64,000 nt of DNA from an uncultured Pseudomonadota bacterium (GTDB lineage Bacteria; Pseudomonadota; Gammaproteobacteria; Burkholderiales; Thiobacillaceae), in assembly GCA_903835655.1 (NCBI GenBank), contig CAILNT010000028.1:1-64000 (forward strand). The letters are read 5' to 3'. Below are positions 1 through 64,000 of the stretch, piece after piece; the first letter of the stretch is position 1, and the number at the start of each line of letters is the position of its first letter. The notes under the pieces are model-generated. The model ran no database searches and was not told the DNA's origin. It was given only the letters and a program-made list of their open reading frames with translations. Position numbers and translations under genes: made by a program.

Positions 1-15
1 CCGCCGATGAGGGTG

Positions 16-51
16 AGTCAAAGGCCAAGTCAACAGCCAAGTCAAAGGCAA
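16..51. repeat. Three tandem 12-bp units
   Basis: Units AGTCAAAGGCCA, AGTCAACAGCCA and AGTCAAAGGCAA lie head to tail. No function is evident. Confidence 0.7.
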
Positions 52-682
52 AAACGGGGCAGCGCCGATCCGCTGCGAGTGAAGTCGAGTGCAAAGCTTA
101 AACCAACTGCATTATTGTCTTGACTCAGGGGTCCACCATATATCTCGCCTCTTGAATTCACTCCCACCCCCCTGCAAAGGCAAATTACTCCATTCGCACA
201 GTCACAGTGTATCCAATCCAACATCAATGAATATTTATGGAATTTGAAACTTGGCGATTGGATTACAGAGTCTTCGCTGAGCTGGGTCCATGACTGTTGT
301 TGGTTAGTATCTCCAACGTATGTCCGCAATGAGTCTAAGGTGAGGTTGGCCACTTAGGCACGGGAGGAGTCGTTGGGCCATCGCTTTCGGATGTCGCTTG
401 GCAAACAGGTAACTGACGTGCGGCTAGGTGCTTTTCACGCTTCGTCAGCGTTTCTTGATGGCCAATCAGAGCCAGTCGCCTCTGCCGCCCAGTTTACTGT
501 TCATACTCGCGTCCCGAAACCCGCGTAAATCCAGGGGGTCGTGCGAAAGGCGCCTTTCACAGAAACAGAGAACGGAGAGCGCAGAGAGCGGAAAAACCGC
601 CGAAACCAGAGTTTTCGGGCAGATGCCGCCTTTCGCACGAATCCGTGAGCCCGCGCCAGGACTGGCATGGCGGGCAGACGTG

Positions 683-709
683 AAAAAGGCCAGAGCAACG
701 TCTGGCCTT
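683..709 (-). terminator. Intrinsic terminator downstream of tRNA-Ala
   Basis: Read on the minus strand, the inverted repeat AAGGCCAGA / TCTGGCCTT closes a 6-nt loop and is followed by a T run. It lies just past the CCA end of tRNA-Ala and would end transcription coming from lgt and the tRNA. Confidence 0.8.
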
Positions 710-716
710 CGATGAG

Positions 717-792
<76 letters not shown>

Positions 793-824
793 ACGCGAGG
801 GACGGAATATAGCAAAAATCTCTT

Positions 825-1610
825 TCAGGGCATAGATGGTCGCCGCGCGCGCCAGATCAGCCAGATGCCAACCAGGATCATGGGCAGGGAGAGCCACTGG
901 CCCATGCTGACGGTGTAGGAGACGCCGAAGATGCCGTCGTCCGGATTGCGGAAGAATTCGCCGACGCTGCGAAATACGCCGTAACCGATCAGGAAGGCCC
1001 CGGAAACCGCGCCGACCGGGCGGGGCAGGGAGGAATACCACCAGAGAATCAGGAAGAGCAGCAATCCTTCCATGCCCGCTTGGTAGATCTGCGAGGGGTG
1101 GCGCGGGAGATTGTCGACCTGGGGAAAGATCATCGCCCAGGGTAAGCCGGGGTCGGCCGGACGCCCCCAGAGTTCGCCGTTGATGAAATTGCCGAAGCGA
1201 CCGAACATCAGGCCCAGAGGCACCAGGGGGCCAACGAAGTCGCCGACCTGGAGAAAGCTGCGGCCGGTCTTGCGGGCGTACGCCCAGAGGGCGACGAACA
1301 CGCCCAACATGCCACCGTGGAAGGACATGCCACCTTTCCAGACGGCGATGATTTCCTCGGGGTGGCTGAAGTAATACTCGGGTTCGTAGAACAGTATCTG
1401 TCCCAGGCGCCCGCCCAGGATCACGCCGAGCACGCCCCAGAAGAGGAGATCGTCGAGATCCTTGGGGGTCCAGCCGCTGTGCGGCGTGCAGCGGCGGCGG
1501 CCGAGGAGGATGAAGGCGGCGAAGGCGAGCACATACATCAGCCCATACCAATGCACGGCGAGGGGGCCGAGTTGAAGCGCTACGGGGTTGAACTGGGGAT
1601 GAACGAGCAT
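825..1610 (-). CDS. lgt: Prolipoprotein diacylglyceryl transferase
   Basis: Lgt moves a diacylglyceryl group from phosphatidylglycerol to the lipobox cysteine of prolipoproteins in the inner membrane. The 261-aa product is of usual length and all-membrane. It carries the HGG motif near residue 98 (MSFHGGMLG) and the family signature [15 protein letters not shown] near residues 137-151, which holds the essential Arg and Asn/Glu residues. The gene is divergent from ilvD across about 60 bp and is followed by tRNA-Ala on the same strand. It matters for this window because both decaheme cytochromes and the EpsD-like protein are predicted lipoproteins and would be its substrates. Confidence 0.96.
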
Positions 1611-1633
1611 GAGGCAGGCCTGGTGCGCTGGGC

Positions 1634-1639
1634 TAAAAT
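1634..1639 (+). promoter_or_regulatory. Possible -10 element for ilvD
   Basis: TAAAAT lies 35 nt before the ilvD ATG in the short divergent lgt/ilvD spacer. I see no convincing -35 element, so this is only a candidate. Confidence 0.3.
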
Positions 1640-1673
1640 GGGACCGATTATAGAGACCACTAGGTTACGTCCC

Positions 1674-3524
1674 ATGCCTGAATACCGTTCCCGCACTACC
1701 ACCCACGGTCGCAACATGGCCGGTGCCCGCGCCCTGTGGCGCGCGACAGGCATGAAGGACGAGGATTTCTCCAAGCCGATCATCGCCATCGCCAATTCCT
1801 TCACCCAATTCGTGCCCGGCCATGTGCATCTGAAGGATATGGGGCAGCTGGTGGCGCGCGAGATCGAGGCGGCCGGTGGCGTGGCCCGCGAGTTCAACAC
1901 CATCGCCGTGGACGACGGCATCGCCATGGGTCACGGCGGCATGCTGTATTCGCTGCCCAGCCGCGACCTGATCGCCGATTCGGTGGAATACATGTGCAAC
2001 GCCCATTGCGCCGACGCCCTGGTGTGTATCTCCAACTGCGACAAGATCACCCCGGGCATGTTGATGGCGGCATTGCGCCTGAACATCCCCGTCGTGTTCG
2101 TTTCGGGCGGGCCGATGGAAGCCGGCAAGGTGGTCTGGGACCACAAGACGATCAAGCTCGACCTGGTGGATGCGATGGTGCAGGCCGCCGATGCGGCCCG
2201 AACGGACGCGGAGGTGGAGGCCACCGAGCGCTCCGCCTGTCCCACCTGCGGCTCCTGTTCCGGCATGTTCACCGCCAATTCGATGAACTGCCTGACCGAG
2301 GCGCTGGGATTGAGCCTGCCCGGCAACGGTTCCCTGCTGGCAACGCATGCCGACCGCAAGGATCTGTTTCTGCGTGCCGGGCGCCTGATCGTCGAACTGG
2401 CCAAGCGCTGGTACGAGAAGGACGACGCTTCGGTGCTGCCGCGTTCCATCGCCAGCTTCGAGGCTTTCGAGAACGCCATGGCGCTCGACATCGCCATGGG
2501 CGGCTCCACCAACACCGTGCTGCACTTGCTGGCGGCCGCGCATGAAGCCGGGGTGAATTTCACCATGAAGGACATCGACCGCCTGTCGCGGCGCGTGCCC
2601 AACCTGGCCAAGGTGGCACCATCCACCCAGCTCTACCACATGGAGGATGTGCATCGCGCCGGCGGCGTCATGGCCATCCTGGGCGAGCTCGACCGCGCCG
2701 GATTGATCCACCGCGAATGCCGCACCGTGCATAGCAAGACCCTGGGGGGTGCCTTGCAGGTGTGGGATGTGATGCAGGCGCACGATGTCTCCGTGTTCGA
2801 CTTTTTCAAGGCCGCGCCCGGCGGCGTACCGACGCAGGTTGCGTTCTCGCAGAGCCGCCGCTTTCCCGAGTTGGACCTGGATCGCGCCAACGGCTGCCTG
2901 CGCAGCAAGGCCCACGCCTATTCCCAGGACGGCGGCCTGGCTGTGCTCCATGGCAACCTGGCACTAGACGGCTGCATCGTCAAGACGGCGGGGGTGGATG
3001 CCAGTATCCTGAAATTCACCGGTCCGGCGCGTATCTTCGAGAGCCAGGAAGCGGCTGTGGAAGCCCTCCTCGCCGACCGGATCGAAGCGGGCGATGTTCT
3101 GGTGATTCGTTATGAGGGTCCGCGCGGCGGCCCCGGGATGCAGGAGATGCTCTACCCGACTTCGTATCTGAAATCCAAGGGCCTGGGTAAGGCTTGCGCC
3201 CTGATTACCGACGGGCGCTTCTCCGGCGGCACCTCGGGCCTGTCCATCGGCCATGTCTCTCCGGAAGCGGCGGAAGGCGGCGCCATCGGCCTGGTGCGCG
3301 AGGGCGACTCCATCGAGATCGACATCCCCAACCGCAGCCTTCGCGTGGCGCTCGCCGACACGGAGTTGGCGAGCCGCCGCGCCGAGATGGAAGCGCGCGG
3401 CACTCGAGCCTGGAAGCCTGAAAACCGCGACCGCCCGGTATCGGCGGCCTTGCGCGCCTATGCGGCGATGACCACCAGCGCGGCCTTCGGAGCCGTGCGG
3501 GACGTGACCCAGGTGGAACGGTAG
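1674..3524 (+). CDS. ilvD: Dihydroxy-acid dehydratase
   Basis: IlvD dehydrates dihydroxy-isovalerate and dihydroxy-methylvalerate in valine/isoleucine synthesis. The ATG at 1674 is chosen because it begins [19 protein letters not shown], the usual IlvD N-terminus, and gives 616 aa, the E. coli length; the frame is open further upstream but there overlaps lgt. Fe-S cluster ligands are visible in the CISNCDK stretch (about residue 122) and in [19 protein letters not shown] (about 189-207), and the C-terminal [19 protein letters not shown] motif is intact. It is monocistronic in appearance, with a GC-rich hairpin about 100 nt downstream. Confidence 0.97.
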
Positions 3525-3627
3525 GGGAGACGGAAATGAAACAGCCCCCTTACTCGCATGCTCGCGGAGGCCCGGTTGTCCAGCCGGACCGTTCGGCAGG
3601 CGCGGCGCAGTGCGCCACGAATGCCCT

Positions 3628-3651
3628 GCCTCCCCCCCCCGAGGGGGAGGC
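3628..3651. repeat. GC-rich palindrome between ilvD and the Uma2 gene
   Basis: GCCTCCCCC and GGGGGAGGC form a 9-bp stem around a short loop. There is no T run, so it may be a REP-like hairpin rather than a classical terminator. Confidence 0.5.
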
Positions 3652-3677
3652 CTTCGGAACGGCCGTGCGGAACTGAC

Positions 3678-4271
3678 ATGGGACTGGCATTGCGCGACCC
3701 GGAATACCACACCTACGGCGATTACCTCACCTGGCCGGAGGAGGTGCGCTACGAACTGATCGACGGCGACGCCTTCCTCATGGCGCCCGCCCCCACGGTC
3801 AGCCACCAGGACATCGCCGGGGAGGTTTACCGGCAACTGGCAAACGCTCTGCACGGCAGGCCCTGCCGCGTCCTGATCGCTCCGGTGGACGTGCGCTTGC
3901 CCAAAGCAGACGAGGCCGACGAGTACATCGATACCGTAGTGCAGCCGGACGTGATGGTAGTCTGCGACCAGAAGAAGGTCAGCGAACGCGGTGTGCGCGG
4001 CGCCCCGGACTGGGTGCTGGAGGTGCTTTCCCCGTTCACCGCCGGCCATGATCAGGTGAGAAAACTTTGCGTCTACGAGCGCCACGGCGTGCGGGAATAC
4101 TGGCTGGTGCAGCCCTGGGGCAAGGTGCTCACGGTCCATCGGCTGGAAAACGGTGCCTACGGCTGCCCCCACACCCAGGAACTCATGGGAGAAACCCCGG
4201 TGGGCGTGCTCGATGGCGTGACCATCCAGTGGGACGAGCTCGCCGCCCGCTTGCCGCAACCCGAGTATTGA
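3678..4271 (+). CDS. Uma2 family (DUF820) endonuclease-like protein
   Basis: The product is 197 aa and has the Uma2/DUF820 layout: an N-terminal YLTWPEEVRYELIDGDAF segment with the E-x-[LI]-x-G-x motif, then VQPDVMVV followed by PDWVLEVLSP and a conserved Lys in QVRKLCVYERHGVREYW. These are the acidic and lysine positions of a PD-(D/E)XK nuclease fold. The biological role of the family is unknown; copies are most common in cyanobacteria and scattered elsewhere. The ATG at 3678 starts just before the conserved region; the open frame upstream runs through the GC-rich palindrome and is unlikely to be coding. It ends 4 nt before the next gene, so the two are probably cotranscribed. Confidence 0.8.
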   Translation: MGLALRDPEYHTYGDYLTWPEEVRYELIDGDAFLMAPAPTVSHQDIAGEVYRQLANALHGRPCRVLIAPVDVRLPKADEADEYIDTVVQPDVMVVCDQKKVSERGVRGAPDWVLEVLSPFTAGHDQVRKLCVYERHGVREYWLVQPWGKVLTVHRLENGAYGCPHTQELMGETPVGVLDGVTIQWDELAARLPQPEY

Positions 4272-4275
4272 GGGC

Positions 4276-4644
4276 ATGCGGCTTTTCGACTCCCCCGAGC
4301 CGGACCCTGCCGAGCCGGACCCGACCGAGCCCGATTCGCTGGCACGGTTCCGCACCTGGCGCGGTTTTCTTCTCGCCGCCATCGTGCTCAACGTGCTGTT
4401 CGTCTACGGCATGATCGGCAGCGTCCAGGATCCCGGCACGGCCGCGTGGACCAAGGCGCTGTCCTGGTTTCCCTTCGCGGTCATCGCCTCGGTGTTGTAC
4501 CTCGTCCTGCTGCGCAAACTGTCCAGTGCCGACGCGGATTGCGCCAAGGCCGGTGCCGGCCGGGCGGGCACCCATGGGGTGCTCTACGTCGCCCTTTGCA
4601 TCATCATGATCGCCGCCAACTGGATCGCCCTGTTCGTCGCATAA
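4276..4644 (+). CDS. Small membrane protein of unknown function
   Basis: A 122-aa product with an acidic, Pro-rich N-terminus containing repeated EPDP/TEPD units, then three hydrophobic segments (about residues 30-48, 60-82 and 100-120). The start lies 5 nt past the Uma2 stop, with a GAGGG ribosome site overlapping that stop, so translation is likely coupled. I do not recognise a family. The proline/aspartate repeats (SPEPDPAEPDPTEPDS) look like low-complexity sequence on the cytoplasmic side. Confidence 0.6.
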   Translation: MRLFDSPEPDPAEPDPTEPDSLARFRTWRGFLLAAIVLNVLFVYGMIGSVQDPGTAAWTKALSWFPFAVIASVLYLVLLRKLSSADADCAKAGAGRAGTHGVLYVALCIIMIAANWIALFVA

Positions 4645-4690
4645 AGCCTCACGACCCCACCCTCTCACCCTACTACCAGGAGACCGCTCC

Positions 4691-5596
4691 ATGACGCTCA
4701 CCGACCTCAACACCCGCTTTGGCCTCAGCCAGCAACTGAAATTCGTCGAAGGCCCCGGCGGCCTGATCTTCGCGGAGATCGACAACGCGCTGGGCACAGC
4801 CTACCTTTGCCTGCAAGGCGCGCACATCACCACCTTCCGGCCCAAAGACCAGGCCGAGCCGGTGATCTGGCTGTCCGACTACGCCAAGTTTGCATCGGGA
4901 AAATCCATACGCGGCGGCGCGCCCGTTTGCTGGCCCTGGTTCGGCGCGCACGCGACGGAATCCGGCTTCCCCGGCCATGGCTACGCCCGCACCGTGATGT
5001 GGGAGGTGACGCAGTCCGCGGCCCTGGCCTCGGGCGAAACCGAAATCACCCTGGCCTTGGTCGAGAACGAGCAGAGTCGCGCGCAGTGGCCGCACCCCTG
5101 CCGTGTGGAACTCAACGTGGTCGTGGGCCGTAGCCTGAAAGTCGGCCTCATCACGACCAACCTGGGCGATACCGACCTCGGCATCGGCGAGGCCTTGCAT
5201 ACGTATTTCCAGATCGGCGACATCGCCGAAATCCAGGTGCTGGGCCTGGAAGGCTGCGAGTATGTGGACAAGGTCGGTCCGGTGACGCGGCGCGAGCAGG
5301 CTGGCCCGATCACCTTCAGCGGCGAAGTCGATCGGGTTTATGTGAACAGCGAGTCCACCTGCGTGATCGAGGACCGTCGCCTCCAGCGCCGTATCCTCAT
5401 CGCCAAGACAGGTGCCCGCTCCACTGTGGTGTGGACCCCCTGGACGGAAAAGGCCGACAAGATGGGCGACTTCGGCCCGGATGGCTGGCGTCGCATGGTC
5501 TGCGTGGAATCCGGCAACGCCCTCGACAACGTGGTGCTCATCCCGGCCGGGCAGAGCCATACCATGAGCGTGGAGTATTCGGCGCAAGTGCTGTAG
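4691..5596 (+). CDS. yeaD: D-hexose-6-phosphate mutarotase (YeaD family)
   Basis: This aldose-1-epimerase-fold enzyme interconverts anomers of hexose 6-phosphates. The 301-aa product is close to E. coli YeaD in length. It carries the family stretches GAHITTFRPK, IRGGAPVCWPWFG, GFPGHGYARTVMWEV and the C-terminal ESGNA and LIPAGQSHTM motifs typical of galactose mutarotase-like folds. A good ribosome site (CAGGAGA) lies 8 nt upstream. It stands alone between the membrane protein and hemA. No adjacent sugar operon is present, so its substrate in this organism is inferred only from the family. Confidence 0.88.
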   Translation: MTLTDLNTRFGLSQQLKFVEGPGGLIFAEIDNALGTAYLCLQGAHITTFRPKDQAEPVIWLSDYAKFASGKSIRGGAPVCWPWFGAHATESGFPGHGYARTVMWEVTQSAALASGETEITLALVENEQSRAQWPHPCRVELNVVVGRSLKVGLITTNLGDTDLGIGEALHTYFQIGDIAEIQVLGLEGCEYVDKVGPVTRREQAGPITFSGEVDRVYVNSESTCVIEDRRLQRRILIAKTGARSTVVWTPWTEKADKMGDFGPDGWRRMVCVESGNALDNVVLIPAGQSHTMSVEYSAQVL

Positions 5597-5615
5597 CGCA
5601 ACCCGCCCTTCGCGC

Positions 5616-5621
5616 TACAAT
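5616..5621 (+). promoter_or_regulatory. Possible -10 element for hemA
   Basis: TACAAT occurs 34 nt upstream of the hemA ATG, just after the end of the mutarotase gene. The -35 region is weak, so this is a candidate only. Confidence 0.35.
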
Positions 5622-5654
5622 GCGCGCCCTTCAAAGCCTTGAATTAACAGCGGA

Positions 5655-6908
5655 ATGCAGCTTTTTGCCTGTGGCGTCAACCACCACACAGCCCCCGTGG
5701 CCATTCGGGAGCGGGTCGCGTTCGGCCCGGACATCCTGCCGCGCGCACTCACGGAGCTGACCGGCGAGCACGGCCCGGCTCGGGAAGCGGCGATACTCTC
5801 CACCTGCAATCGCACGGAGATCTACTGCAACACGTCGCAACCCGCGGACGTGGCGGAGTGGTTGGCGAGCTTCCACGGCCTCCCGGCGCGCGATGTCAAA
5901 CCGTATCTCTACCAGTTCCCTGGTGATCAGGCCGCCAACCACGCCTTCCGGGTGGCTTCCGGGCTCGATTCCATGGTTTTGGGCGAAACCCAGATACTGG
6001 GTCAGATGAAGCAGGCGGCGGAGAAGGCCGCCGACGCGGGCACGCTCGGTCTGTTGCTCAACAAGCTGTTCCAGCGCACCTTCTCGGTGGCCAAGGAGGT
6101 GCGCACAGCCACCGAAATCGGTGCCAGCACGGTCTCCATGTCGGCCGCTGCGGTCAGCCTGGCGGAACGCATCTTCCCCAGCATCCGCGAGCAGGCCGTG
6201 CTGTTCGTCGGTGCCGGCGAAATGATCGATCTGGTCGCCACCCACTTCGCCGCCAAGGCGCCGCGTCGCCTGATGGTGGTCAACCGTACCATCGAGCGGG
6301 CGCGCGCACTCGCCGACAAATTCGGCGGCGAGGCATCGGCCCTCCCCAACCTGCCGGACCTGCTGCACGAGTTCGACATCCTGGTCACGTCCACCGCGAG
6401 CCCCTTGCCCATCGTCGGCCTGGGGATGGTGGAGCGGGCGATCAAGGCGCGCAAACGCCGCCCCATCTTCATGGTCGACCTGGCCGTGCCACGCGACATC
6501 GAGGCGGAGGTCGGCCGTCTCGACGACGTTTTCCTCTACACCGTGGACGATCTCGGCGAGGTGGTGCGATCCGGCCAGTCCAGCCGCCAGTCCGCGGTCG
6601 TACAGGCGGAAGTCATCATCGCTTCCAGCGTCAACGAATTCATGCACTGGATGGATACCCGGCGCACCGTGCCGGTGATCCGCAACTTGCGCGACCATGG
6701 CGAGCGTCTGCGCCGCCACGAACTGGACAAGGCGAACAAAGCGCTGCAGCGCGGCGACGACCCGCATGCCGTGCTCGAAGCCATGAGCCGCGCGCTGATG
6801 AACAAGCTCCTGCACGATCCCAGCCATGCGCTGAATCAGGCCGGCGATGCCGAACGCGAGCAACTCGCGCACCTGGTATCGCGGCTGTACAACCTGCACG
6901 GAGAGTAG
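5655..6908 (+). CDS. hemA: Glutamyl-tRNA reductase
   Basis: HemA reduces glutamyl-tRNA to glutamate-1-semialdehyde, the first committed step of C5-pathway tetrapyrrole synthesis. The 417-aa product opens [19 protein letters not shown], has the catalytic Cys50 in STCNRTEIY, the [14 protein letters not shown] motif, a Rossmann GAGEM nucleotide site near residue 190 and the C-terminal dimerisation helices. It is followed by prfA and prmC, the conserved bacterial order. Haem supply is directly relevant here because the window encodes at least 32 covalently bound c-type haems. The start is fixed by the universally conserved N-terminus. Confidence 0.97.
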
Positions 6909-6948
6909 CCAGTCGCAAGCCGCAAGTCGGCTTGCCAATCGCTGCACA

Positions 6949-8031
6949 ATGAAACCCTCCCTCCAGTCCAAGCTCGAACAGCTCGCCTTCCGCCTCGAAG
7001 AAATCGATGGCCTGCTCGCCGACGAGCGCGCCACGGCGGACCTGTCGCAGTATCGCAAGCTCAACCAGGAACACGCGGAAATCACGCCGGTGGTGGCGCA
7101 TTACCACGCATGGCAACAGGTGCAGGCCGATCTCGCCACCGCCGAAGGGCTGTTGGCCGATCCGGACATGAAGGAATTCGCCCAGGAAGAGGTGGAGTCC
7201 GCGAAACAGCGCATCCTCGAACTCGACCGGCAATTGCAACTCCTGCTGTTGCCAACCGACCCTAACGACCTGCGCAACCTGTTCCTGGAAATCCGGGCCG
7301 GCACGGGCGGCAACGAGTCCGCGCTGTTCGCCGGCGACCTCCTGCGCATGTACAGCCGCTACGCCGAGAGGCAGCACTGGAAAGTGGAAATCGTCTCGGA
7401 AAGCGCGGGCGAGGTCGGCGGCTACAAGGAGGTGATCTGCCGCGTGGAGGGCCAGGGCGCCTACTCGAGACTCAAATTCGAGTCCGGCGGCCACCGCGTG
7501 CAACGGGTGCCGACGACCGAGACCCAGGGCCGCATCCACACCTCGGCTTGCACGGTGGCGGTGATGCCGGAAGCCGAGGAGGCCGGGGAAATCGACATCA
7601 ATCCGGCCGATCTGCGCATCGACACCTTTCGCGCCAGCGGTGCCGGCGGTCAGCACATCAACAAGACTGACTCCGCCGTGCGCATCACCCATCTCCCCAG
7701 CGGCCTGGTGGTGGAATGCCAGGATGATCGCTCGCAGCACCGCAACAAGGCCCAGGCACTGGCCGTGCTGGCCGCGCGCCTGAAGGACCAGCAGGACCGG
7801 GCCGCGCACGCTCACGAGGCCAGCACCCGGAAAAGCCTGATCGGTACGGGTGACCGCTCCGATCGCATCCGCACCTATAACTTCCCGCAGGGCCGCGTCA
7901 CCGACCACCGCATCAACCTGACTTTGTACAAGCTGGGACTGGTCATGGAAGGCGATATCGACGAACTGATCGCCGCGCTCACCGCCGAACATCAGGCGGA
8001 GTTGCTGGCGGCATTGAGCGGTGAGGAGTGA
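6949..8031 (+). CDS. prfA: Peptide chain release factor 1
   Basis: RF1 reads UAA/UAG stop codons and triggers peptide release. The ATG at 6949 gives 360 aa, the normal length, beginning [20 protein letters not shown]. The codon-recognition tripeptide PxT is present (PTT in [14 protein letters not shown], about residues 188-190) and the catalytic GGQ lies in [16 protein letters not shown] at about 232-234. The downstream prmC gene, whose product methylates the GGQ glutamine, overlaps the end of prfA by 11 nt. Confidence 0.97.
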
Positions 8032-8896
8032 AGCGCGCCCCGTCCCCTGGGGGGAGGGGGCAACGCTAGCCGAATGCCTCGCCACCGCCACCCGCCAATT
8101 GGCGGAAGCGCTCGCCCTCCCGCCGCGCGAAGCCCGCCTGGAAGCGCAAATCCTGTTCGCCCATGCCCTCGGCGTGAACCGCGCCTGGTTGATCGGCCAC
8201 GACCGCGATGTCCCGCCGGCGGCGCCCGCCATCGAAGCCCTGCTGCTGCGGCGTCTGGCCGGTGAGCCGGTGGCATATCTCCTGGGAGAACGCGAGTTCT
8301 ATGGGCGCACGTTCCGGGTCACACCCGACGTGCTGATACCCCGCCCGGATACCGAGTTGCTGGTGGACGTAGCCCTCGAACACCTGCCGCCGCGGACAAG
8401 CCATACGCTGCTCGATGTCGGCGTCGGCAGCGGCGTGGTGGCGGTGAGCCTGGCACTGGAACGCCCCCTCTGCCGGATCTGTGGGGTCGACCTGAGCGCC
8501 GCCGCGCTGGAGGTGGCCAGGGCCAATGCCCGTGCATTGCAGGCCCAGGTGGAGCTTCTGGTCGGCGACGGCTTGGACTCGCTGAGTGGACGCCGCTTCG
8601 ACCTCATCGTCAGCAACCCGCCCTACATCGCCGCAGCCGATCCGCATCTCGGCCAGGGCGATCTGCGCTTCGAGCCGCATCTGGCGCTGGCTGCGGGCGG
8701 CGACGGGCTCGATCTGATCCGCCGCTTGGTGGAGGCGGCGCCCGGGCACCTGGAAACGGGCGGATGGCTGCTCCTGGAACACGGTTGGGATCAGGCCGGG
8801 GCGGTGCGCGACCTGCTCCATGGTGGCGGTTTCAGCGGCGTGTTCAGCGCCAGGGATCTCGCCGGTCATGAACGGGTCAGTGGCGGACATCGCTGA
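8021..8896 (+). CDS. prmC: Release factor glutamine methyltransferase
   Basis: PrmC transfers a methyl group from SAM to the glutamine of the GGQ motif in RF1/RF2. The 291-aa product shows an N-terminal helical substrate-binding domain, the SAM-binding loop [12 protein letters not shown] near residue 133 and the catalytic NPPY at about 198-201. A GTG at 8021 is the only usable start in frame before the conserved [13 protein letters not shown] region; it overlaps prfA by 11 nt, so the first dozen residues ([13 protein letters not shown]) are poorly supported. The gene completes the hemA-prfA-prmC unit. Confidence 0.94.
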
Positions 8897-8976
8897 AACG
8901 CGGACAGGCCTTCAGTTTTTCCGGGAAATGCCGCTAATATCGACGAGGTGGCTTCTCACCCCCAGGAGTCGGCAAC

Positions 8977-10188
8977 ATGGACCTTTTCAGCGTTACTTCG
9001 GACAACCTGTTCACCCCTGTGACCGATACCCGATCGGTGCAGATGCAGAACATGTCCGCACGTGCGCTGAACGCCGGCCTGAAGCAGTTCACCTCCGGGA
9101 ACTACGACCTCGCCATCGCCAGCTTCAAGAAATCCATCAGCTTCGCGCCGACGACCGACTCCGCGCTCAACGCCGCCGACTACATGGCGCGCTCTTACGT
9201 CATCCAGGGCAACACCCAGGCGGCCATCAGCGCGTATACGAAAGCGCTGAAGGTCGCGCCGAACCGGGACGACCTGCACGTCCAGCTCGGCAATATCTAC
9301 ACGAGCAACAAGGATTACACCAATGCCCTGGCCCAGTACAAGCTGGGGGTGAAATACAACGCCAGTCCGGCCAACCTGTTTTCCCTGGGGCAGGGCTATC
9401 TCGGGGTCGGCCAGACGGACCAGGCGATGGTGCAGTTCCAGCGCCTGAAGCAGCAGCAACCCAACGGGCCCTACGGCGACTTCGGCATGGGGCAGACGTA
9501 CGCCAAACAGGGGAAGCCTCAGGCGGCCATCGATTCCTTCCAGAAAGCCATAGCCAGGAAAAGCGATTACCTGAACGCTTATTCGGAAATGGGCCGCGCC
9601 TATGTCGACAATGGGCAGATGGCCCAGGCGAAGCAGCTGGTCTCCACGCTCAATACCCTCTCGCCCGGGGACACCACGCTCGCCAACGGCCTGAACCAGT
9701 ACATCTACGACAAAAGCAAGCCGCAGATCGTGCAGGCCAATGCCAGCAAGGTCTACACCCCCTTCCTCGCGGCCCTGGGGCCGGGCACGCCGGTCGATGC
9801 CATGAGTTTTTATACCTTGAGCCAGGCCAACGCCACGCAGACCGTCTCCATGGTGTTTCAGTTCAGCAAGCCGATGGACCAACACTCGGTGGAAAACGTC
9901 TTCAACTGGAATATCGCTCGCGCCCTCGGCACGGGCCGCGGCGATGGCTACAACTACAGCATGTCGCCGTCCAGCACCGATGTCAGCCTACAACCGACCC
10001 CGGTAGGTGTGTATTACGACCCCGCCACGCAGAGCGCCACGGTGCTGTTCAACCTCACCCAGAACGCGACGGCCGATGGCACGATCGATCCCAAACACAT
10101 CAACTTCAGCTTCTCCGGCAAGGATGTGACTGGCCTGTCGATGGACAAAGCTGCGAACATGTACAGCGGATTTACCGGGGTCGCGTAG
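8977..10188 (+). CDS. TPR protein with C-terminal Ig-like domain
   Basis: A 403-aa protein without signal peptide or membrane segment. Residues about 28-235 form six TPR units (for example SGNYDLAIASFKKSISFAP, GNTQAAISAYTKALKVAP and GKPQAAIDSFQKAI). After a linker, residues about 265-400 contain QTVSMVFQFSKPMDQHSV, similar to the FSKPMD motif of SbsA-type Ig-like (Big_5) domains, followed by beta-rich sequence ending in the KHINFSFSGKDVTG stretch. A good CAGGAG ribosome site precedes the ATG. Such TPR scaffolds mediate protein-protein contacts, but no partner is suggested by the neighbours; function is unknown. Confidence 0.75.
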   Translation: MDLFSVTSDNLFTPVTDTRSVQMQNMSARALNAGLKQFTSGNYDLAIASFKKSISFAPTTDSALNAADYMARSYVIQGNTQAAISAYTKALKVAPNRDDLHVQLGNIYTSNKDYTNALAQYKLGVKYNASPANLFSLGQGYLGVGQTDQAMVQFQRLKQQQPNGPYGDFGMGQTYAKQGKPQAAIDSFQKAIARKSDYLNAYSEMGRAYVDNGQMAQAKQLVSTLNTLSPGDTTLANGLNQYIYDKSKPQIVQANASKVYTPFLAALGPGTPVDAMSFYTLSQANATQTVSMVFQFSKPMDQHSVENVFNWNIARALGTGRGDGYNYSMSPSSTDVSLQPTPVGVYYDPATQSATVLFNLTQNATADGTIDPKHINFSFSGKDVTGLSMDKAANMYSGFTGVA

Positions 10189-10278
10189 CGGCGCCGTCCG
10201 CAAGCTCTGCCTCGTCTTTACCGATCCCCCGCCGCAGCCGGTGCCACCGTGCCCGCGAACCCTTCCCCCTGAACGACA

Positions 10279-11763
10279 ATGAAGCTCTCCGCCTTCCATC
10301 GACTTTTCGCCGTCCTCTTTCTCGGCTTCGCCTCCGGCCTGCCTCTGGCGCTGACCGGCCAGGCCATGCAGGCGTGGTTGAGCGTGGAGGGCGTGGATAT
10401 CGCCACCATCGGTTTCCTCGGTCTGGTGGGCGTGCCTTACACCTTCAAGTTCCTCTGGGCGCCCTTGCTGGATCGCTTCGAGCCGCCCATCCTGGGGCGA
10501 CGCCGCGGCTGGCTGGTGCTCACGCAGCTCCTGTTGGCGGGTGTACTCTGGGGAATGTCGGGCGCCGACCCGAAATCCGCACCGCTGGCCTTCGCCGGGG
10601 TGGCGCTGGGGGTGGCCTTTCTCTCCGCCTCGCAGGATGTGGTGATCGATGCTTATCGTACCGATCTGCTGGCACCCGCGGAGCGTGGCCTGGGCGGTTC
10701 GCTGGCGGTGTTCGGCTATCGCATCGCCATGATTCTCTCGGGCGGCATCAGCTTCATCTGGGCGGAGCAGTGGCATAGCTGGGGCCGGGTATATGCGGTG
10801 ATGGCCTGGATCATGGTCGCCGCCGCCGCATTCTCCCTGCTCGCCCTCCCGAAAATTAGCGGCGCGGTGCAGCCTGTGGGCTCCAGCCCGATGCGCGAAC
10901 TGCGCGGTTTCCTCGCCCTCCTCGCCGGGGTGCTGGCCGGCGCCCTCATCAGTCGCTGGGGATTGCAGGGCCTGGGACTGAGCCCGGACGACCCGAGCAA
11001 GTGGGTGCGCCTGGCCTTCGTCCTGGCGGGCGTCGCCTGCGCCTTGCCGCTGGGCTACTGGGCGGCGCAAAAAGCGGGGTTCGAGACGCTGAGCCAGTCC
11101 CTGTCCAGCTATTTCAGCCAGTCCGCGGCCTGGTCCTTCCTGCTCTTGATCGTGCTCTACAAATTGTCGGATGCTTTCGCCGGCAGCCTGACCACGCCCT
11201 TCCTGATCAAGGGCATGGCCTTCACCCAGGCGGAAGTGGGCATCGTCAACAAGATCATCGGCATCTGGCTGACCATCTTCGGCGCCCTATTGGCCGGCGC
11301 CCTGATGTTGCGCCTCAACCTGTATCGTTCCTTGCTGCTGTTCGGGTTGTTGCAGATGCTCGCCAACTTCGGTTTCTATGCCCTGGCGGTGCTGGGCCGC
11401 GGCGCCTGGGGTGGATTCACGGTGCAGCCCTTCGACTGGGGTTTCGTGGCCATCGCCCAGCCGGCACAGATCGACAATCTGTTGATGACCGCCATCGCCG
11501 CCGAGAACATCACCAGCGGCATGGGCACGGCGGCCTTCGTCGCCCTCCTGATGAGCTTGTGCAGCCACCGCTACAGCGCCACCCATTACGCCCTGCTCTC
11601 GGCGCTGGCCGCGGTCGGTCGCATCTACGTGAGCCCGCTGGCCGGCGTGATGGCGGAGTCGATCGGCTGGCCGGCCTTCTTCCTCGTGGCCGTGACGCTG
11701 GGTTTGCCGGGCATCTACATGGTCTGGCGCATGCGCGCGGCCATCCGGGGCCTGATTCCCTGA
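10279..11763 (+). CDS. ampG: AmpG family muropeptide permease (MFS)
   Basis: AmpG imports anhydromuropeptides from the periplasm for cell-wall recycling. The 494-aa product is a major-facilitator protein of 12-14 membrane helices, close to E. coli AmpG length. It has AmpG-like motifs: LFLGFASGLPLALTGQAMQAW at the N-terminus (here broken only for length), GVPYTFKFLWAPLLDRF and FLSASQDVVIDAYRTDLL. It follows the TPR gene by 90 nt and has no ampC/ampD nearby. Related permeases carry other substrates, so the muropeptide assignment is by family. Confidence 0.87.
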   Translation: MKLSAFHRLFAVLFLGFASGLPLALTGQAMQAWLSVEGVDIATIGFLGLVGVPYTFKFLWAPLLDRFEPPILGRRRGWLVLTQLLLAGVLWGMSGADPKSAPLAFAGVALGVAFLSASQDVVIDAYRTDLLAPAERGLGGSLAVFGYRIAMILSGGISFIWAEQWHSWGRVYAVMAWIMVAAAAFSLLALPKISGAVQPVGSSPMRELRGFLALLAGVLAGALISRWGLQGLGLSPDDPSKWVRLAFVLAGVACALPLGYWAAQKAGFETLSQSLSSYFSQSAAWSFLLLIVLYKLSDAFAGSLTTPFLIKGMAFTQAEVGIVNKIIGIWLTIFGALLAGALMLRLNLYRSLLLFGLLQMLANFGFYALAVLGRGAWGGFTVQPFDWGFVAIAQPAQIDNLLMTAIAAENITSGMGTAAFVALLMSLCSHRYSATHYALLSALAAVGRIYVSPLAGVMAESIGWPAFFLVAVTLGLPGIYMVWRMRAAIRGLIP

Positions 11764-11790
11764 TTTCAGGATCCCCGCAACGCATAACGC

Positions 11791-11834
11791 GTAGATTGGG
11801 TTAGCCGACGTCTTCATGTCGGCGTAACCCGACA
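11791..11834. repeat. Dispersed palindromic element after ampG
   Basis: GGGTTAGCCGAC and GTCGGCGTAACCC form a long imperfect hairpin around an 8-nt loop. GTAGATTGGGTTAG...CGTAACCC palindromes recur between genes in many proteobacteria. It lies in the 281-bp gap between ampG and the MMPL gene, where I see nothing else beyond a few GC-rich stretches. Confidence 0.6.
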
Positions 11835-12044
11835 CGGCACGCTGGGGCGCGCGCGGCTGCGGCTGGGAGGGGCCAGGGCCAGTAGGCACACCAGGAGCAG
11901 GGGGCGGCAGTACACGGATTTCGGCTCTAAAGTCACGGCAAGCGCGGGAGATACCCCAAGCCGCAGCAACGGGGAACCCGAGTTAGCGCCCGGCGGAGGC
12001 TCGCGGGTGTTATCCTGCCGCGCTTACCTATATGCACATGGTCC

Positions 12045-14327
12045 ATGTTCGCACTACTGGGTCGCCTGCTTTGCCGTTTCCCCTGGCTTTTCGTCGTGGT
12101 CGCCGTCGTCGTGGTGGGCCTGGCTGCGGGTTTCGGCGCCGATGTCGTGCGACACCTGACCCTGGCGCCGGGCTGGGATGTGCCGGGTAGCGGCTCCGAA
12201 CTGGCGTTCAAACAACTGCGCGATCGCCTGGGCAAGGACGAAACCCCAGTCATCGCGATGTTCCACGCCCGGCCGGGCATGCCTGCCAACATCGACGCCC
12301 CGGCCTTCCGCGCGGGCGTCGAAGCCGCTCTGGCCAGCATCGGCAGCAATCCCGACGTCAGCGGCGTGCAGAGCTATTACGGCAGCGGCGACGCCCGCCT
12401 GCGCGCCGCCAGCGGCAACTTCACCTATGCCGTGATCAAGCTGAAGCTATCCGCCGACGAGGGCATGGGGGCTTACCAGCGCCTGCGCGCGCAGCTGCGC
12501 AGCGATCGGGTGGTCATCGAGCTCGGCGGGGAACTCGCCACCTATGTCGATGTGCGCGAACAACTGGCGAAGGACATCTGGAACGCGGAGGTGGTCAGCT
12601 TCGCCCTGCTCGCCGTGCTCCTGGTCTGGGTCTTCGGCTCGGCGGTGGCCGCGGCCTTGCCACTGGTCATCGGTGGCGTCACCATCGTGCTCTCGGCCGC
12701 GGCGCTCAAGTTCTTTACCTTGTTCACCGACGTCAGCGTCTATGCCGCCAATGTCGTGTCCATGCTGGGACTGGGGCTGGCCATCGATTACGGCCTGTTC
12801 ATCGTCTCGCGCTATCGCGAGGAACTGACGCGCGGCGGCAGCCCGGAGATCATCCTCTACGCCACCTTGTCCACCGCCGGCCGCACCGTCGCCTACAGCG
12901 GCCTGACCGTGGCTTCCAGCCTGTTTTGCCTGCTCCTGATGCCGCAACGCTTCTTCCAGAACATGGGGCTGGCCGGCGGTATTTCCGTGGGTTCGGCGAT
13001 GATCACTTCGGTGGTGTTGTTGCCCGCCTTGCTGGCCTTGCTCGGGCCCCGCGTCAATCGTCTGGCCCTGCCGGTCCTGGCCACGCGTAGCGCGCGCCAG
13101 GAAGGCAGCGGCGGCTGGTATCGCTTCAGCCAGTTCGTGATGCGCCATGCCGTGCTGGTGCTGATCGGGGCCTTCCTCCTGCTGGGGGGGATGGGGTTGC
13201 CGGTGCTGCACATCCAGGTCGGCCCCTCCGACAGCAAATCGCTCCCCTCCAGCGCCGAGAGCCGTCGCGTGCAGGAAGCGCTGGACCGCGACTTCCGCCA
13301 CGCCGAGCTCAGCCCCCTGGTGATTACCGTGCGCGCCACGGGTCCGGCCCAGGAAAATGCCGGCCTGAGCGGTCTGCATGACCTGACGCAGCGCATCCTC
13401 GCCCTGCCTGGCGTCAGTCGCGTCGCCAACCTGGCCAGCCTGACCGATCCGCAGAATCAGGCCGGCGCCCTCACCCTGGCCGACTATCGCCTCATGTATC
13501 AGTATCCGGAGCAGTTTCCCGTCGCCCAGCTGGGGATGCAGGAATACGCCAAGGGACGAGACAGCCTGATGTTCGTCTATTACCGGGCGGCGCCGACCTC
13601 GCCACAGGCGCGCGCCCTGGTGCGCCAGGTGCGCGCCCTGCCGCTGCCGGCGGGACTACAGGAAGTGGAGGTCGGCGGTTTTCCCGCGTTTCACCTGGAT
13701 TACGTGGAATCCTTGCGCGGCGGGGTTCCCTGGGTCATCCTCGCCATCGTCTGCGTGATCTTCGTGCTGCTGTTTCTGATGCTGGGCAGCGTGCTGGTGC
13801 CGCTCAAAGCCGTGGTCACCAACCTGTTCTCGCTCTCCGCCACCTTCGGCATCCTGGTTTGGATCTTCCAGGACGGGCATCTCGCCAGCCTGCTCCACTT
13901 CACCCCCCAAGGCAGCATGGATGGCACCATCCTGGTGCTGATCTTCGCCAGCGCCTTCGGCCTTTCCATCGACTATGAGGTGTTCCTGCTCTCGCGAGTC
14001 AAGGAAATCAGCGTCGCCACAGGCGACAACATGCGCGCAGTGGCCTCCGGCATCCAGAAAAGCGGGCCCATCATCACCAGCGCGGCCCTGCTCATCGGCA
14101 TCGTCCTGGGCACCTTCGCGATGGGCGAAGTGGTGTTCATGAAGGCGATGGGCCTGGGGTTGCTGCTTTCCGTCTTCGTCGATGCCACCCTGGTGCGCAT
14201 GCTGCTGGTACCCGCCTCGCTGCGCTTGCTGGGAAACCTCAACTGGTGGGCGCCGCAGCCGCTGCTGCGTATCTACCAGCGCTTCAACCTCAGCGAAATC
14301 GATCCACGCCAGCACGAGGAAATATGA
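12045..14327 (+). CDS. MMPL family RND-type exporter
   Basis: A 760-aa inner-membrane transporter of the MMPL/RND type, driven by proton flow. It has the two-repeat layout: helix 1 at about residues 10-30, a periplasmic loop to about 180, then a block of five helices containing the GLGLAIDYGLFIVSRYREEL motif; a second helix near 368-390, a second loop, and a second block with FGLSIDYEVFLLSRVKE. The two acidic IDYGLF/IDYEVF sites are the expected proton-relay positions. MMPL proteins export lipids or lipid-like compounds. Its stop overlaps the start of the downstream DUF4412 gene (ATGA), so the two products probably work together. Confidence 0.88.
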   Translation: MFALLGRLLCRFPWLFVVVAVVVVGLAAGFGADVVRHLTLAPGWDVPGSGSELAFKQLRDRLGKDETPVIAMFHARPGMPANIDAPAFRAGVEAALASIGSNPDVSGVQSYYGSGDARLRAASGNFTYAVIKLKLSADEGMGAYQRLRAQLRSDRVVIELGGELATYVDVREQLAKDIWNAEVVSFALLAVLLVWVFGSAVAAALPLVIGGVTIVLSAAALKFFTLFTDVSVYAANVVSMLGLGLAIDYGLFIVSRYREELTRGGSPEIILYATLSTAGRTVAYSGLTVASSLFCLLLMPQRFFQNMGLAGGISVGSAMITSVVLLPALLALLGPRVNRLALPVLATRSARQEGSGGWYRFSQFVMRHAVLVLIGAFLLLGGMGLPVLHIQVGPSDSKSLPSSAESRRVQEALDRDFRHAELSPLVITVRATGPAQENAGLSGLHDLTQRILALPGVSRVANLASLTDPQNQAGALTLADYRLMYQYPEQFPVAQLGMQEYAKGRDSLMFVYYRAAPTSPQARALVRQVRALPLPAGLQEVEVGGFPAFHLDYVESLRGGVPWVILAIVCVIFVLLFLMLGSVLVPLKAVVTNLFSLSATFGILVWIFQDGHLASLLHFTPQGSMDGTILVLIFASAFGLSIDYEVFLLSRVKEISVATGDNMRAVASGIQKSGPIITSAALLIGIVLGTFAMGEVVFMKAMGLGLLLSVFVDATLVRMLLVPASLRLLGNLNWWAPQPLLRIYQRFNLSEIDPRQHEEI

Positions 14328-15097
14328 TGATGAATCTCCGCCTTATCTTTCTGGCCCTGGCCGCACTTCCCCTGGTGGCCTCTGCCGACCTGACCCTTAC
14401 CGGTCGCAGCACGGTCATGTCGATGAACATGCCGTCCACCAGCCAGGAGCGGGTCTACCTGAAGAAATCCTGGCTGCGGCGCGACCAACTCGATCGCGGC
14501 AAGGCGTATACCTACATCTACGACCTGCGCGGCCGCGAGATCAACGCGCTCGATCACTCCCAGCGCCAACTCCAGGTCTATGGCATGAACCCGGTCGCGA
14601 ACACGCCGGAGGCCAGGATTTCGCAAAAGGAACTCAAGCTGGAGCTCGAACCCACCGGCCTGAGGCACCAGTTGGGCGCCTGGAACTGCGTGGAGCACAA
14701 GCTGGATGCCAGCATGCCGGTCGAGCTGGGGCCGGAAAAGGCCACCTTGCAGCTGGCCGGCAAGGTCTGGCTGGCGAAGAACACGCGCGAACAGAAGGAG
14801 TTACAGGTCTTCTTCAAGACGATGGACTCGCCCGATTTTCTCATCGGCATCCCCGCCCTGGCGAAGACCTCGCCCGCGCAGACGCGTGCCGTGGGCGAAA
14901 TCCTGCAACGCCTGTTCACGCACGGCATGGTCTGCGCCATCGAAGTGGACCTCAAATACGAAGGCGGCGGCCGCATGGCGGAGCTCGCCCGACGCATGGG
15001 CACTCGGCTCAACATCGTCTACGAGCACGCCAGCGGCGACCCGGTGCCCGACGCGTTCTTCATGGTCCCGCCCGGCTACCAGCGGGTCAGCCGCTAA
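14324..15097 (+). CDS. Secreted DUF4412 domain protein
   Basis: A 257-aa protein with a Sec signal peptide (MMMNLRLIFLALAALPLVASA) and a mature region beginning DLTLTGRSTVMSMNMPS. The body resembles DUF4412 proteins: short beta-rich repeats such as VYLKKSWLRRDQLDRGKAYT and YIYDLRGREINALDHSQRQL suggest a half-barrel of the LolA/LppX type that could hold a lipid. The translation start overlaps the MMPL stop by four bases, and the MMPL exporter plus periplasmic lipid-binding-like protein arrangement suggests delivery of a lipid toward the outer membrane. This is inference from fold resemblance and gene order. Confidence 0.7.
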   Translation: MMMNLRLIFLALAALPLVASADLTLTGRSTVMSMNMPSTSQERVYLKKSWLRRDQLDRGKAYTYIYDLRGREINALDHSQRQLQVYGMNPVANTPEARISQKELKLELEPTGLRHQLGAWNCVEHKLDASMPVELGPEKATLQLAGKVWLAKNTREQKELQVFFKTMDSPDFLIGIPALAKTSPAQTRAVGEILQRLFTHGMVCAIEVDLKYEGGGRMAELARRMGTRLNIVYEHASGDPVPDAFFMVPPGYQRVSR

Positions 15098-15105
15098 CCA
15101 CGTCA

Positions 15106-15483
15106 TTGCTCGAATACCGACTCACCCCGATCACCGCCGTCGCCGCCGACTTCACCCGCCAGGACGCGACCATCCTGAACATCCAGCGCGCCTGCGAGGC
15201 GGCCCTGGACATGGGCCAGCACCTGATCCACCGCGACAAGCCGGGGGTTCCACAAAGCGCACGCGACGTGTTCGTACTGTTGGCACGAGCCGTCTGGATC
15301 GACGCAACGCTGGCCGACGCGCTCAAGCGCATGGTGGGTTTCCGCAACATCGTCGTGCACGACTACCAGAGCCTGCAACTGCCGATCACCGTGAGCGTCA
15401 TCGAAAAGCATCTGGACGAGTTCCCGCGTTACAGCCAGGCCTTGCCGCTGGGCGACGTGGCCCGGTCGGGGAATCAGGGATAA
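15106..15483 (+). CDS. hepT: HepT-like (DUF86) toxin, N-terminally truncated orphan
   Basis: The 125-aa frame from a TTG at 15106 closely follows HepT RNases of the MntA-HepT toxin-antitoxin family: DATILNIQRACEAALDMG, then GVPQSARDVFVLLAR, then the active-site R-x4-H-x-Y motif in GFRNIVVHDYQSLQ. Compared with the typical HepT of about 135-145 aa, most of the first helix before the TRQDATIL stretch is missing, and no ATG exists. Reading further upstream in frame only enters the DUF4412 gene. The antitoxin MntA nucleotidyltransferase, normally directly upstream, is absent; the gene begins 8 nt after the DUF4412 stop. It is probably a decaying remnant, although the catalytic motif is intact. 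Confidence 0.7.
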   Translation: MLEYRLTPITAVAADFTRQDATILNIQRACEAALDMGQHLIHRDKPGVPQSARDVFVLLARAVWIDATLADALKRMVGFRNIVVHDYQSLQLPITVSVIEKHLDEFPRYSQALPLGDVARSGNQG

Positions 15484-15506
15484 ATACCGCTGCGACGTGC
15501 TTCCGG

Positions 15507-16331
15507 CTAATCCGCCGCCCAGTGGATCAGCCCCAGGTAGTGCGTCGCCAGAACAGCCAGGCCGAAGGCGATGCGGTACCAGGCGAACAGGGTGAAATCG
15601 TGGCGGCTGATGAACCGGATCAGGCCGCGCACCACCAGGAAGGCCGAGACGAAGGCCGCCGCCCCGCCGACGGCGAACAGGCCCAGGTCGTCGGCGCTGA
15701 ACAGGGCGCGATGCTTGTAGACGTCGTAGAGCGTGGCCGCGAACATCGTCGGGATGGCCAGGAAGAAGGAAAACTCGGTCGCCGCTTTTCTCGACAGGCC
15801 GAAGAACAGGCCGCCGATGATGGTGGCACCGGAACGCGAAGTGCCGGGTATCATCGCCAGCGCCTGGGCGAAGCCCACCTTCAGCGCATCCTGCCAGCGC
15901 ATCTCCTCGACGACCTGCACCCGCACCACGTGCTGGCGCCGTTCCGCCCAGAGGATGAGGAGGCCGCCGATGATGAAAGTGGAGGCCACCACGAAGGGAT
16001 TAAACAGATAGAACTTGATCTGCTTGAGGAATAGCAAGCCCAGCACGGCCGCGGGCAGGAAGGCGACGAACAGATTCAGCGCAAAGCGTTGCGAGATCGG
16101 TTCCCGTGTCATGGACACGACGACATGCCCGAGACGGGCGCGGTATTCCCACACCACCGCGAAGATGGCGGCCAACTGGATCGCCACCTCGAACACCTGG
16201 GCCTTGTCGCCGGTGAAATCGAGCAACTGTCCGGTGAGGATGAGGTGGCCGGTACTGGAAACCGGCAGGAACTCGGTGATACCCTCGACGAGGCCGAGAA
16301 TCAGAGCTTTGAGCAGGATGGGAAGGTCCAC
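15507..16331 (-). CDS. uppP: Undecaprenyl-diphosphatase
   Basis: UppP (BacA) dephosphorylates undecaprenyl pyrophosphate to recycle the lipid carrier for peptidoglycan and other surface polymers. The 274-aa polytopic product has both active-site motifs: [14 protein letters not shown] at residues 15-28 and [13 protein letters not shown] near 163-175. It is convergent with the hepT remnant and divergent from the small zinc-ribbon gene. Confidence 0.96.
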
Positions 16332-16440
16332 GGGATACTCTTTGGGTAAGGAAGATGCCCGGATTCTATCAAGCTATTGTTAAACCCCTTGGCTCGCCCG
16401 GCACGGGCGGACTATCCTTGCCGGGCCCACCCTCCGAGAG

Positions 16441-16743
16441 ATGAACATGGCACGCCGCAGCTTCATTTTTTGCGATATCTGCAATCCCCTGGCTTTGCGC
16501 GCCATCGAATTGCGCCGCACCTCCGGGCGCGACAACCGCGACGGTCGACGCCTGTCGGACGGCCGTGCCTGGTTCGACGGCAGCAACACCGAGGCGAAGC
16601 TATCCGGTTGGCTGGTGGCGGACGATGGCCAGCACATCTGTCCGGCCTGTTTCGAGCGCATGCGCTCCATGCGCAACGTGCTCGAAGAAAGACTCTTCAC
16701 GGGCAACAACCCGGCGGAAGGGCTGCGCGACGAAATCGATTGA
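16441..16743 (+). CDS. Small protein with two CxxC zinc-knuckle pairs
   Basis: A 100-aa product with CDIC at residues 11-14 and CPAC at about 76-79, the spacing of a zinc-ribbon or rubredoxin-like knuckle. Between them is a basic, polar stretch (RRTSGRDNRDGRRLSDGRAW). There is no signal or membrane segment. It lies 67 nt upstream of the giant SNF2 gene on the same strand and may be cotranscribed; a nucleic-acid or protein-binding accessory is possible but not shown. A second in-frame ATG two codons later is an alternative start. Confidence 0.65.
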   Translation: MNMARRSFIFCDICNPLALRAIELRRTSGRDNRDGRRLSDGRAWFDGSNTEAKLSGWLVADDGQHICPACFERMRSMRNVLEERLFTGNNPAEGLRDEID

Positions 16744-16810
16744 AGCCCATTCCGGGCCGGGCCCACCCCGCACGCATCCTCACGCGGGAGGCCCCATTCT
16801 GCCCTAACCC

Positions 16811-19800
16811 ATGTCCGATTCCGTTCAAAGCGTCTCCCTCAATCCGAGTGCCTACAACGTCGCCCTGGCGATGGCGCTCCTATGGACCTGGCGGCCGGGG
16901 CGCGACATCCACGCCCTGCTGCGAGTGCTCGGCCTGAATCGCGCCGACGGCCGTGCCTTCATCCTGGACGACGTCAAGCAGGCCTTCCAGGCGCTGCGTG
17001 GCCACGGCGTGCTGCTCGATCAGCCCGGCCGGGACGGCTACGTCCGCCTGCACGACAAACTGCGCGTGCCGCTGTATCGCAAACTCCTCGAAACCTACCC
17101 CGGCCCGGCCCTGCGCGACATCCTGTTCGCCTTCGTCGGCTATCACCCAAATCAGCGCAACTATTACTGGACGCTGGGCCAGGCCAGCACGGTCGCCCTA
17201 CTGCGTCTGGCACTGCTGAGCGGATTGCCGGAGGCTGAATTCAAGCGCATCGCCCAGTCGGTCCAGAACGGTCAGAGTGACTGGGATGGCCTGCTGCACG
17301 CGGCGATTTTCGATGGCTTCGACGCCGCCTCGTTCCAGCGCATAGCGACTCAGCTTCGCTGGGAACTGCTCTACCGCGCAGTGACGCAGACGACCGAACT
17401 CTGGCGTGTGGACATGGCCTTGCCCTGCGACCTGGCGGTGACGTTGTTCGATGCCGATCCCGGCCCACTGCCGCCGGTGTTGCGCCTGGCGCTGGCCGAC
17501 CTGTTTCTGTTGCGCGGCGACGCGACCCGGTTGTCGCGCGCGCTGGAGGGGCTGGACAATGCCGCCGCCCAGGGGCTGCGTGCCGCCCTGGTCTGCCAGC
17601 AGGGCCACTACGGGCAAGCGCAAATGGAATTCGAAGCCGCGCTCAAGTTGCGCCAGGTCGAGACCGGCACGCGTAAGCGCAACCTGCCCACGGAACTGAC
17701 CTGGTTCTACCCGCTGACCCTGATTGCCCAGCAGACGCCCAAGCACCTGGAATTGGCGCGCAAGTTCTGCGTGGGCGAGTCCGGGCGGCGCGATCCCAGC
17801 GCCTACGATGCCTGGGGCGTTTGGGGACACGCAATCTCCGTGCGCCTGGGCGATGTCCCTGTGGACGCCGATGCCTTTTTCTCCGCCCCTGGGTATGGCG
17901 ATTATCGGCCGCCGCCCGGCTGGCGCGACCTCTGGCGCCTGTTGCTCGTGGCCTGGCTGGGTCCGGATACGCTAGGCGCCAGCGACAAGCGAAGCAAGCA
18001 GGGCGAAGAACTCGCGCGCCGCGTGCGCGACCATCTGCTTCGTGTCCGCCTGGATTGGCTGGTGGGCCAGGTCGAGGCGGCACAGGAAGTGCTGCGCGGC
18101 AACGAGGCGCCCCCCGGGTTTTTCGTGGCCGCGAGCGGCGAGACATGGCGCGAGGTGCTGGCCACCCTGCGCAGCCTCTCGGGCGAGGGCGAGGTGGCCG
18201 CGCGCGGTGGCGGCACGCGCATCCTCTGGGCGCTGGCGCTGGGAGCGGAGGGCGCGCTGCTCGACATCTCCGCGCTGGAACAGAAGCAGGGCGTGCGCGG
18301 CTGGGGCAAGGCGAAGCCGCTGTCGTTCACCAGGATCGCCGGCAACGATCAGCTACCGCCGTGGGACGCGAAAGTGGCGCGCACCCTGAAGCAGGATCGC
18401 GCCTACGCAAACCGTTTTCATTTGGACCGCGCCGCGGCCATCTCCGCCCTGATAGGTCATCCCGCCGTGATTCTGGAGGAGGCGCCGGAGCGTTTGATCG
18501 AACTGGTGGAAGGCACGCCGACGCTGGAGGTGGTGCGCGAGGGCGAGCACTACCGCATGCGAGTCACGCCCGCGCCGCATCCGGACCCGGCCGGCGAATA
18601 CGCCTATCACGAAACCGCCGATGCCCGGCGCGAGGCGGATGCTCTGCGCCAGATCAGCGTGCTACAGGTCTCGCCGCAACGCTTCCAGGTCATCCGTCTG
18701 ACCGCGACGCAACGCCGCGCAGCCCTCCTGGTCTCCGGGCACTTCAAGGTGCCCGCCACGGCGCAGGAGGAATTGAAACAATCCATGGCCGTACTGGCGC
18801 GGCATTTCCAGGTGCACAGCGACGCGCCCCAAGTTGCGCGCGAAGTCGTGGCGGATGCGCGCCTGCACGCGGAACTCTCGCCTAACGGCGAAGACCTGCT
18901 CTTGCGTCTGGTGGTGGCGCCGCTGGGCGGCGAGGGGCCGCGTCTTCCGCCCGCCAGCGGGCGCGCTCGCATCATGGCGGTGATCGGCGAGGAGGCCGTG
19001 GGTACGCAGCGTGATCTGAACGCGGAGCGCGCCTACCTGGATGCCGTGCTCGACGCGCTGTCCTTCCTGGAAGACCCGGAGATTCAGGGGGCTTGCGAAT
19101 GGCTGGTGAGCGACCCGGAACAAGCGCTGGCGATGGTGGAGATCCTGCCCGGCTTGCCCGCCGTGGCAGCCGTGGAGTGGCCCAAGGGCAAGCCCGTGCG
19201 GGTGGTGCGCGTCGATGCCGCGCAACTGGGCCTGGTCGTCAGTGCCGAGCGCGACTGGTTCCGGATCGGCGGCCAGGCTACCCTGGACGACGGGTTGGTG
19301 CTGGCCTTCGAGGCGCTGCTCGACGCTGCTCGTCAAAAGAGCCGCTTCATCCCCATGGGCGACGGCGTCTACGCCGCGCTCACGCAGAACCTCAAGGACC
19401 GCCTGGCCGATCTGGCCGCCGTGGTGGAGACGGACAAGCACGGCGCGCGCATCCCGCAGATCGCCGCGGCCTGGGCCGACGAAGCCCTGGAAGGCATGAC
19501 GGTGACGCGGGACGCCGAATTCCGCGATGCCCTCGCGCGCCTGTGCGCGGCGCAGGGCGAAACGCCCGGGCTGCCCGGGAGCCTGCAAGCCGAGTTGCGC
19601 CCCTACCAGGAAGACGGCTACCACTGGGCCATGCGTCTGGCCAGCGCCGGGCTGGGGGGCTGCCTGGCCGACGATATGGGCCTGGGCAAGACCTTGCAGG
19701 CCCTGGCCGTGATGCTCGCGCGCGGGGCCGAGGGGCCTGCCCTGGTGATCGCGCCCACTTCGGTGTGCGGCAACTGGCTGGCGGAAGCCCGGCGCTTCGC

Positions 19801-20968
19801 GCCCAGCCTGAATGCGCAGATCTATGGCGAAGGGGAGCGCGAAACCCTGATCGCGGATGCCGGCCCCATGGACGTGGTGATCGTCTCCTACACCCTGGTG
19901 ATGCAGGCGAAGGAGCGCTTCGCCGGGCGCACCTGGCACACGCTGATCGCCGACGAGGCGCAGGCAATCAAGAACGCCAGCGCCAAGCGCTCACAGGCGG
20001 TGTTCGATCTGGACGCCGGTTTTCGCCTGGCGTTGTCCGGCACGCCGGTGGAAAACCGCCTTTCCGAACTCTGGTCGATCATGCGCTTTGTCAACCCCGG
20101 CTTGCTGGGCACGCTCGCGCGCTTCACCGAACGCTTCGCCAACCCGATCGAGCGCAGCCGCTCGCGCGAGGCACAGCATTTGCTGCGCCGCCTGATCGCC
20201 CCCTTCGTGTTGCGCCGCGTCAAGTCGGAGGTGTTGCAGGAATTGCCTCCGCGCACCGAACTCAACCTGTTGATCGAACCCGAACCGCACGAAGCCGCGC
20301 ATTACGAGGCTCTGCGCCGCCAGGCCCTGGCCGAAGCCGGGCGGGCGCTGGCCAGTGGCGCGCCGGGCGAGGCCAGGCTGAACATCCTGGCCCAGCTCAC
20401 CCGGCTGCGTCGCGCCGCGTGCGACCCGCGCCTGACCACCCCGGAAATCAAGCTGCCCGGCGCCAAAGTGACGGCCTTCGCGGAACTCGCCGCCGAACTC
20501 GTCGCCAACGGCCACAAGGCCCTGGTGTTCAGCCAGTTCGTCGATTTCCTCACCTTGCTGCGCGCGCCGCTCGACGCCGCCGGCATCCCTTACCAATACC
20601 TCGACGGCGCCACTCCGGCCGCCGAGCGCACGAGGCGGGTGGCCGCCTTCCAGGGGGGCGAGGGCGACTTGTTCCTGATTTCCCTGAAAGCCGGCGGTTT
20701 CGGCCTCAACCTCACCGCCGCCGACTACGTGGTCATCACCGACCCCTGGTGGAACCCCGCCGCCGAGGATCAGGCCATGGGCCGTGCGCACCGCTTGGGT
20801 CAGCAGCGTCCAGTGACTGTCTACCGCCTGGTCGGGCGCGGCACGATCGAGGAACGCATCGTCGACCTACACCACGACAAGCGCGCCCTGGCCGAAGGCG
20901 TGCTCTCCGGCGAAGAAACCACTGCGCTGCCGTCGAGCGACGACCTGATCGCGTTGATGCGGGGCTAG
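16811..20968 (+). CDS. Large SNF2-family DNA-dependent ATPase
   Basis: A 1385-aa protein. The C-terminal third is a full SNF2 motor: motif I GLGKT near residue 957, motif II DEAQ near 1046, motif III SGTPVENRLSELWSIM, then a helicase C lobe with LVFSQFVDFL, and motif VI QAMGRAHRLGQ near 1320. The preceding 900 or so residues are helical and contain no domain I can name. They probably replace the zinc/SWIM or HepA-type N-termini found in other bacterial SNF2 proteins. Such ATPases translocate on duplex DNA and displace bound proteins, as RapA does with RNA polymerase. A GC-rich hairpin repeat follows the stop. Confidence 0.9.
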   Translation: MSDSVQSVSLNPSAYNVALAMALLWTWRPGRDIHALLRVLGLNRADGRAFILDDVKQAFQALRGHGVLLDQPGRDGYVRLHDKLRVPLYRKLLETYPGPALRDILFAFVGYHPNQRNYYWTLGQASTVALLRLALLSGLPEAEFKRIAQSVQNGQSDWDGLLHAAIFDGFDAASFQRIATQLRWELLYRAVTQTTELWRVDMALPCDLAVTLFDADPGPLPPVLRLALADLFLLRGDATRLSRALEGLDNAAAQGLRAALVCQQGHYGQAQMEFEAALKLRQVETGTRKRNLPTELTWFYPLTLIAQQTPKHLELARKFCVGESGRRDPSAYDAWGVWGHAISVRLGDVPVDADAFFSAPGYGDYRPPPGWRDLWRLLLVAWLGPDTLGASDKRSKQGEELARRVRDHLLRVRLDWLVGQVEAAQEVLRGNEAPPGFFVAASGETWREVLATLRSLSGEGEVAARGGGTRILWALALGAEGALLDISALEQKQGVRGWGKAKPLSFTRIAGNDQLPPWDAKVARTLKQDRAYANRFHLDRAAAISALIGHPAVILEEAPERLIELVEGTPTLEVVREGEHYRMRVTPAPHPDPAGEYAYHETADARREADALRQISVLQVSPQRFQVIRLTATQRRAALLVSGHFKVPATAQEELKQSMAVLARHFQVHSDAPQVAREVVADARLHAELSPNGEDLLLRLVVAPLGGEGPRLPPASGRARIMAVIGEEAVGTQRDLNAERAYLDAVLDALSFLEDPEIQGACEWLVSDPEQALAMVEILPGLPAVAAVEWPKGKPVRVVRVDAAQLGLVVSAERDWFRIGGQATLDDGLVLAFEALLDAARQKSRFIPMGDGVYAALTQNLKDRLADLAAVVETDKHGARIPQIAAAWADEALEGMTVTRDAEFRDALARLCAAQGETPGLPGSLQAELRPYQEDGYHWAMRLASAGLGGCLADDMGLGKTLQALAVMLARGAEGPALVIAPTSVCGNWLAEARRFAPSLNAQIYGEGERETLIADAGPMDVVIVSYTLVMQAKERFAGRTWHTLIADEAQAIKNASAKRSQAVFDLDAGFRLALSGTPVENRLSELWSIMRFVNPGLLGTLARFTERFANPIERSRSREAQHLLRRLIAPFVLRRVKSEVLQELPPRTELNLLIEPEPHEAAHYEALRRQALAEAGRALASGAPGEARLNILAQLTRLRRAACDPRLTTPEIKLPGAKVTAFAELAAELVANGHKALVFSQFVDFLTLLRAPLDAAGIPYQYLDGATPAAERTRRVAAFQGGEGDLFLISLKAGGFGLNLTAADYVVITDPWWNPAAEDQAMGRAHRLGQQRPVTVYRLVGRGTIEERIVDLHHDKRALAEGVLSGEETTALPSSDDLIALMRG

Positions 20969-20979
20969 AGAGGCGCATG

Positions 20980-21052
20980 CCCTCATCCCCGGCCCTTCCC
21001 CCTCCGGGGGAAGGGGGTAGAACCCTCTCTCTTCGGGAGAGGGCAGGGTGAG
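20980..21052. repeat. Double hairpin repeat between SNF2 gene and regA
   Basis: Two adjacent palindromes, CCTTCCCCC/GGGGGAAGG and CCCTCTC/GAGAGGG, lie between two convergent genes. The CCCTCATCCCCGGCCCTT-type sequence is a common intergenic proteobacterial repeat. It may act as a bidirectional transcription stop. A related CCTCTCCCGCTCGCGGG palindrome occurs near 39200. Confidence 0.6.
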
Positions 21053-21157
21053 GCAGATCGGTGGTAAACCAAATGGTTCCGACTACTTCCTTAATACCTT
21101 TGCTCAGCCGGCGCCCGTGCGCCACCTGCCCGCATGGGCACGCTCAGCGGATTATGC

Positions 21158-21691
21158 TCAGGCCTTCACCGGCCGTTTCCCCAGCTTTCTTTGCAGGGTG
21201 CGGCGGTGCATCTTCAGGGCGCGGGCGGTGGCGGAGAGGTTGCCCTCGTTTTCCGCCAGGACTTTCTGGATGTGCTCCCATTCCAGGCGATCCACCGACA
21301 TCGGTTCCACCGACGTCATGACTTCCGCATCGCCCGACTCGCGTCCGAGCGCGGCCAGGATTTCTTCCACCCCGGCCGGCTTCGCCAGGTAGTGCACCGC
21401 GCCCAGCTTGATCGCCTCCACCGCGGTGGCGATGCTGGCATAGCCGGTGAGCAGGAGGATGCGCAGCTCCGGTTGGGCGACTTTCAGCGGCGCGATCAGA
21501 CGCAGGCCGGAATCCGCGGCCAGGCGCAGATCCAGCACCGCAGCGTCGAAGTCGGCCAGGGCCGCCAGGGCCAGGGCGGTTTCCGCGTCCCGCGCCAGAT
21601 CCACCCGATGGCCACGTCGCCGCAGCGCGCGCGCCAGCGCCTGCGCGAACACCGGGTCGTCGTCCACCAGCAGCATGCGCCAGCCGTTCAT
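21158..21691 (-). CDS. regA: RegA/PrrA/ActR-type redox response regulator
   Basis: A 177-aa two-domain regulator. Receiver residues are present: the acidic pocket DDD at 10-12, phospho-acceptor Asp54 in VLDLRL, Thr in LLTGYAS and the conserved Lys in YLAKPA. The C-terminus is a Fis-type helix-turn-helix, HIQKVLAENEGNLSATARAL followed by KMHRRTLQRKLGKR, the diagnostic RegA end. In relatives, RegA controls respiration, photosynthesis, carbon and nitrogen fixation in response to quinone redox state. The ATG at 21691 overlaps the regB stop by four bases. It is convergent with the SNF2 gene. Confidence 0.93.
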   Translation of the reverse strand: MNGWRMLLVDDDPVFAQALARALRRRGHRVDLARDAETALALAALADFDAAVLDLRLAADSGLRLIAPLKVAQPELRILLLTGYASIATAVEAIKLGAVHYLAKPAGVEEILAALGRESGDAEVMTSVEPMSVDRLEWEHIQKVLAENEGNLSATARALKMHRRTLQRKLGKRPVKA

Positions 21692-22938
21692 AGCCCCCCC
21701 GCCACGGGCAGAAACACCCGTGCCACGGCGCCGCCTTCGCCGCGATCGGCCAGTTCCAGACGGCCCCCCATATGGGTCAAGGCCGCGCGGGCGAGTTCCA
21801 GTCCGACCCCCCAGCCGCCGGGCTTGTCCCTGCCCCTTTCGCCCGCCAGGCCCGGGCCGCTGTCGATCACCTCGATGACCAGTCGGTCGCCGCCGGGATG
21901 GGCCAGGAGATGGGCGCGCACCCGGATCGCCTCGGGCGAGACGTCCGCCGCGTTGTTGAGCAGGGTCATCAGTACCGCCCTCAGGCCGGGATCGTGGGCG
22001 CGCTCGGGCAGGTCGGCCGTAACATCGAGGCGCACGCAGGCTTCCGGGCGCAGCAAGCCCCAATGCTCGATCTCGCGCGCCAGCCATTCCGCGGTCGGCA
22101 TGCAAGGCGCTTCCGCGGCAACGCGCGCGCGCGCCGCGTCTCCCAGGCGGGCGAGCACCTGGCGCATGCGGCTACTTTGCTCTGCCAGCAAGGCCAGCGG
22201 CGCATCCAGTTCATCGTCCCCCGCGTAGTCCCGCCTCAGGTCGTCCAGCGTAAGGCGCAGCGAGGCCAGTGGCGTGGCCAGGTCGTGGGCGGCCGCGGCG
22301 GCCTGGACGCCCAGCGCGAACAGGTGTTCGTCGCGCAGGCGCGACTCCCGCGCCTGCGCCAGCTGCGCGTCGCGCTGGCGTAGCGCCGCGGCCAGGCGTC
22401 CGGCGAAGGCCGCCACCAGCGTCGCGGTGAGCAGGAAATTCAGCCACATGCCGCGCAGGTGCAGATCCACCGCGGCCTCGGCCGAGACCTGAAGGACCAG
22501 AGGCCGGTAATGCCCCATCAGCAGCGTATAGAGCCCGGCCACCCAGAGCGCCATGGCCCAGGCATGGGGCGCGGGCAGCGTGACGGCGGCAAGGATCAGC
22601 GGTACCAGCAACAAAGAGATGCAGGGGTTGGCATAGCCGCCGGTGAGGTAGACCAGGGCGGCGACCAGGGCGGCGTCGGCGGCGAGGTGCAAGGCCAGTT
22701 CGAGCGTCCCGCCCGCGCGCCGTCGTGCCCAGGCCACCGCGTTGAGCAGGGCGTGAAGCAGCAGGATCAGGAGCAGGGTGGCCATTGGCAGGCGCGCGTG
22801 CAGACTGAACTGGGCCAGCAAGATGGCCAACGACTCGCCCAGGATCAAGGCCAGGCGCGTCAGCATCAGGCGCACCTGCGCCTCGCGCGGCAGATCCTCG
22901 AACCAGGCGGAGAAATGGAGACGGGGCCAGGAAAACAT
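21688..22938 (-). CDS. regB: RegB/PrrB-type redox sensor histidine kinase
   Basis: A 416-aa kinase with six membrane helices in the first 190 residues, an H-box (AAHDLATPLASLRL) and an ATPase domain with N-box LLNNAADVSPEAI, then DSGPGLA and GGWGVGLELARA. RegB proteins sense quinone redox state through GGxxNPF in the membrane domain; here it reads GGYANPC, Phe being replaced by Cys. The redox-active Cys that follows the H-box in RegB (a RCRxIL-type motif) appears as Met (RMRQVL). Thus the cytoplasmic thiol switch is probably missing while quinone sensing may remain. It is cotranscribed with regA and divergent from the electron transfer cluster across about 760 bp. Confidence 0.9.
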   Translation of the reverse strand: MFSWPRLHFSAWFEDLPREAQVRLMLTRLALILGESLAILLAQFSLHARLPMATLLLILLLHALLNAVAWARRRAGGTLELALHLAADAALVAALVYLTGGYANPCISLLLVPLILAAVTLPAPHAWAMALWVAGLYTLLMGHYRPLVLQVSAEAAVDLHLRGMWLNFLLTATLVAAFAGRLAAALRQRDAQLAQARESRLRDEHLFALGVQAAAAAHDLATPLASLRLTLDDLRRDYAGDDELDAPLALLAEQSSRMRQVLARLGDAARARVAAEAPCMPTAEWLAREIEHWGLLRPEACVRLDVTADLPERAHDPGLRAVLMTLLNNAADVSPEAIRVRAHLLAHPGGDRLVIEVIDSGPGLAGERGRDKPGGWGVGLELARAALTHMGGRLELADRGEGGAVARVFLPVAGGL

Positions 22939-22972
22939 GCGCGAATTCTAGCCGTGGGCGGGACCACCGGCC

Positions 22973-22989
22973 TGCGACAACCTGTCGCA
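22973..22989. promoter_or_regulatory. RegA-like palindrome upstream of regB
   Basis: TGCGACA and TGTCGCA are perfect 7-bp inverted repeats around ACC, ending 35 bp before the regB start. Against the published RegR/RegA consensus GNGRCRTTNNGNCGC, the inner 15 bases match 9 of 11 fixed positions, missing only the two central T residues. It may be an autoregulatory site. Confidence 0.5.
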
Positions 22990-23049
22990 TTCCTCGACCG
23001 GCGGCGCAAGGCTAAGATGTGCGCGCTTACATACGTGCAAACGTCTTCC

Positions 23050-23076
23050 GGCCCGCCCCGCGCGGGCCATTTTTTT
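23050..23076 (+). terminator. Intrinsic-type terminator with no gene upstream
   Basis: GGCCCGC / GCGGGCC form a stem around a 5-nt loop, followed by A and seven T residues. It is oriented on the plus strand although the nearest upstream gene (regB) is on the minus strand. It may end a short transcript starting near 23020, where TAAGAT is a possible -10. Confidence 0.5.
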
Positions 23077-23200
23077 GGGGTAAGTAAAATATCGTGTGGG
23101 ATTGGGGGGCGCGATACGCAAAGTTGCGGGCCGGGTGTGTGATTGGGTTTCCATGCTTGGTGGGTGGGTACCATGCCATCAAAGCCGACCCAACACGCGC

Positions 23201-23228
23201 GGTATCCCTAACCGAGTTAAGGGATACC
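23201..23228. repeat. Strong hairpin preceding repeat copy 1
   Basis: GGTATCCC...GGGATACC with an inner TAAC/GTTA pairing makes a tight stem-loop directly before the 135-bp repeat. It is absent from the second repeat copy. Confidence 0.5.
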
Positions 23229-23360
23229 CACCCCAGGAGGGCAGGCGTGTTGAAGCAGCACTGGCGAGGCCTTCCCCGTAGCGCTGGCATCCTTGCCGGC
23301 GTCTTTGAAAACAGCCGGCTGCAAGCCGGCGCTACAGAACCGCGATTATTTCTCTTTGAA
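23226..23360 (+). repeat. 135-bp dispersed repeat, copy 1
   Basis: This segment matches 47824-47958 on the opposite strand over its whole 135 bp, with six differences by my alignment. It starts ACCCACCCCAGGAGGGCAGG and ends in TTATTTCTCTTTGAA. Internally it has palindromes such as AGCCGGCT and GTAGCGC...GCGCTAC. The two copies enclose the electron transfer and PEP-CTERM block in inverted orientation. Confidence 0.9.
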
Positions 23361-23507
23361 TCAACGGGTTGCCGCGCGCACGGACGTTCCCCGCTTGCGC
23401 CCACTCGCGGGCGGGCGCCGTTCGCATCGTGCGGACCGAGGACGGTGCTCCCGTTCCTCTTCCTGTTCCTCGTTCCCGAGGTCGCCCCACCTGAGCCGTC
23501 CGCAATT

Positions 23508-23521
23508 TTGATCACGATCAA
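23508..23521. promoter_or_regulatory. Perfect FNR/Anr-type binding site
   Basis: TTGATCACGATCAA matches the TTGAT-N4-ATCAA consensus at every fixed position. It is 176 bp upstream of the first decaheme cytochrome ATG and would place the cluster under oxygen-responsive control. A second palindrome, TGATGC-AAAC-GCATCA, lies at 23569-23584 close to a plausible transcription start. Confidence 0.7.
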
Positions 23522-23697
23522 GCAGCCCGACGGAATGTCGTCCTGGAAGTTCCGCATCCAACGGTAATTGATGCAAACGCATCACGCAGCTAGGCCGTCT
23601 GTACCCCATGCTGTCGACGGGTGTCTTCTCAGGGATAGCTGGGTAGTCGCCGCGTGTACTGGTCAATTCCCGATAGAACGTAATAAGGAGACATAAA

Positions 23698-26600
23698 ATG
23701 TTGGCTTCCAGGGTTTTTTCATTAATAAGAATAGGGCTTCTGGCCCTGGCAGTCGGCGGACTCGCCGGCTGCGGAGGTAGCGGTAGCGATGGGGCCAACG
23801 GCACCAACGGTACCAATGGCACTAACGGCAGCAACGGCAGCAACGGCACCAACGGAATCAACGGCATTATCCCGGCCAGCAGCATGTCCGCCGCTCAGTG
23901 GATGGCGCTCAAGCCGAAGATCAGTGCCAGTGACATCAAGATCGACATGAACGGCGGCAAGCCGATCATCACCTTCAAAGTCAGCGACAGCGTCACCGGC
24001 CTTCCGGTCATCGGTCTGGGCGGTCAATACCAGGCCAACATGACCACCACCACGCCGACGCCCGCTAGCGCAGCACTGGTTCCCACCACCTACAACATCT
24101 CCTTCACTGTCGCCAAGTTGGTACCTGGCGTAGCTTGCACGCAGATAAGCGCATCGGGCGGAACCCCGGCTGGCTGTGGCGGCCCGAGCAAGTGGGTCAA
24201 CTATCTCGTGAGCAATCCCGGCACGGCGGCTCCCGCAGGATTCCCGGCAGCTCTGGCATACCTGGGGGTCGGCAACTATCCAAGCGCAGACTCTGCCGGA
24301 GCAATCGTGGATAACGGTGACGGTACCTATAAGTACACCTTCTATCGCAACCTCAACGATATGGCGGCCTTCGTCGCTGCGTTGACCGACGACGCTACTC
24401 ACCTGAAGGCGGATCTCGGCGACGTGAGCTACCAGCCGACCCTGACCCACCGCCTGGGTATCATCATCAGCGGCAGCCAGCCCGGCACCGGCAGCAACAC
24501 GCCTGACCACTCGACCAGCAGCGTCGCAGCCGTGCCCCTGGTCTACACCTTCAATACCGCCTACGATTTCATTCCCGCTACTGGGAAAACTGTGGTTGCC
24601 GGTACGGATACCACGCGCAATATCGTCATGAAGGACGCTTGCGGCGATTGCCACAACGGCAAGGGCATAGGCCACGCCAGCACGAATGCTCTGGCTCCCG
24701 GCATGACCATCGGTCGCAACGACCCGGTTCTGTGCGTGACCTGTCACACCGACCAGACCAAGTATGGTTTCGTCAATGGTAGCGGCACCACCAACGCCGC
24801 TGGCTATACCACCTACTACACGCAGAACACCACCGAAGGCGGCAATGCGGTGCGCGGTTCGGCGTTCGACTTCCCGCGCATGATCCACCAGACCCACATG
24901 GGTGCGGATCTGCCCGTGGGCACGCTCAACCTGAACAACCATTGCAACACCACGACTGGTGCGAACCTCGCGCAGTGCTTGAACAAGGTCGGCTACCCGC
25001 AAGAAATTACCAACTGCGCCCAGTGCCACGGTGGCACGAAATCCAGCAATGTTGCCGCACGCAAGACCACTGATGGCGACAACTGGCTGAATGTGCCCAG
25101 CCGCAAGGCCTGCGGCGCCTGCCATAACGGCATCGACTTCGGTACCGGCCTGGGCACGACCGTCGCTGGAGCTTCTACCGGCCACGCAGGTGGCGCGTAC
25201 CAGGATGACAGCGCTTGTTCCTTCTGCCACTCTGGCGACACGAATGGCTTGAAGCCGATCGCAGTCGTCCACCGCAGTGTCACGCCGCAGACGCTCAACC
25301 CGACCACACAGGCCGGTGTCAAAAACGTCGCCTACGTCGTCAGCCGCGCCACGGTGACCGCCGGCATTCCGTCGATCGACTTCAGCATCAAGATCAACGG
25401 CAGCAACGTGACTTCGCTGACCGCGCCGACTTTGGCGAATGGTGGCCTGGTGAAGGATACCTGGACCGGCAAGACCGCCGTGCACAGCTCCTATGACCCG
25501 TTCACCGGCAAGGTCGCAACCTCCGCCAACAATACCAGCAGTGCTACTTCGCTGGTCGGCGGTCCGAGCTTCTATGTCGCCTTCGCCGTGCCGCAGGATG
25601 GCATCGCCACCCCGTCCGACTTCAACGCCACCGCTTCCGCACCGCTCATCAACCTGCTGGTGGCTGCCGGAACTTCGCCGAGCGCCGGTACGATCGTGTG
25701 CGCGGCTGGCGGTGCCACCACCCTGGCGGCTTGCCCGGCGGGCGTCTACACCGCCACCCTGACCGGTGACACCGTGGGTCAGCCGCTGCCGGCCGACTGG
25801 AACGCTGCGACCGGCGCGCTGGTTAGCTCGAAGCCCAACGCGACCACCAAGCTGTACACGACCACCTACTACGGCAGTACCCTGTATGGCGGCGCGACTC
25901 AGGCGACCGAGACCAATCCTGTGTCCCACGCCGGTCTGGGCTACCTCATCAACCCGAGCCCGATCAAGCTGCCGACCACGGCGACCATGGTTACCGCTGC
26001 GATGATAGGCGGTTTCACCCAGACCAATCTGACCGACGCGGCCCAACAGGCTTACTATCCCTATACCACGGCGGTCTACAACACCGCCGCGGGACTGGGA
26101 CATCCCACCACCTCGACCTACACCACGGCGGGCACGTCTCCCAATGCCGCGGCTGGCGCGTCGGGCGGACTCGTAATCAATACTCCGACGCCGGTGTTGG
26201 TGGCAACGGGCTACACGGGTCGTCGTACCCTGGTATCGGGAGCGGCCTGCAACACATGCCATTCTCAGCTTGGCACGTCGCCTTCCTTCCATAGCGGCGC
26301 TCGCAACGACCCGACGACTTGTGCCTTCTGTCATACCCCCAACCGTAACAGCAACCCCTGGGTGATTGACTCGACGGCCTTCGTTCACGCCTTGCACGGC
26401 ACCAGCAAGCGCAGCAATGCCTTTACCTGGCAGAGCAGCATGGGTACGAATATTCTGTATCCGGGTGTGCTGATGAACTGTGTGGACTGCCACGTTTCCG
26501 GCGCGTTCGACTACTCCACCGCCGCGACCGCGACCGTACTGCGCAATCGTCTGCCGCGCACGGCTGTGACTGGTTCGTTCAGCGTGAACCAGTTCGTGAC

Positions 26601-27102
26601 GACCGGCGGGGTGGCTAACCCGGCCCCGACCACGGACGCCAACGTGGTAGTGAACCTGGTTGCCGACGCCACGATCCAGCAGGCCAGCCCGCTGTTCAAT
26701 TATGGCCAGAGCGGTGCGGGTACCTCGGTCATCGCCGGTGCTGGCGACTACAGGAACTACGGCAATGCCTTCAGCTTCACGCCCCTGGGCGCAGTGGTAC
26801 CTGGTGTCGTGAGTAGCGGTACGGGAACGGTGGCTCCGGCACACATCGCCGTTCTGGCTGGTGGCGAGATCCTCAATGCCGACAATGCCACGCTGATGAA
26901 TTCGCCGACGGCTGCGGCCTGCTTCAGCTGCCACGACTCGGATGCCGCCACCGCTCACATGCGCAGCAATGGCGGCTCCATCCTGGCGACCCGTGCGGCA
27001 GTCAAGGCCGCCAACGGCTCGCTGATCAGCAACGAAGCCTGCCTGACTTGCCACGGCAAGGGTACTGGCACCTATGACATCAATGTGGTGCACCACAACT
27101 GA
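23698..27102 (+). CDS. OmcA/MtrC family decaheme outer-membrane lipoprotein (1134 aa)
   Basis: A surface c-type cytochrome expected to pass electrons from the MtrAB conduit to minerals, electrodes or other extracellular acceptors, or to take them up. A lipoprotein signal ends in LAGC (Cys25). Residues 33-56 are eight N-G-T/S-type triplets, a flexible tether. Ten CXXCH haem sites occur: CGDCH, CVTCH, CAQCH, CGACH, CSFCH, then after a long beta-rich segment CNTCH, CAFCH, CVDCH, CFSCH and CLTCH. This 5+5 split matches MtrC-type architecture of two Greek-key and two pentahaem domains, though the product is much longer than Shewanella MtrC (about 670 aa). A strong AAGGAG ribosome site is 8 nt before the ATG. 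A terminator follows, so it can be transcribed alone. Confidence 0.93.
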   Translation: MLASRVFSLIRIGLLALAVGGLAGCGGSGSDGANGTNGTNGTNGSNGSNGTNGINGIIPASSMSAAQWMALKPKISASDIKIDMNGGKPIITFKVSDSVTGLPVIGLGGQYQANMTTTTPTPASAALVPTTYNISFTVAKLVPGVACTQISASGGTPAGCGGPSKWVNYLVSNPGTAAPAGFPAALAYLGVGNYPSADSAGAIVDNGDGTYKYTFYRNLNDMAAFVAALTDDATHLKADLGDVSYQPTLTHRLGIIISGSQPGTGSNTPDHSTSSVAAVPLVYTFNTAYDFIPATGKTVVAGTDTTRNIVMKDACGDCHNGKGIGHASTNALAPGMTIGRNDPVLCVTCHTDQTKYGFVNGSGTTNAAGYTTYYTQNTTEGGNAVRGSAFDFPRMIHQTHMGADLPVGTLNLNNHCNTTTGANLAQCLNKVGYPQEITNCAQCHGGTKSSNVAARKTTDGDNWLNVPSRKACGACHNGIDFGTGLGTTVAGASTGHAGGAYQDDSACSFCHSGDTNGLKPIAVVHRSVTPQTLNPTTQAGVKNVAYVVSRATVTAGIPSIDFSIKINGSNVTSLTAPTLANGGLVKDTWTGKTAVHSSYDPFTGKVATSANNTSSATSLVGGPSFYVAFAVPQDGIATPSDFNATASAPLINLLVAAGTSPSAGTIVCAAGGATTLAACPAGVYTATLTGDTVGQPLPADWNAATGALVSSKPNATTKLYTTTYYGSTLYGGATQATETNPVSHAGLGYLINPSPIKLPTTATMVTAAMIGGFTQTNLTDAAQQAYYPYTTAVYNTAAGLGHPTTSTYTTAGTSPNAAAGASGGLVINTPTPVLVATGYTGRRTLVSGAACNTCHSQLGTSPSFHSGARNDPTTCAFCHTPNRNSNPWVIDSTAFVHALHGTSKRSNAFTWQSSMGTNILYPGVLMNCVDCHVSGAFDYSTAATATVLRNRLPRTAVTGSFSVNQFVTTGGVANPAPTTDANVVVNLVADATIQQASPLFNYGQSGAGTSVIAGAGDYRNYGNAFSFTPLGAVVPGVVSSGTGTVAPAHIAVLAGGEILNADNATLMNSPTAAACFSCHDSDAATAHMRSNGGSILATRAAVKAANGSLISNEACLTCHGKGTGTYDINVVHHN
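23794..23865 (+). repeat. Eight 9-bp tandem codons units within the decaheme gene
   Basis: Eight nonanucleotide units encode X-Asn-Gly triplets (A, T, T, T, S, S, T, I at the variable position), residues 33-56. Nine-base units keep the frame if copies are gained or lost by slippage. Confidence 0.85.
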
Positions 27103-27121
27103 TGTTGGCTTGATCTGCGGC

Positions 27122-27143
27122 ACCGGGGTGCGAGCACCCCGGT
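27122..27143. repeat. Perfect 10-bp hairpin after the first decaheme gene
   Basis: ACCGGGGTGC-GA-GCACCCCGGT folds into a perfect stem 20 nt after the stop. No T run follows it directly; it may protect the mRNA 3' end ahead of the terminator at 27170. Confidence 0.6.
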
Positions 27144-27169
27144 AAGCCTAGCCGCTTTAGCCCACTTCG

Positions 27170-27198
27170 CCCGGATGCGGCAACGCATCCGGGTTTTT
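27170..27198 (+). terminator. Intrinsic terminator of the first decaheme gene
   Basis: CCCGGATGCG and CGCATCCGGG form a perfect 10-bp stem with a GCAA tetraloop, followed by five T residues. Confidence 0.88.
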
Positions 27199-27273
27199 CC
27201 ATGGTGCTGGCAGCCAGATAAACGCACTGGTTAGACAGCGAAACATCCACTCAGTACATTACTGGAGAATTGA

Positions 27274-27681
27274 ATGAATCGCGGTAATTTCAAACTCATG
27301 GTCATGCTCGTCAGCCTGCTGCTCGGCGCGGGCCCGTCACTGGCTAACGACCCGGTAGCCTCGCAACCCGGCAAATCGCCACCGTCGAAATACCGGCATG
27401 CCCATGCCAAGTACAAACTGGTTAACATTAACGCCGCCAGCAAGTCCGAATTGATGAAATTGCCCGGCATTCACGCCGCCGAGGCGGATCGGATCATTGC
27501 TGGCCGCCCTTTTGGCAGCAAGGCCTGGCTGGTCACAAAATTGATCATTACGGAGGCGGTGTATGACGGCCTCAAGGATCGCGTCGTCGCCAAGCAGGAT
27601 AAGCAGACCCTGGATATTCTGCTCAAGCGCAATAACACCGTTGCGGCAAAAGCCGCACCTAATTCAGCGCCCAAGAAATAG
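27274..27681 (+). CDS. Secreted ComEA-like helix-hairpin-helix protein
   Basis: A 135-aa protein with a signal peptide (about residues 1-25, ending SLAN) and one helix-hairpin-helix pair: KLVNINAASKSELMKLPGIH and AAEADRIIAGRPFGSKAWLV, the pattern of ComEA DNA-binding domains. The tail is basic and Ala/Lys-rich. ComEA proteins bind incoming DNA in the periplasm, but no competence genes are here. The gene lies between two decaheme cytochrome genes, downstream of a terminator and with its own ribosome site (TGGAGA). Its role in the cluster is unknown; it could bind extracellular DNA or simply use the fold for protein contacts. Confidence 0.8.
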   Translation: MNRGNFKLMVMLVSLLLGAGPSLANDPVASQPGKSPPSKYRHAHAKYKLVNINAASKSELMKLPGIHAAEADRIIAGRPFGSKAWLVTKLIITEAVYDGLKDRVVAKQDKQTLDILLKRNNTVAAKAAPNSAPKK

Positions 27682-27770
27682 TCGTGCCGGGCGGTCGCGA
27701 AGCCCTGAATTTATTGAGTGGCATCGGTCGGTGTGGCGGATAAAACGGATTTGTGAACCATCGCGTACCT

Positions 27771-27776
27771 TATAAT
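27771..27776 (+). promoter_or_regulatory. -10 element before the second decaheme gene
   Basis: A perfect TATAAT lies about 160 bp upstream of the cytochrome start. No good -35 is visible at 17 bp, so an activator may be needed. It implies a long 5' leader. Confidence 0.5.
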
Positions 27777-27936
27777 CCCCGGGCGATGCATTGATGTGAT
27801 GACCCGAAGGGCAACGAAGTCCGGTCTGGTGTTCCCACTCGATCCTGGGGGAGAGAGTACAATCGCGCGATCCGGACGGCTGGCCCGATGGTGTATCTGG
27901 TATGTGGATGTTGTTATGAAATCGACGGAGATGAGC

Positions 27937-30297
27937 ATGAACTTCCGGTTGGCTGGAGCGGCACTGCTGCTGACATTGGCATTGACGGGATGTGGCGGCG
28001 GGGGCAGTGGGTCAGGTGGGAACAGCGTCATTCCTGTGAGCGCCGCCCAGACAGGCGCGACCATCACCGGCGTAACGGTGGCCAGCCCGCCGGTCGTGAC
28101 CTTCGTTGTCAAAGATTCCGCTGGCAATCCGGTCACCGGCCTGAAGTTATATGATGCAGCGGATACCTCCGCCTGCAAAGGCGCCAACGTCACTTTCGCC
28201 ATCGCCAAGTTCGACGGCGACAACTGGCAGAACCTGATCTCGCGGCAGAGATATGTGGCGGACGATCTGTCCAATCCGGCTGCGCCGAAATATGCCGTCA
28301 TCGAAGGCACGACCGACCCGAAACCGACGGCCACCCTCACCAATACTGATCCGACCCATCCGGTCGTGGGCAGCCTGGAAGAAAGCAGCGGCGTCTACAC
28401 CTACCGCTTCGCCATCGATGTCACGACCCCGCTGCTGATGGCCAACGCGGTCGATCAGCGCAATGTTTCTCTCGGGCGGGTCGCCAACAATGGCAACCTG
28501 GCCGTCAAGGACGGCGCGACGCTGCACCGTGTCGCGCTCCAGTTGTGTTACGTGGACCCGTTGACCCAGCAGGCGGTAAAGGTCAACCCCTACGTGGATT
28601 TCACGCTCGACGGCGCGGGCAAGGGCGTGATCAATACGGACACTCATGGGGTGCCGTCCGCCTTGCGCAAGGTGGTGGACCGGGCCTCCTGCAACGAGTG
28701 CCATCAGAATCTGGCGCTACACGGCGGTGGCCGCATCGATCCGAATTACTGCGTGATGTGCCACAACCCGGGTAGTCGTGACTACGCGACAGGCAATCTC
28801 ATCGACCTCAAGCTGATGGTGCACAAATTCCACATGGGCCGGCGTCTGACCCAGGACTATGCGGTGCAATCGGCTGTGGCGCGCAAGAATACCGGCGGTA
28901 TGATCACCGGGATGCTGTATCCCCAGGATCAACGCAACTGCGTGAAGTGCCATGACGGCTCGGCAACGGCCGTCCATCCGACCGCGCAGGGTGACAACTG
29001 GCAAGGCAAGGCGAGCAAGAATGCCTGCTGGGCCTGCCACGACGACTACAAGACGCCGGGCTCCAAATGGCAACTGGCGCATGCCAGCTATTCTGCCTTC
29101 ATTTCGCCAAGCATCGCCAATCCGGATGCCACGCCGGATATCTACTGCCGCTCTTGCCATACTCAGGGTGGAACCTTGGCACCGCCGGTAGCCAAGTCGC
29201 ATGCGATCACGGAACTTGGTCTGAGCGCGAATTACCAGCTCAACATCCATGGCATCACCAGGAACGCCAACAACACCTTGACGGTGGAGTACTCGGTAAG
29301 CAACCCGGCCACGAGCAGCACCTACGATATCCAAAGCTCGCAGTACAGCTACATCACGGGTGCCACCACCACGAAGACCTTTGCCGGCCTGAACCTCCTG
29401 TTCGCCTGGGGCGACTACTCGAACGGCGGCCAAGCTCGTGGCCAGCCGATCTCCGTCAACGCCTTGTCCGGCACCAAGCTGGGCAGCGGCAATCACTACT
29501 CGCTGACCTCCAGCGTGCTCCCGGCCACGGGCACGGTGACCGTGGCCTTCGTGGGCAATGTCAACCCGCCCGATTCCTTGGGGGCGAGCCTGACGGTGCC
29601 GGTGGCCAATGTGACCCAGAATTACGCCATGAGCGGGATCGTGCAAGCCCGGCGGCAGGTAGTCAGCGCCGCCAAGTGCAATGCCTGCCATGGCCAGAAC
29701 GTCGGCTATACGGACATCACAACCGCCACGCCATCCTTGAGCGGGCATGGCGGCAGCACCGATCCCCAGACCTGCGCGATCTGCCACAACGGCAATCTCG
29801 ATGCGACCACCTCGAATCTGGTCGCGCATAACGCGGATTCCGGCGACTTCAAGCGCATGATCCATAAGGTGCATAAGGCGCAAGGGACGAACTATCCCGT
29901 GATGCCCTCGGCCGCGCTAACGGCCCTGACCTCGACCAGCCGACTCATGCCGGGCGCCATGGTGGGGACCTACACGGGCATCATGAATTGCACGGTCTGC
30001 CACGAAGGCACCACCTATTTGACCAGCTCCAGCGTTCTGGGCAGCAGCACCAGCGTCAATGGCGTCGATGCTCTGGATCCCACCCAGAACGGGGTCATCA
30101 GTCCCAAGGCCGCCGCCTGCTCGTCCTGCCACACGGACGCAGCAGGTACGGCCATGCGGGACCACATGATCCAGGGCGGAGCCGTATTCGGCACGGTCAC
30201 CCAGGCGAACGTCGGCACGGTGTTCGAGCAATGCGACGGCTGCCACCTGCCTGGAGCGGTGATGGCGGTGGACAAGGCGCACGGATTGACGAATTAA
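27937..30297 (+). CDS. mtrC: MtrC-like decaheme outer-membrane lipoprotein (786 aa)
   Basis: The second surface decaheme cytochrome, probably the terminal partner of the MtrA-MtrB conduit encoded downstream. The ATG at 27937 is chosen because GGAG stands 6 nt before it; 27916 and 27931 are alternatives. The signal ends in the lipobox LTGC (Cys19), followed by a Gly-rich linker. Ten CXXCH sites split 5+5: CNECH, CVMCH, CVKCH, CWACH, CRSCH; then CNACH, CAICH, CTVCH, CSSCH, CDGCH. The haem groups are separated by a beta-rich domain (about residues 425-575), as in MtrC. It heads a run of five co-directional genes (mtrC-epsD-mtrA-mtrB-cytochrome) with gaps of about 65-80 nt. Confidence 0.93.
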   Translation: MNFRLAGAALLLTLALTGCGGGGSGSGGNSVIPVSAAQTGATITGVTVASPPVVTFVVKDSAGNPVTGLKLYDAADTSACKGANVTFAIAKFDGDNWQNLISRQRYVADDLSNPAAPKYAVIEGTTDPKPTATLTNTDPTHPVVGSLEESSGVYTYRFAIDVTTPLLMANAVDQRNVSLGRVANNGNLAVKDGATLHRVALQLCYVDPLTQQAVKVNPYVDFTLDGAGKGVINTDTHGVPSALRKVVDRASCNECHQNLALHGGGRIDPNYCVMCHNPGSRDYATGNLIDLKLMVHKFHMGRRLTQDYAVQSAVARKNTGGMITGMLYPQDQRNCVKCHDGSATAVHPTAQGDNWQGKASKNACWACHDDYKTPGSKWQLAHASYSAFISPSIANPDATPDIYCRSCHTQGGTLAPPVAKSHAITELGLSANYQLNIHGITRNANNTLTVEYSVSNPATSSTYDIQSSQYSYITGATTTKTFAGLNLLFAWGDYSNGGQARGQPISVNALSGTKLGSGNHYSLTSSVLPATGTVTVAFVGNVNPPDSLGASLTVPVANVTQNYAMSGIVQARRQVVSAAKCNACHGQNVGYTDITTATPSLSGHGGSTDPQTCAICHNGNLDATTSNLVAHNADSGDFKRMIHKVHKAQGTNYPVMPSAALTALTSTSRLMPGAMVGTYTGIMNCTVCHEGTTYLTSSSVLGSSTSVNGVDALDPTQNGVISPKAAACSSCHTDAAGTAMRDHMIQGGAVFGTVTQANVGTVFEQCDGCHLPGAVMAVDKAHGLTN

Positions 30298-30374
30298 GGG
30301 ACTCGCAAGGGACTCGCGGCGCGGACGCCGCGTGCATGATGTATGCCGTTTTGTTGATGAGGATTGGGGAAGTT

Positions 30375-31220
30375 ATGAAATTGACCAGCATCTACGTCGC
30401 CGTTGCCATGAGCCTTGCCTTGGGCGCGTGCCACGGCGGGAAGTCGGAGATCGCGTCTGGCGAAGCCGTTAAGGTGAATGGCCAGGCGATCAGCGTGGCC
30501 GAGTTGAACGAAAAATCGGGTAATGCGCACACCGATGCCAAGACGTCCGTTCCAGGGCCGATATTGAAGATGACGATCGAAACCGAGTTGCTACGCCAGG
30601 CGGCGGTCCAGGAAAAGCTGGACGTGGACGCCGACGTGCACGCGAGAATCGCCAATTCGACCCGGATGATCCTGGCCACGGCCTATATGCAAAAGCAATT
30701 GGCCGCGATCGCCAAGCCGGGCGACGCCGATGTTGCTGCTTATTTCAACCAGAATCCGGAACGTTTTGCGCAGCGCCAGCAATACCAGTTCCAGGAGTTC
30801 AGCATCCAGCCGCCAGCAGGCAAGGCCTCTGAGGTTCAAGCGCTGGCGGCCAAGGTGAAGAGCCCGGATGAACTGGAGAAATGGCTGGCAGCGAACAATA
30901 TTCCGCACAGCAGCACGCCCGCGACGACGACCGGGGACCAGTTACCCGACGCGGTAATGCAGAAGCTCAAGGGCGTGAAGGCTGGGGGGAGTGTCGTCCT
31001 GGGCGACGGCAAACAGTTGAATGTGGTGTTCGTTCTCTCCGAACAGCCGCAGCCGATGTTGTTGGCGCAGGCTTCGGCCGCGATCACGAATCAATTGTGG
31101 GACAAGCGCAAACGCGAGACCCTGGAAAAGATGATGAAGCAGCTCCACGACAAGGCAAAGATCGAGTATGTGGCGCCCTTCACGGAAAACGGTTTTTCCG
31201 CCCCCGCAACCCCGCATTGA
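30375..31220 (+). CDS. EpsD-like peptidyl-prolyl isomerase lipoprotein
   Basis: A 281-aa periplasmic foldase-like protein. A lipoprotein signal ends LGAC (Cys19), followed by VKVNGQAISVAELNEK, a SurA/EpsD-type N-terminal motif, helical chaperone segments and a C-terminal parvulin-like region (QYQFQEFSIQ through GVKAGGSVVLGDG). The parvulin part is short and diverged, so chaperone activity is more likely than catalysis. EpsD homologues normally belong to exopolysaccharide/PEP-CTERM clusters; here it lies between mtrC and mtrA and may help fold the MtrB barrel or the cytochromes. The ATG at 30375 follows a GGGGA site and starts a clean signal peptide. Confidence 0.82.
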   Translation: MKLTSIYVAVAMSLALGACHGGKSEIASGEAVKVNGQAISVAELNEKSGNAHTDAKTSVPGPILKMTIETELLRQAAVQEKLDVDADVHARIANSTRMILATAYMQKQLAAIAKPGDADVAAYFNQNPERFAQRQQYQFQEFSIQPPAGKASEVQALAAKVKSPDELEKWLAANNIPHSSTPATTTGDQLPDAVMQKLKGVKAGGSVVLGDGKQLNVVFVLSEQPQPMLLAQASAAITNQLWDKRKRETLEKMMKQLHDKAKIEYVAPFTENGFSAPATPH

Positions 31221-31299
31221 CCGGCCGCGGCTCTTTGCCGGCAGGGTTTCACCGTGTACTCTGATGCCGTCTAGGCGAACCGAATTGGGACTTAAGCGC

Positions 31300-32334
31300 A
31301 TGTTTAAAAAACTTGTGAAATCAGGGGTGATCGGTGTCGCCCTGTTGTTCATGGCAACCCTGGCTCCTTCGGCGGCAGCGGAGGACGAGGTCAAGGCTGC
31401 GGATGAGGTCAAGGCGGTCGTGGAGATCGACTTGAAGAACCCACCGCTGCCCAAGACGCTGGAGGAAAAAGCGACCCGGATCGAGCTGCTCTCGAAGCAG
31501 AAGTTCAAGGACGCCCAGACCTGCGTGGGCTGTCACGACGAACAATACGAGTACCCCGTGTTCGCGCTGTTCAAGACCAAGCATGCCGTGGTGGCGGACC
31601 CGCGTAGCCCGATGGCCAACCAGCAGTGCGAGAGTTGCCACGGGCCGGGAACCATGCACGTCAAGGCGAAGAAGCAGGGCAAACGCTCCGGCACGATCAT
31701 CAACTTCGGCAAGAAATCCTGGACCCCAGTCAAGCAGCAGAACGATATGTGTTTGGCCTGCCACCAGACCCATGAGCGCATCGAATGGCGCGGCAGCAAG
31801 CACGATTTCAATGGGCTGGCCTGCACTTCCTGCCACAAGATTCACGTGGCTCGCGACCCCATCCTGGACCGTGAGCAGCAAGCCCGCGTCTGCGCCAACT
31901 GCCACGTCGACAAGCAGGCCAAGTTCTTCCAGCTGTCCCACCACCCGGTGCGGGAAGGGCAGATGGCCTGTAGCGAATGCCATAACGTCCACGGGGAAGA
32001 TGGCAGCGGGCTGATGGTGAAGGCCAACACGCGCGCGAAGTGCGTCTCCTGTCATGCCGAGAAGCGCGGCCCCTTCCTTTGGGAGCATGCGCCCGCTGCC
32101 GAGGATTGCACCCTTTGCCACGATCCCCACGGCTCCAACCAGCCGGCCTTGCTGAAGAAGCGCGCGCCGCAGTTGTGCCAGGAGTGCCATGACCCCGCGG
32201 GCCACCCCGGCGGCAGTTACGGCGGCGCCAGTCTTGCTGCGGGCAGCTTTTATCTCCAGGCCAAGGGCTGCACCAACTGCCACTCGGCGGTTCACGGCTC
32301 GAACCACCCGGCCGGCATGACGCTGTTGCGATGA
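31300..32334 (+). CDS. mtrA: Periplasmic decaheme cytochrome c, MtrA/DmsE family
   Basis: MtrA threads through the MtrB barrel and carries electrons between periplasm and cell surface. The ATG at 31300 begins a Sec signal (MFKKLVKSGVIGVALLFMA, cleavage near APSAAA) and gives 344 aa, close to Shewanella MtrA (333 aa). Ten CXXCH sites follow: CVGCH, CESCH, CLACH, CTSCH, CANCH, CSECH, CVSCH, CTLCH, CQECH and CTNCH. Family stretches such as ACSECHNVHGEDG and CHDPHGSNQPALL are evident. An acidic EVKAADEVKAVVEIDLK insert occupies the mature N-terminus. It is followed 67 nt later by mtrB. Confidence 0.95.
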   Translation: MFKKLVKSGVIGVALLFMATLAPSAAAEDEVKAADEVKAVVEIDLKNPPLPKTLEEKATRIELLSKQKFKDAQTCVGCHDEQYEYPVFALFKTKHAVVADPRSPMANQQCESCHGPGTMHVKAKKQGKRSGTIINFGKKSWTPVKQQNDMCLACHQTHERIEWRGSKHDFNGLACTSCHKIHVARDPILDREQQARVCANCHVDKQAKFFQLSHHPVREGQMACSECHNVHGEDGSGLMVKANTRAKCVSCHAEKRGPFLWEHAPAAEDCTLCHDPHGSNQPALLKKRAPQLCQECHDPAGHPGGSYGGASLAAGSFYLQAKGCTNCHSAVHGSNHPAGMTLLR

Positions 32335-32401
32335 GCGCGGCGCAGCCCAGATGATCGAAACGATGAACCGCCATTCCCGAAGCGTGTCGAGGAACAAGCC
32401 C

Positions 32402-34528
32402 ATGTCTGATCACAAACACACCCTGCTATACACGCTGATTCTGGCCGCGCTCATGCTGCCGATCACGGCCGAGGCGGCGAAGAAATCCGCCGATGGAGAC
32501 GGTCCCGCCGCCTGCGACGACTGCCCCGACTACAGCGGTTGGTCCGGCTGGGTGGAAGGTGGCCTGGGCGTGCAGTCGGATGACGACTACCACTTCGGCC
32601 GCTATACCGGCCGCGAGAGCCGGGGCGGCACGGTCAATGCCGCGGGCGATGTGCGCTATCGCGCCAAGGACGGCCACTATGCCGACATCAAGGCGGTGGA
32701 CCTCGGGCTCACGTCGCGCGACTTGCAAGTGGATGGCGGCGTGCAGGGTAAATACGGCGCTGCCTTCGAATACGATCAAATTCCCAATTACCGCATCCAG
32801 GATGCCTACACCCCCTTCCAGGGCGTCGGCACACTGCCGGCGGGCTGGATGGCCGGTGGCAACACCGGCGCCATGACCGGCCTGGCGGCCGCGCTGACGC
32901 AAACCCCGCTCAAGACCCAGCGTGATCGCACCGGGGTCAAGTTCGACTACATCCCGGTCACGGACTGGGCCGTCAACGGGTATTTCCGCCATGAGAAGAA
33001 GGACGGCACCCGAGACGTGGGCGCCGGCTTCGGTTTCGGCTCGATTTCCGTCCTCGCCGTCCCCATCGATTACCAGACCGACGACTTCGGCGTGACCGTG
33101 GGCTACAAGGGCCGCAAGCTGCAAGGGCAACTCGCTTATACGGGTTCGCTGTTCAAGAACGGCAATGCCGCGATCACCTTCGCCAACCCCTATTCGACGC
33201 CGGTGGCCACGGGCGCAATCGCCGAGGCGCCGGACAATCAGTCGCATCAGCTGAGCGGCCTGCTGGGCTACCAGCTGTCGGAGAGCACCCGCATCGGTGC
33301 GAACCTGGCCGTCGGCCGCATGACCCAGAACCAGGCTTTCCTGTCTCCAGCCTATGGCTCGCCCGCGACGGGTAGCCTCGATGGCCGCGTGGACACGACC
33401 CAGGCCAAGGTCGACATCAGTTCCCGCCCCGCCCTGCGCTGGCAACTGAATGCCAGTTACAGCTACAGCAATCGCGACGACAAGACCGCCGTCCATTCCT
33501 ACCAGGACGTGATCACGGACGCCTATCAAAGCTACTATCCGGGGACTTCCACCCCGATCACGCGCGGCAACCGCCCCTACAGTTTCGAGCAGCGATTGCT
33601 GCGCACCAGCGCGGCCTATGTTCTGCCCCAGGGGGCGAACCTTTCCGCGGGCTTCGACGATAACCGGATGAATCGCAGCTACCAGCCGGTTCAGGAGACC
33701 GATGATCGGACGCTGTGGACCAAGCTCAAGCTGCATCCGACCGAGTCGATCGAGGCCACGCTGAAGTATTCCTATTCGACACGTAGCGCCTCCGCCTACG
33801 CCACATCCTCGGCAGCCGCGGCGTTCCAGAACCCGTTGTTCCCGGAGTCCGGCGTGGGCAACGCCAATCCCCTGATGACCGCCTTCGAGTACGCGAACCG
33901 CCGCCGCGACAAGGTGGGCGTCGAGGTTTCCGCCAGCCCGCTGCCCAATCTCTCGCTGGATCTCAGCGTCGACTACTATCGGGACGATTATCCCGATACG
34001 GTGCTGGGCCTGAACAATGCCAAAGGGACCAGCGTTACGCCAAGCGCCACCTACGTCTTCAGCGAACGCCTGTCGACTTCCCTCTACTACGCTTACGAGA
34101 AGCTCGATTCCGGCCAGGCCAGCAGTTACTGGATGACCGCACCGGCGACGAGCACACTCTGGGCGGAGTCCGACAGCAACCTGACCCAGACGGTGGGCCT
34201 GAGCCTCACCTGGAAGGCGATCCCCAAGAAGCTCGATCTGAGCGCGGATGTGGCGTATTCCGACTTTACCGGCAAGATTCACTATGTCGGCACGACCGAC
34301 CTGCCGGATCTGGGCTCCAGAATGTCGTCCATCGGCATCCATGGAACCTACAAGCTGAAGGATCAGCTTTCCTTGCGCGCCGGCTATCGCTACGAGAAAT
34401 ACACGCAGTCCGACTGGGCCAAGAGTGGCGCGGCTTCCACCCTGCCGCAACTGCTCTCGCTGGGCACGGCCCCGCAGAACGGCGAAACCAGCCTGGTGAC
34501 GGTATCCTTGCGTTACGACTTCAAATAA
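32402..34528 (+). CDS. mtrB: MtrB/PioB family outer-membrane beta-barrel
   Basis: A 708-aa porin-like barrel that sheathes MtrA in the outer membrane. The ATG at 32402 follows a GAGGAA site and begins a signal peptide (MSDHKHTLLYTLILAALMLP). The mature N-terminus carries CDDC (residues 38-41), the CXXC pair required for MtrB stability in Shewanella. The rest is alternating amphipathic beta strands rich in Tyr/Asp/Gly (for example LNASYSYSNRDDKTAVHSYQ) and ends in SLRYDFK with the terminal Lys after an aromatic residue. MtrB proteins have about 26 strands; the length is of the usual range for MtrB/PioB (about 700-800 aa). Confidence 0.94.
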   Translation: MSDHKHTLLYTLILAALMLPITAEAAKKSADGDGPAACDDCPDYSGWSGWVEGGLGVQSDDDYHFGRYTGRESRGGTVNAAGDVRYRAKDGHYADIKAVDLGLTSRDLQVDGGVQGKYGAAFEYDQIPNYRIQDAYTPFQGVGTLPAGWMAGGNTGAMTGLAAALTQTPLKTQRDRTGVKFDYIPVTDWAVNGYFRHEKKDGTRDVGAGFGFGSISVLAVPIDYQTDDFGVTVGYKGRKLQGQLAYTGSLFKNGNAAITFANPYSTPVATGAIAEAPDNQSHQLSGLLGYQLSESTRIGANLAVGRMTQNQAFLSPAYGSPATGSLDGRVDTTQAKVDISSRPALRWQLNASYSYSNRDDKTAVHSYQDVITDAYQSYYPGTSTPITRGNRPYSFEQRLLRTSAAYVLPQGANLSAGFDDNRMNRSYQPVQETDDRTLWTKLKLHPTESIEATLKYSYSTRSASAYATSSAAAAFQNPLFPESGVGNANPLMTAFEYANRRRDKVGVEVSASPLPNLSLDLSVDYYRDDYPDTVLGLNNAKGTSVTPSATYVFSERLSTSLYYAYEKLDSGQASSYWMTAPATSTLWAESDSNLTQTVGLSLTWKAIPKKLDLSADVAYSDFTGKIHYVGTTDLPDLGSRMSSIGIHGTYKLKDQLSLRAGYRYEKYTQSDWAKSGAASTLPQLLSLGTAPQNGETSLVTVSLRYDFK

Positions 34529-34606
34529 GCCGGGTTTGCGGGAGGGGCTCCCGGCCGCAAATGCGAGAGGCGCGGATTCTTACTCATTCGGACGGAGGTG
34601 GTTATC

Positions 34607-35221
34607 ATGTTGAACCGGACTTTGGCGTTGATCGCGTTGGTTCTTTCGCCACTCGCGCTCGCGGGGGAATTGACTCAGAACTCCGAACTGGTCCAGACCT
34701 GTGGCGCATGCCATGGCGTCGATGGGAATACGCTCCTGCCCATCGCGCCCAATCTGGCCGGTCAGGTTCCCGGATATCTGTTGTACGAATTGAATGCGTA
34801 CAAATCCCATAATCGCATGGACGATTTCATGGGCGCTTTTGTGGATCCGCTCACGGACGAGGATATTTCCAGGTTGGTGGTGTATTACACCAAGCAGAAA
34901 TTCGTTCCCTTCATCCCCGCGGAGCAGGTCGATCCTGTTTTGGTGGCCCATGGCGCCTTGTTATACAAGAGGGAGATCAAGAAGGTGGGCCTCTCCTGTG
35001 CGGATTGCCATGGCGAATCCGCGGAAGGCGTGGAGAACCGGGTCTTGTTGAAGGACTTTCCGCGCCTGGCCGGGCAGCCCTACGATTACCTGTTCTCCAA
35101 CCTGAAGCAATATTCTCAACGCATGAAGCATTTCAGCATGCTGGGAATGAAAGTCGCCGCCGCGTCCTTGTCCGATGACGAGATCAAGGCCCTGGCCACC
35201 TATCTGTCCAATCTGAAGTAG
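34607..35221 (+). CDS. Diheme cytochrome c (c4-like)
   Basis: A 204-aa periplasmic protein with a signal peptide (MLNRTLALIALVLSPLALAG) and two class I domains, each with one CXXCH: CGACH near residue 35 and CADCH near 129, with axial Met in MDDFMGAF and MKHFSMLGM. Cytochrome c4 proteins shuttle electrons between membrane complexes and soluble acceptors. Being the last gene of the mtr run, it may link the inner-membrane chain to MtrA. The ATG is placed by GGAGG 8 nt before it. Confidence 0.87.
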   Translation: MLNRTLALIALVLSPLALAGELTQNSELVQTCGACHGVDGNTLLPIAPNLAGQVPGYLLYELNAYKSHNRMDDFMGAFVDPLTDEDISRLVVYYTKQKFVPFIPAEQVDPVLVAHGALLYKREIKKVGLSCADCHGESAEGVENRVLLKDFPRLAGQPYDYLFSNLKQYSQRMKHFSMLGMKVAAASLSDDEIKALATYLSNLK

Positions 35222-35436
35222 CAGGGCAGGGCGGGAAAACGGTTTTATCCTGCCTTCCGCCGGATGTTGGGCATTCGGCGGCGCCGGCGTGGCCGGCTCT
35301 TCCGCCCTACGCGGGCTTCGGCGGCAAAGCGGGGTGAGTGCGATGTGTGGGGCCGCGGAAACATTCGGGGATTACCGATCATGTGCAACAAGGTCTAGAG
35401 TGATGCCCATCCTGTCATTCAAACCCGGAGCTCAGA

Positions 35437-36444
35437 ATGTCCGCGACCCGCGCCTTGCAATGGTGGAACGCTTTCCTGGCCGGCCTGGCCAAGGAGTGGT
35501 TCCTCGTTGGCATGATCGGTGCGGTGGTGCTGGCCAGCCTGATTCCTGAGTTGGGCCGGTCCGGTGGCCTCCTGCACGGCGACAAGTTTGCCGATATCGG
35601 CATCGCCATCGTCTTCTTCCTGCATGGACTCGGTATTTCCCTGGAAAACCTGAGGGATGGCCTCTCGCGCTGGAGAGTGCATGTCTTCGTACAACTCAGC
35701 ACATTCGCGATCTTTCCGCTGATCTGGGTCATGGCGTATGCCTTGGTGGGGCATTGGTTGCCGAGGGAGCTGGCGCTGGGGTTCTGCTATCTCTGCGCCC
35801 TGCCCTCCACCGTTTCCTCGTCGGTGGCGATGACTGGACTTGCGCGCGGCAACGTGCCGGCCGCCATTTTCAACGCTACCTTATCGGGCCTGCTCGGCAT
35901 CGTGCTGACGCCGCTGCTGGTGGCAGCCTTCGCCGGAGGCGAGGGGCATGCCCTACCGCTTCTGGACACGGTGCGGGGCATCGCCCGCATGTTGCTGCTC
36001 CCCCTGGTGCTCGGCCAGTTGTTGCGCCCGTTGCTGCACCGATGGCACCACCGGAACAAGCGCTACACCAACCTGGTCGATCGCTGGGTCATCCTGATCC
36101 TGGTACATACCGCGTTTTCCGATTCCGTGGCTTCGGGGTTGTGGCGTGACAACGGGGTCGGCACGTTGGTCCTGGCTTTTGTCGGGGCGGCGCTGATCCT
36201 GGCCCTGGCATTGACTCTGTCCACATGGCTCGCAAGGCGGCTGGGGTTCACGGTGGAAGACGAAATCGCCGCGGTCTTTTGCGGCTCGAAGAAGACCATG
36301 GCGTCCGGTGTGCCGATGGCGAAACTCCTGTTTGGCGCCAGCCATTCGCTGGGGCTGATACTGCTGCCCATCATGCTGTACCACCAGATGCAACTATTCG
36401 TGTGCTCGATGTTGGCGAACCGCTACGCGAAACGGGCGGCTTGA
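35437..36444 (+). CDS. SBF-like (bile acid:sodium symporter family) transporter
   Basis: A 335-aa protein with about ten membrane segments and the SBF/YfeH pattern: FFLHGLGISLENLRDGL, LCALPSTVSSSVAMT (the crossover region) and AAVFCGSKKTMASGVPMAK. YfeH-like members are usually annotated as bile acid:sodium symporters, but the natural substrate is not known and bile acids are unlikely here. It lies 215 nt after the cytochrome gene, with no evident promoter and no linked enzyme. Confidence 0.85.
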   Translation: MSATRALQWWNAFLAGLAKEWFLVGMIGAVVLASLIPELGRSGGLLHGDKFADIGIAIVFFLHGLGISLENLRDGLSRWRVHVFVQLSTFAIFPLIWVMAYALVGHWLPRELALGFCYLCALPSTVSSSVAMTGLARGNVPAAIFNATLSGLLGIVLTPLLVAAFAGGEGHALPLLDTVRGIARMLLLPLVLGQLLRPLLHRWHHRNKRYTNLVDRWVILILVHTAFSDSVASGLWRDNGVGTLVLAFVGAALILALALTLSTWLARRLGFTVEDEIAAVFCGSKKTMASGVPMAKLLFGASHSLGLILLPIMLYHQMQLFVCSMLANRYAKRAA

Positions 36445-36484
36445 AATGCGACGCGGCGTGGCACGGCCGACGCGAAATGCGGGC

Positions 36485-37018
36485 TCAATAGTCCCGCTTG
36501 ACCTTGAACGCGTTGAGTATGATGTCGCCTGCGACCATACGGGCTCCGTGGCTCAGGGCTTCCAGGATGTCCTGATCGCTCCAGTCCTGGGTGCGCAGGG
36601 CGTCGAGTTCTTCCGCGGTCACGTGGTTCGCGTCTTGCACCGACTTCAGCACCCAGGTCAGCAGATTTTTTTCGCGCTCGGGCAGATTGGCGGCAGATGG
36701 GTCGGTGTTGGTGGCGGCTACCTGCTCCGGGGTCCAGCCCATCATGTTGATCAACATGCCGGCATTGAACTCGACGCAGTAGATGCACTTCGTGTCTACC
36801 GAGACCAGCATCCGGATCGTCGCCAGCAGGGCTCCCGACAGCCTGGGGTGCTGCATGTAATAGCCGATAAATTCGAATTGCTGTTTGAGTAACAGCGGAC
36901 TCTCGCTCCAGATGGAAAGTGCGTTGGGCACGCCACCGAAGGCGGCTTTCATGTGGTCATACAAGGCGGCGACTTCTCCGCTTGCTGCTTCCGGAGATAC
37001 TGTTTTCAGCAGGGTCAT
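36485..37018 (-). CDS. Carboxymuconolactone decarboxylase/AhpD-like protein
   Basis: A 177-aa all-helical protein with the redox pair CIYC (in VDTKCIYCVEFNAG, about residues 77-88), the position of the AhpD active-site CxxC. AhpD-type members reduce disulfides for peroxide defence; others are of unknown function. It ends 41 nt before the symporter on the opposite strand and follows the nitroreductase by 9 nt, so the two form an operon. Confidence 0.85.
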   Translation of the reverse strand: MTLLKTVSPEAASGEVAALYDHMKAAFGGVPNALSIWSESPLLLKQQFEFIGYYMQHPRLSGALLATIRMLVSVDTKCIYCVEFNAGMLINMMGWTPEQVAATNTDPSAANLPEREKNLLTWVLKSVQDANHVTAEELDALRTQDWSDQDILEALSHGARMVAGDIILNAFKVKRDY

Positions 37019-37027
37019 GGCGTGCTC

Positions 37028-37630
37028 CTAAAAATGGTTGTGGATGACCACTTCATCCGAGGTCAGCGGGCCGCCGCGCGGGTGCGCCGGCTTCAGCGCT
37101 TTGCCGACCACGACGAACATGGCAATGGCATGATCTGACGGCAGGTGGATCAATCTGGCTACGGCATCGAAATCGAAACCGTCCATGGGGCAGCTGTCAT
37201 AGCCCATTTCCTGTGCCGCCAGCATCAGGGTCTGGGCGGCGATCCCACAGGAGCGCATGGCCTCGTCGCGCTGGGTTTGCTCACGGCCCCGGTAATACTG
37301 GTCGATGGCGGACACCATGAGCTCCTGCACCGGCTGGGCCGCCAGGCGCCAATAGCGTTGCGGTTCCTTTTCCCAAGCCTTGACGTCGGCGGTCAGCACG
37401 ATCAGTAGCGAGGCATCGGTGACCTGCGCCTGATTCCATGCCACTTCCCGGACTCGTTGCCGCAAGGCCGGGTCGGTGACCAGAACGAAACGCCAGTTCT
37501 GGATATTGAAGGCAGTAGGGGCCAGCATGGCCAAGCCAAGCAGGCGGTCGATCTCGGCTTGGGTCATGCGGTGTTCAGGGTCGAATACCTTGACGGCACG
37601 GCGGGTTTCAATGGCCACGCTTACTCTCAT
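37028..37630 (-). CDS. Nitroreductase family FMN-dependent oxidoreductase
   Basis: A 200-aa protein with nitroreductase signatures: an N-terminal ETRRAVKVFDPEHRM FMN-phosphate site, LAPTAFNIQNWRFVLV, and the C-terminal MGYDSCPMDGFDFDAVARL region. Such enzymes reduce nitroaromatics, quinones or flavins with NAD(P)H. The ATG at 37630 is preferred to an upstream frame because of the conserved N-terminus and a GGAG site. It pairs with the AhpD-like gene, suggesting a redox-detoxification unit. Confidence 0.88.
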   Translation of the reverse strand: MRVSVAIETRRAVKVFDPEHRMTQAEIDRLLGLAMLAPTAFNIQNWRFVLVTDPALRQRVREVAWNQAQVTDASLLIVLTADVKAWEKEPQRYWRLAAQPVQELMVSAIDQYYRGREQTQRDEAMRSCGIAAQTLMLAAQEMGYDSCPMDGFDFDAVARLIHLPSDHAIAMFVVVGKALKPAHPRGGPLTSDEVVIHNHF

Positions 37631-38297
37631 GTGAGACTCCTTTCGGGTTAGGTCGTTTGAGCATCGATCATTACACCAGCTTGCACGTCTGATCATAGAT
37701 CCGCGCGGCTGCGATGTTGGCCTGTCGCAGCCGTCCCCTGTCGATGCCGCGCTGTTTGTCGGAAATCTTTACAGCTGATCGTGAAGACTTTAGCCCCGAC
37801 GTGCGCCTTTGGGCGAAGATTTTCCAGCCCCAGAACCCTCGCCGCAACCGCTGAGGTGTCCCGGAAAACGCCAGGAAATACACGAATGGATCGGGGATTT
37901 AAAAATACAACATTATGTATTCATTGATTATTTATGGGAAATCCGCGCATATCCGCAAGATTTTTTCCGTCCGGGCACCCCTGTGCAGGGAGCGGCGATC
38001 TAGGGAACCCCCTGGCTCCCGCGAAGCAGACTCCGGGGTTGGTCGGGCTGGCGGCCTAGCCGCAGGCGCATGGAATACTGTCGATATTATTTACAGTCGC
38101 TCAAGAAACTACTACTTCCGGAACCGAGAAATCTCCCCCCACTAGAATTATTTCATTTCACATCAATGACATGGAATGGTCTCTGCGTGATTGGCACGGA
38201 GTTTGCTTATATTGGACACGCTTGATGCGTCGTCCTGATGACAGATGTCGAGAAGTGATCGATGCGCGCACCCGTTAACGAACTGAAAGGAATATCG
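37631..38297. other. Intergenic region with sigma-54 promoter
   Basis: About 670 bp without a credible gene. 37900-37945 is a local AT-rich island. An inverted repeat ACTGT-N11-ACAGT (38077-38097) lies about 110-140 bp upstream of the sigma-54 promoter, where an enhancer-binding activator would be expected. The promoter itself is listed separately. Confidence 0.55.
38192..38207 (+). promoter_or_regulatory. Sigma-54 promoter of the first PEP-CTERM gene
   Basis: TGGCACGGAGTTTGCT matches the -24/-12 consensus TGGCAC-N5-TTGC exactly, with the required 10 bp between GG and GC. The predicted start is near 38218, 80 nt before the ATG. PEP-CTERM systems often include a PrsK/PrsR pair thought to act with sigma-54, so the match is meaningful. 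Confidence 0.85.
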
Positions 38298-39068
38298 ATG
38301 TCCATGTCCACCCGCGCCAAGCGCAGACTTGCAGCCCTGGGCTGCGCCGCCCTCCTTTCCCTGTCCGGGCTCGCCGAGGCGGACCTGATCACCAACGGCA
38401 ACTTCTCGACGACCAGCGGTTTCGGCCAGGTCGGCTACAACACGACGGTGACGGGCTGGAGCATGGCCACCACTGGGAGTGGCGTCGCCCCGGCGGCCGG
38501 CGGTTACACCTTCATATTCGATCCTACCAAGAACGGAACGACAACAGTCAATGGGGTGGCTGTAGCCAGCACAGCGATTGATCAAGGGCAATACGGCGCC
38601 CTGTCGCTCTATACCCAGATCACGGCCAGCCCCGCGGGCGGCAACTATATCGCCTCCGACAGTGCCTTCCAGACCGACGCGATCCAGCAGACCGTATCCG
38701 GCCTGACCGTCGGACAAAAATATGCGCTCAGCTTCTACTGGGGTGGGGCGCAGCAGACTAATTTTTCCGGCGCCACGACCGATTACTGGACAGCTACCCT
38801 GGGCAGCCAGAGCTTCAACACGGCCGTTCTGAGCGATGCCAGCCTGGGCTTCACCGGCTGGCAGCAGGCGACCTTCACCTACACCGCGACCGCGACCTCG
38901 GAGGTGCTCTCCTTCCTGGCCACCGGCACCCCGAGTGGTGTGCCGCCCTTCGCCTTGCTCGATGGTGTCACGCTCAACAGCGTCCCCGAACCCGGCAGCC
39001 TGGCCCTGCTGGGCATCGGCCTTATCGCCCTTGCCGCCGTGTGGGGCGCGCGCAGGAAGGCACTCTAA
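38298..39068 (+). CDS. PEP-CTERM sorting-domain surface protein
   Basis: A 256-aa exported protein. A signal peptide (about residues 1-32 after a basic RAKRRL start) ends LAEA, the mature part begins DLITNGNFSTTSGFGQVGYN as in choice-of-anchor/DUF642-like proteins, and the C-terminus is a PEP-CTERM tag: VPEPG, a 16-residue hydrophobic helix and RRK. Exosortase would cleave at the PEP motif and attach the protein to the surface or extracellular matrix. The ATG at 38298 follows AAAGGA. A sigma-54 promoter precedes it. It has no cysteine-rich or enzymatic motif. Confidence 0.88.
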   Translation: MSMSTRAKRRLAALGCAALLSLSGLAEADLITNGNFSTTSGFGQVGYNTTVTGWSMATTGSGVAPAAGGYTFIFDPTKNGTTTVNGVAVASTAIDQGQYGALSLYTQITASPAGGNYIASDSAFQTDAIQQTVSGLTVGQKYALSFYWGGAQQTNFSGATTDYWTATLGSQSFNTAVLSDASLGFTGWQQATFTYTATATSEVLSFLATGTPSGVPPFALLDGVTLNSVPEPGSLALLGIGLIALAAVWGARRKAL

Positions 39069-39272
39069 CGGACATGGCGAGCAAGCCGCTCGCGGATCAT
39101 GATCGTACTGCCATGTTCGTTTCCTCACTGATGGAACTACCAGCCAACCGACTAGGCCGCCAGAATACGTCGGCCAAGTCTCTGGCTGCTCCAGCCCCTC
39201 TCCCGCTCGCGGGCGAAGGGAGCTTCGAGCGTCGCTGTGCGACGTTCACGTTGAACACCGCCTGAGACCGGC

Positions 39273-40106
39273 GTGGGCGCGCTCCTGGCACCGGTCGCGC
39301 TGGATCTCTTGCGCCTGTGTGCCTGGTTGGTGGTTCTGCTGGCGCTGTTCGTTCCGCTGGAGCGATATTGCCCCCTGCACCCCCAGAAGGTGTTTCGCAA
39401 GGACGTGGCCGCCGATCTGGGCTATTTCTTCCTGGGCGGCATTGTCCCGAAACTGCTGCTGATCTTGCCGCTGTCCCTGCTCTCTGCGGGTCTGCATCAT
39501 TTCGTTCCCAGCCCTTACTACGCGGCGGTGGCGGAGTTGCCGTTGTGGCTACGCCTGATCGCGGCGATGTTCGTGGGCGAGGTGGGTGCCTATTGGGCGC
39601 ACCGCTGGGCGCATGACCTTCCCCTGCTGTGGCGCTTCCATGCCATCCACCACAGCGCGGAGCAAATCGACTGGCTGGTCAACTCGCGCGGCCATCCGCT
39701 CGACCTGGCGTTCACCCGCTTGTGCAGCCTGGCGCCGATGTATGCACTGGGCCTGGCCCAGCCCACGGGAAACAGCCCGGATCTGGTGCCCATCCTGATC
39801 ACCCTCACGGGCACCTTCTGGGGATTCTTCATCCACGCCAACGTGCGCTGGCGCTACGGCTGGCTGGAAAATCTGGTATCCACCCCCGCATTTCACCACT
39901 GGCACCACGCCAACGACGGCCCCGGGCTCGTCTACCAAAATTTCTCGCCCATCCTGCCGTGGGTGGATCGCCTCTTCGGCACCTTCTACCTGCCCCCCCG
40001 TGCATGGCCGAGGCTGTACGGCAGCGACACGCCGGTCGCGCCGACACTGTCGGGCCAGTTGTTGGAGCCCCTGTTGTCGCGTACCTCCCCCATCCCACCC
40101 AGGTAG
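39273..40106 (+). CDS. Sterol desaturase/fatty acid hydroxylase family membrane enzyme
   Basis: A 277-aa protein with four or more membrane helices and the eight-histidine di-iron pattern of the family: HRWAH (about residue 110), HAIHH near 126, and HHWHH near 209. Members hydroxylate or desaturate sterols, carotenoids or fatty acyl chains using O2. The start is a GTG just after an in-frame stop, the first possible initiator; no strong ribosome site is visible. Substrate unknown. It lies 204 nt downstream of the PEP-CTERM gene. Confidence 0.85.
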   Translation: MGALLAPVALDLLRLCAWLVVLLALFVPLERYCPLHPQKVFRKDVAADLGYFFLGGIVPKLLLILPLSLLSAGLHHFVPSPYYAAVAELPLWLRLIAAMFVGEVGAYWAHRWAHDLPLLWRFHAIHHSAEQIDWLVNSRGHPLDLAFTRLCSLAPMYALGLAQPTGNSPDLVPILITLTGTFWGFFIHANVRWRYGWLENLVSTPAFHHWHHANDGPGLVYQNFSPILPWVDRLFGTFYLPPRAWPRLYGSDTPVAPTLSGQLLEPLLSRTSPIPPR

Positions 40107-40122
40107 CCGATGGGACAGAAGT

Positions 40123-40374
40123 TCAACCGCCCGTCACCGGCGGAAAGATCGCGATTTCGTCGTCCTCGTGCAGCGGCGCCTCCCCTTCGACCAGTTGCTG
40201 ATTGATCGCGACCCGGTAGGCGCGGCCCGGAGCCAGTTCCTCGGCCCAGGGGCCGCCCCGTTGTCGCAGCCAAGCGAGCAGCTCGGACAGGGTTTGCACA
40301 GGTGCCAGCGCAGTTTCCTCGGCCGTGGCGAAAGCCTCGCGCAGGCGGGCGAAATAATGCAGACGCAATTTCAT
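40123..40374 (-). CDS. moaD: Molybdopterin synthase sulfur-carrier subunit
   Basis: MoaD carries a thiocarboxylate on its C-terminal glycine to build molybdopterin. The 83-aa ubiquitin-fold product ends in the required FPPVTGG. The ATG at 40374 gives MKLRLHYFARLREAF, the usual MoaD start. No moaE, moaA or moeB is adjacent, so the gene is separated from its partners here. It overlaps nothing and is convergent with the sterol-desaturase-like gene. Confidence 0.92.
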   Translation of the reverse strand: MKLRLHYFARLREAFATAEETALAPVQTLSELLAWLRQRGGPWAEELAPGRAYRVAINQQLVEGEAPLHEDDEIAIFPPVTGG

Positions 40375-40387
40375 CTTGAACCTTGAT

Positions 40388-40405
40388 CCTTGATTCCTCA
40401 GTTGA
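40388..40405. repeat. Half-copy of the ybhG-upstream hairpin arm
   Basis: CCTTGATTCCTCAGTTGA differs by one base from the arm of the hairpin at 53109-53158. It lies upstream of moaD. Confidence 0.55.
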
Positions 40406-40441
40406 CCGTATGATCCATGTGCGCGAGCGAGGCTTGAGGCG

Positions 40442-40471
40442 TTGAGGGCCACGTGCCCCACGCGGTAGAAT
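40442..40471 (+). promoter_or_regulatory. Sigma-70-like promoter for the 35-aa peptide
   Basis: TTGAGG and TAGAAT are separated by 18 bp; transcription would start near 40478, about 20 nt before the ATG of the small membrane peptide. Confidence 0.55.
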
Positions 40472-40498
40472 GACCGAGCTTTCAGAAACCGGAGTCCC

Positions 40499-40606
40499 AT
40501 GATGTCCCTATTCAACAAATACAACCTCCCCATCACCCTGGTCGTAGGCATGCTCGCCTGGTCCTGGTTCAGCCTGTTCTCGGTGATCCTGAGCCCGCTG
40601 TTCTGA
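40499..40606 (+). CDS. 35-residue single-span membrane peptide
   Basis: An ATG at 40499 opens a 35-codon frame, too short for most gene callers. It encodes MMSLFNKYNLP followed by one hydrophobic helix (about residues 11-33, rich in Leu/Val/Trp/Phe) and ends in SPLF. A GGAG ribosome site lies 5 nt upstream and a sigma-70-like promoter about 30 nt before that, which is what argues for a real gene. It is convergent with prsT, its stop lying 6 nt from the prsT end. I do not recognise a family; small regulators of membrane complexes have this shape. Confidence 0.55.
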   Translation: MMSLFNKYNLPITLVVGMLAWSWFSLFSVILSPLF

Positions 40607-40611
40607 TAGAT

Positions 40612-43452
40612 TCACTTGCCACGCAGCTGCGCCAGCAGCGTCTGTGCCTCGGCCCGTTGCGGGAAGGCCGCTTGGCTGGCTAGCAAACGGTCGAGTTCTG
40701 TACTGGCTTCGCTCTTGTTCCCGCTTTGGACCAGGGTCGCGGCCAGGTGCCAGCGCATTTCGCTGCTATCGGGCCGGCTCTTGAGCGCTTCTCGCAACAA
40801 GGGTAGCGCCCGGGCAGGCTGCCCCGCCAGATTGAGCTGCCAGCCGTAGGTGTCGAGCACCGAGCCGTTTTTCGGCGCCAGCTTGTAGGCCTGCTCCGAG
40901 ATTGCCAGGGCTTGGGGATCCTTCAGTTCGCCTAGCAACCAGGCGAGATTGTTGTACGCCACCAGGTCGGCGGGGTCGGCGTGGATCAGGATACGGTAGT
41001 TGGCGGCGGCTTCCCGCATGCGCCCACCGTTAAGTTGAGCCTGCGCCTGGACATGGCGCACGACCCGATCGTCCGGGTGGGCCTTGAGCCATGATTCGAG
41101 CAAACGCTCGCCCTCTCCGGCCTTCCCGGCGGCTACATAAGCCTGATAGGCCCGCGCCATGGACGGCCCCTGCCCGGCCAGTTGTGCCGCCTTGGCGAAA
41201 AGCCTGGCGGAGTCGAGAAAATTCTTCCCGGCAAACTGGATGTCCGCCTCGGCAAGATAGCCTATCGCCTGCCCTGGATCGCGGGACTGGAGCATGCGCG
41301 CGATCTTGATGCCATCCGCGGCATTGCCCGTCTTCGCCAGGAGCAGGGCCTTGCTGAGGCTGGCCTCGGCGAACCCAGGCCGCAAGGACAGTGCCTTGTC
41401 GAGCGACTTGAGCGCCCCCTGGTCGTCCTGGGAGAGGCTTAGTGCCTGGGCGAGACGGAAGTGGGCATAAGGATTGTTGGGGCTGAGCTGGGCCCACTTT
41501 CCATAGGAAACCAGCGCATTGGCCATGTCGTTCTGCAAGAGCTGCGCCGCACCCATCGAGTCGAGGAATTCCGGCCTTCCCGTGGCGGTGAGCGCGGCAC
41601 GCGCCTCGACCAGCGCCTTTCCGGCGTCGCGCTTGTCCAGCCAGTAGTGGACGATCATTTGGCGCGCGTTCGCGTCGGTGGGATCGGCCTTCATGGCCCG
41701 CCCAAGCAGCGAGAGGAGTTCGGGCTCGTTCTTTTCCAGGCTGGCCAGCCCCGCCAGGGCGGTCAGCGCGCGGCTGTTTTTCGGATTCTGCTTCAGCACG
41801 GTCTGATAACGTCCGCGAGCCGCCTTGATGTCCTTGCCAGCCAGATCCAGCCGCGCCAGATTGCTAGCCGCCGGAAAATAGCCGGCGTCGAGTTCCAGCG
41901 CGTGGGCGAAGTGCACGCGGGCCTGCGTGGGATCGTTGCGCGCCATGAACACGACGCCGCGCAGATTGCTGGTGAGCGCCAGCTTAGGGGCCTTGCGGTC
42001 GAGGTCGTCGATGGCCTTCAGCGCGTCGTCGTAGCGCTTGTCCTTGACGAGCGTCATGACCAGCAGAGCGTCGGCCTGGTGGGTCGTGGTGTCCAGCATG
42101 GCCAGGCGGCCCAGGGCTTCGATCGTGCCGGGTTCGTCCCCGCTCGCCATGCGGCTGGCCGCCAATTCCCGGATCACCCTCTGATCCTTGGGCGCCAGGG
42201 TAGAGGCCAGCTCCAATTTCTTGCGTGCGTCGAGATAGTTGCCCTTGCTCAGGGCGATACCGCCTTGTAGCGCAAGCAGTTGGGCGTCGCCGCTGTCGTT
42301 CTTCATGTCGGCGATGATCTTCTGTGCCTGGTCCACCTGCCCCGATTCGAGCATGGCGCTCGCCAGCAGTTTGCGTGCGAGACCATGATTCGGTGCCACT
42401 TCGAGCACGCGATTGAGCGCGCTGATGGCGTTCTCGCGTTTCCCCTGGCTCAAGGCGATGGCACCCACCAGGAAATTGGCGGGCGCGAAATCTGGGGCGC
42501 CGCGCAACACCTCCTGTAGCTTGCTGCTGGCCGCCTCGATGTGATTACGGCGAAACTCGATCAGACCATCGAGATAGCGCGCCATCAAGTTGTTCGGCGC
42601 CTGGCCCTGCAAGGTCTTCAACTCGGCCTGCGCCTTGTCCAGGTTGGATTTCACCAGATAGAGCTGGGCGAGGGCCAACCGTGCCTGGATATTGCCGGGG
42701 TCGGAGGCCAGCGCCTGGCCGAAGGCGATGATAGCGTCGTCGTCGCGCTTTTGTGCGCGCAGGAGCTCCCCCCGCATGACCAGGAGGTCGGTGCGTTTCG
42801 CCCCCTTGGTCAAGGCCTTTTCCACCAAAGCCAGCGCTTCTTCGGGGCGCCCCTGGGTATAGGCCAGGCCGGCACGCACGGCCAGCGTATCGGGGTGCTC
42901 GGCCACGAGCAGGTCGGCCTGGCGCAAGCTCTCGGCCATGCCCTCCGGGTTTCCCAACTGCGATTGCGCCTGGCCGCGCAGCGCCAGTATCGTGGCATTG
43001 GCCTCACCCTGCGCGCCCGGCAGGAGTTTGACGTCATCCAGCAACTTCTGTGGCTGGCGCAACATCAGCAGGGTCCGCGCCAGCAGAACAGAGGTTTCCG
43101 CTGACGGCTGCCGCTGACTCAGCGCCTTGCGCAACTCTTTTTCGGCATTCGCGAAGTCGTTGTTGGCGTAATAGATCCGGCCGAGCAGGGCGCGAGCCTC
43201 GGTGTTGCCAGGCGCCATCTGCAAGGCATTCTTCAACTCGATGGCTGCACCCTTGTGGTCGCCCACCCGCTCCAGGTTGCGCGCGTTGGCCATGCGTGTT
43301 TCCGGACTGGCGTGTCCACGCAGCACGTAATAAGCGCCCCCGCCCGTGCCGGTCAGAAGCACCACGACGGCCGCGGACAGCAGCACCTTGTGTGCTGCCA
43401 GACGCCGCATGAGAGTAGGCGCCTCCCCGGAAAAAGGATCTGTGTCGTACAT
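40612..43452 (-). CDS. prsT: PrsT-like TPR-repeat protein of the PEP-CTERM/exosortase system
   Basis: A 946-aa protein made almost wholly of TPR units after an N-terminal membrane anchor (about residues 23-45, VLLSAAVVVLLTGTGGGAYY). More than twenty TPR-like helical pairs follow, for example GDHKGAAIELKNALQMAPGN and QGKRENAISALNRVLEVAPN. PrsT is a marker of XrtA/PEP-CTERM loci, which also make exopolysaccharide. Classical PrsT is a lipoprotein; no lipobox is seen here. The ATG at 43452 follows AGGGAG. No exosortase gene is in the window, so the rest of the system must lie elsewhere. Confidence 0.83.
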   Translation of the reverse strand: MYDTDPFSGEAPTLMRRLAAHKVLLSAAVVVLLTGTGGGAYYVLRGHASPETRMANARNLERVGDHKGAAIELKNALQMAPGNTEARALLGRIYYANNDFANAEKELRKALSQRQPSAETSVLLARTLLMLRQPQKLLDDVKLLPGAQGEANATILALRGQAQSQLGNPEGMAESLRQADLLVAEHPDTLAVRAGLAYTQGRPEEALALVEKALTKGAKRTDLLVMRGELLRAQKRDDDAIIAFGQALASDPGNIQARLALAQLYLVKSNLDKAQAELKTLQGQAPNNLMARYLDGLIEFRRNHIEAASSKLQEVLRGAPDFAPANFLVGAIALSQGKRENAISALNRVLEVAPNHGLARKLLASAMLESGQVDQAQKIIADMKNDSGDAQLLALQGGIALSKGNYLDARKKLELASTLAPKDQRVIRELAASRMASGDEPGTIEALGRLAMLDTTTHQADALLVMTLVKDKRYDDALKAIDDLDRKAPKLALTSNLRGVVFMARNDPTQARVHFAHALELDAGYFPAASNLARLDLAGKDIKAARGRYQTVLKQNPKNSRALTALAGLASLEKNEPELLSLLGRAMKADPTDANARQMIVHYWLDKRDAGKALVEARAALTATGRPEFLDSMGAAQLLQNDMANALVSYGKWAQLSPNNPYAHFRLAQALSLSQDDQGALKSLDKALSLRPGFAEASLSKALLLAKTGNAADGIKIARMLQSRDPGQAIGYLAEADIQFAGKNFLDSARLFAKAAQLAGQGPSMARAYQAYVAAGKAGEGERLLESWLKAHPDDRVVRHVQAQAQLNGGRMREAAANYRILIHADPADLVAYNNLAWLLGELKDPQALAISEQAYKLAPKNGSVLDTYGWQLNLAGQPARALPLLREALKSRPDSSEMRWHLAATLVQSGNKSEASTELDRLLASQAAFPQRAEAQTLLAQLRGK

Positions 43453-43607
43453 GTTGACTCCCTGTGTCGCGACTCGAGGCTCAGCATGGCCCCGACACAC
43501 CCGCGAGGCGAGCATCTTACCGCGACATGGGGCGTCAGGTCCGAATCGCGACCACAGCGCTGGAGTAGGGGATGCACGCCACTCGGCGGCTACCCCCGAA
43601 CGGCGAA

Positions 43608-44372
43608 TCAGGCGGGCTTGCGCCGCACGCTAACCAGCCCCGCGAAACCAAGACCGAGTAGGGCGAGCGAGGCCGGCTCCGGGATCGCGCGGCTGAACAC
43701 CACCACGTCCTGGGTGGCTGCATCCGTGCCGTCATTCAGGAAGGTGAGTCGATAGTTACCCGTGATCGCCGCCGTGTTCAAATTGGTCAGCCACCCGTTC
43801 GCCTCGACGATGGCAGCACCCGCCGTATTGCTGCCGACGTTGAATCCGACGTCGCTCGAATTGATCTGATAGATGCCATTACTGCCCGGGGTTCCGTACG
43901 TTATTTCCCAAACAGCTAGCTGAAACGCCGCCGAATCGGTCAAGCTGCTGAGCGACCCGTAGACCTCATTGGCCAACTGGATCAGCTGGTTCACCCGGTT
44001 CGTGCCCGTGTCGGCGCCCGGACGCAGTGAACTCAGCATGGCGGCGAGGTCGCCCGGCGTGCCCACCGTGTAGTTGTAGGAATTCGCCATCCAGTGGTAG
44101 ATGTCGACACACCACGCGTTGAACTGCCCCGTGCTGGAGAAGCCGTAAGAGGTGTTGCTCGACGTAAACGAGTCGCCGCCGATGTAGATGTTGACACCCG
44201 AGGTCGGAGAATTGGGGTTGGGCGCCAGGTAGCCGGTGTCGTAGCCGACGGCACCATTGCCGAAGTTGGCGGCGCTCGTGTAGGTGGCCTGTATGGTCGA
44301 CGCCAGGGCCGCGGGACTCGTCACCGCCGCGCCGACGCAGGTCGCCGCAGCTAGAAATTGTTTGTAGTTCAT
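43608..44372 (-). CDS. PEP-CTERM protein with thioester-domain-like motifs
   Basis: A 254-aa exported protein with a signal peptide (cleavage near ALAS, residue 25) and a C-terminal PEP-CTERM tag (IPEPASLALLGLGFAGLVSV then RRK). Between them are two motifs resembling bacterial thioester adhesion domains: Cys88 in NAWCVDIYHW and Gln151 in AAFQLAVWEI, the F-Q-x-A-V-W form. In Gram-positive TIE proteins such Cys and Gln form an internal thioester that binds host or surface molecules covalently. Whether the bond forms here is untested. A possible sigma-54 promoter lies at 44406-44421. Confidence 0.8.
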   Translation of the reverse strand: MNYKQFLAAATCVGAAVTSPAALASTIQATYTSAANFGNGAVGYDTGYLAPNPNSPTSGVNIYIGGDSFTSSNTSYGFSSTGQFNAWCVDIYHWMANSYNYTVGTPGDLAAMLSSLRPGADTGTNRVNQLIQLANEVYGSLSSLTDSAAFQLAVWEITYGTPGSNGIYQINSSDVGFNVGSNTAGAAIVEANGWLTNLNTAAITGNYRLTFLNDGTDAATQDVVVFSRAIPEPASLALLGLGFAGLVSVRRKPA

Positions 44373-44671
44373 ACACCACCTCTACACCGATATTTCTCCA
44401 TACAGAGCATGAACCATGCCAGCGTCGATGTATACCTGGAATCGCTGCCCAACACCCCGGCCAGGGGCGGCCTCCAGGCCGCGTACCGCCGTCGCGTTCA
44501 GCCTGGTGCGGGTGTGGGGCTCATTTCGTGTCCTTCGAGGTGGCGCCGACCGCTGGAGGGCGGGTGTGTCCCGCCTTGTGCGTTTTTCCCGTCGTCCTAG
44601 TCGAGTTTTCGACAGGGCTCGCCGGTCAGGTCAGCGCGGGCGGAGGTGTCGCGGCCTCTGCCCCTCCCCGC
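44373..44671. other. Intergenic region between PEP-CTERM gene and kinase remnant
   Basis: About 300 bp with no gene. It holds a weak sigma-54 candidate for the PEP-CTERM gene (listed separately) and a GGCGGG...CCCGCC hairpin followed by TTTTT near 44560-44590 on the plus strand. I see nothing else. Confidence 0.5.
44406..44421 (-). promoter_or_regulatory. Weak sigma-54 promoter candidate
   Basis: On the minus strand TGGCATGGTTCATGCT keeps GG-N10-GC spacing and differs from TGGCAC-N5-TTGC at two positions. The predicted start is about 20 nt before the PEP-CTERM ATG at 44372. Confidence 0.45.
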
Positions 44672-47413
44672 TCAGAGTTGCCGCGCATCCAGCCATTTCA
44701 GCAGGGTCGCGAGCACAAACTCGGTTTCGACGGGCCTGCCGATGAAGTCATTCATCCCGGCTTCACGGCAGCGTTGCTCATCCTCGGCGAATACATTGGC
44801 GGTCAAGGCGATGATGGCGACGCCTGGGCTGGTGGTCTGCGCCGTGCAGGATAATCGGCGGATTTGGCGCGTCGCTTCCAGGCCGTCCATCTCGGGCATC
44901 TGGATATCCATCAGAATCGCATCGTATCTGCTCTGCATGACCATCTTCACGGCCTCGGAACCGGTCAATGCGACGTGGGCCACGAGTCCGGCTTCCTCGA
45001 TCAGATTCTGCGCGATTTCCTGATTCATAAGGTCGTCCTCTACAACCAGGATCATGGCGCCGGCGTGGCGAGCTTGCAGTTGGGTGCTTGCGGACCGCGC
45101 GGCGGTCTCTTCCCGTGGTGTGGCGGCATGGCCCAGCTTGCCCAGGCGTACGGTAAACGAGAAGGTACTGCCGACGCCGATCTGGCACTCGGCGTCAATT
45201 TCGCCACCCATCAGGGTGACCAATCGCTCGCTGATCGACAATCCCAAGCCGGTGCCGCCATATTTCCGGACGCGGCCTGCGTCAGTTCGTTCGAAGGCGT
45301 TGAAGTCTCGCTGCATATCCTCGGCCGCGATGCCGGTCCCGGTGTCGCGCACCTCGAACAGGACCGAGACCTCGGCGGGCATGTCCTCAACCAGGAGCGC
45401 GCGCAGGGTGATCGAGCCATTGGCGGTGAACTTGATCGCGTTGGCAACCAGATTGAGCAGAACCTGGCCCAGGCGATGTGGGTCGCCGACCAGCGTCAGC
45501 CCCGTCAGGGCGGGCGTGATCTCGGAGTGCAAAGTCAGATGCTTGATGGCGGCCGATGCGCCAACCCGAGCGGTCACGTCCTCCAGTATGGCATTCAGGC
45601 TGAATTCGGTTTTTTCCAGGGTGAGCTTGTCGGCCTCGATTCTGGCGATGTCGAGGATATCGCTGATGACCGCGAGCAGATTCTGGGAGGCCGGGCTGAC
45701 TTTGTTCAGTTGATCGATCTGTTTGGGATCGGTGGCGCGGAGTCCTGCCAGGTTGGTCATGCCCATGATGCCATTCAGGGGTGTCCGCAAGGAATGACTC
45801 ATGCTGGCGAGGAATATGCTCTTCGCCTGGGTAGCGGCCTCGGCGGCTTCCTTGGCGAGGGAAAGGTCGGTCGTGCGGGCTTCGACCATGCGCTCCAGAT
45901 GATTCCGGCACAACTGGAACTCAACCTCCCGTTGTTTCCGTTCGGTAATGTCGTGGGCGACGCCGAGCACGCCGATCAGGCGCCCTTGCGCGTCGCGCAC
46001 CGTCGATTTGGTGACTTCCAGCAGTGCCTGGTGGACACCGCCGGCATAGATGACCCATTCTTCGTTGACGCATGGATGATCGGCCGCCAGCGCCTGCTGG
46101 TCGCTCTGGCAGAATCGCTCGGCTTGTTCTATCGGCACGAATTCATAATCGGTCTTGCCGACGATCTCCGCTTCCCTCGTGCCGAAGAAACGTTCAACCG
46201 CCGCATTGCATACCAGATAGACGCCCTCAGGACTCTTCAGTCACACCATGTCGGGAAGGCTTTCGAGCAGTGCTCTTAACTGGGCCTGCTGGTATGACAA
46301 GCGGGCATCCCTTTCCCGCAACGCTTCGATTTCGATCAACGAACCCAGTTGCGCGGCCGAATCCAACTCTTCCGGCGTCCAGGCCAGACACTGCCCGCGC
46401 GTTTCCTGCAGGAACTGCGCAAACGACGCACGGGGCGACAGACGGCCATCGGCAGCGGCTACATGCGCCTTTTTCGGGTCGCCACCCCAGCGCACCGAGC
46501 AACAACGCTCCTCGCGAAACCAGATCAGAGTGGTCGCTGGTCCATGGAGAAGCGAGACGAACAGCGCGCCGGCGATTCCGTCGCCGACTTGTTCCAGGCC
46601 GAAGTCGCGGGCCAGCGCATCCGAGGCGAACAGCGCGTTTCCGCGCGCCAAGCGGCGCGTCTGCAATTCCTGAATTCGTTCGATATCCGGCGTTCTGCCC
46701 GTGGTGTGGATGGCGCCATCGACCAGCAGGGCAAACCCATCCGCGGCGACGACGTCGAGCAACGCCGCCGTGTCCCCACTGCGCAGCAGTTCCTTGAAAT
46801 CCACCTCCCGTATCGTTTCGACCAATCTCCCGCGGCGAGCGGTCAGGTCATGCTCGCGCGCGGACCGCTCCTTGGCCTGCGTGGCCTCGATCAGGGTGGA
46901 GAGGTCTTCACACAGCCACCCCAGCGCATCGCGTTCGGCCGGGCCAAAATACTTCGGCTCGCTCTTCTGCTGGCACGACACCAGTCCCCAGAGGCTTCCC
47001 GCGACGACGAGGGAGCCCACCAGCGTGGCCCGAACACCCATGTTCTTGAGGTATTCGACATGCAAGGGCGAGACGTTGCGCAGGCAGGACGGCCCGAGGT
47101 CCAACGCCTGGACGTCGCCGCGGGCGATGAGGGGCGAGGGAGAATAGAGCGCATCGGGAATCTGGCGCACGTGGCTGGTCAGGAACAGCTCGCGAGCCTG
47201 TTCGGGTATGTCGCTGGCGGGAAAGTGCAGGCCCAGATACGGCTCTATGCCCTCGACGCACGCCTCGGCCATGACCTCGCCATTCCAGGTACTGTCGAAG
47301 CGATAAATCATCACCCGGTCGAAACCCGTCAGCCGCCGAACCAACGAGGCGGCTTGGGTCGCGACCGTGGCAACATCGCTCAAGCGACGCAGCGCGGCAA
47401 GTTCGAGAGGACT
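44672..47413 (-). pseudogene. Decayed bacteriophytochrome hybrid histidine kinase
   Basis: Read on the minus strand this is a GAF-PHY-PAS-kinase-receiver protein in two pieces. The 5' piece (to 46241) has GAF with PASDIP (HFPASDIPEQAREL) and PHY with the PRASF tongue motif, but the N-terminal PAS domain with the chromophore cysteine is missing: 5' of about 47413 the sequence is PilZ-coding in another frame. The PAS domain is interrupted by an in-frame TGA at 46243-46241 where relatives read DMVWLK, so a Trp codon has become a stop. The 3' piece (46138 to 44672) has the H-box SMSHSLRTPLNG, NLVANAIKF, GGTGLGLSIS and a receiver with LMDIQMP. There the conserved receiver Lys is Arg (IGRPVE). GAF also reads CQQ where CHH is usual. 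Confidence 0.8.
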
Positions 47414-47787
47414 CTGGCGCCGGAGACACTGATGTCCGAGAGCATGGCTACCAGGATCGTGGCATCCGTCTGCGTGACTTCCACGGGCAGCTTCACCTGA
47501 ACACGCGGACAACACCGAGCCTGCCTGACCAGGACCGATTCAGGATAGAGGAAGTGGATGTGCGGGTAGGGTGCGGCGTGGAAGGAAATGGGGTGGCAAT
47601 TGATGGCGAAGGCATGCGTGTTGACCAGGCCGCGCAGGACGAACATATCGGTGGGCTTGATCCACCGGTCCTCCAATCCTCCTGGCAGCGTCGTGATCAG
47701 GCTTTTGCCCGGCAGCGCTCCGATGAACTGGACCTGGTGCTGTGCCTTGGTGTTGGCCGGTTGCAAGCTGATATGGAAACCCGGCAT
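47380..47787 (-). pseudogene. Truncated PilZ-domain protein
   Basis: A YcgR-like protein whose N-terminal domain (MPGFHISLQPANTKAQHQVQ onward) precedes a PilZ domain retaining both c-di-GMP motifs: R-x3-R in QARCCPR and D-x-S-x2-G in DISVSGAR. Immediately after SGAR the sequence switches to phytochrome GAF-coding DNA in another frame (junction near 47410-47418), so the rest of the PilZ barrel is lost. Codons before the ATG at 47787 (FANLNL in frame) also look like YcgR-N sequence, so the 5' end may have been cut where the 135-bp repeat now sits. Not expected to be functional. Confidence 0.72.
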
Positions 47788-47823
47788 CAGATTCAGGTTC
47801 GCGAATACCCATACCTGGGAGGG

Positions 47824-47958
47824 TTCAGAGAGAAATAATCGCGGCTCTGTAGCGCCGGCTTCCAGCCGGCTGTTTTCAAAGACGCCGGCAAGGATGCCAG
47901 CGCTACAGGGAAGGCCTCGCCAGTGCTACTCCAACACGCCTGCCCTCCTGGGGTGGGT
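47824..47958 (-). repeat. 135-bp dispersed repeat, copy 2 (inverted)
   Basis: Reverse complement of the copy at 23226-23360, with six differences. Its outer end touches the stop codon of the downstream ABC permease (47959-47961), so the element forms that gene's 3' untranslated region, and its inner end lies just upstream of the truncated PilZ gene. Confidence 0.9.
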
Positions 47959-49068
47959 TCAATACATTCGGTGCCGGAACAGCCAACTGGCCAGGCCCAG
48001 GGTGACCACGCCGATCACGGCCATGGGCCACAACTGGTCGGTGAGCACGTCGAAGCCGGCACCTTCCAGGAAGACCTTGCGCAGGATCACCAGGAAATAG
48101 CGCAGCGGGTCGATCAGGGTGATGAACTGGACCGCTTCCGGCATGTTGGCGATGGGGGTGGCGAAGCCGGACAGGATCACCGCCGGCACCATGAACAGGA
48201 AGGCGCCCAGCAGGCCTTGCTGCTGGGTCACCGCCAGGGAGGAGATGAGCAGCCCGGCGCCCACGCCGGACAGCAGGAACAGGGCCAGGCCGCAGTAGAG
48301 CGCCGGCAGGCTGCCGAGCAGGGGGACGTGGAACCAGAGGGTGGCGATGAGCAGGATCACTGTGGCTTGGACGATGCCGATGAGGAAGCCGGGCAGGGCC
48401 TTGCCCAACAGGATTTCGCCCGGGCGCATGGGGGTCACCAGCAATTGGTCGAAGGTACCCTGTTCCCGTTCTCGAGCCACGGTCAGGGCGGTCACCAACA
48501 TGGTCACCACCAAGGTGAGCATGCCGACGATGCCGGGAATGAAGAACCAGCGGCTTTCCAGGTTGGGGTTGAACCAGGCCCGGGTCACCAGCGCAGCGGG
48601 CGGGCCTTGCAGGCCGTGGGCGGCGATCCAGTCCCGGTTGAAGCGGTCCACCATGTCGCGCACGTAACCCAGGGCGGCCATGGCGGTGTTGGAATTGCGC
48701 CCGTCGACGATGACCTGTAGCGGCGCGGTTCGGCCCGACAGCAATTTGGCGGCGAAGCGCGGGCCGATGTGCACCACCACCAGCACCCGACGGGCGTCCA
48801 CCAGGGGGGCGATCTCGCCCTCGGCGGAGAGCGCCGCCACCTGGTGAAACGCCGGCGCTCCGGCGAAGGCCGCCTCCAGGTCGCGCGACACGGCGCTGCG
48901 GTCCTCGTCGTAGATGGCGTAGGGAATGTGTTTCAGGTCGAAGGTGGCGGCATAGCCGAACACCAGAAGCTGGATCATGGGCGGCACGATCAGGGTCATG
49001 CGGCTCTTGGGGTCCTTGAACAGGGCGAGGAATTCCTTGCGGACCAGGGCGAGGATGCGTTGCCACAT
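47959..49068 (-). CDS. ybhR: ABC-2 type exporter permease, YbhR-like
   Basis: A 369-aa permease with one N-terminal helix, a periplasmic domain to about residue 170 and five C-terminal helices, the ABC2_membrane_3 layout. The EREQGTFDQLLVTPMRPGEI loop, which contacts the ATPase, is well preserved. With ybhS and the double ATPase ybhF plus the ybhG membrane-fusion protein it makes a multidrug/cation exporter like E. coli YbhFSR. Its stop abuts repeat copy 2. The gene is 12 nt after ybhS. Confidence 0.9.
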   Translation of the reverse strand: MWQRILALVRKEFLALFKDPKSRMTLIVPPMIQLLVFGYAATFDLKHIPYAIYDEDRSAVSRDLEAAFAGAPAFHQVAALSAEGEIAPLVDARRVLVVVHIGPRFAAKLLSGRTAPLQVIVDGRNSNTAMAALGYVRDMVDRFNRDWIAAHGLQGPPAALVTRAWFNPNLESRWFFIPGIVGMLTLVVTMLVTALTVAREREQGTFDQLLVTPMRPGEILLGKALPGFLIGIVQATVILLIATLWFHVPLLGSLPALYCGLALFLLSGVGAGLLISSLAVTQQQGLLGAFLFMVPAVILSGFATPIANMPEAVQFITLIDPLRYFLVILRKVFLEGAGFDVLTDQLWPMAVIGVVTLGLASWLFRHRMY

Positions 49069-49080
49069 GTGAGATTTTTC

Positions 49081-50220
49081 CTAGTCCAGCCGTTTGCGCG
49101 ACTTGCGCCAGGTGATGCCGAGAAAGAGGGCAGCCATCAGCACCAGGGCCAGTGCGTTGGGCAACACCACCGACCAGACGTCGCCGGCCAGGAACAGGGT
49201 CTGGACGATGGCGACGAAATAGCGGGCGACGATGGCGTGGGTGACCACCTGGACCCCGGGCGGCATGCTGTCGATGTCGAAGATGAAACCGGAGAGCAGG
49301 AAGGCGGGCAGGAAGGTGGCGATGATGGCGATCTGGCCGGCCACGAACTGGTTGCGCGCCAGGGTGGAGATGGTTAGGCCCATCCCTAGGGCCGCGAGCA
49401 GGAACAAGGAGGCGCAGACCCACAATACCCAGAAGGAACCGCGCAGGGGCACTTCGAAAAGGCCGACGGCCAGACCCACGGTGAGCAGCATGCCGCCGGT
49501 ACCCAGGATGAAATAGGCGAACAGCTTGCCCAGGAGAATCTCGCTCATGGTGGCCGGCGTCACCAGCAGGGCTTCCATGGTGCCGCGTTCCCACTCTCGT
49601 GCCATGACCAGGGCGGTGAGCAGGGCGCCGATCAGGGTCATGATGATGGCCACCAGGCCCGGCACCAGGTAATTTCGGCTGCGCAGTTCGCTGTTGAACC
49701 ACACCCGCTGTTCCAGTCGCACCGGGGTGTTGAGGTCCATGCCGCGCTGTCCCGCCCAGCGTGTGAGCCATGCGCCCCAAGCTCCGGTCACGTAGCCCTG
49801 GGCCAGGCGGGCGGTGTTGGCGTCGACGCCATTGACGATGACCTGGATCGGCGCCCCGTCTGGCCTACGCAAGCGTTCGGCGAAGTTCTCGCGCAGGTGC
49901 ACGATGGCGCTCACCCGGCCCTGACGCAGGGCTGCATCCGCTTCCGCCATGCCGTTCATCCGGATCGGCGCGAAATAGTGGCTGGCCTCCAGGCTGGCGA
50001 AGAAATCTGCGGTGTCGGCTGAAGGCGACTCGGCCACCAGGGCCACCGGCACGTGGTCCGCATCCAGGGATACGCCGTAGCCGAACAGTACCAGCAGGAA
50101 GATGGGCATGACGAAGGCAATGGCGATGCTGCTGGGATCCCGCACGATCTGCAGGAACTCCTTCCTGACCAGGCCGGCCAGGCGCATGCCGGCCCCGCCG
50201 CGGGGGTCGCTTGGGTTCAT
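49081..50220 (-). CDS. ybhS: ABC-2 type exporter permease, YbhS-like
   Basis: A 379-aa paralogue of the downstream permease with the same layout and the coupling loop REWERGTMEALLVTPATMSE. The ATG at 50220 starts MNPSDPRGGAGMRLAGLVRK; MRLAGLV eleven codons later is an alternative. It lies 46 nt after ybhF. The two permeases presumably form a heterodimer. Confidence 0.9.
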   Translation of the reverse strand: MNPSDPRGGAGMRLAGLVRKEFLQIVRDPSSIAIAFVMPIFLLVLFGYGVSLDADHVPVALVAESPSADTADFFASLEASHYFAPIRMNGMAEADAALRQGRVSAIVHLRENFAERLRRPDGAPIQVIVNGVDANTARLAQGYVTGAWGAWLTRWAGQRGMDLNTPVRLEQRVWFNSELRSRNYLVPGLVAIIMTLIGALLTALVMAREWERGTMEALLVTPATMSEILLGKLFAYFILGTGGMLLTVGLAVGLFEVPLRGSFWVLWVCASLFLLAALGMGLTISTLARNQFVAGQIAIIATFLPAFLLSGFIFDIDSMPPGVQVVTHAIVARYFVAIVQTLFLAGDVWSVVLPNALALVLMAALFLGITWRKSRKRLD

Positions 50221-50266
50221 ACGCGAGGCCCCGCTCCCACATAGAGGTACGGCGTGAAATCTTTCC

Positions 50267-52000
50267 TCATGTCGCCTCTCCTTCCACCAAGTGGATGAAG
50301 GCGTCTTCCATGCTGGGCTCGGGGTTTTCGGCGGAGCGGGCCAGCAGCTTGATGGTGCCGGGCTCGCCGGTGGCGAGGATGCGGCCGGCGGCCATGATGG
50401 CCAGGCGGTCACAGTATTCCGCTTCCTCCATGAAATGGGTGGTCACCAGCACCGTCACTCCGGCTCGGGCCAGGGCGTTGATGCGCTGCCAGAATTCGCG
50501 TCGTGCCAGGGGGTCGACGCCAGACGTGGGCTCGTCCAGAAACAGGATTTCCGGTCGGTGCATCAGGGCGCAGGCCATGGCCAGGCGCTGCTTGTAGCCC
50601 AGCGACAAGTCGGCGGAGAGCTGGTCGGCCTGCGCCGTCAGTTCGAACTCGGCCAGGGCCCAGGCCAGGCGTTCCTGCTGTGCGTGGCGGCCGAGGCCGT
50701 AGGCGCTGGAGAAGAAGATCAGGTTTTGGGCGACGCTGAGATTGCCGTAGAGGGAGAACTTCTGCGACATGTAGCCGATGCGACCGCGCGCAGTGGAAGC
50801 CGCGTGGCGCAGATCCAGGCCCGCCACCTGGAGGCTGCCGGCGCTGGCGGGCAAGAGTCCGCAGAGCATGCGGAAGGTGGTGGACTTGCCGGCGCCGTTG
50901 GCCCCCAGCAGGCCGAAGATTTCGCCGCGCTGTACCTGAAAACTGACCCCGTCCACCGCCCAGAAGTCGCCGAAGCGGCGGCGCAGACCGTCCACCCGGA
51001 TCACCGGTCCGTCGCCCGCATGCCCCGCCCCGGCTGCCGCGTCCATGTTGCGCCCGGCGCTGCCCGCCGGCCCGTGGCCGCGCAACAGGTCGATGAAGCC
51101 ATCCTCGAAGCGGGGCGGCAATGGCCGCAACGTGGCCTCCGCCACCCCCGCCTGATTCAGCACCCGGGCGGCGTCGGCGTCCACCGCCGTCACCAGGCGC
51201 ACGTGCTCACCCTGGACCAGGGCGTCCACCACGCCCGGCTGGCCGTCCAGGGCCGCCTGCAAGTCGCGGTTGCGTTGCCCGGTGCGGGTCACCGCCCAGG
51301 TGCGCCCGGCCATGCGCCCGCTCATGGCGGTGGGCGGCCCCTGGTCCAGCACCCGGCCTTCATGCAGCAGGATCACCGCGGAACAACGTTCGGCCTCGTC
51401 GAGATAAGCGGTGGACAGCAGCACGCTCATGCCCTCGCTCCGCACCAGGCGGTCGACGATGGCCCAAAGTTCGCGCCGGGAAACCGGGTCCACGCCGACC
51501 GTGGGTTCGTCCAGCAACAGCAGGCGAGGCGCCCGCACCAGGGTACAGGCCAGGCCCAGCTTCTGCTTCATGCCGCCGGACAATCGTCCGGCCAGGCGGC
51601 GGGTGAAGGGCGCCAGGCCGGTCATGTGCATCAGCTCGGCGTAGCGTTTCGCGCGCTGCGAACGCGGCACACCCTGGAGGTCGGCGTAGAGATCCAGGTT
51701 CTCCTGTACGCTGAGGTCTTCGTACAGGCCGAAGCGCTGCGGCATGTAGCCCAGGGCGGCCTGCACCGCCAGGGAGTCCCGCGTGGCGTCCAGGTCCAGC
51801 ACCCGGATGCTGCCGGCATCGGGCACCAGGAGGCCGGCGGCCAGGCGCATCAGTGTGGTCTTGCCGGCCCCGTCCGGGCCGATCAGCCCGGTCACCCGCC
51901 CCGGCTGGATGGTGAAGCTGACGCCGTTCAGGGCCTGGATGCTGCGGCCGCCGGCGGTGAAGGCCCGGGCCAGGTCGCGGGCTTCCAGCACCGGGCTCAC
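50267..52000 (-). CDS. ybhF: Double ATP-binding ABC exporter subunit, YbhF-like
   Basis: A 577-aa protein with two complete ABC domains in tandem, as in E. coli YbhF (578 aa). Domain 1: Walker A GPDGAGKTT, signature LSGGMKQKL and Walker B LLLLDEPTVGVDP. Domain 2: GANGAGKST, SLGYKQRLAM and ILFLDEPTSGVDP. A GTG at 52000, overlapping the ybhG stop by four bases, is the start; the longer open frame upstream lies inside ybhG and is a shadow. It powers the ybhS-ybhR permease pair. Confidence 0.93.
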   Translation of the reverse strand: MSPVLEARDLARAFTAGGRSIQALNGVSFTIQPGRVTGLIGPDGAGKTTLMRLAAGLLVPDAGSIRVLDLDATRDSLAVQAALGYMPQRFGLYEDLSVQENLDLYADLQGVPRSQRAKRYAELMHMTGLAPFTRRLAGRLSGGMKQKLGLACTLVRAPRLLLLDEPTVGVDPVSRRELWAIVDRLVRSEGMSVLLSTAYLDEAERCSAVILLHEGRVLDQGPPTAMSGRMAGRTWAVTRTGQRNRDLQAALDGQPGVVDALVQGEHVRLVTAVDADAARVLNQAGVAEATLRPLPPRFEDGFIDLLRGHGPAGSAGRNMDAAAGAGHAGDGPVIRVDGLRRRFGDFWAVDGVSFQVQRGEIFGLLGANGAGKSTTFRMLCGLLPASAGSLQVAGLDLRHAASTARGRIGYMSQKFSLYGNLSVAQNLIFFSSAYGLGRHAQQERLAWALAEFELTAQADQLSADLSLGYKQRLAMACALMHRPEILFLDEPTSGVDPLARREFWQRINALARAGVTVLVTTHFMEEAEYCDRLAIMAAGRILATGEPGTIKLLARSAENPEPSMEDAFIHLVEGEAT

Positions 52001-53025
52001 TTCGCGTCTTTGCAGGGTTCCGAGCCTGTCGCCGGGGCCGTCTGGTCCAGGCGGATGGCCACGTTCGCGGGCATGCCCAGGCGCAACTGTTCCTGGCCCT
52101 CGCATACGAAGATGCGGGCCTGGTACACCAGGCTGGCGCGCACCTCGGTGGTTTCCACCGTCTTCGGTGTGAACTCCGCGCTGGGGGAGACGAAGCCGAC
52201 CCAGGCCCGATAAGGCCTGTCCGGGTGGCTGTCGCTGCTGACCGTGGCTCGCGCCCCCACCGGCACCCGGCCCAGGGCCGTCTCTGGCAGCCAGGCGCGG
52301 ATCCAGACCGGATCGGTGAGGGCCAGGGTGAACGCCGGCTTGCTGGGAGTAGCCATGTCGCCGGGTTCCAGGATGCGGTTCTCGACGATGCCGTCGGACG
52401 GCGCGAGCAACTCGCCTTCCTGGATGTCCCGCTGGATCACCGCCACCGCCGCCTGGTTTGCAGCCAGAGTGGCGCGGGCCGCGGCGACGTCTTCCTGGCG
52501 CGGTCCCAGTTCCATCAGGCGCAGAGTTTCGTCCGCCGCCTTCAGTTGGGCCTGGGCGCGGTCCAGTGCGTAGCGCGCACTGTCGGCCTGCTGTTGGGAG
52601 ACGAAGTGCTGGCCCACCAGATCCAGTTGCCGCAGGTGGAAGGCCTGGGTGTCCGCTACCGCCGCGCGGGCCGCGTCCCGCAGAGCCCGCGCCTGGGCGA
52701 TCTCCTCGGGGCGGGAGCCGGCCAGGAAGCGGGCCACCACCTGCTGCTGCGCCGCCGTCTGGGCCCGTGCCTGAATCTCGCTGCGATGCAGCCGTTCGGT
52801 GTCCAGGGTGGCGAGCAACTGTCCCTTCTTCACCCGATCGCCTTCCCGCACCAGGACCCGGTCGATGCGGCCGTTGCCGTTGAAGGCCAGTTCCACCTGG
52901 CGGATGCCGACATTGCCGTGCAGCAGCAGTTCGGTCTGGGTTGGGGCCACGTGCTGCCGGGACCACCAGGTCCCAGAGGCCACGGCTGCAATCACGGGAA
53001 TGACAAGGAAAAATTTCGGTTTCAT
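51997..53025 (-). CDS. ybhG: HlyD-type membrane fusion protein, YbhG-like
   Basis: A 342-aa periplasmic adaptor with an N-terminal anchor (MKPKFFLVIPVIAAVASGTW), a lipoyl half (GRIDRVLVREGDRVKKGQLL), a long coiled coil (about residues 80-190, rich in Ala/Arg/Gln) and a second lipoyl half with ILEPGDMATPS. It links the inner-membrane pump to an outer-membrane channel. First gene of the ybhGFSR operon; the cecR-type regulator found upstream in enterobacteria is absent. Confidence 0.92.
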   Translation of the reverse strand: MKPKFFLVIPVIAAVASGTWWSRQHVAPTQTELLLHGNVGIRQVELAFNGNGRIDRVLVREGDRVKKGQLLATLDTERLHRSEIQARAQTAAQQQVVARFLAGSRPEEIAQARALRDAARAAVADTQAFHLRQLDLVGQHFVSQQQADSARYALDRAQAQLKAADETLRLMELGPRQEDVAAARATLAANQAAVAVIQRDIQEGELLAPSDGIVENRILEPGDMATPSKPAFTLALTDPVWIRAWLPETALGRVPVGARATVSSDSHPDRPYRAWVGFVSPSAEFTPKTVETTEVRASLVYQARIFVCEGQEQLRLGMPANVAIRLDQTAPATGSEPCKDAK

Positions 53026-53108
53026 GGCGCATCCTTGGGTGCTTATCTTCTGCTGGGCGCCCGGCCGATCACCTGATCGCCATCCCCACGCCCTACCAGG
53101 GCGAGTAT

Positions 53109-53158
53109 CCTTGAATCCTCAGTCGCACACACGGGCGTGTTCAACTGAGGATTCAAGG
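53109..53158. repeat. Large hairpin upstream of ybhG
   Basis: CCTTGAATCCTCAGT and ACTGAGGATTCAAGG pair perfectly over 15 bp, with an inner ACAC/GTGT extension and a 6-nt loop. One arm is nearly repeated at 40388-40405 upstream of moaD. Confidence 0.75.
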
Positions 53159-53405
53159 TTAAATACAATAACTTGCACGTTTAACTGTCGAGCCCGTGCA
53201 GTCTGAGACGGAACGAAAACCATCGTAGCGATACCGATCGGCACGATCAAGTCCTCGGTCGGGCATTTTTGTCCGTCGGACAAAGTCGGACACATAGATG
53301 GGGCGCACTTGCACTGGCCATGGCGGTCGACGACGGTCGGTGCCTGCCGGTACACTGTCAACGGTGCCCGGAAGTGGGGCTTGCAACCGCTTTGGCTCGC
53401 TCTGT

Positions 53406-53455
53406 GTCCATGTACAGCCGGCACTTGTACCGCACATATGGCCGTATACATGGAC
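53406..53455. repeat. Inverted repeat 48 bp upstream of trpG
   Basis: GTCCATGTA and TACATGGAC are perfect 9-bp arms around 32 nt. It could be an operator or leader stem; no Trp-rich leader peptide is visible. Confidence 0.5.
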
Positions 53456-53502
53456 TGTAGTTAAAGCAGACATGCCAATGTAATCAAGTAATTGAGGCAT
53501 AT

Positions 53503-54071
<569 letters not shown>

Positions 54072-54075
<4 letters not shown>

Positions 54076-55082
54076 ACTACCCCTATTTGCTCGACAAGTT
54101 GGTACATCGCGGTGACCTGGGTGGCGAGGAAATGCTCGGCCTGATGCGCGCCATCATGACCGGGGGGCTCACGCCCGCGCAGGTTGCCGGCGCCATCTGC
54201 GCCCTGCGCTGCAAGGGCGAGACGGTTGGCGAAATCGCCGCAGCTGCCAGCGTCATGCGCGAGCTCTCCGTCAAGGTGTCGCTGGCCGATGTCGAGCATC
54301 TGGTCGATACCTGCGGCACCGGGGGCGATGGCGCCCATACCTTCAACATCTCTACCGCAGCCGCCTTCGCCGCCGCCGCGGCCGGGGCCCATGTCGCCAA
54401 GCATGGCGGCCGTTCGGTGTCTTCCAAGTCCGGCAGCGCCGATGTGCTGGAAGCACTGGGTGTCGACGTCAACCTGGGGCCGGAAAAAGTCGCACGGGCG
54501 GTACGCGAGATCGGCCTGGGTTTCATGTTCGCGCCCAATCACCATAGCGCGATGAAACACGCAGCCCCGGTGCGCCGCGAACTCGGCGTGCGCACCCTGT
54601 TCAACCTGTTGGGGCCGCTCACCAACCCCGCTGACGCTCCGCATCAGGTCATGGGGGTATTCCACCGCGACCTCACCCGGCTCCTGGCCGAAGTGTTGCG
54701 CGAATTGGGGAGCCGCCACGTGCTCATCGTGCATGCCGCCGATGGCCTCGATGAAATCAGTCTGGCCGGTGAAACCTGGGTCGCGGAATTGCGTCATGGC
54801 GAGATACACGAATACGTGGTTACGCCCGAGCAATTCGGTCTGGCGCGTTGCGCCTCCAGCCATTTCGCCGTCGCCGACGTGGACGAGGCCAAGGCGCGCC
54901 TGCTGTTCGCGCTTTCCGGTAAACCCTGCCCGGAACAGGATATCGTCGCCCTCAATGCCGGTGCCGCCCTGCTCGCCGCAGACTGTGCCCAGAGCCTGGC
55001 CGAGGGCATCGTGCTGGCGCGTCAGGCGTTGATCAGCGGCGCGGCACGGCAACGCCTGGATGCGCTCATCGCCTTCGGGTAG
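54072..55082 (+). CDS. trpD: Anthranilate phosphoribosyltransferase
   Basis: TrpD joins anthranilate and PRPP. The 336-aa product has the PRPP/Mg site [17 protein letters not shown] near residues 78-94, the [20 protein letters not shown] stretch and [10 protein letters not shown]. The start overlaps trpG (ATGA). trpC, which usually follows in betaproteobacterial trpEGDC operons, is not downstream: an opposite-strand gene begins 12 nt later. Confidence 0.96.
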
Positions 55083-55094
55083 CCGTGGGGCGGT

Positions 55095-55436
55095 CTACGC
55101 CAGCAGGGTGACGACCGTCGCGGCGGTCGTCCGGTCGATCGCGAAGTCCACTTCGCAGTATTCATTGGTTTCATCGATGGGCGTCGGGTCATCGGCGCAA
55201 CTGCAACCCGTGATCCTTCCCGAATAGAACAGGCCCGCTTTCACATGCAGGCTGGCCGGGTCCGCGGTGACGCTGAGGATCATGGCGCGAGGTGGAGTCG
55301 CGGCGACACTGCTGCTTTGCGACAACCCCGCCTGCAAGGGCAGCAGGTCGGCGTCCAGTTGCTCGATCTCCGCCTTGGCGACGGCGTTGAAGGCTGGCGT
55401 TTGCCAGGCGGCGAGGGATAGGTTCAAACGGATCAT
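55095..55436 (-). CDS. Conserved hypothetical protein
   Basis: A 113-aa protein I recognise only as a betaproteobacterial conserved hypothetical (sometimes misannotated as an aminotransferase). It has no signal or membrane segment. Middle: AMILSVTADPASLHVKAGLF; then a cysteine pair in ITGCSCADDPTPIDETNEYC that could bind a metal, and FAIDRTTAATVVTLL at the end. The start overlaps the trmJ stop by four bases, so it is translationally coupled to trmJ. Confidence 0.75.
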   Translation of the reverse strand: MIRLNLSLAAWQTPAFNAVAKAEIEQLDADLLPLQAGLSQSSSVAATPPRAMILSVTADPASLHVKAGLFYSGRITGCSCADDPTPIDETNEYCEVDFAIDRTTAATVVTLLA

Positions 55437-56221
55437 TGGGATACCTTGTTCTTCAGTTCTGCATGGGGTACGGCGTTGTTGGGCATTTTTGGCGCGAGCG
55501 CGCGGTTTTTCTGAATCGCGCTCAGCACCCCGCGCCAGATCGCGACTTCCTCCTGCTCCAGCCCGGCCTTGGCGAAGAAGCGGCGCAGGCGAGGCATGAG
55601 GCGTCTGGGATTTTCCGGGTCGTGAAAGCCGATTTCGACCAGGGTCTTTTCCATTTCCGCCAGCATGGCTTGTTCGGCCGCGTGCGAGGCCGGTTCGAAT
55701 TCCGGCAGCGCCAGGACAGCGTCGTCCAGGTGGCTGCGCAGTTCGTAGGCCAGCACCTGCACGGCGGCTCCCAGGTTCAAGGACGCATACTCCGGGTTGC
55801 TGGGGATGTTGAGCAGCCAGTGGCATTTCATCAGTTGTTCGTTCGACAGGCCATAGGTTTCCGAGCCGAACACCAGGGCCACTGGCCGGGTCAGGGCCAG
55901 CCCCAGGAGTTTGGGCGCGGCCTGGCGAGGAGTGTAGGCGGGGTGAGGCAGGTCGCGGCGGCGCGAGGTGCAGGCGGCAGCCAGGGCCACGTCGGCCAAC
56001 GCCGCATCCAGGCTGGCGTAGACGCGGGCGTTTTCCAGCACGTCCACCGCCCCGGAGGCGCGGGCGCGCGCTTGCGCGTCGATTTCGCAGCGAGGGTTGA
56101 CCAGGGCCAGATCGGAGAGCCCCATGACCTTCATGGCACGAGCGACCGCGCCCAGATTGCCCGGGTGGCTGGTTTCCAGCAGGACGATGCGGATGTTTGC
56201 AAGGGTATGGCTGGTGTTCAA
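55433..56221 (-). CDS. trmJ: tRNA (cytidine/uridine-2'-O-) methyltransferase
   Basis: TrmJ methylates the 2'-hydroxyl at position 32 in the anticodon loop of several tRNAs. The 262-aa SPOUT-fold enzyme has the N-terminal LLETSHPGNLGAVARAMKVM, the trefoil-knot motifs VFGSETYGLSNEQL and IPSNPEYASLNLGAAVQVLA, and a helical C-terminal extension. It is divergent from suhB across 40 bp. Confidence 0.93.
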   Translation of the reverse strand: MNTSHTLANIRIVLLETSHPGNLGAVARAMKVMGLSDLALVNPRCEIDAQARARASGAVDVLENARVYASLDAALADVALAAACTSRRRDLPHPAYTPRQAAPKLLGLALTRPVALVFGSETYGLSNEQLMKCHWLLNIPSNPEYASLNLGAAVQVLAYELRSHLDDAVLALPEFEPASHAAEQAMLAEMEKTLVEIGFHDPENPRRLMPRLRRFFAKAGLEQEEVAIWRGVLSAIQKNRALAPKMPNNAVPHAELKNKVSQ

Positions 56222-56261
56222 GGTAAAATCCCGGTCCGACTCAAACGTTCTTTAGACAATC

Positions 56262-57068
56262 ATGCACCCGATGCTCAATACGGCCATCAAGGCCGCCCGC
56301 GCCGCCGGCAAAGTCATCAGCCAGGGCAGTCAGAACCTGGATCGCCTGACGGTGAAATCCAAAAGTGAAAACGATTTCGTCAGCGAGATCGACCAGAAGG
56401 CGGAGCAGGTCATCATCACGACCTTGCTGGATGCTTATCCCAGCCACTCGATTCTAGCCGAGGAGTCTGGTGCTTCCGGCACGGCGGCCGATGCGGAATA
56501 CCGCTGGGTGATCGATCCGCTCGATGGCACCACCAATTTCCTGCACGATTTTCCCCAATTCTGCGTGTCGATCGCCCTGCTGCATCGCGACAAGCTCGAT
56601 CAGGCGGTCATCTACGATCCCGTCCGCAACGACCTCTATACCGCCAGCCGCGGCGGTGGCGCCTTCCTCAATGATCGCCGCATCCGTGTGGGCAAACGCG
56701 ACAAATTGCAGGATGCGCTCATAGGCACCGGCTTCCCATACCGCGACTTCACCCATCTGGACGCCTATACCGGTATGTTCCGCGACCTGGTGCAGAAGAC
56801 CTCCGGCCTGCGCCGTCCCGGCTCCGCGGCGCTCGACCTGGCCTGGCTGGCGGCCGGCCGCACCGATGGCTTCTTCGAGATCGGGCTCAACCCCTGGGAT
56901 ATCGCGGCGGGTTGCCTGCTGGTGATCGAGGCCGGTGGCCTGGTCAGCGACTTCGCCGGCGAGGAAAACTATCTCCAGTCGGGCAACATCGTGGCGGGCA
57001 GCCCCAAGGTCTTCGTGCAGTTGCTCCAGGCCATCGGCCCGCACGTGACCCCCGCACTCCGCTGCTGA
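56262..57068 (+). CDS. suhB: Inositol-1-monophosphatase family protein
   Basis: A 268-aa Mg-dependent phosphatase with the three family motifs: EES in HSILAEESGASG, the catalytic WVIDPLDGTTNFLHDFPQF near residues 82-100, and NPWDIAAGCLLVIEAGG near 213-229. E. coli SuhB also acts in rRNA antitermination. The start MHPMLNTAIKAARAAGK is typical. It is convergent with the SAM hydrolase. Confidence 0.95.
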   Translation: MHPMLNTAIKAARAAGKVISQGSQNLDRLTVKSKSENDFVSEIDQKAEQVIITTLLDAYPSHSILAEESGASGTAADAEYRWVIDPLDGTTNFLHDFPQFCVSIALLHRDKLDQAVIYDPVRNDLYTASRGGGAFLNDRRIRVGKRDKLQDALIGTGFPYRDFTHLDAYTGMFRDLVQKTSGLRRPGSAALDLAWLAAGRTDGFFEIGLNPWDIAAGCLLVIEAGGLVSDFAGEENYLQSGNIVAGSPKVFVQLLQAIGPHVTPALRC

Positions 57069-57096
57069 ATCGCACTGCGCCGTCGGCGCTTTCCGC

Positions 57097-57849
57097 TCAA
57101 TGGTGGTGGCTTCCCGGAGTTTGCGGGAGGCCGACCGGGTCGCCCAGTTTCAGGCCCAGTCGCAGGGCGGCGCTACCCCGGTTCACGGCGACCTCGATGA
57201 GGCCGGAACTGTTCACGTACCAGAAGGCCTCGCCCTTGCCGGCCTCCATGAATACCCCGCGCCAGGGCAGTGCCAGCCCCTGCACCTCGAGATACGAGCC
57301 CGGCTCGACCAGGCCGCCGCCGCGTATTCCCGTCCAGGCATTGCCGTAATGGTCGATGTAGAGGATGCGCGCGAGCTCCGCCGTGTCGAACTGGACACGC
57401 AAACCCGCAACCGGCGTGAGCTTGTCGTCGGGAAACCGGCCGGACGCGATGGATGCGGCGATGGGGGCAAAAAGGTCGCGGCCGTGAAAGGTCGCCGATA
57501 GCCCTTCCGGGCGCCAGTGGATGTGCCAGACGCGCGAGGAATGCGCCCGCCCGGCCAGCAGCGAGAGCAGTCCGTTGTCGGGCCCGACGAAGTAACGGCC
57601 CGCCACTTCCAGCACCGCCGCTTCGCGCGGTCCGCCCACACCGGGATCGACCACGGCCAGCACCACGGCGCCGACGGGCAGGTCACGGCACAGCGCGGCG
57701 AGCAGGTGGGCGCCGGCATGGGGATTGAAATCGGGCAGGGCATGCAGCAGGTCGATCACCGCCACGTCGGGCGCGAGTGTCGCCAGTACCGTCTTCAGTT
57801 GTCCGACGTAGGGGTCATGCCAGCCATAGTCGCTAAGCAGCAGCAGCAT
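57097..57849 (-). CDS. SAM hydroxide adenosyltransferase (DUF62 family)
   Basis: This 250-aa enzyme of the chlorinase/fluorinase fold splits SAM to adenosine and methionine using hydroxide. It opens MLLLLSDYGWHDPYVGQLK with the substrate Asp, followed by VVDPGVGGPREAAVL, FVGPDNGLLSLL and the C-terminal IDHYGNAWTGI motif. No halide-binding insert is evident, so hydrolysis is more likely than halogenation. The ATG at 57849 is preferred over an upstream frame that enters tRNA-His. Confidence 0.88.
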   Translation of the reverse strand: MLLLLSDYGWHDPYVGQLKTVLATLAPDVAVIDLLHALPDFNPHAGAHLLAALCRDLPVGAVVLAVVDPGVGGPREAAVLEVAGRYFVGPDNGLLSLLAGRAHSSRVWHIHWRPEGLSATFHGRDLFAPIAASIASGRFPDDKLTPVAGLRVQFDTAELARILYIDHYGNAWTGIRGGGLVEPGSYLEVQGLALPWRGVFMEAGKGEAFWYVNSSGLIEVAVNRGSAALRLGLKLGDPVGLPQTPGSHHH

Positions 57850-57969
57850 CGCTTCCTCGGGAGAAAACGGTTCGGCGCGGGCGGCGGATGCGCGGAAGGA
57901 CAGCGATCGATCAGACGACGCCAGGCACGCGCCGATGAAGGCCCGGCCGGACGCCGCTGACAAGCAAAC

Positions 57970-58046
57970 TGGGGTGATGGATGGGACTCGAACCCACAAC
58001 AGCCAGAATCACAATCTGGGACTCTACCAATTGAGCTACCACCACC
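57970..58046 (-). tRNA. tRNA-His (anticodon GTG)
   Basis: A 77-nt minus-strand cloverleaf including the extra 5' G typical of tRNA-His. Acceptor arms GTGGTGG/CCATCAC, anticodon loop TTGTGAT, T arm GGGTTCGAGTCCC and CCA are present. In many relatives this tRNA directly follows tRNA-Pro and tRNA-Arg; here the SulP gene separates them. Confidence 0.93.
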
Positions 58047-58080
58047 AGTGATGAACTAGTTCCCCGTCGCCATCGAATCC

Positions 58081-58094
58081 GGCTTGCCCGACAG
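58081..58094. repeat. att-like direct repeat, distal copy
   Basis: GGCTTGCCCGACAG differs by one base from the 3' end of tRNA-Arg (60577-60590) in the same orientation. Together they bracket the SulP gene. Confidence 0.6.
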
Positions 58095-58257
58095 CGCCGA
58101 GCCTGGGGAGGACGGATTCTAGGGGAACGGGGGGGCGAGGCGCAAGGGGCGCAATAGTCATTCCCGCGCTTGCGTGAGGCCGTTCGTGTCGGCGGCAGGC
58201 ACCGATGGACGCCTCCCACCGTAGCCTCGCCCACCTTTCGTGGGTTACAGTCGGGGC

Positions 58258-60462
58258 ATGCAAAATGGCAAAGTGGATCACCCGTGGACCGGGGATGTCT
58301 GGGGCGGGCTGGCGTCGATGTTGGTGGCCCTGCCCTCCGCGATTGCGTTCGGCGTCACCATCTTCTCACCGCTAGGCGTGGGCTATGCCGCCCAGGGCGC
58401 GATCGCCGGCATCCTCGGCACCACTGCGCTGGGTCTGATCGCCTCCAGTTTCGGCGGTACCGACCGACTCATCACAGCGCCCTGTGCACCGGCCGCGGCG
58501 GTGCTGGCCGCCGTCGCGGTCGGCTTCGCGCAAACTGGTGTCAGCGCCGAGGCCGGCATACTGATGCTGGTGCTGATCGCCTTGCTCGCCGGCGCCATCC
58601 AGATCGGTCTGGGCCTCGTGGGCATCGGTCGTCTGATCAAGTTCATCCCCTACCCGGTGGTGAGTGGTTATCTTAGCGCCGTCGGCCTGACCATCATCGC
58701 CAGCCAGTTGCCGCGCGTGCTCGGCGCACCCAAGGGCATGGGGTTGTGGACTGCACTCCAGCATCCGGGCGACTGGCGCTGGCAGAGCCTCGTGATCGGG
58801 GCTGCGGTCGTGGTATCGATGGCGCTGGTGCCCCGCATCATCCGCGCGGTGCCGGCGGCGATCGTCGCCATGACGGTCGGCGTGCTGGTGTATTTCGCTC
58901 TCGGTTTTGCCGACCCGACCCTGTGGAACAGCCAGGGCAATCCGCTGATCGTCGGGCCTCTGGGCGCCTCGAACGGCAATCTGCTCGGCGCAGTGATGGG
59001 GCACCTCAGGGCCTTGCGTGCCTGGGACCCGACGCTGCTTGCGCAGATATTCCTGCCGGCACTGACGCTCGCCACGTTGCTGTCGATCGACACGCTAAAG
59101 ACCTGCGTCGTGCTCGATGCATTGACCAACACGCATCACAATTCAAACCGCGAACTGATCGGCCAGGGTTTGGGCAACATCGGCTCCGCCCTGCTGGGCG
59201 GCATCCCCGGCGCGGGACAGATGGGGGCATCGATGGTGAACCTGTCCAGCGGCGCCTGTACGCGGCGTTCCGGCGTGATCGAGGGCGTCTTTTCCCTGAT
59301 CGCATTCCTGCTGCTCGCCTCGCTGGTCGCCTGGTTGCCGATCGCCGCATTGGGCGGCATCCTTCTGGTGGTCGGCTACCGCATGATCGACCGGCACAGC
59401 CTGGAATTTTTCCGCTCGAAGGCGACACGCTTCGATTTCCTGGTCATCGTTACGGTCATCGTCACCGCCCTCACGGTCAGCCTGATTGCCGCGTCCGGCA
59501 CCGGCATCGTGCTGGCCATCGTGCTCTATTTACGCGAGCAGACGCGCAGTTCTGTATTGCGGCGCAAGGTCGACGGCAGCGAAGCTTTTTCGAAGGTGGT
59601 GCGGCACGAGCAGGAGTTGTCGATCCTGATTCGCAACGGCAGCAAGACCGTGATCGTCGAGCTCCAGGGTAGCTTGTTCTTCGGTACGGCGAACCAGTTG
59701 TTCCAGGCACTCGAGCCGGAGATCGGGCCGCGCACCTACGTCATCCTCAACATGCGCCGGGTGCAGTCCATGGATTTGACAGCGACCCATGTCCTGGAAC
59801 AGATCAAGGAACGGCTCGAGAGCGTCGGCGCTTATCTGATTTTCACGGAAATCCCGCGAGGCCTTCCCAGCGGCCTCAAGATGAAGCGCTACCTGCGCGA
59901 AGTGGGCCTGGTGCGCGACACTCCCAAGGCGCTGGCATTCCCGCAGCTCGACGACGCGCTCGAATGGATCGAGACGCAGTTTCTGAGCGAGGCGTCGTAT
60001 GACGGTGAGGACAATGGCCCACCGCTCGCGCTGGCCGAGTTGGAAGCCTTGTTGGTCTGGAGGCCGGGCACCCTGACCAGTCTGGAGGCTGTCATCGAGC
60101 AGCGCCACATTCCCGCCGGCAAGAAGGTATTCAAGATAGGCACGCCAGGCGATGAATTGCTGTTCATCCGGCGCGGCACGGTGCGCGTGGTCTTGCCGAT
60201 CCATAAAAAGGACACTTGGCACATCGGCACCTTCGGGCGCGGCGATTTCATCGGTGAAATGGGCTTTCTAGACAGCGCGCGACGTTCCGCCGAGGCCATC
60301 GCGATGACCGACACGGACTGTTTCGTGTTGTCGCGCACCCGCTTCAACGAGGTTGCCGAGCAGAGTGGCATCGCCGCTTCATCCATTTTCGAGGGCATCG
60401 CCTGTGTCCTTGCCATGCGTTTGCGGTTCATGAACAAGGAGTTGCGAGCGCTACGCAGCTGA
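58258..60462 (+). CDS. SulP family anion transporter with STAS and cNMP-binding domains
   Basis: A 734-aa transporter. Residues about 15-420 form the SulP membrane domain (GGTDRLITAPCAPAAAVLAA, IPYPVVSGYLSAVGL, GQGLGNIGSALLGGIPGAGQ); about 450-560 a STAS domain (RVQSMDLTATHVLEQIKERL); about 620-725 a cyclic-nucleotide-binding domain (GTPGDELLFIRRGTVRVVLP and GDFIGEMGFLD). SulP proteins carry sulfate, bicarbonate or other anions; the extra cNMP domain suggests control by a nucleotide or a relic of it. The ATG at 58258 is chosen over a GTG at 58240. It lies between tRNA-Arg and tRNA-His, opposite to both, within an att-like repeat pair. Confidence 0.9.
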   Translation: MQNGKVDHPWTGDVWGGLASMLVALPSAIAFGVTIFSPLGVGYAAQGAIAGILGTTALGLIASSFGGTDRLITAPCAPAAAVLAAVAVGFAQTGVSAEAGILMLVLIALLAGAIQIGLGLVGIGRLIKFIPYPVVSGYLSAVGLTIIASQLPRVLGAPKGMGLWTALQHPGDWRWQSLVIGAAVVVSMALVPRIIRAVPAAIVAMTVGVLVYFALGFADPTLWNSQGNPLIVGPLGASNGNLLGAVMGHLRALRAWDPTLLAQIFLPALTLATLLSIDTLKTCVVLDALTNTHHNSNRELIGQGLGNIGSALLGGIPGAGQMGASMVNLSSGACTRRSGVIEGVFSLIAFLLLASLVAWLPIAALGGILLVVGYRMIDRHSLEFFRSKATRFDFLVIVTVIVTALTVSLIAASGTGIVLAIVLYLREQTRSSVLRRKVDGSEAFSKVVRHEQELSILIRNGSKTVIVELQGSLFFGTANQLFQALEPEIGPRTYVILNMRRVQSMDLTATHVLEQIKERLESVGAYLIFTEIPRGLPSGLKMKRYLREVGLVRDTPKALAFPQLDDALEWIETQFLSEASYDGEDNGPPLALAELEALLVWRPGTLTSLEAVIEQRHIPAGKKVFKIGTPGDELLFIRRGTVRVVLPIHKKDTWHIGTFGRGDFIGEMGFLDSARRSAEAIAMTDTDCFVLSRTRFNEVAEQSGIAASSIFEGIACVLAMRLRFMNKELRALRS

Positions 60463-60520
60463 GCCAGCGATGGCTGACAGTCAGCGGAAAGGGGCGCTGG
60501 AAGCGGCGTTTTCTGGAGCT

Positions 60521-60542
60521 TTTGCCCCAAAATTGCCCCATA
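60521..60542. other. TTGCCCC-rich remnant beside tRNA-Arg
   Basis: TTTGCCCC-AAAA-TTGCCCC lies 34 nt from the tRNA-Arg 3' end. Similar runs are common next to tRNA-integrated elements, so this may be a trace of an integrase region; the evidence is thin. Confidence 0.3.
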
Positions 60543-60575
60543 AATCCACAAAAAACGGCAACTGATTGATTGTAT

Positions 60576-60652
60576 TGGCCTGCCCGACAGGAATCGAACC
60601 TGTAACCCCCAGCTTAGAAGGCTGGTGCTCTATCCGGTTGAGCTACGGGCAG
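60576..60652 (-). tRNA. tRNA-Arg (anticodon TCT)
   Basis: A 77-nt minus-strand cloverleaf with a CTGCCCG/CGGGCAG acceptor stem, anticodon loop CTTCTAA giving TCT (reads AGA), T arm GGTTCGATTCC and encoded CCA. Its 3' end is repeated at 58081-58094. Confidence 0.93.
60577..60590. repeat. att-like direct repeat, tRNA-Arg copy
   Basis: GGCCTGCCCGACAG, in the 3' end of tRNA-Arg, matches the distal copy at 58081-58094 at 13 of 14 bases. Confidence 0.6.
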
Positions 60653-60701
60653 AATCCCGTGGGCCTTCGAAGTTTGCCAATCAGCAACGATCGGCAACGA
60701 C

Positions 60702-60778
<77 letters not shown>

Positions 60779-60876
60779 AAGGGCCGGAAATATACTCGCG
60801 AGTATCGGGAAAAGCAATGCGGAACGGCTGGGCACTCCAGTAAAATCACGCGTTTCAACCAGATGCAATCGGCGCC

Positions 60877-61728
60877 ATGACCGCTAGACTCCTCGATGGC
60901 AAGGCCATCGCCGCCGCACTCATCCAGGAAATCCGTGCCGAGGTCGATGCTCGCATCACACTCGGACAGCGTATACCGGGCCTGGCCGTGATCCTGCTGG
61001 GTCATGACCCAGCCTCCAGCATCTACGTGCATAACAAGCGGCTGGCCTGCGAAAAATCGGGTGTGATCTCGATTTCGCACGATCTCCCCGCCACGACCAG
61101 CCAGGCCGATCTGCTGGCGTTGATCGACCAACTGAACGAGGATCCGAGCGTGGACGGCATCCTGGTGCAAGCCCCGTTGCCGGCGCACATCGACGACGAG
61201 ACGGTGATCGAGCGGATCCGCCCGGACAAGGATGTGGATGGCTTCCATCCCTACAACATCGGCCGATTGGCGGTGCGCAAACCCACCTTGCGTTCCTGCA
61301 CACCCTATGGGGTGATGCGCCTCCTGGAAACGACGGGCGAGACGCTGCGCGGCAAGCACGCCGTGGTGGTGGGCGCCTCCAATCATGTGGGCAGGCCGAT
61401 GCTGCTGGAGTTGTTGCTGGCCGGTTGCACGGTCACGGTATGCCATTCCGCCACTCGCGACCTTCCAGCCCAGGTGGCTCAGGCGGATATCGTGGTGGCC
61501 GCCGTGGGCCGGCCACGGATGGTCAAGGGGGAATGGATCAAGGCGGGTGCGATCGTGATCGACATCGGCATCAATCGTCTGGAGGATGGCTCACTCGCCG
61601 GTGATGTGGACTTCGTCACAGCGTGCGAGCGTGCCGCCTGGATCAGCCCGGTACCGGGTGGGGTGGGGCCGATGACCGTGGCCACGCTGCTGCGCAACAC
61701 ACTGGAAGCGGCGACGCGACACGATTAG
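60877..61728 (+). CDS. folD: Bifunctional methylenetetrahydrofolate dehydrogenase/cyclohydrolase
   Basis: FolD interconverts methylene-, methenyl- and formyl-tetrahydrofolate. The 283-aa product has the catalytic Lys region [17 protein letters not shown] (about residues 48-64), [31 protein letters not shown], and the NADP-binding [17 protein letters not shown] followed by PGGVGPMT. Ends 6 nt from glk on the opposite strand. Confidence 0.96.
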
Positions 61729-61734
61729 CGCGCG

Positions 61735-62715
61735 CTACCCGCCACTCGCCACCCCGGCGGCCAGAGCCGCACCCTTCAGGCCGATATCGGGGTCGAGGAC
61801 GACCCGTACCGGTAGCTGTTCCATCCATTCCGAAAAACGTCCTTTGGTGCGCAAGCCGGCGAGGAATTCGCCTTCCTGTAGCACCGTCAGAATCTGCGGG
61901 GCGATGCCGCCGGCGAGGAATACGCCGCCTGCGGCGCGCGCGAGCAGTGCCAGATCGCCTGCCGCCTGGCCATAGATGCGCGCGAACAGGCGTAAGGCGC
62001 GGGTGGCCTCGGGATCGCTACGCGCCAGACCGGCCTGGCTGATGCCGCGCGCCGCATCGGCTGTGTCCGTCCAGGCGGCTCCCGCGCGCCCGGCCTCGGT
62101 CAGGCAGAAGCGATACAGGCTGACCAGTCCCGGCCCGGAGAGCAGGCGCTCTATGGATACCCGGCCATGTTCCTGGCGCAAACTGGCCAGTAGTCTGTCT
62201 TGTTCCGCATCGGTGGGCGCGAAGCCGATGTGGCCGCCCTCGGAGGCGAGCGGCCGATACAGGTCGCCGTGCTGTCCGTCCTGCGCCACGCATAGCGATA
62301 CGCCCAGACCGGTGCCGGCGCCGAGCGCCAGGCGCGGTGCACCAGGTACGGCCGTGCCCGCTTGCAGGATCGCGACATCGGCGGCTTCCAGCGTGTTGAG
62401 TCCCCAGCCTACGGCGGCGAAGTCGTTGATCAGGCGAAACGGCACGCCGAAGCGCCGGCTCAGCGCGGCGGCTTCGATCTTCCAGGGCAGATTGGTGAAC
62501 TGTGCGCTTTGCCCATCGGTCGGCCCGGCTACGGCCAGGCAACTGGCTTCGACCGGTCCGGACCGGGCGAGAAAATCCGCCAGCAGCGCCTCTATCCCGG
62601 TGCGTCCGGCGTTCAATACCCGTTCTACCCGTTCGACGCGCACCTGGCGACCGTCGAGTCGCGCCAGCGCCAGCCGGGTATGGGTGCCGCCGATATCGCC
62701 GGCGAGGATTTTCAT
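61735..62715 (-). CDS. glk: Glucokinase
   Basis: Glk phosphorylates glucose with ATP. The 326-aa ROK-related bacterial glucokinase starts with the ATP phosphate loop LAGDIGGTHTRLALARL, has LINDFAAVGWGL, LGAGTGLGVSL and SEGGHIGFAP (catalytic/glucose-binding Glu and His), and ends GGIAPQILTVLQEG near residue 262. Its ATG overlaps the stop of the upstream GGDEF gene (ATGA), so the two are translationally coupled. Confidence 0.94.
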   Translation of the reverse strand: MKILAGDIGGTHTRLALARLDGRQVRVERVERVLNAGRTGIEALLADFLARSGPVEASCLAVAGPTDGQSAQFTNLPWKIEAAALSRRFGVPFRLINDFAAVGWGLNTLEAADVAILQAGTAVPGAPRLALGAGTGLGVSLCVAQDGQHGDLYRPLASEGGHIGFAPTDAEQDRLLASLRQEHGRVSIERLLSGPGLVSLYRFCLTEAGRAGAAWTDTADAARGISQAGLARSDPEATRALRLFARIYGQAAGDLALLARAAGGVFLAGGIAPQILTVLQEGEFLAGLRTKGRFSEWMEQLPVRVVLDPDIGLKGAALAAGVASGG

Positions 62716-64000
62716 GTCAGCTTCTCCGTTGTGAGTTCACCTTCACCCGATAGCGGGTGGACTGCCTCAGGGCATGCGTGGGTGATTGCTTCGGCCCGGT
62801 CGTCCTGGACTGCCTGGTGTACGACGCTGCCCGCGCCCAGGGACTCGGCCTCGCGCAACGCCGCATAGGCTGCTGCCAGGCTGTCTTCCCGGGTCTGGCC
62901 GGACAGGCGTACCACGCCGACATGCACCCCGGTCTGGTAGGTATTCCCTTCCCAGGGCAGGCGGAGGGCCATCACGTCGTCGCGGATGCGTTCGGCGACG
63001 CGCATTTCGTCGGGGCAGGGCTGCAACACCACGGCGAACTCGTCCTCGCTCATGCGGGCCAGGAAATCGGCTTCCCGCATCCTGGCATGCAGCAGCAGCG
63101 CCACCTGGAGCACCAGTTCGTCGCAGCACGCCTGGCCTGCCTTGCTCCGCACGCGCTTGAGCGGCTCCAGGCTGATCAGCAGCAGCGACGCGCTGACCTC
63201 GGCGGCACGCCGTTCCCCGAGCGCGCGCGCCAGGCTTTCCTCCAGGGCGTAGCGGTTGCCCAGGCCGGTGAGCGCATCATGGTCGGATTGCCAAAGTAGT
63301 TTGCGTTGCAATTCGCGCGCTTCGCTGACATCGCTCATGACCAGAATGCCGCCACTGATTCCGCCTTTCGGATCGTGTATGCAGGAGGCTTTGCCTTCCA
63401 CCTCGTATTCCATGCCCTGTGAAGAGAGCAGGCAGGCCGGCGGCGGCAGGGTGTAGGTCCGGCCCGCGAGCACCTCGTCGAGCAGGCGCGTCGTCAGGTC
63501 GGCGCGACTCTCGCGTTCGAACAGATGCAAAACCTCGCCTACGGGCAGATGGGTGGATCTCGCCTCCTCCATGCCCAGTAAAGTTTCCGCGATCGGACTG
63601 AGGTAGGCGATGTGGCGCGCGGCGTCGAAGCGGATGACCGCATCCCCGAGGGAGCGCAGGGTCACGATGGCGCGCTCGCGTTCCTGGAACAGATCTCGTT
63701 CCAGGCGGCGGCTCACTCGAACCACGAAGACGGCCACGGCGAACGCCAGCAGCAGGGCCAGGGTGGAGAGGGCGAACGCCAGTCGTAGCGCGTGTTCGCT
63801 GGCCGAGGCGGCCTGATCCAGAGCTGCCAGGTTCCTGAGCCGCTGCATATCCACCAGCTGATTCCACTGGCTCATCAAGTGCGATTCATGCGGCTTGATC
63901 TCGGCGCGAATCAGGCGCCGGGCCTGTTCGAGGCTATTGGCCTGAAGCAGATCGAAAGCCGTATAGGCGAGTGTCTCGATGTCCTCTTGTTCCTTGCGTA
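62712..64000 (-). CDS. Membrane PAS-GGDEF protein, degenerate motif (5' end outside window)
   Basis: The frame stays open to the window edge, so the N-terminus is missing. The visible 429 residues are: a helical, probably periplasmic segment, one membrane helix (ALRLAFALSTLALLLAFAVA), a PAS domain (SLGDAVIRFDAARHIAYLSP) and a GGDEF-type domain (HDALTGLGNRYALEESLARA). The active-site signature reads SEDEF (ARMSEDEFAVVL) instead of GGDEF, the second Gly being Glu, which normally abolishes GTP binding. It therefore may sense or regulate rather than make c-di-GMP. Its stop overlaps the glk start. Confidence 0.87.
   Translation of the reverse strand, partial: RKEQEDIETLAYTAFDLLQANSLEQARRLIRAEIKPHESHLMSQWNQLVDMQRLRNLAALDQAASASEHALRLAFALSTLALLLAFAVAVFVVRVSRRLERDLFQERERAIVTLRSLGDAVIRFDAARHIAYLSPIAETLLGMEEARSTHLPVGEVLHLFERESRADLTTRLLDEVLAGRTYTLPPPACLLSSQGMEYEVEGKASCIHDPKGGISGGILVMSDVSEARELQRKLLWQSDHDALTGLGNRYALEESLARALGERRAAEVSASLLLISLEPLKRVRSKAGQACCDELVLQVALLLHARMREADFLARMSEDEFAVVLQPCPDEMRVAERIRDDVMALRLPWEGNTYQTGVHVGVVRLSGQTREDSLAAAYAALREAESLGAGSVVHQAVQDDRAEAITHACPEAVHPLSGEGELTTEKLT

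Follow-up and report, generated by a model that had tools for sequence, protein, structure and literature searches.

In the window (the whole stretch of DNA analyzed, 64,000 nucleotides long), a cluster of multiheme cytochrome genes lies on the forward strand between positions 23698 and 35221. The region upstream of the first gene (23468..23697) is likely the promoter region of the cluster; by blastn it matches the locus of a sister species (L041) at 82.9% over 23468-23846. The first gene, dec1 (23698..27102), encodes an OmcA/MtrC-family decaheme lipoprotein of 1134 aa (TIGR03507, 349.7 bits, cut-off 209.3) that falls, in a tree, in a clade associated with helix-hairpin-helix (HhH) proteins. 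A terminator-like hairpin (27169..27194; 11 pairs, 8 of them G-C, and a T-rich tail) is found 3′ of dec1, followed by the gene of a secreted HhH protein of 135 aa (27274..27681; PF12836, 35.4 bits, cut-off 27). Then come dec2 (27916..30297), coding for the core MtrC-type decaheme lipoprotein (TIGR03507, 367.2 bits, cut-off 209.3), and epsD (30375..31220), coding for an EpsD-family peptidyl-prolyl isomerase lipoprotein (TIGR02925, 135.6 bits, cut-off 108.9). The periplasmic or embedded decaheme cytochrome MtrA (31300..32334; TIGR03508, 282.8 bits, cut-off 192.2; 6r2q_A, E 4e-78) precedes the outer-membrane barrel MtrB (32402..34528; PF11854, 482.5 bits; TIGR03509, 434 bits; 6r2q_B, E 7e-81). 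Last is a diheme c4-like periplasmic cytochrome with two PF00034 stretches (34607..35221), a probable partner of MtrA. The starts of dec2, epsD, mtrA, mtrB, and the diheme gene are the likely ones from a comparison by eye with the sister locus.

The CXXCH motifs number 10 (23698-27102), 10 (frame 27796-30297), 10 (frame 31168-32334), and 2 (34598-35221), as the initial annotation had counted them in four proteins; in 1000 residue shuffles of each decaheme, the maximum was 1, 1, and 2. The MtrB barrel with a CXXC, read there as well, is also present, the mtrB product having two cysteines in total, both within one CDDC close to the N terminus. The Mtr-type assignment agrees with the profiles, with the OmcA/MtrC (two proteins), DmsE/MtrA, and MtrB/PioB models all over cut-off, and the two surface decahemes and EpsD proposed are supported by the TIGR03507 and TIGR02925 matches. 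The HhH gene had been overlooked at that stage. Read by eye, lipobox-like ends occur in dec1 (GLAGC), dec2 (ALTGC), and EpsD (ALGAC), and Sec-type leaders on MtrA, MtrB, HhH, and the diheme protein. The cluster thus has an exported MtrA-type decaheme, an MtrB/PioB barrel, and OmcA/MtrC-family lipoproteins with a predicted surface location, their genes adjacent on a single strand, as in MtrCAB systems. Its GC content (0.615 vs. 0.648 in the rest of the window) is not decisive.

Homology, which could have placed the proteins elsewhere, puts them inside the MtrABC families. In the PDB, the homologs of the cluster proteins are the MtrCAB chains 6r2q A and B, MtrF, OmcA, and UndA (the last three being the only matches of dec2 at E 0.001). 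The window MtrA belongs to the Mtr clade with a support of 100/98 (tree of 32 rows, leaving out duplicate loci and rows from a later-fetched set of stretches), a clade that also holds the MtrA chain of Shewanella. The window MtrB belongs to the Mtr clade with a support of 100/100 (35 rows, leaving out duplicates, L064, L069, L070, L075, and short fragments). The phylogeny suggested as a check therefore gives the same answer for both proteins. Neither is inside the other half of the trees, here called MtoA/PioA-like, a name given by inference in trees with no named MtoA or PioA reference. In the MtrB tree, that half includes L052, L155, L156, and L159, all four of which carry an MtrC-type gene, so that such a gene alone is no marker of the Mtr clade; the label "withMtrC" in the MtrA tree omitted L052, though its locus has a dec1-type gene. 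L064 and L065, whose contigs end close to mtrA, are members of the Mtr clade in the MtrA tree. Outside the Mtr clade, a CXXC occurs in one doubtful MtrB row (L155), set aside because the motif falls in a part of the frame overlapping mtrA. The CXXC of MtrB is said to have been linked by Wee, in 2014, to metal-reducing Gammaproteobacteria.

The size of dec1, correctly described as larger than the Shewanella counterpart, is due partly to its kind, since the seven other HhH-associated decahemes are themselves large (756 to 982 aa), and partly to an insertion between hemes 5 and 6. The terminator attributed to dec1 is real in the window; in the sister locus, the same scan found no terminator-like hairpin between dec1 and HhH, so that a separate induction of dec1 is unproven. 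In the proposal of an alternative or inducible surface reductase, the second surface decaheme is supported; a function as a reductase is only hypothetical, as the genome content favors electron uptake (see below). In all eight fetched loci with an HhH gene, that gene is directly 3′ of a decaheme gene. The canonical hairpin motif of ComEA is G-x-G; here the first hairpin reads GIH, and G-x-G is retained in two of the eight aligned HhH proteins. With, in addition, 27 bits against the comE model TIGR01259 (cut-off 152), the protein does not qualify as ComEA, the DNA-uptake protein. The structures predicted by AlphaFold from 4-row alignments are too poor to use for both dec1 (mean pLDDT 28.5) and HhH (54.6). 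The most likely role of EpsD is to help the lipoprotein cytochromes fold, as a foldase. The diheme protein does not qualify as PdsA (model NF049874, 48.7 bits, far under the cut-off of 330).

The comparison with the sister species separates the cluster into two parts. MtrA (322/344 identical residues), MtrB (623/708), and the diheme protein (175/204) are 86-94% identical between the two loci. Between them and the promoter region, most of dec1, HhH, dec2, and most of epsD form a divergent stretch of ∼7 kb (23830..31150, approximate edges, from sliding nucleotide identity, blastn, and the identity of protein segments). The first 50 residues of dec1 are conserved (44/50), the other dec1 segments have 23-38% identity, dec2 has 45-60%, and EpsD 42-53%. 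Inside the block, only scattered blastn pieces are found, and the transitions in nucleotide identity are sharp at both ends. The window dec1 groups with the dec1 of a genome from another family (G234; 99/95), and a sister relationship with the dec1 of L041 is rejected (p-AU 0.0012). An exchange of the surface module is, on this sequence evidence, probable. The sister locus comes from a MAG, 84% complete, in which a chimeric contig is possible. A sister relationship of the two dec2 is not rejected (p-AU 0.299), so that part of the block may have diverged fast; the right-hand blastn match, which reaches 30559 within epsD, also counts against an exchange. Surface proteins often evolve fast, and a rapid diversifying evolution in place (driven, for example, by phages or mineral specificity), compatible with any direction of electron flow, is conceivable for the whole block; the sharp edges and the grouping of dec1 with G234 go against it, and we consider it doubtful.

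The 22939-23697 and 35222-35436 flanks share only one 9-base match. With MtrA as query, tblastn against a plasmid collection gave two records, at 39.3% and 30.6% identity, and a plasmid origin is rejected. On the left, divergent from the cluster, lies a RegA/RegB-like redox two-component pair (complement of 21158..22938), a possible regulator, with both matches below cut-off (RegB-like, 155 bits vs. 350; RegA-like, 174 bits vs. 250). The order snf2-regA-regB recurs without mtr genes in two relatives (L161 and L162), and the proximity of the pair to the cluster may therefore be incidental. In the fetched stretches of relatives, the right neighbor sbf is not seen beside regB, so that a clean empty site is not shown.

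The source genome (G000) is 99.98% complete; among its relatives, depositors used labels such as Betaproteobacteria, Gallionellaceae, and Hydrogenophilus. The initial annotation saw no CymA-type gene at the locus, and this extends to the whole genome for the NapC/CymA family (PF03264), with no match there and with the E. coli positive control detected. CymA is an associated partner, outside the MtrCAB conduit itself. None of the four Mtr-clade carriers searched in the source family (G000 and the genomes of L058, L059, and L060) has PF03264 over cut-off; of the last three, two assemblies are 84% complete, and these same two gave matches under the cut-off. Mtr-clade carriers from outside that family, namely the genomes of L061 and L065, do give a NapC-family hit that exceeds the cut-off. 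MenD is over cut-off in none of 10 genomes, G000 included (the matches under the cut-off are presumably other thiamine-diphosphate enzymes), and the MqnA family is absent from G000. The genome does encode a RuBisCO family member (PF00016), cytochrome c1, and two cbb3 oxidases (two CcoN over cut-off); for its third heme-copper oxidase, no NCBIfam model matched at E 1e-20. By gene content, G000 reads as an aerobic autotroph. A second conduit, on contig C4, has no MtrC and sits in the Mto/Pio-like half of both trees. Beside either conduit, no quinone oxidoreductase of CbcL/MtoC/MtrH type was noticed by eye in the ORFs viewed.

The lack of matches to the NapC/CymA and MqnA families and of a MenD over cut-off, together with the presence of RuBisCO, cytochrome c1, and two cbb3 oxidases favors electron uptake as the main direction, with less than certainty because the MtrB CXXC is present and a CbcL/MtoC family may exist in the genome. 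By homology, MtrA is sheathed by MtrB; dec2, the MtrC, would cap it on the outside. The second surface cytochrome, dec1, may have either dec2 or the minerals themselves as its partner in electron exchange, and the diheme protein may carry electrons to or from MtrA on the inside. Electrons from Fe(II), Mn(II), or a mineral would most likely pass inward through dec1/dec2, MtrA, and the diheme protein to a cbb3 oxidase, part of them being driven uphill via bc1 for CO2 fixation. In one of the two sister species, recombination has most likely replaced the surface block, while the promoter and signal peptide in front of it stayed the same. Taken jointly, a complete MtrCAB with an extra HhH-associated decaheme, a net inward flow, and a surface block replaced by recombination is the reading toward which we lean slightly. 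More tentatively, one may envisage an inward MtrCAB in an autotroph without NapC-family protein or menaquinone, its diheme protein feeding the high-potential chain directly, the outer face (the two decahemes, HhH, and EpsD) being an exchangeable cassette that follows a constant promoter and signal peptide and precedes a constant MtrAB. If true, cassette swapping would let a species change its mineral partner with the conduit unchanged.

A facultative Fe(III)- or Mn(IV)-respiring MtrCAB, exporting electrons, would agree with the company of the Shewanella MtrA chain in the tree and with the CXXC of MtrB, but would have to be fed by a quinol dehydrogenase other than NapC, either of CbcL/MtoC type or the NrfD-type module of contig C79. 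In that NrfD/DsrOP-like module (L039:9892-13165), NrfD is accompanied by a ferredoxin and a tetraheme cytochrome, and it could replace CymA. The tetraheme cytochrome, at an identity of at least 68%, occurs in five of 121 genomes (G000, G008, G001, G023, and G034), with MtrB only in G000 and G008, and was not found at high identity in the Mtr carriers G005, G013, and G041, an absence that is soft in the incomplete G005 (77%) and G013 (84%). An obligatory substitution for CymA is thereby rejected as a general rule, and, with no NapC-family match, MenD over cut-off, or MqnA family in G000, export appears rather unlikely. The two conduits of G000 and the RegB/RegA-like pair beside the cluster suggest, alternatively, a redox-balancing conduit, releasing surplus electrons when oxygen is limiting and importing electrons in the presence of donors, under RegBA-like control; the same pair stands with snf2 in relatives with no mtr genes there, and such a bidirectional use seems improbable.

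The preferred reading, inward flow with an exchanged surface block, bears on two points in the literature. The relevant passages of PMC10734462 and PMC8805035 leave undecided whether an MtrCAB with a true MtrC can serve lithotrophs in taking up electrons; G000 offers a case for testing this, as it has RuBisCO, bc1, and cbb3 but no NapC-family match and no recognized MenD or MqnA. The affinities of MtrC and MtrAB are discordant as described in PMC8805035, and a block-wise exchange of surface modules would help account for it. The order mtrC-HhH-mtrC-mtrAB is itself already published there, and the cluster is a further example; the present analysis adds the genome-wide negatives for NapC, MenD (over cut-off), and MqnA, the second conduit without MtrC, and the probable surface-module exchange.

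Among known systems, the betaproteobacterial MtrCAB of Groups 3 and 4 (e.g., Aquincola sp. S2; Baker et al. 2022, PMC8805035) are described, as here, with HhH between two mtrC, followed by mtrAB. By gene order alone, the cluster corresponds to Group 3, with EpsD inserted between dec2 and mtrA; the term "isomerase" does not occur in the main text of that paper, where EpsD is thus unmentioned under that term. With the Shewanella MtrCAB (PDB 6r2q) and OmcA, the cluster has in common MtrA, MtrB with CXXC, and MtrC plus an accessory surface decaheme; it differs by the larger dec1, the extra HhH and EpsD genes, the terminal diheme cytochrome, and the lack of a NapC/CymA match in the genome. MtoAB and PioAB have a homologous barrel and decaheme, and the C4 conduit, without MtrC like them, belongs to their half of the trees; the window proteins are outside that half, whose MtrBs have no CXXC except the doubtful L155. 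A diheme cytochrome beside mtrCAB is also known in the periplasmic shuttle PdsA, from which the present one is distant by its profile score. In Gallionellaceae MAGs with MtrC (PMC10734462), MtrC occurs in a family of autotrophic iron oxidizers, with the direction left open in the account given; no clear separation of MtoA and MtrA is reported there, whereas the small tree set analyzed here does separate them.

On the plus strand, positions 23698 to 35221 hold seven genes: dec1, a helix-hairpin-helix (HhH) gene, dec2, epsD, mtrA, mtrB, and a diheme cytochrome gene. The decaheme lipoproteins dec1 and dec2 (the latter of the core MtrC type) and MtrA contain 10 CXXCH motifs each and the diheme cytochrome 2; shuffled decaheme sequences yield at most 1 (dec1), 1 (dec2), or 2 (MtrA). 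Scores exceed the model cut-offs for dec1 and dec2 (TIGR03507, OmcA/MtrC; 350 and 367 bits, cut-off 209), MtrA (TIGR03508, DmsE-type; 283 bits, cut-off 192), MtrB (TIGR03509; 434 bits, cut-off 240), and EpsD (TIGR02925; 136 bits, cut-off 109). Against PDB sequences (threshold E 0.001), MtrB has a single match, 6r2q_B, and MtrA matches 6r2q_A best, with three further matches far weaker; dec2 matches MtrF, OmcA, and UndA, and dec1 MtrF only. The cluster is a genuine MtrCAB. The 10 + 10 + 10 + 2 CXXCH sites and Mtr-type MtrB barrel of the initial annotation are borne out by these counts and models, and its gene content stands except for the HhH gene between both decahemes, which it overlooked.

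The phylogeny proposed as a check places both conduit proteins with the Mtr type. In the 32-row MtrA tree, the window MtrA and the Shewanella chain fall in one 12-row clade (support 100/98), within which six rows from MtrC-bearing loci group together (100/99). In the 35-row MtrB tree, built without the Shewanella MtrB chain, the window MtrB belongs to the Mtr clade (100/100), where all 12 rows have an N-terminal CXXC; outside it, CXXC occurs in 1/23 rows (L155), within a stretch overlapping mtrA. In pairwise alignment with the Shewanella MtrB chain, the CXXC of the window MtrB is at the matching place. We infer the name Mto/Pio-like for the other half, since the trees contain no named MtoA or PioA sequence. 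MtrC-type genes also lie beside barrels of that half (L052, L155, L156, L159) and so are not exclusive to the Mtr clade. A second MtrA of the same genome (G000) is found in the opposite half; this MtrA/MtrB pair on contig C4 (L038:8458-11909, minus strand) has no MtrC and adjoins a CpxR/CpxA-like two-component pair with Cpx scores below model cut-offs.

Among 121 genomes (G000 and 120 relatives), the MtrB family is matched in 22 and over cut-off in 19; among the hits placed through loci, five genomes (G000, G005, G008, G013, G041) carry the Mtr clade, G005 being assigned by a contig common with L062. In 399 genomes sampled from the order, the MtrC domain is matched at E 0.001 in 122, with 66 over the 30-bit cut-off and only 7, including G000, at 60 bits or more.

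The closest relative cluster, L041 of a sister species (G008), has the same gene order. Identity is high for MtrA (322/344), MtrB (623/708), the diheme protein (175/204), and the N-terminal 50 residues of dec1 (44/50), and it is 23-38% in the remaining dec1 segments, 19-64% in HhH, 45-60% in dec2, and 42-53% in EpsD. In 150-base windows, nucleotide identity falls from 0.83-0.89 (starts 23525-23675) to 0.48 at 23825, and climbs from 0.57 at 31000 to 0.86 at 31150. Inside the block, blastn gives only scattered pieces of 65-76%; its right-hand match extends to 30559, through epsD. A sister relation between window and L041 is rejected for dec1 (p-AU 0.0012), the window dec1 grouping with that of G234 from another family, and is not rejected for dec2 (p-AU 0.299). 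The best reading is that the outward-facing block was replaced by exchange, as these comparisons suggest; L041 comes from an assembly 84% complete, and it is possible that it is a chimeric contig. With exchange as the preferred reading, the position of EpsD mostly within the replaced block hints that it may serve the surface lipoproteins and not the barrel. In a pattern scan, promoter-like sites number 3 against 3.6 expected and terminator-like sites 18 against 11.4 expected. The longest terminator-like hairpin is at 27169-27194; no matching hairpin was seen in L041.

Eight of the loci fetched around mtr genes contain an HhH gene, and in every one it immediately follows a decaheme gene. Seven of these HhH-followed decahemes belong to one clade of eight (98/99) in a 24-row decaheme tree; outside that clade, HhH follows 1/16, a long-branch row. 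DNA-binding HhH proteins feature a G-x-G hairpin. Because that hairpin is retained in only 2/8 of the HhH proteins, a structural role beside dec1 appears more likely than DNA uptake. The gene is already described in Aquincola and Niveibacterium by Baker et al. (PMC8805035).

Next to the cluster and divergent from it lies a RegB/RegA-like pair. Since this pair recurs together with snf2 in relatives whose corresponding site has no mtr genes (L161, L162), the pair is probably older and the cluster an insertion next to it. A second RegB/RegA-like pair of G000 (contig C71, L167:2508-4267) is about 70% and 77% identical to that of the window. Diheme c4-like cytochrome pairs occur upstream of RegBA at L162:4224-5633 and L163:3355-4681, in relatives with no mtr cluster there. 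EpsD-family proteins usually belong to XrtA/PEP-CTERM-type loci; at 40615-43515 (minus strand) the window encodes PrsT of such a system (TIGR02917, 663 bits). A bacteriophytochrome-like protein (46244-47515, minus strand; 272 bits, under the model cut-off) adjoins a hybrid histidine kinase, and an intergenic repeat at 20972-21093 has copies at L041:11367-11447 and 17753-17871.

As to the direction of flow, the initial annotation had noted no CymA-type quinol dehydrogenase, and a search of the whole genome (99.98% complete) agrees, with zero matches to the NapC/NirT/CymA family. That family is over cut-off in 5 of 12 genomes searched and in none of the four Mtr-clade carriers within the family of G000 (G000 and the genomes of L058, L059, and L060); sub-cut-off matches occur in the genomes of L058 (two) and L059 (one), both assemblies only 84% complete. 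Among Mtr-clade carriers from outside the family of G000, a NapC-type match is over cut-off in the genomes of L061 and L065, not in those of L063 and L074. MenD is over cut-off in 0/10 genomes, with weaker matches in all 10, and the MqnA family was not found in G000. RuBisCO-family matches occur in 8/10 genomes, G000 included, and G000 has cytochrome c1 with an adjoining ORF resembling cytochrome b (by eye) and three heme-copper oxidases over cut-off (two of them CcoN), which by sequence look like the equipment of an oxygen-respiring autotroph. Cytochrome c4-type dihemes commonly serve oxidases, and for that reason the simplest wiring would carry electrons inward via the diheme protein. Net uptake through the window conduit is slightly favored. 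Against uptake stand the CXXC of the window MtrB, a motif reportedly linked to metal reducers, an NrfD-type module that may be a quinol dehydrogenase, and a possible CbcL/MtoC-family protein (PMC6295460). At L039:8046-13165, a membrane-like monoheme protein (no family match), a DsrO-like ferredoxin, a DsrP/NrfD-like membrane protein, and a tetraheme cytochrome follow each other, possibly a quinone-linked module.

The literature search, covering listings and passages of open-licence papers, showed no report of the G000 cluster or of block exchange; the papers bearing directly on novelty are PMC8805035, PMC10734462, and PMC6295460. The MtrCAB layout is already published. This analysis adds that the genome has neither a NapC-family match nor a recognized MenD or MqnA, that G000 carries a second conduit, and that sequence evidence points to surface module exchange.
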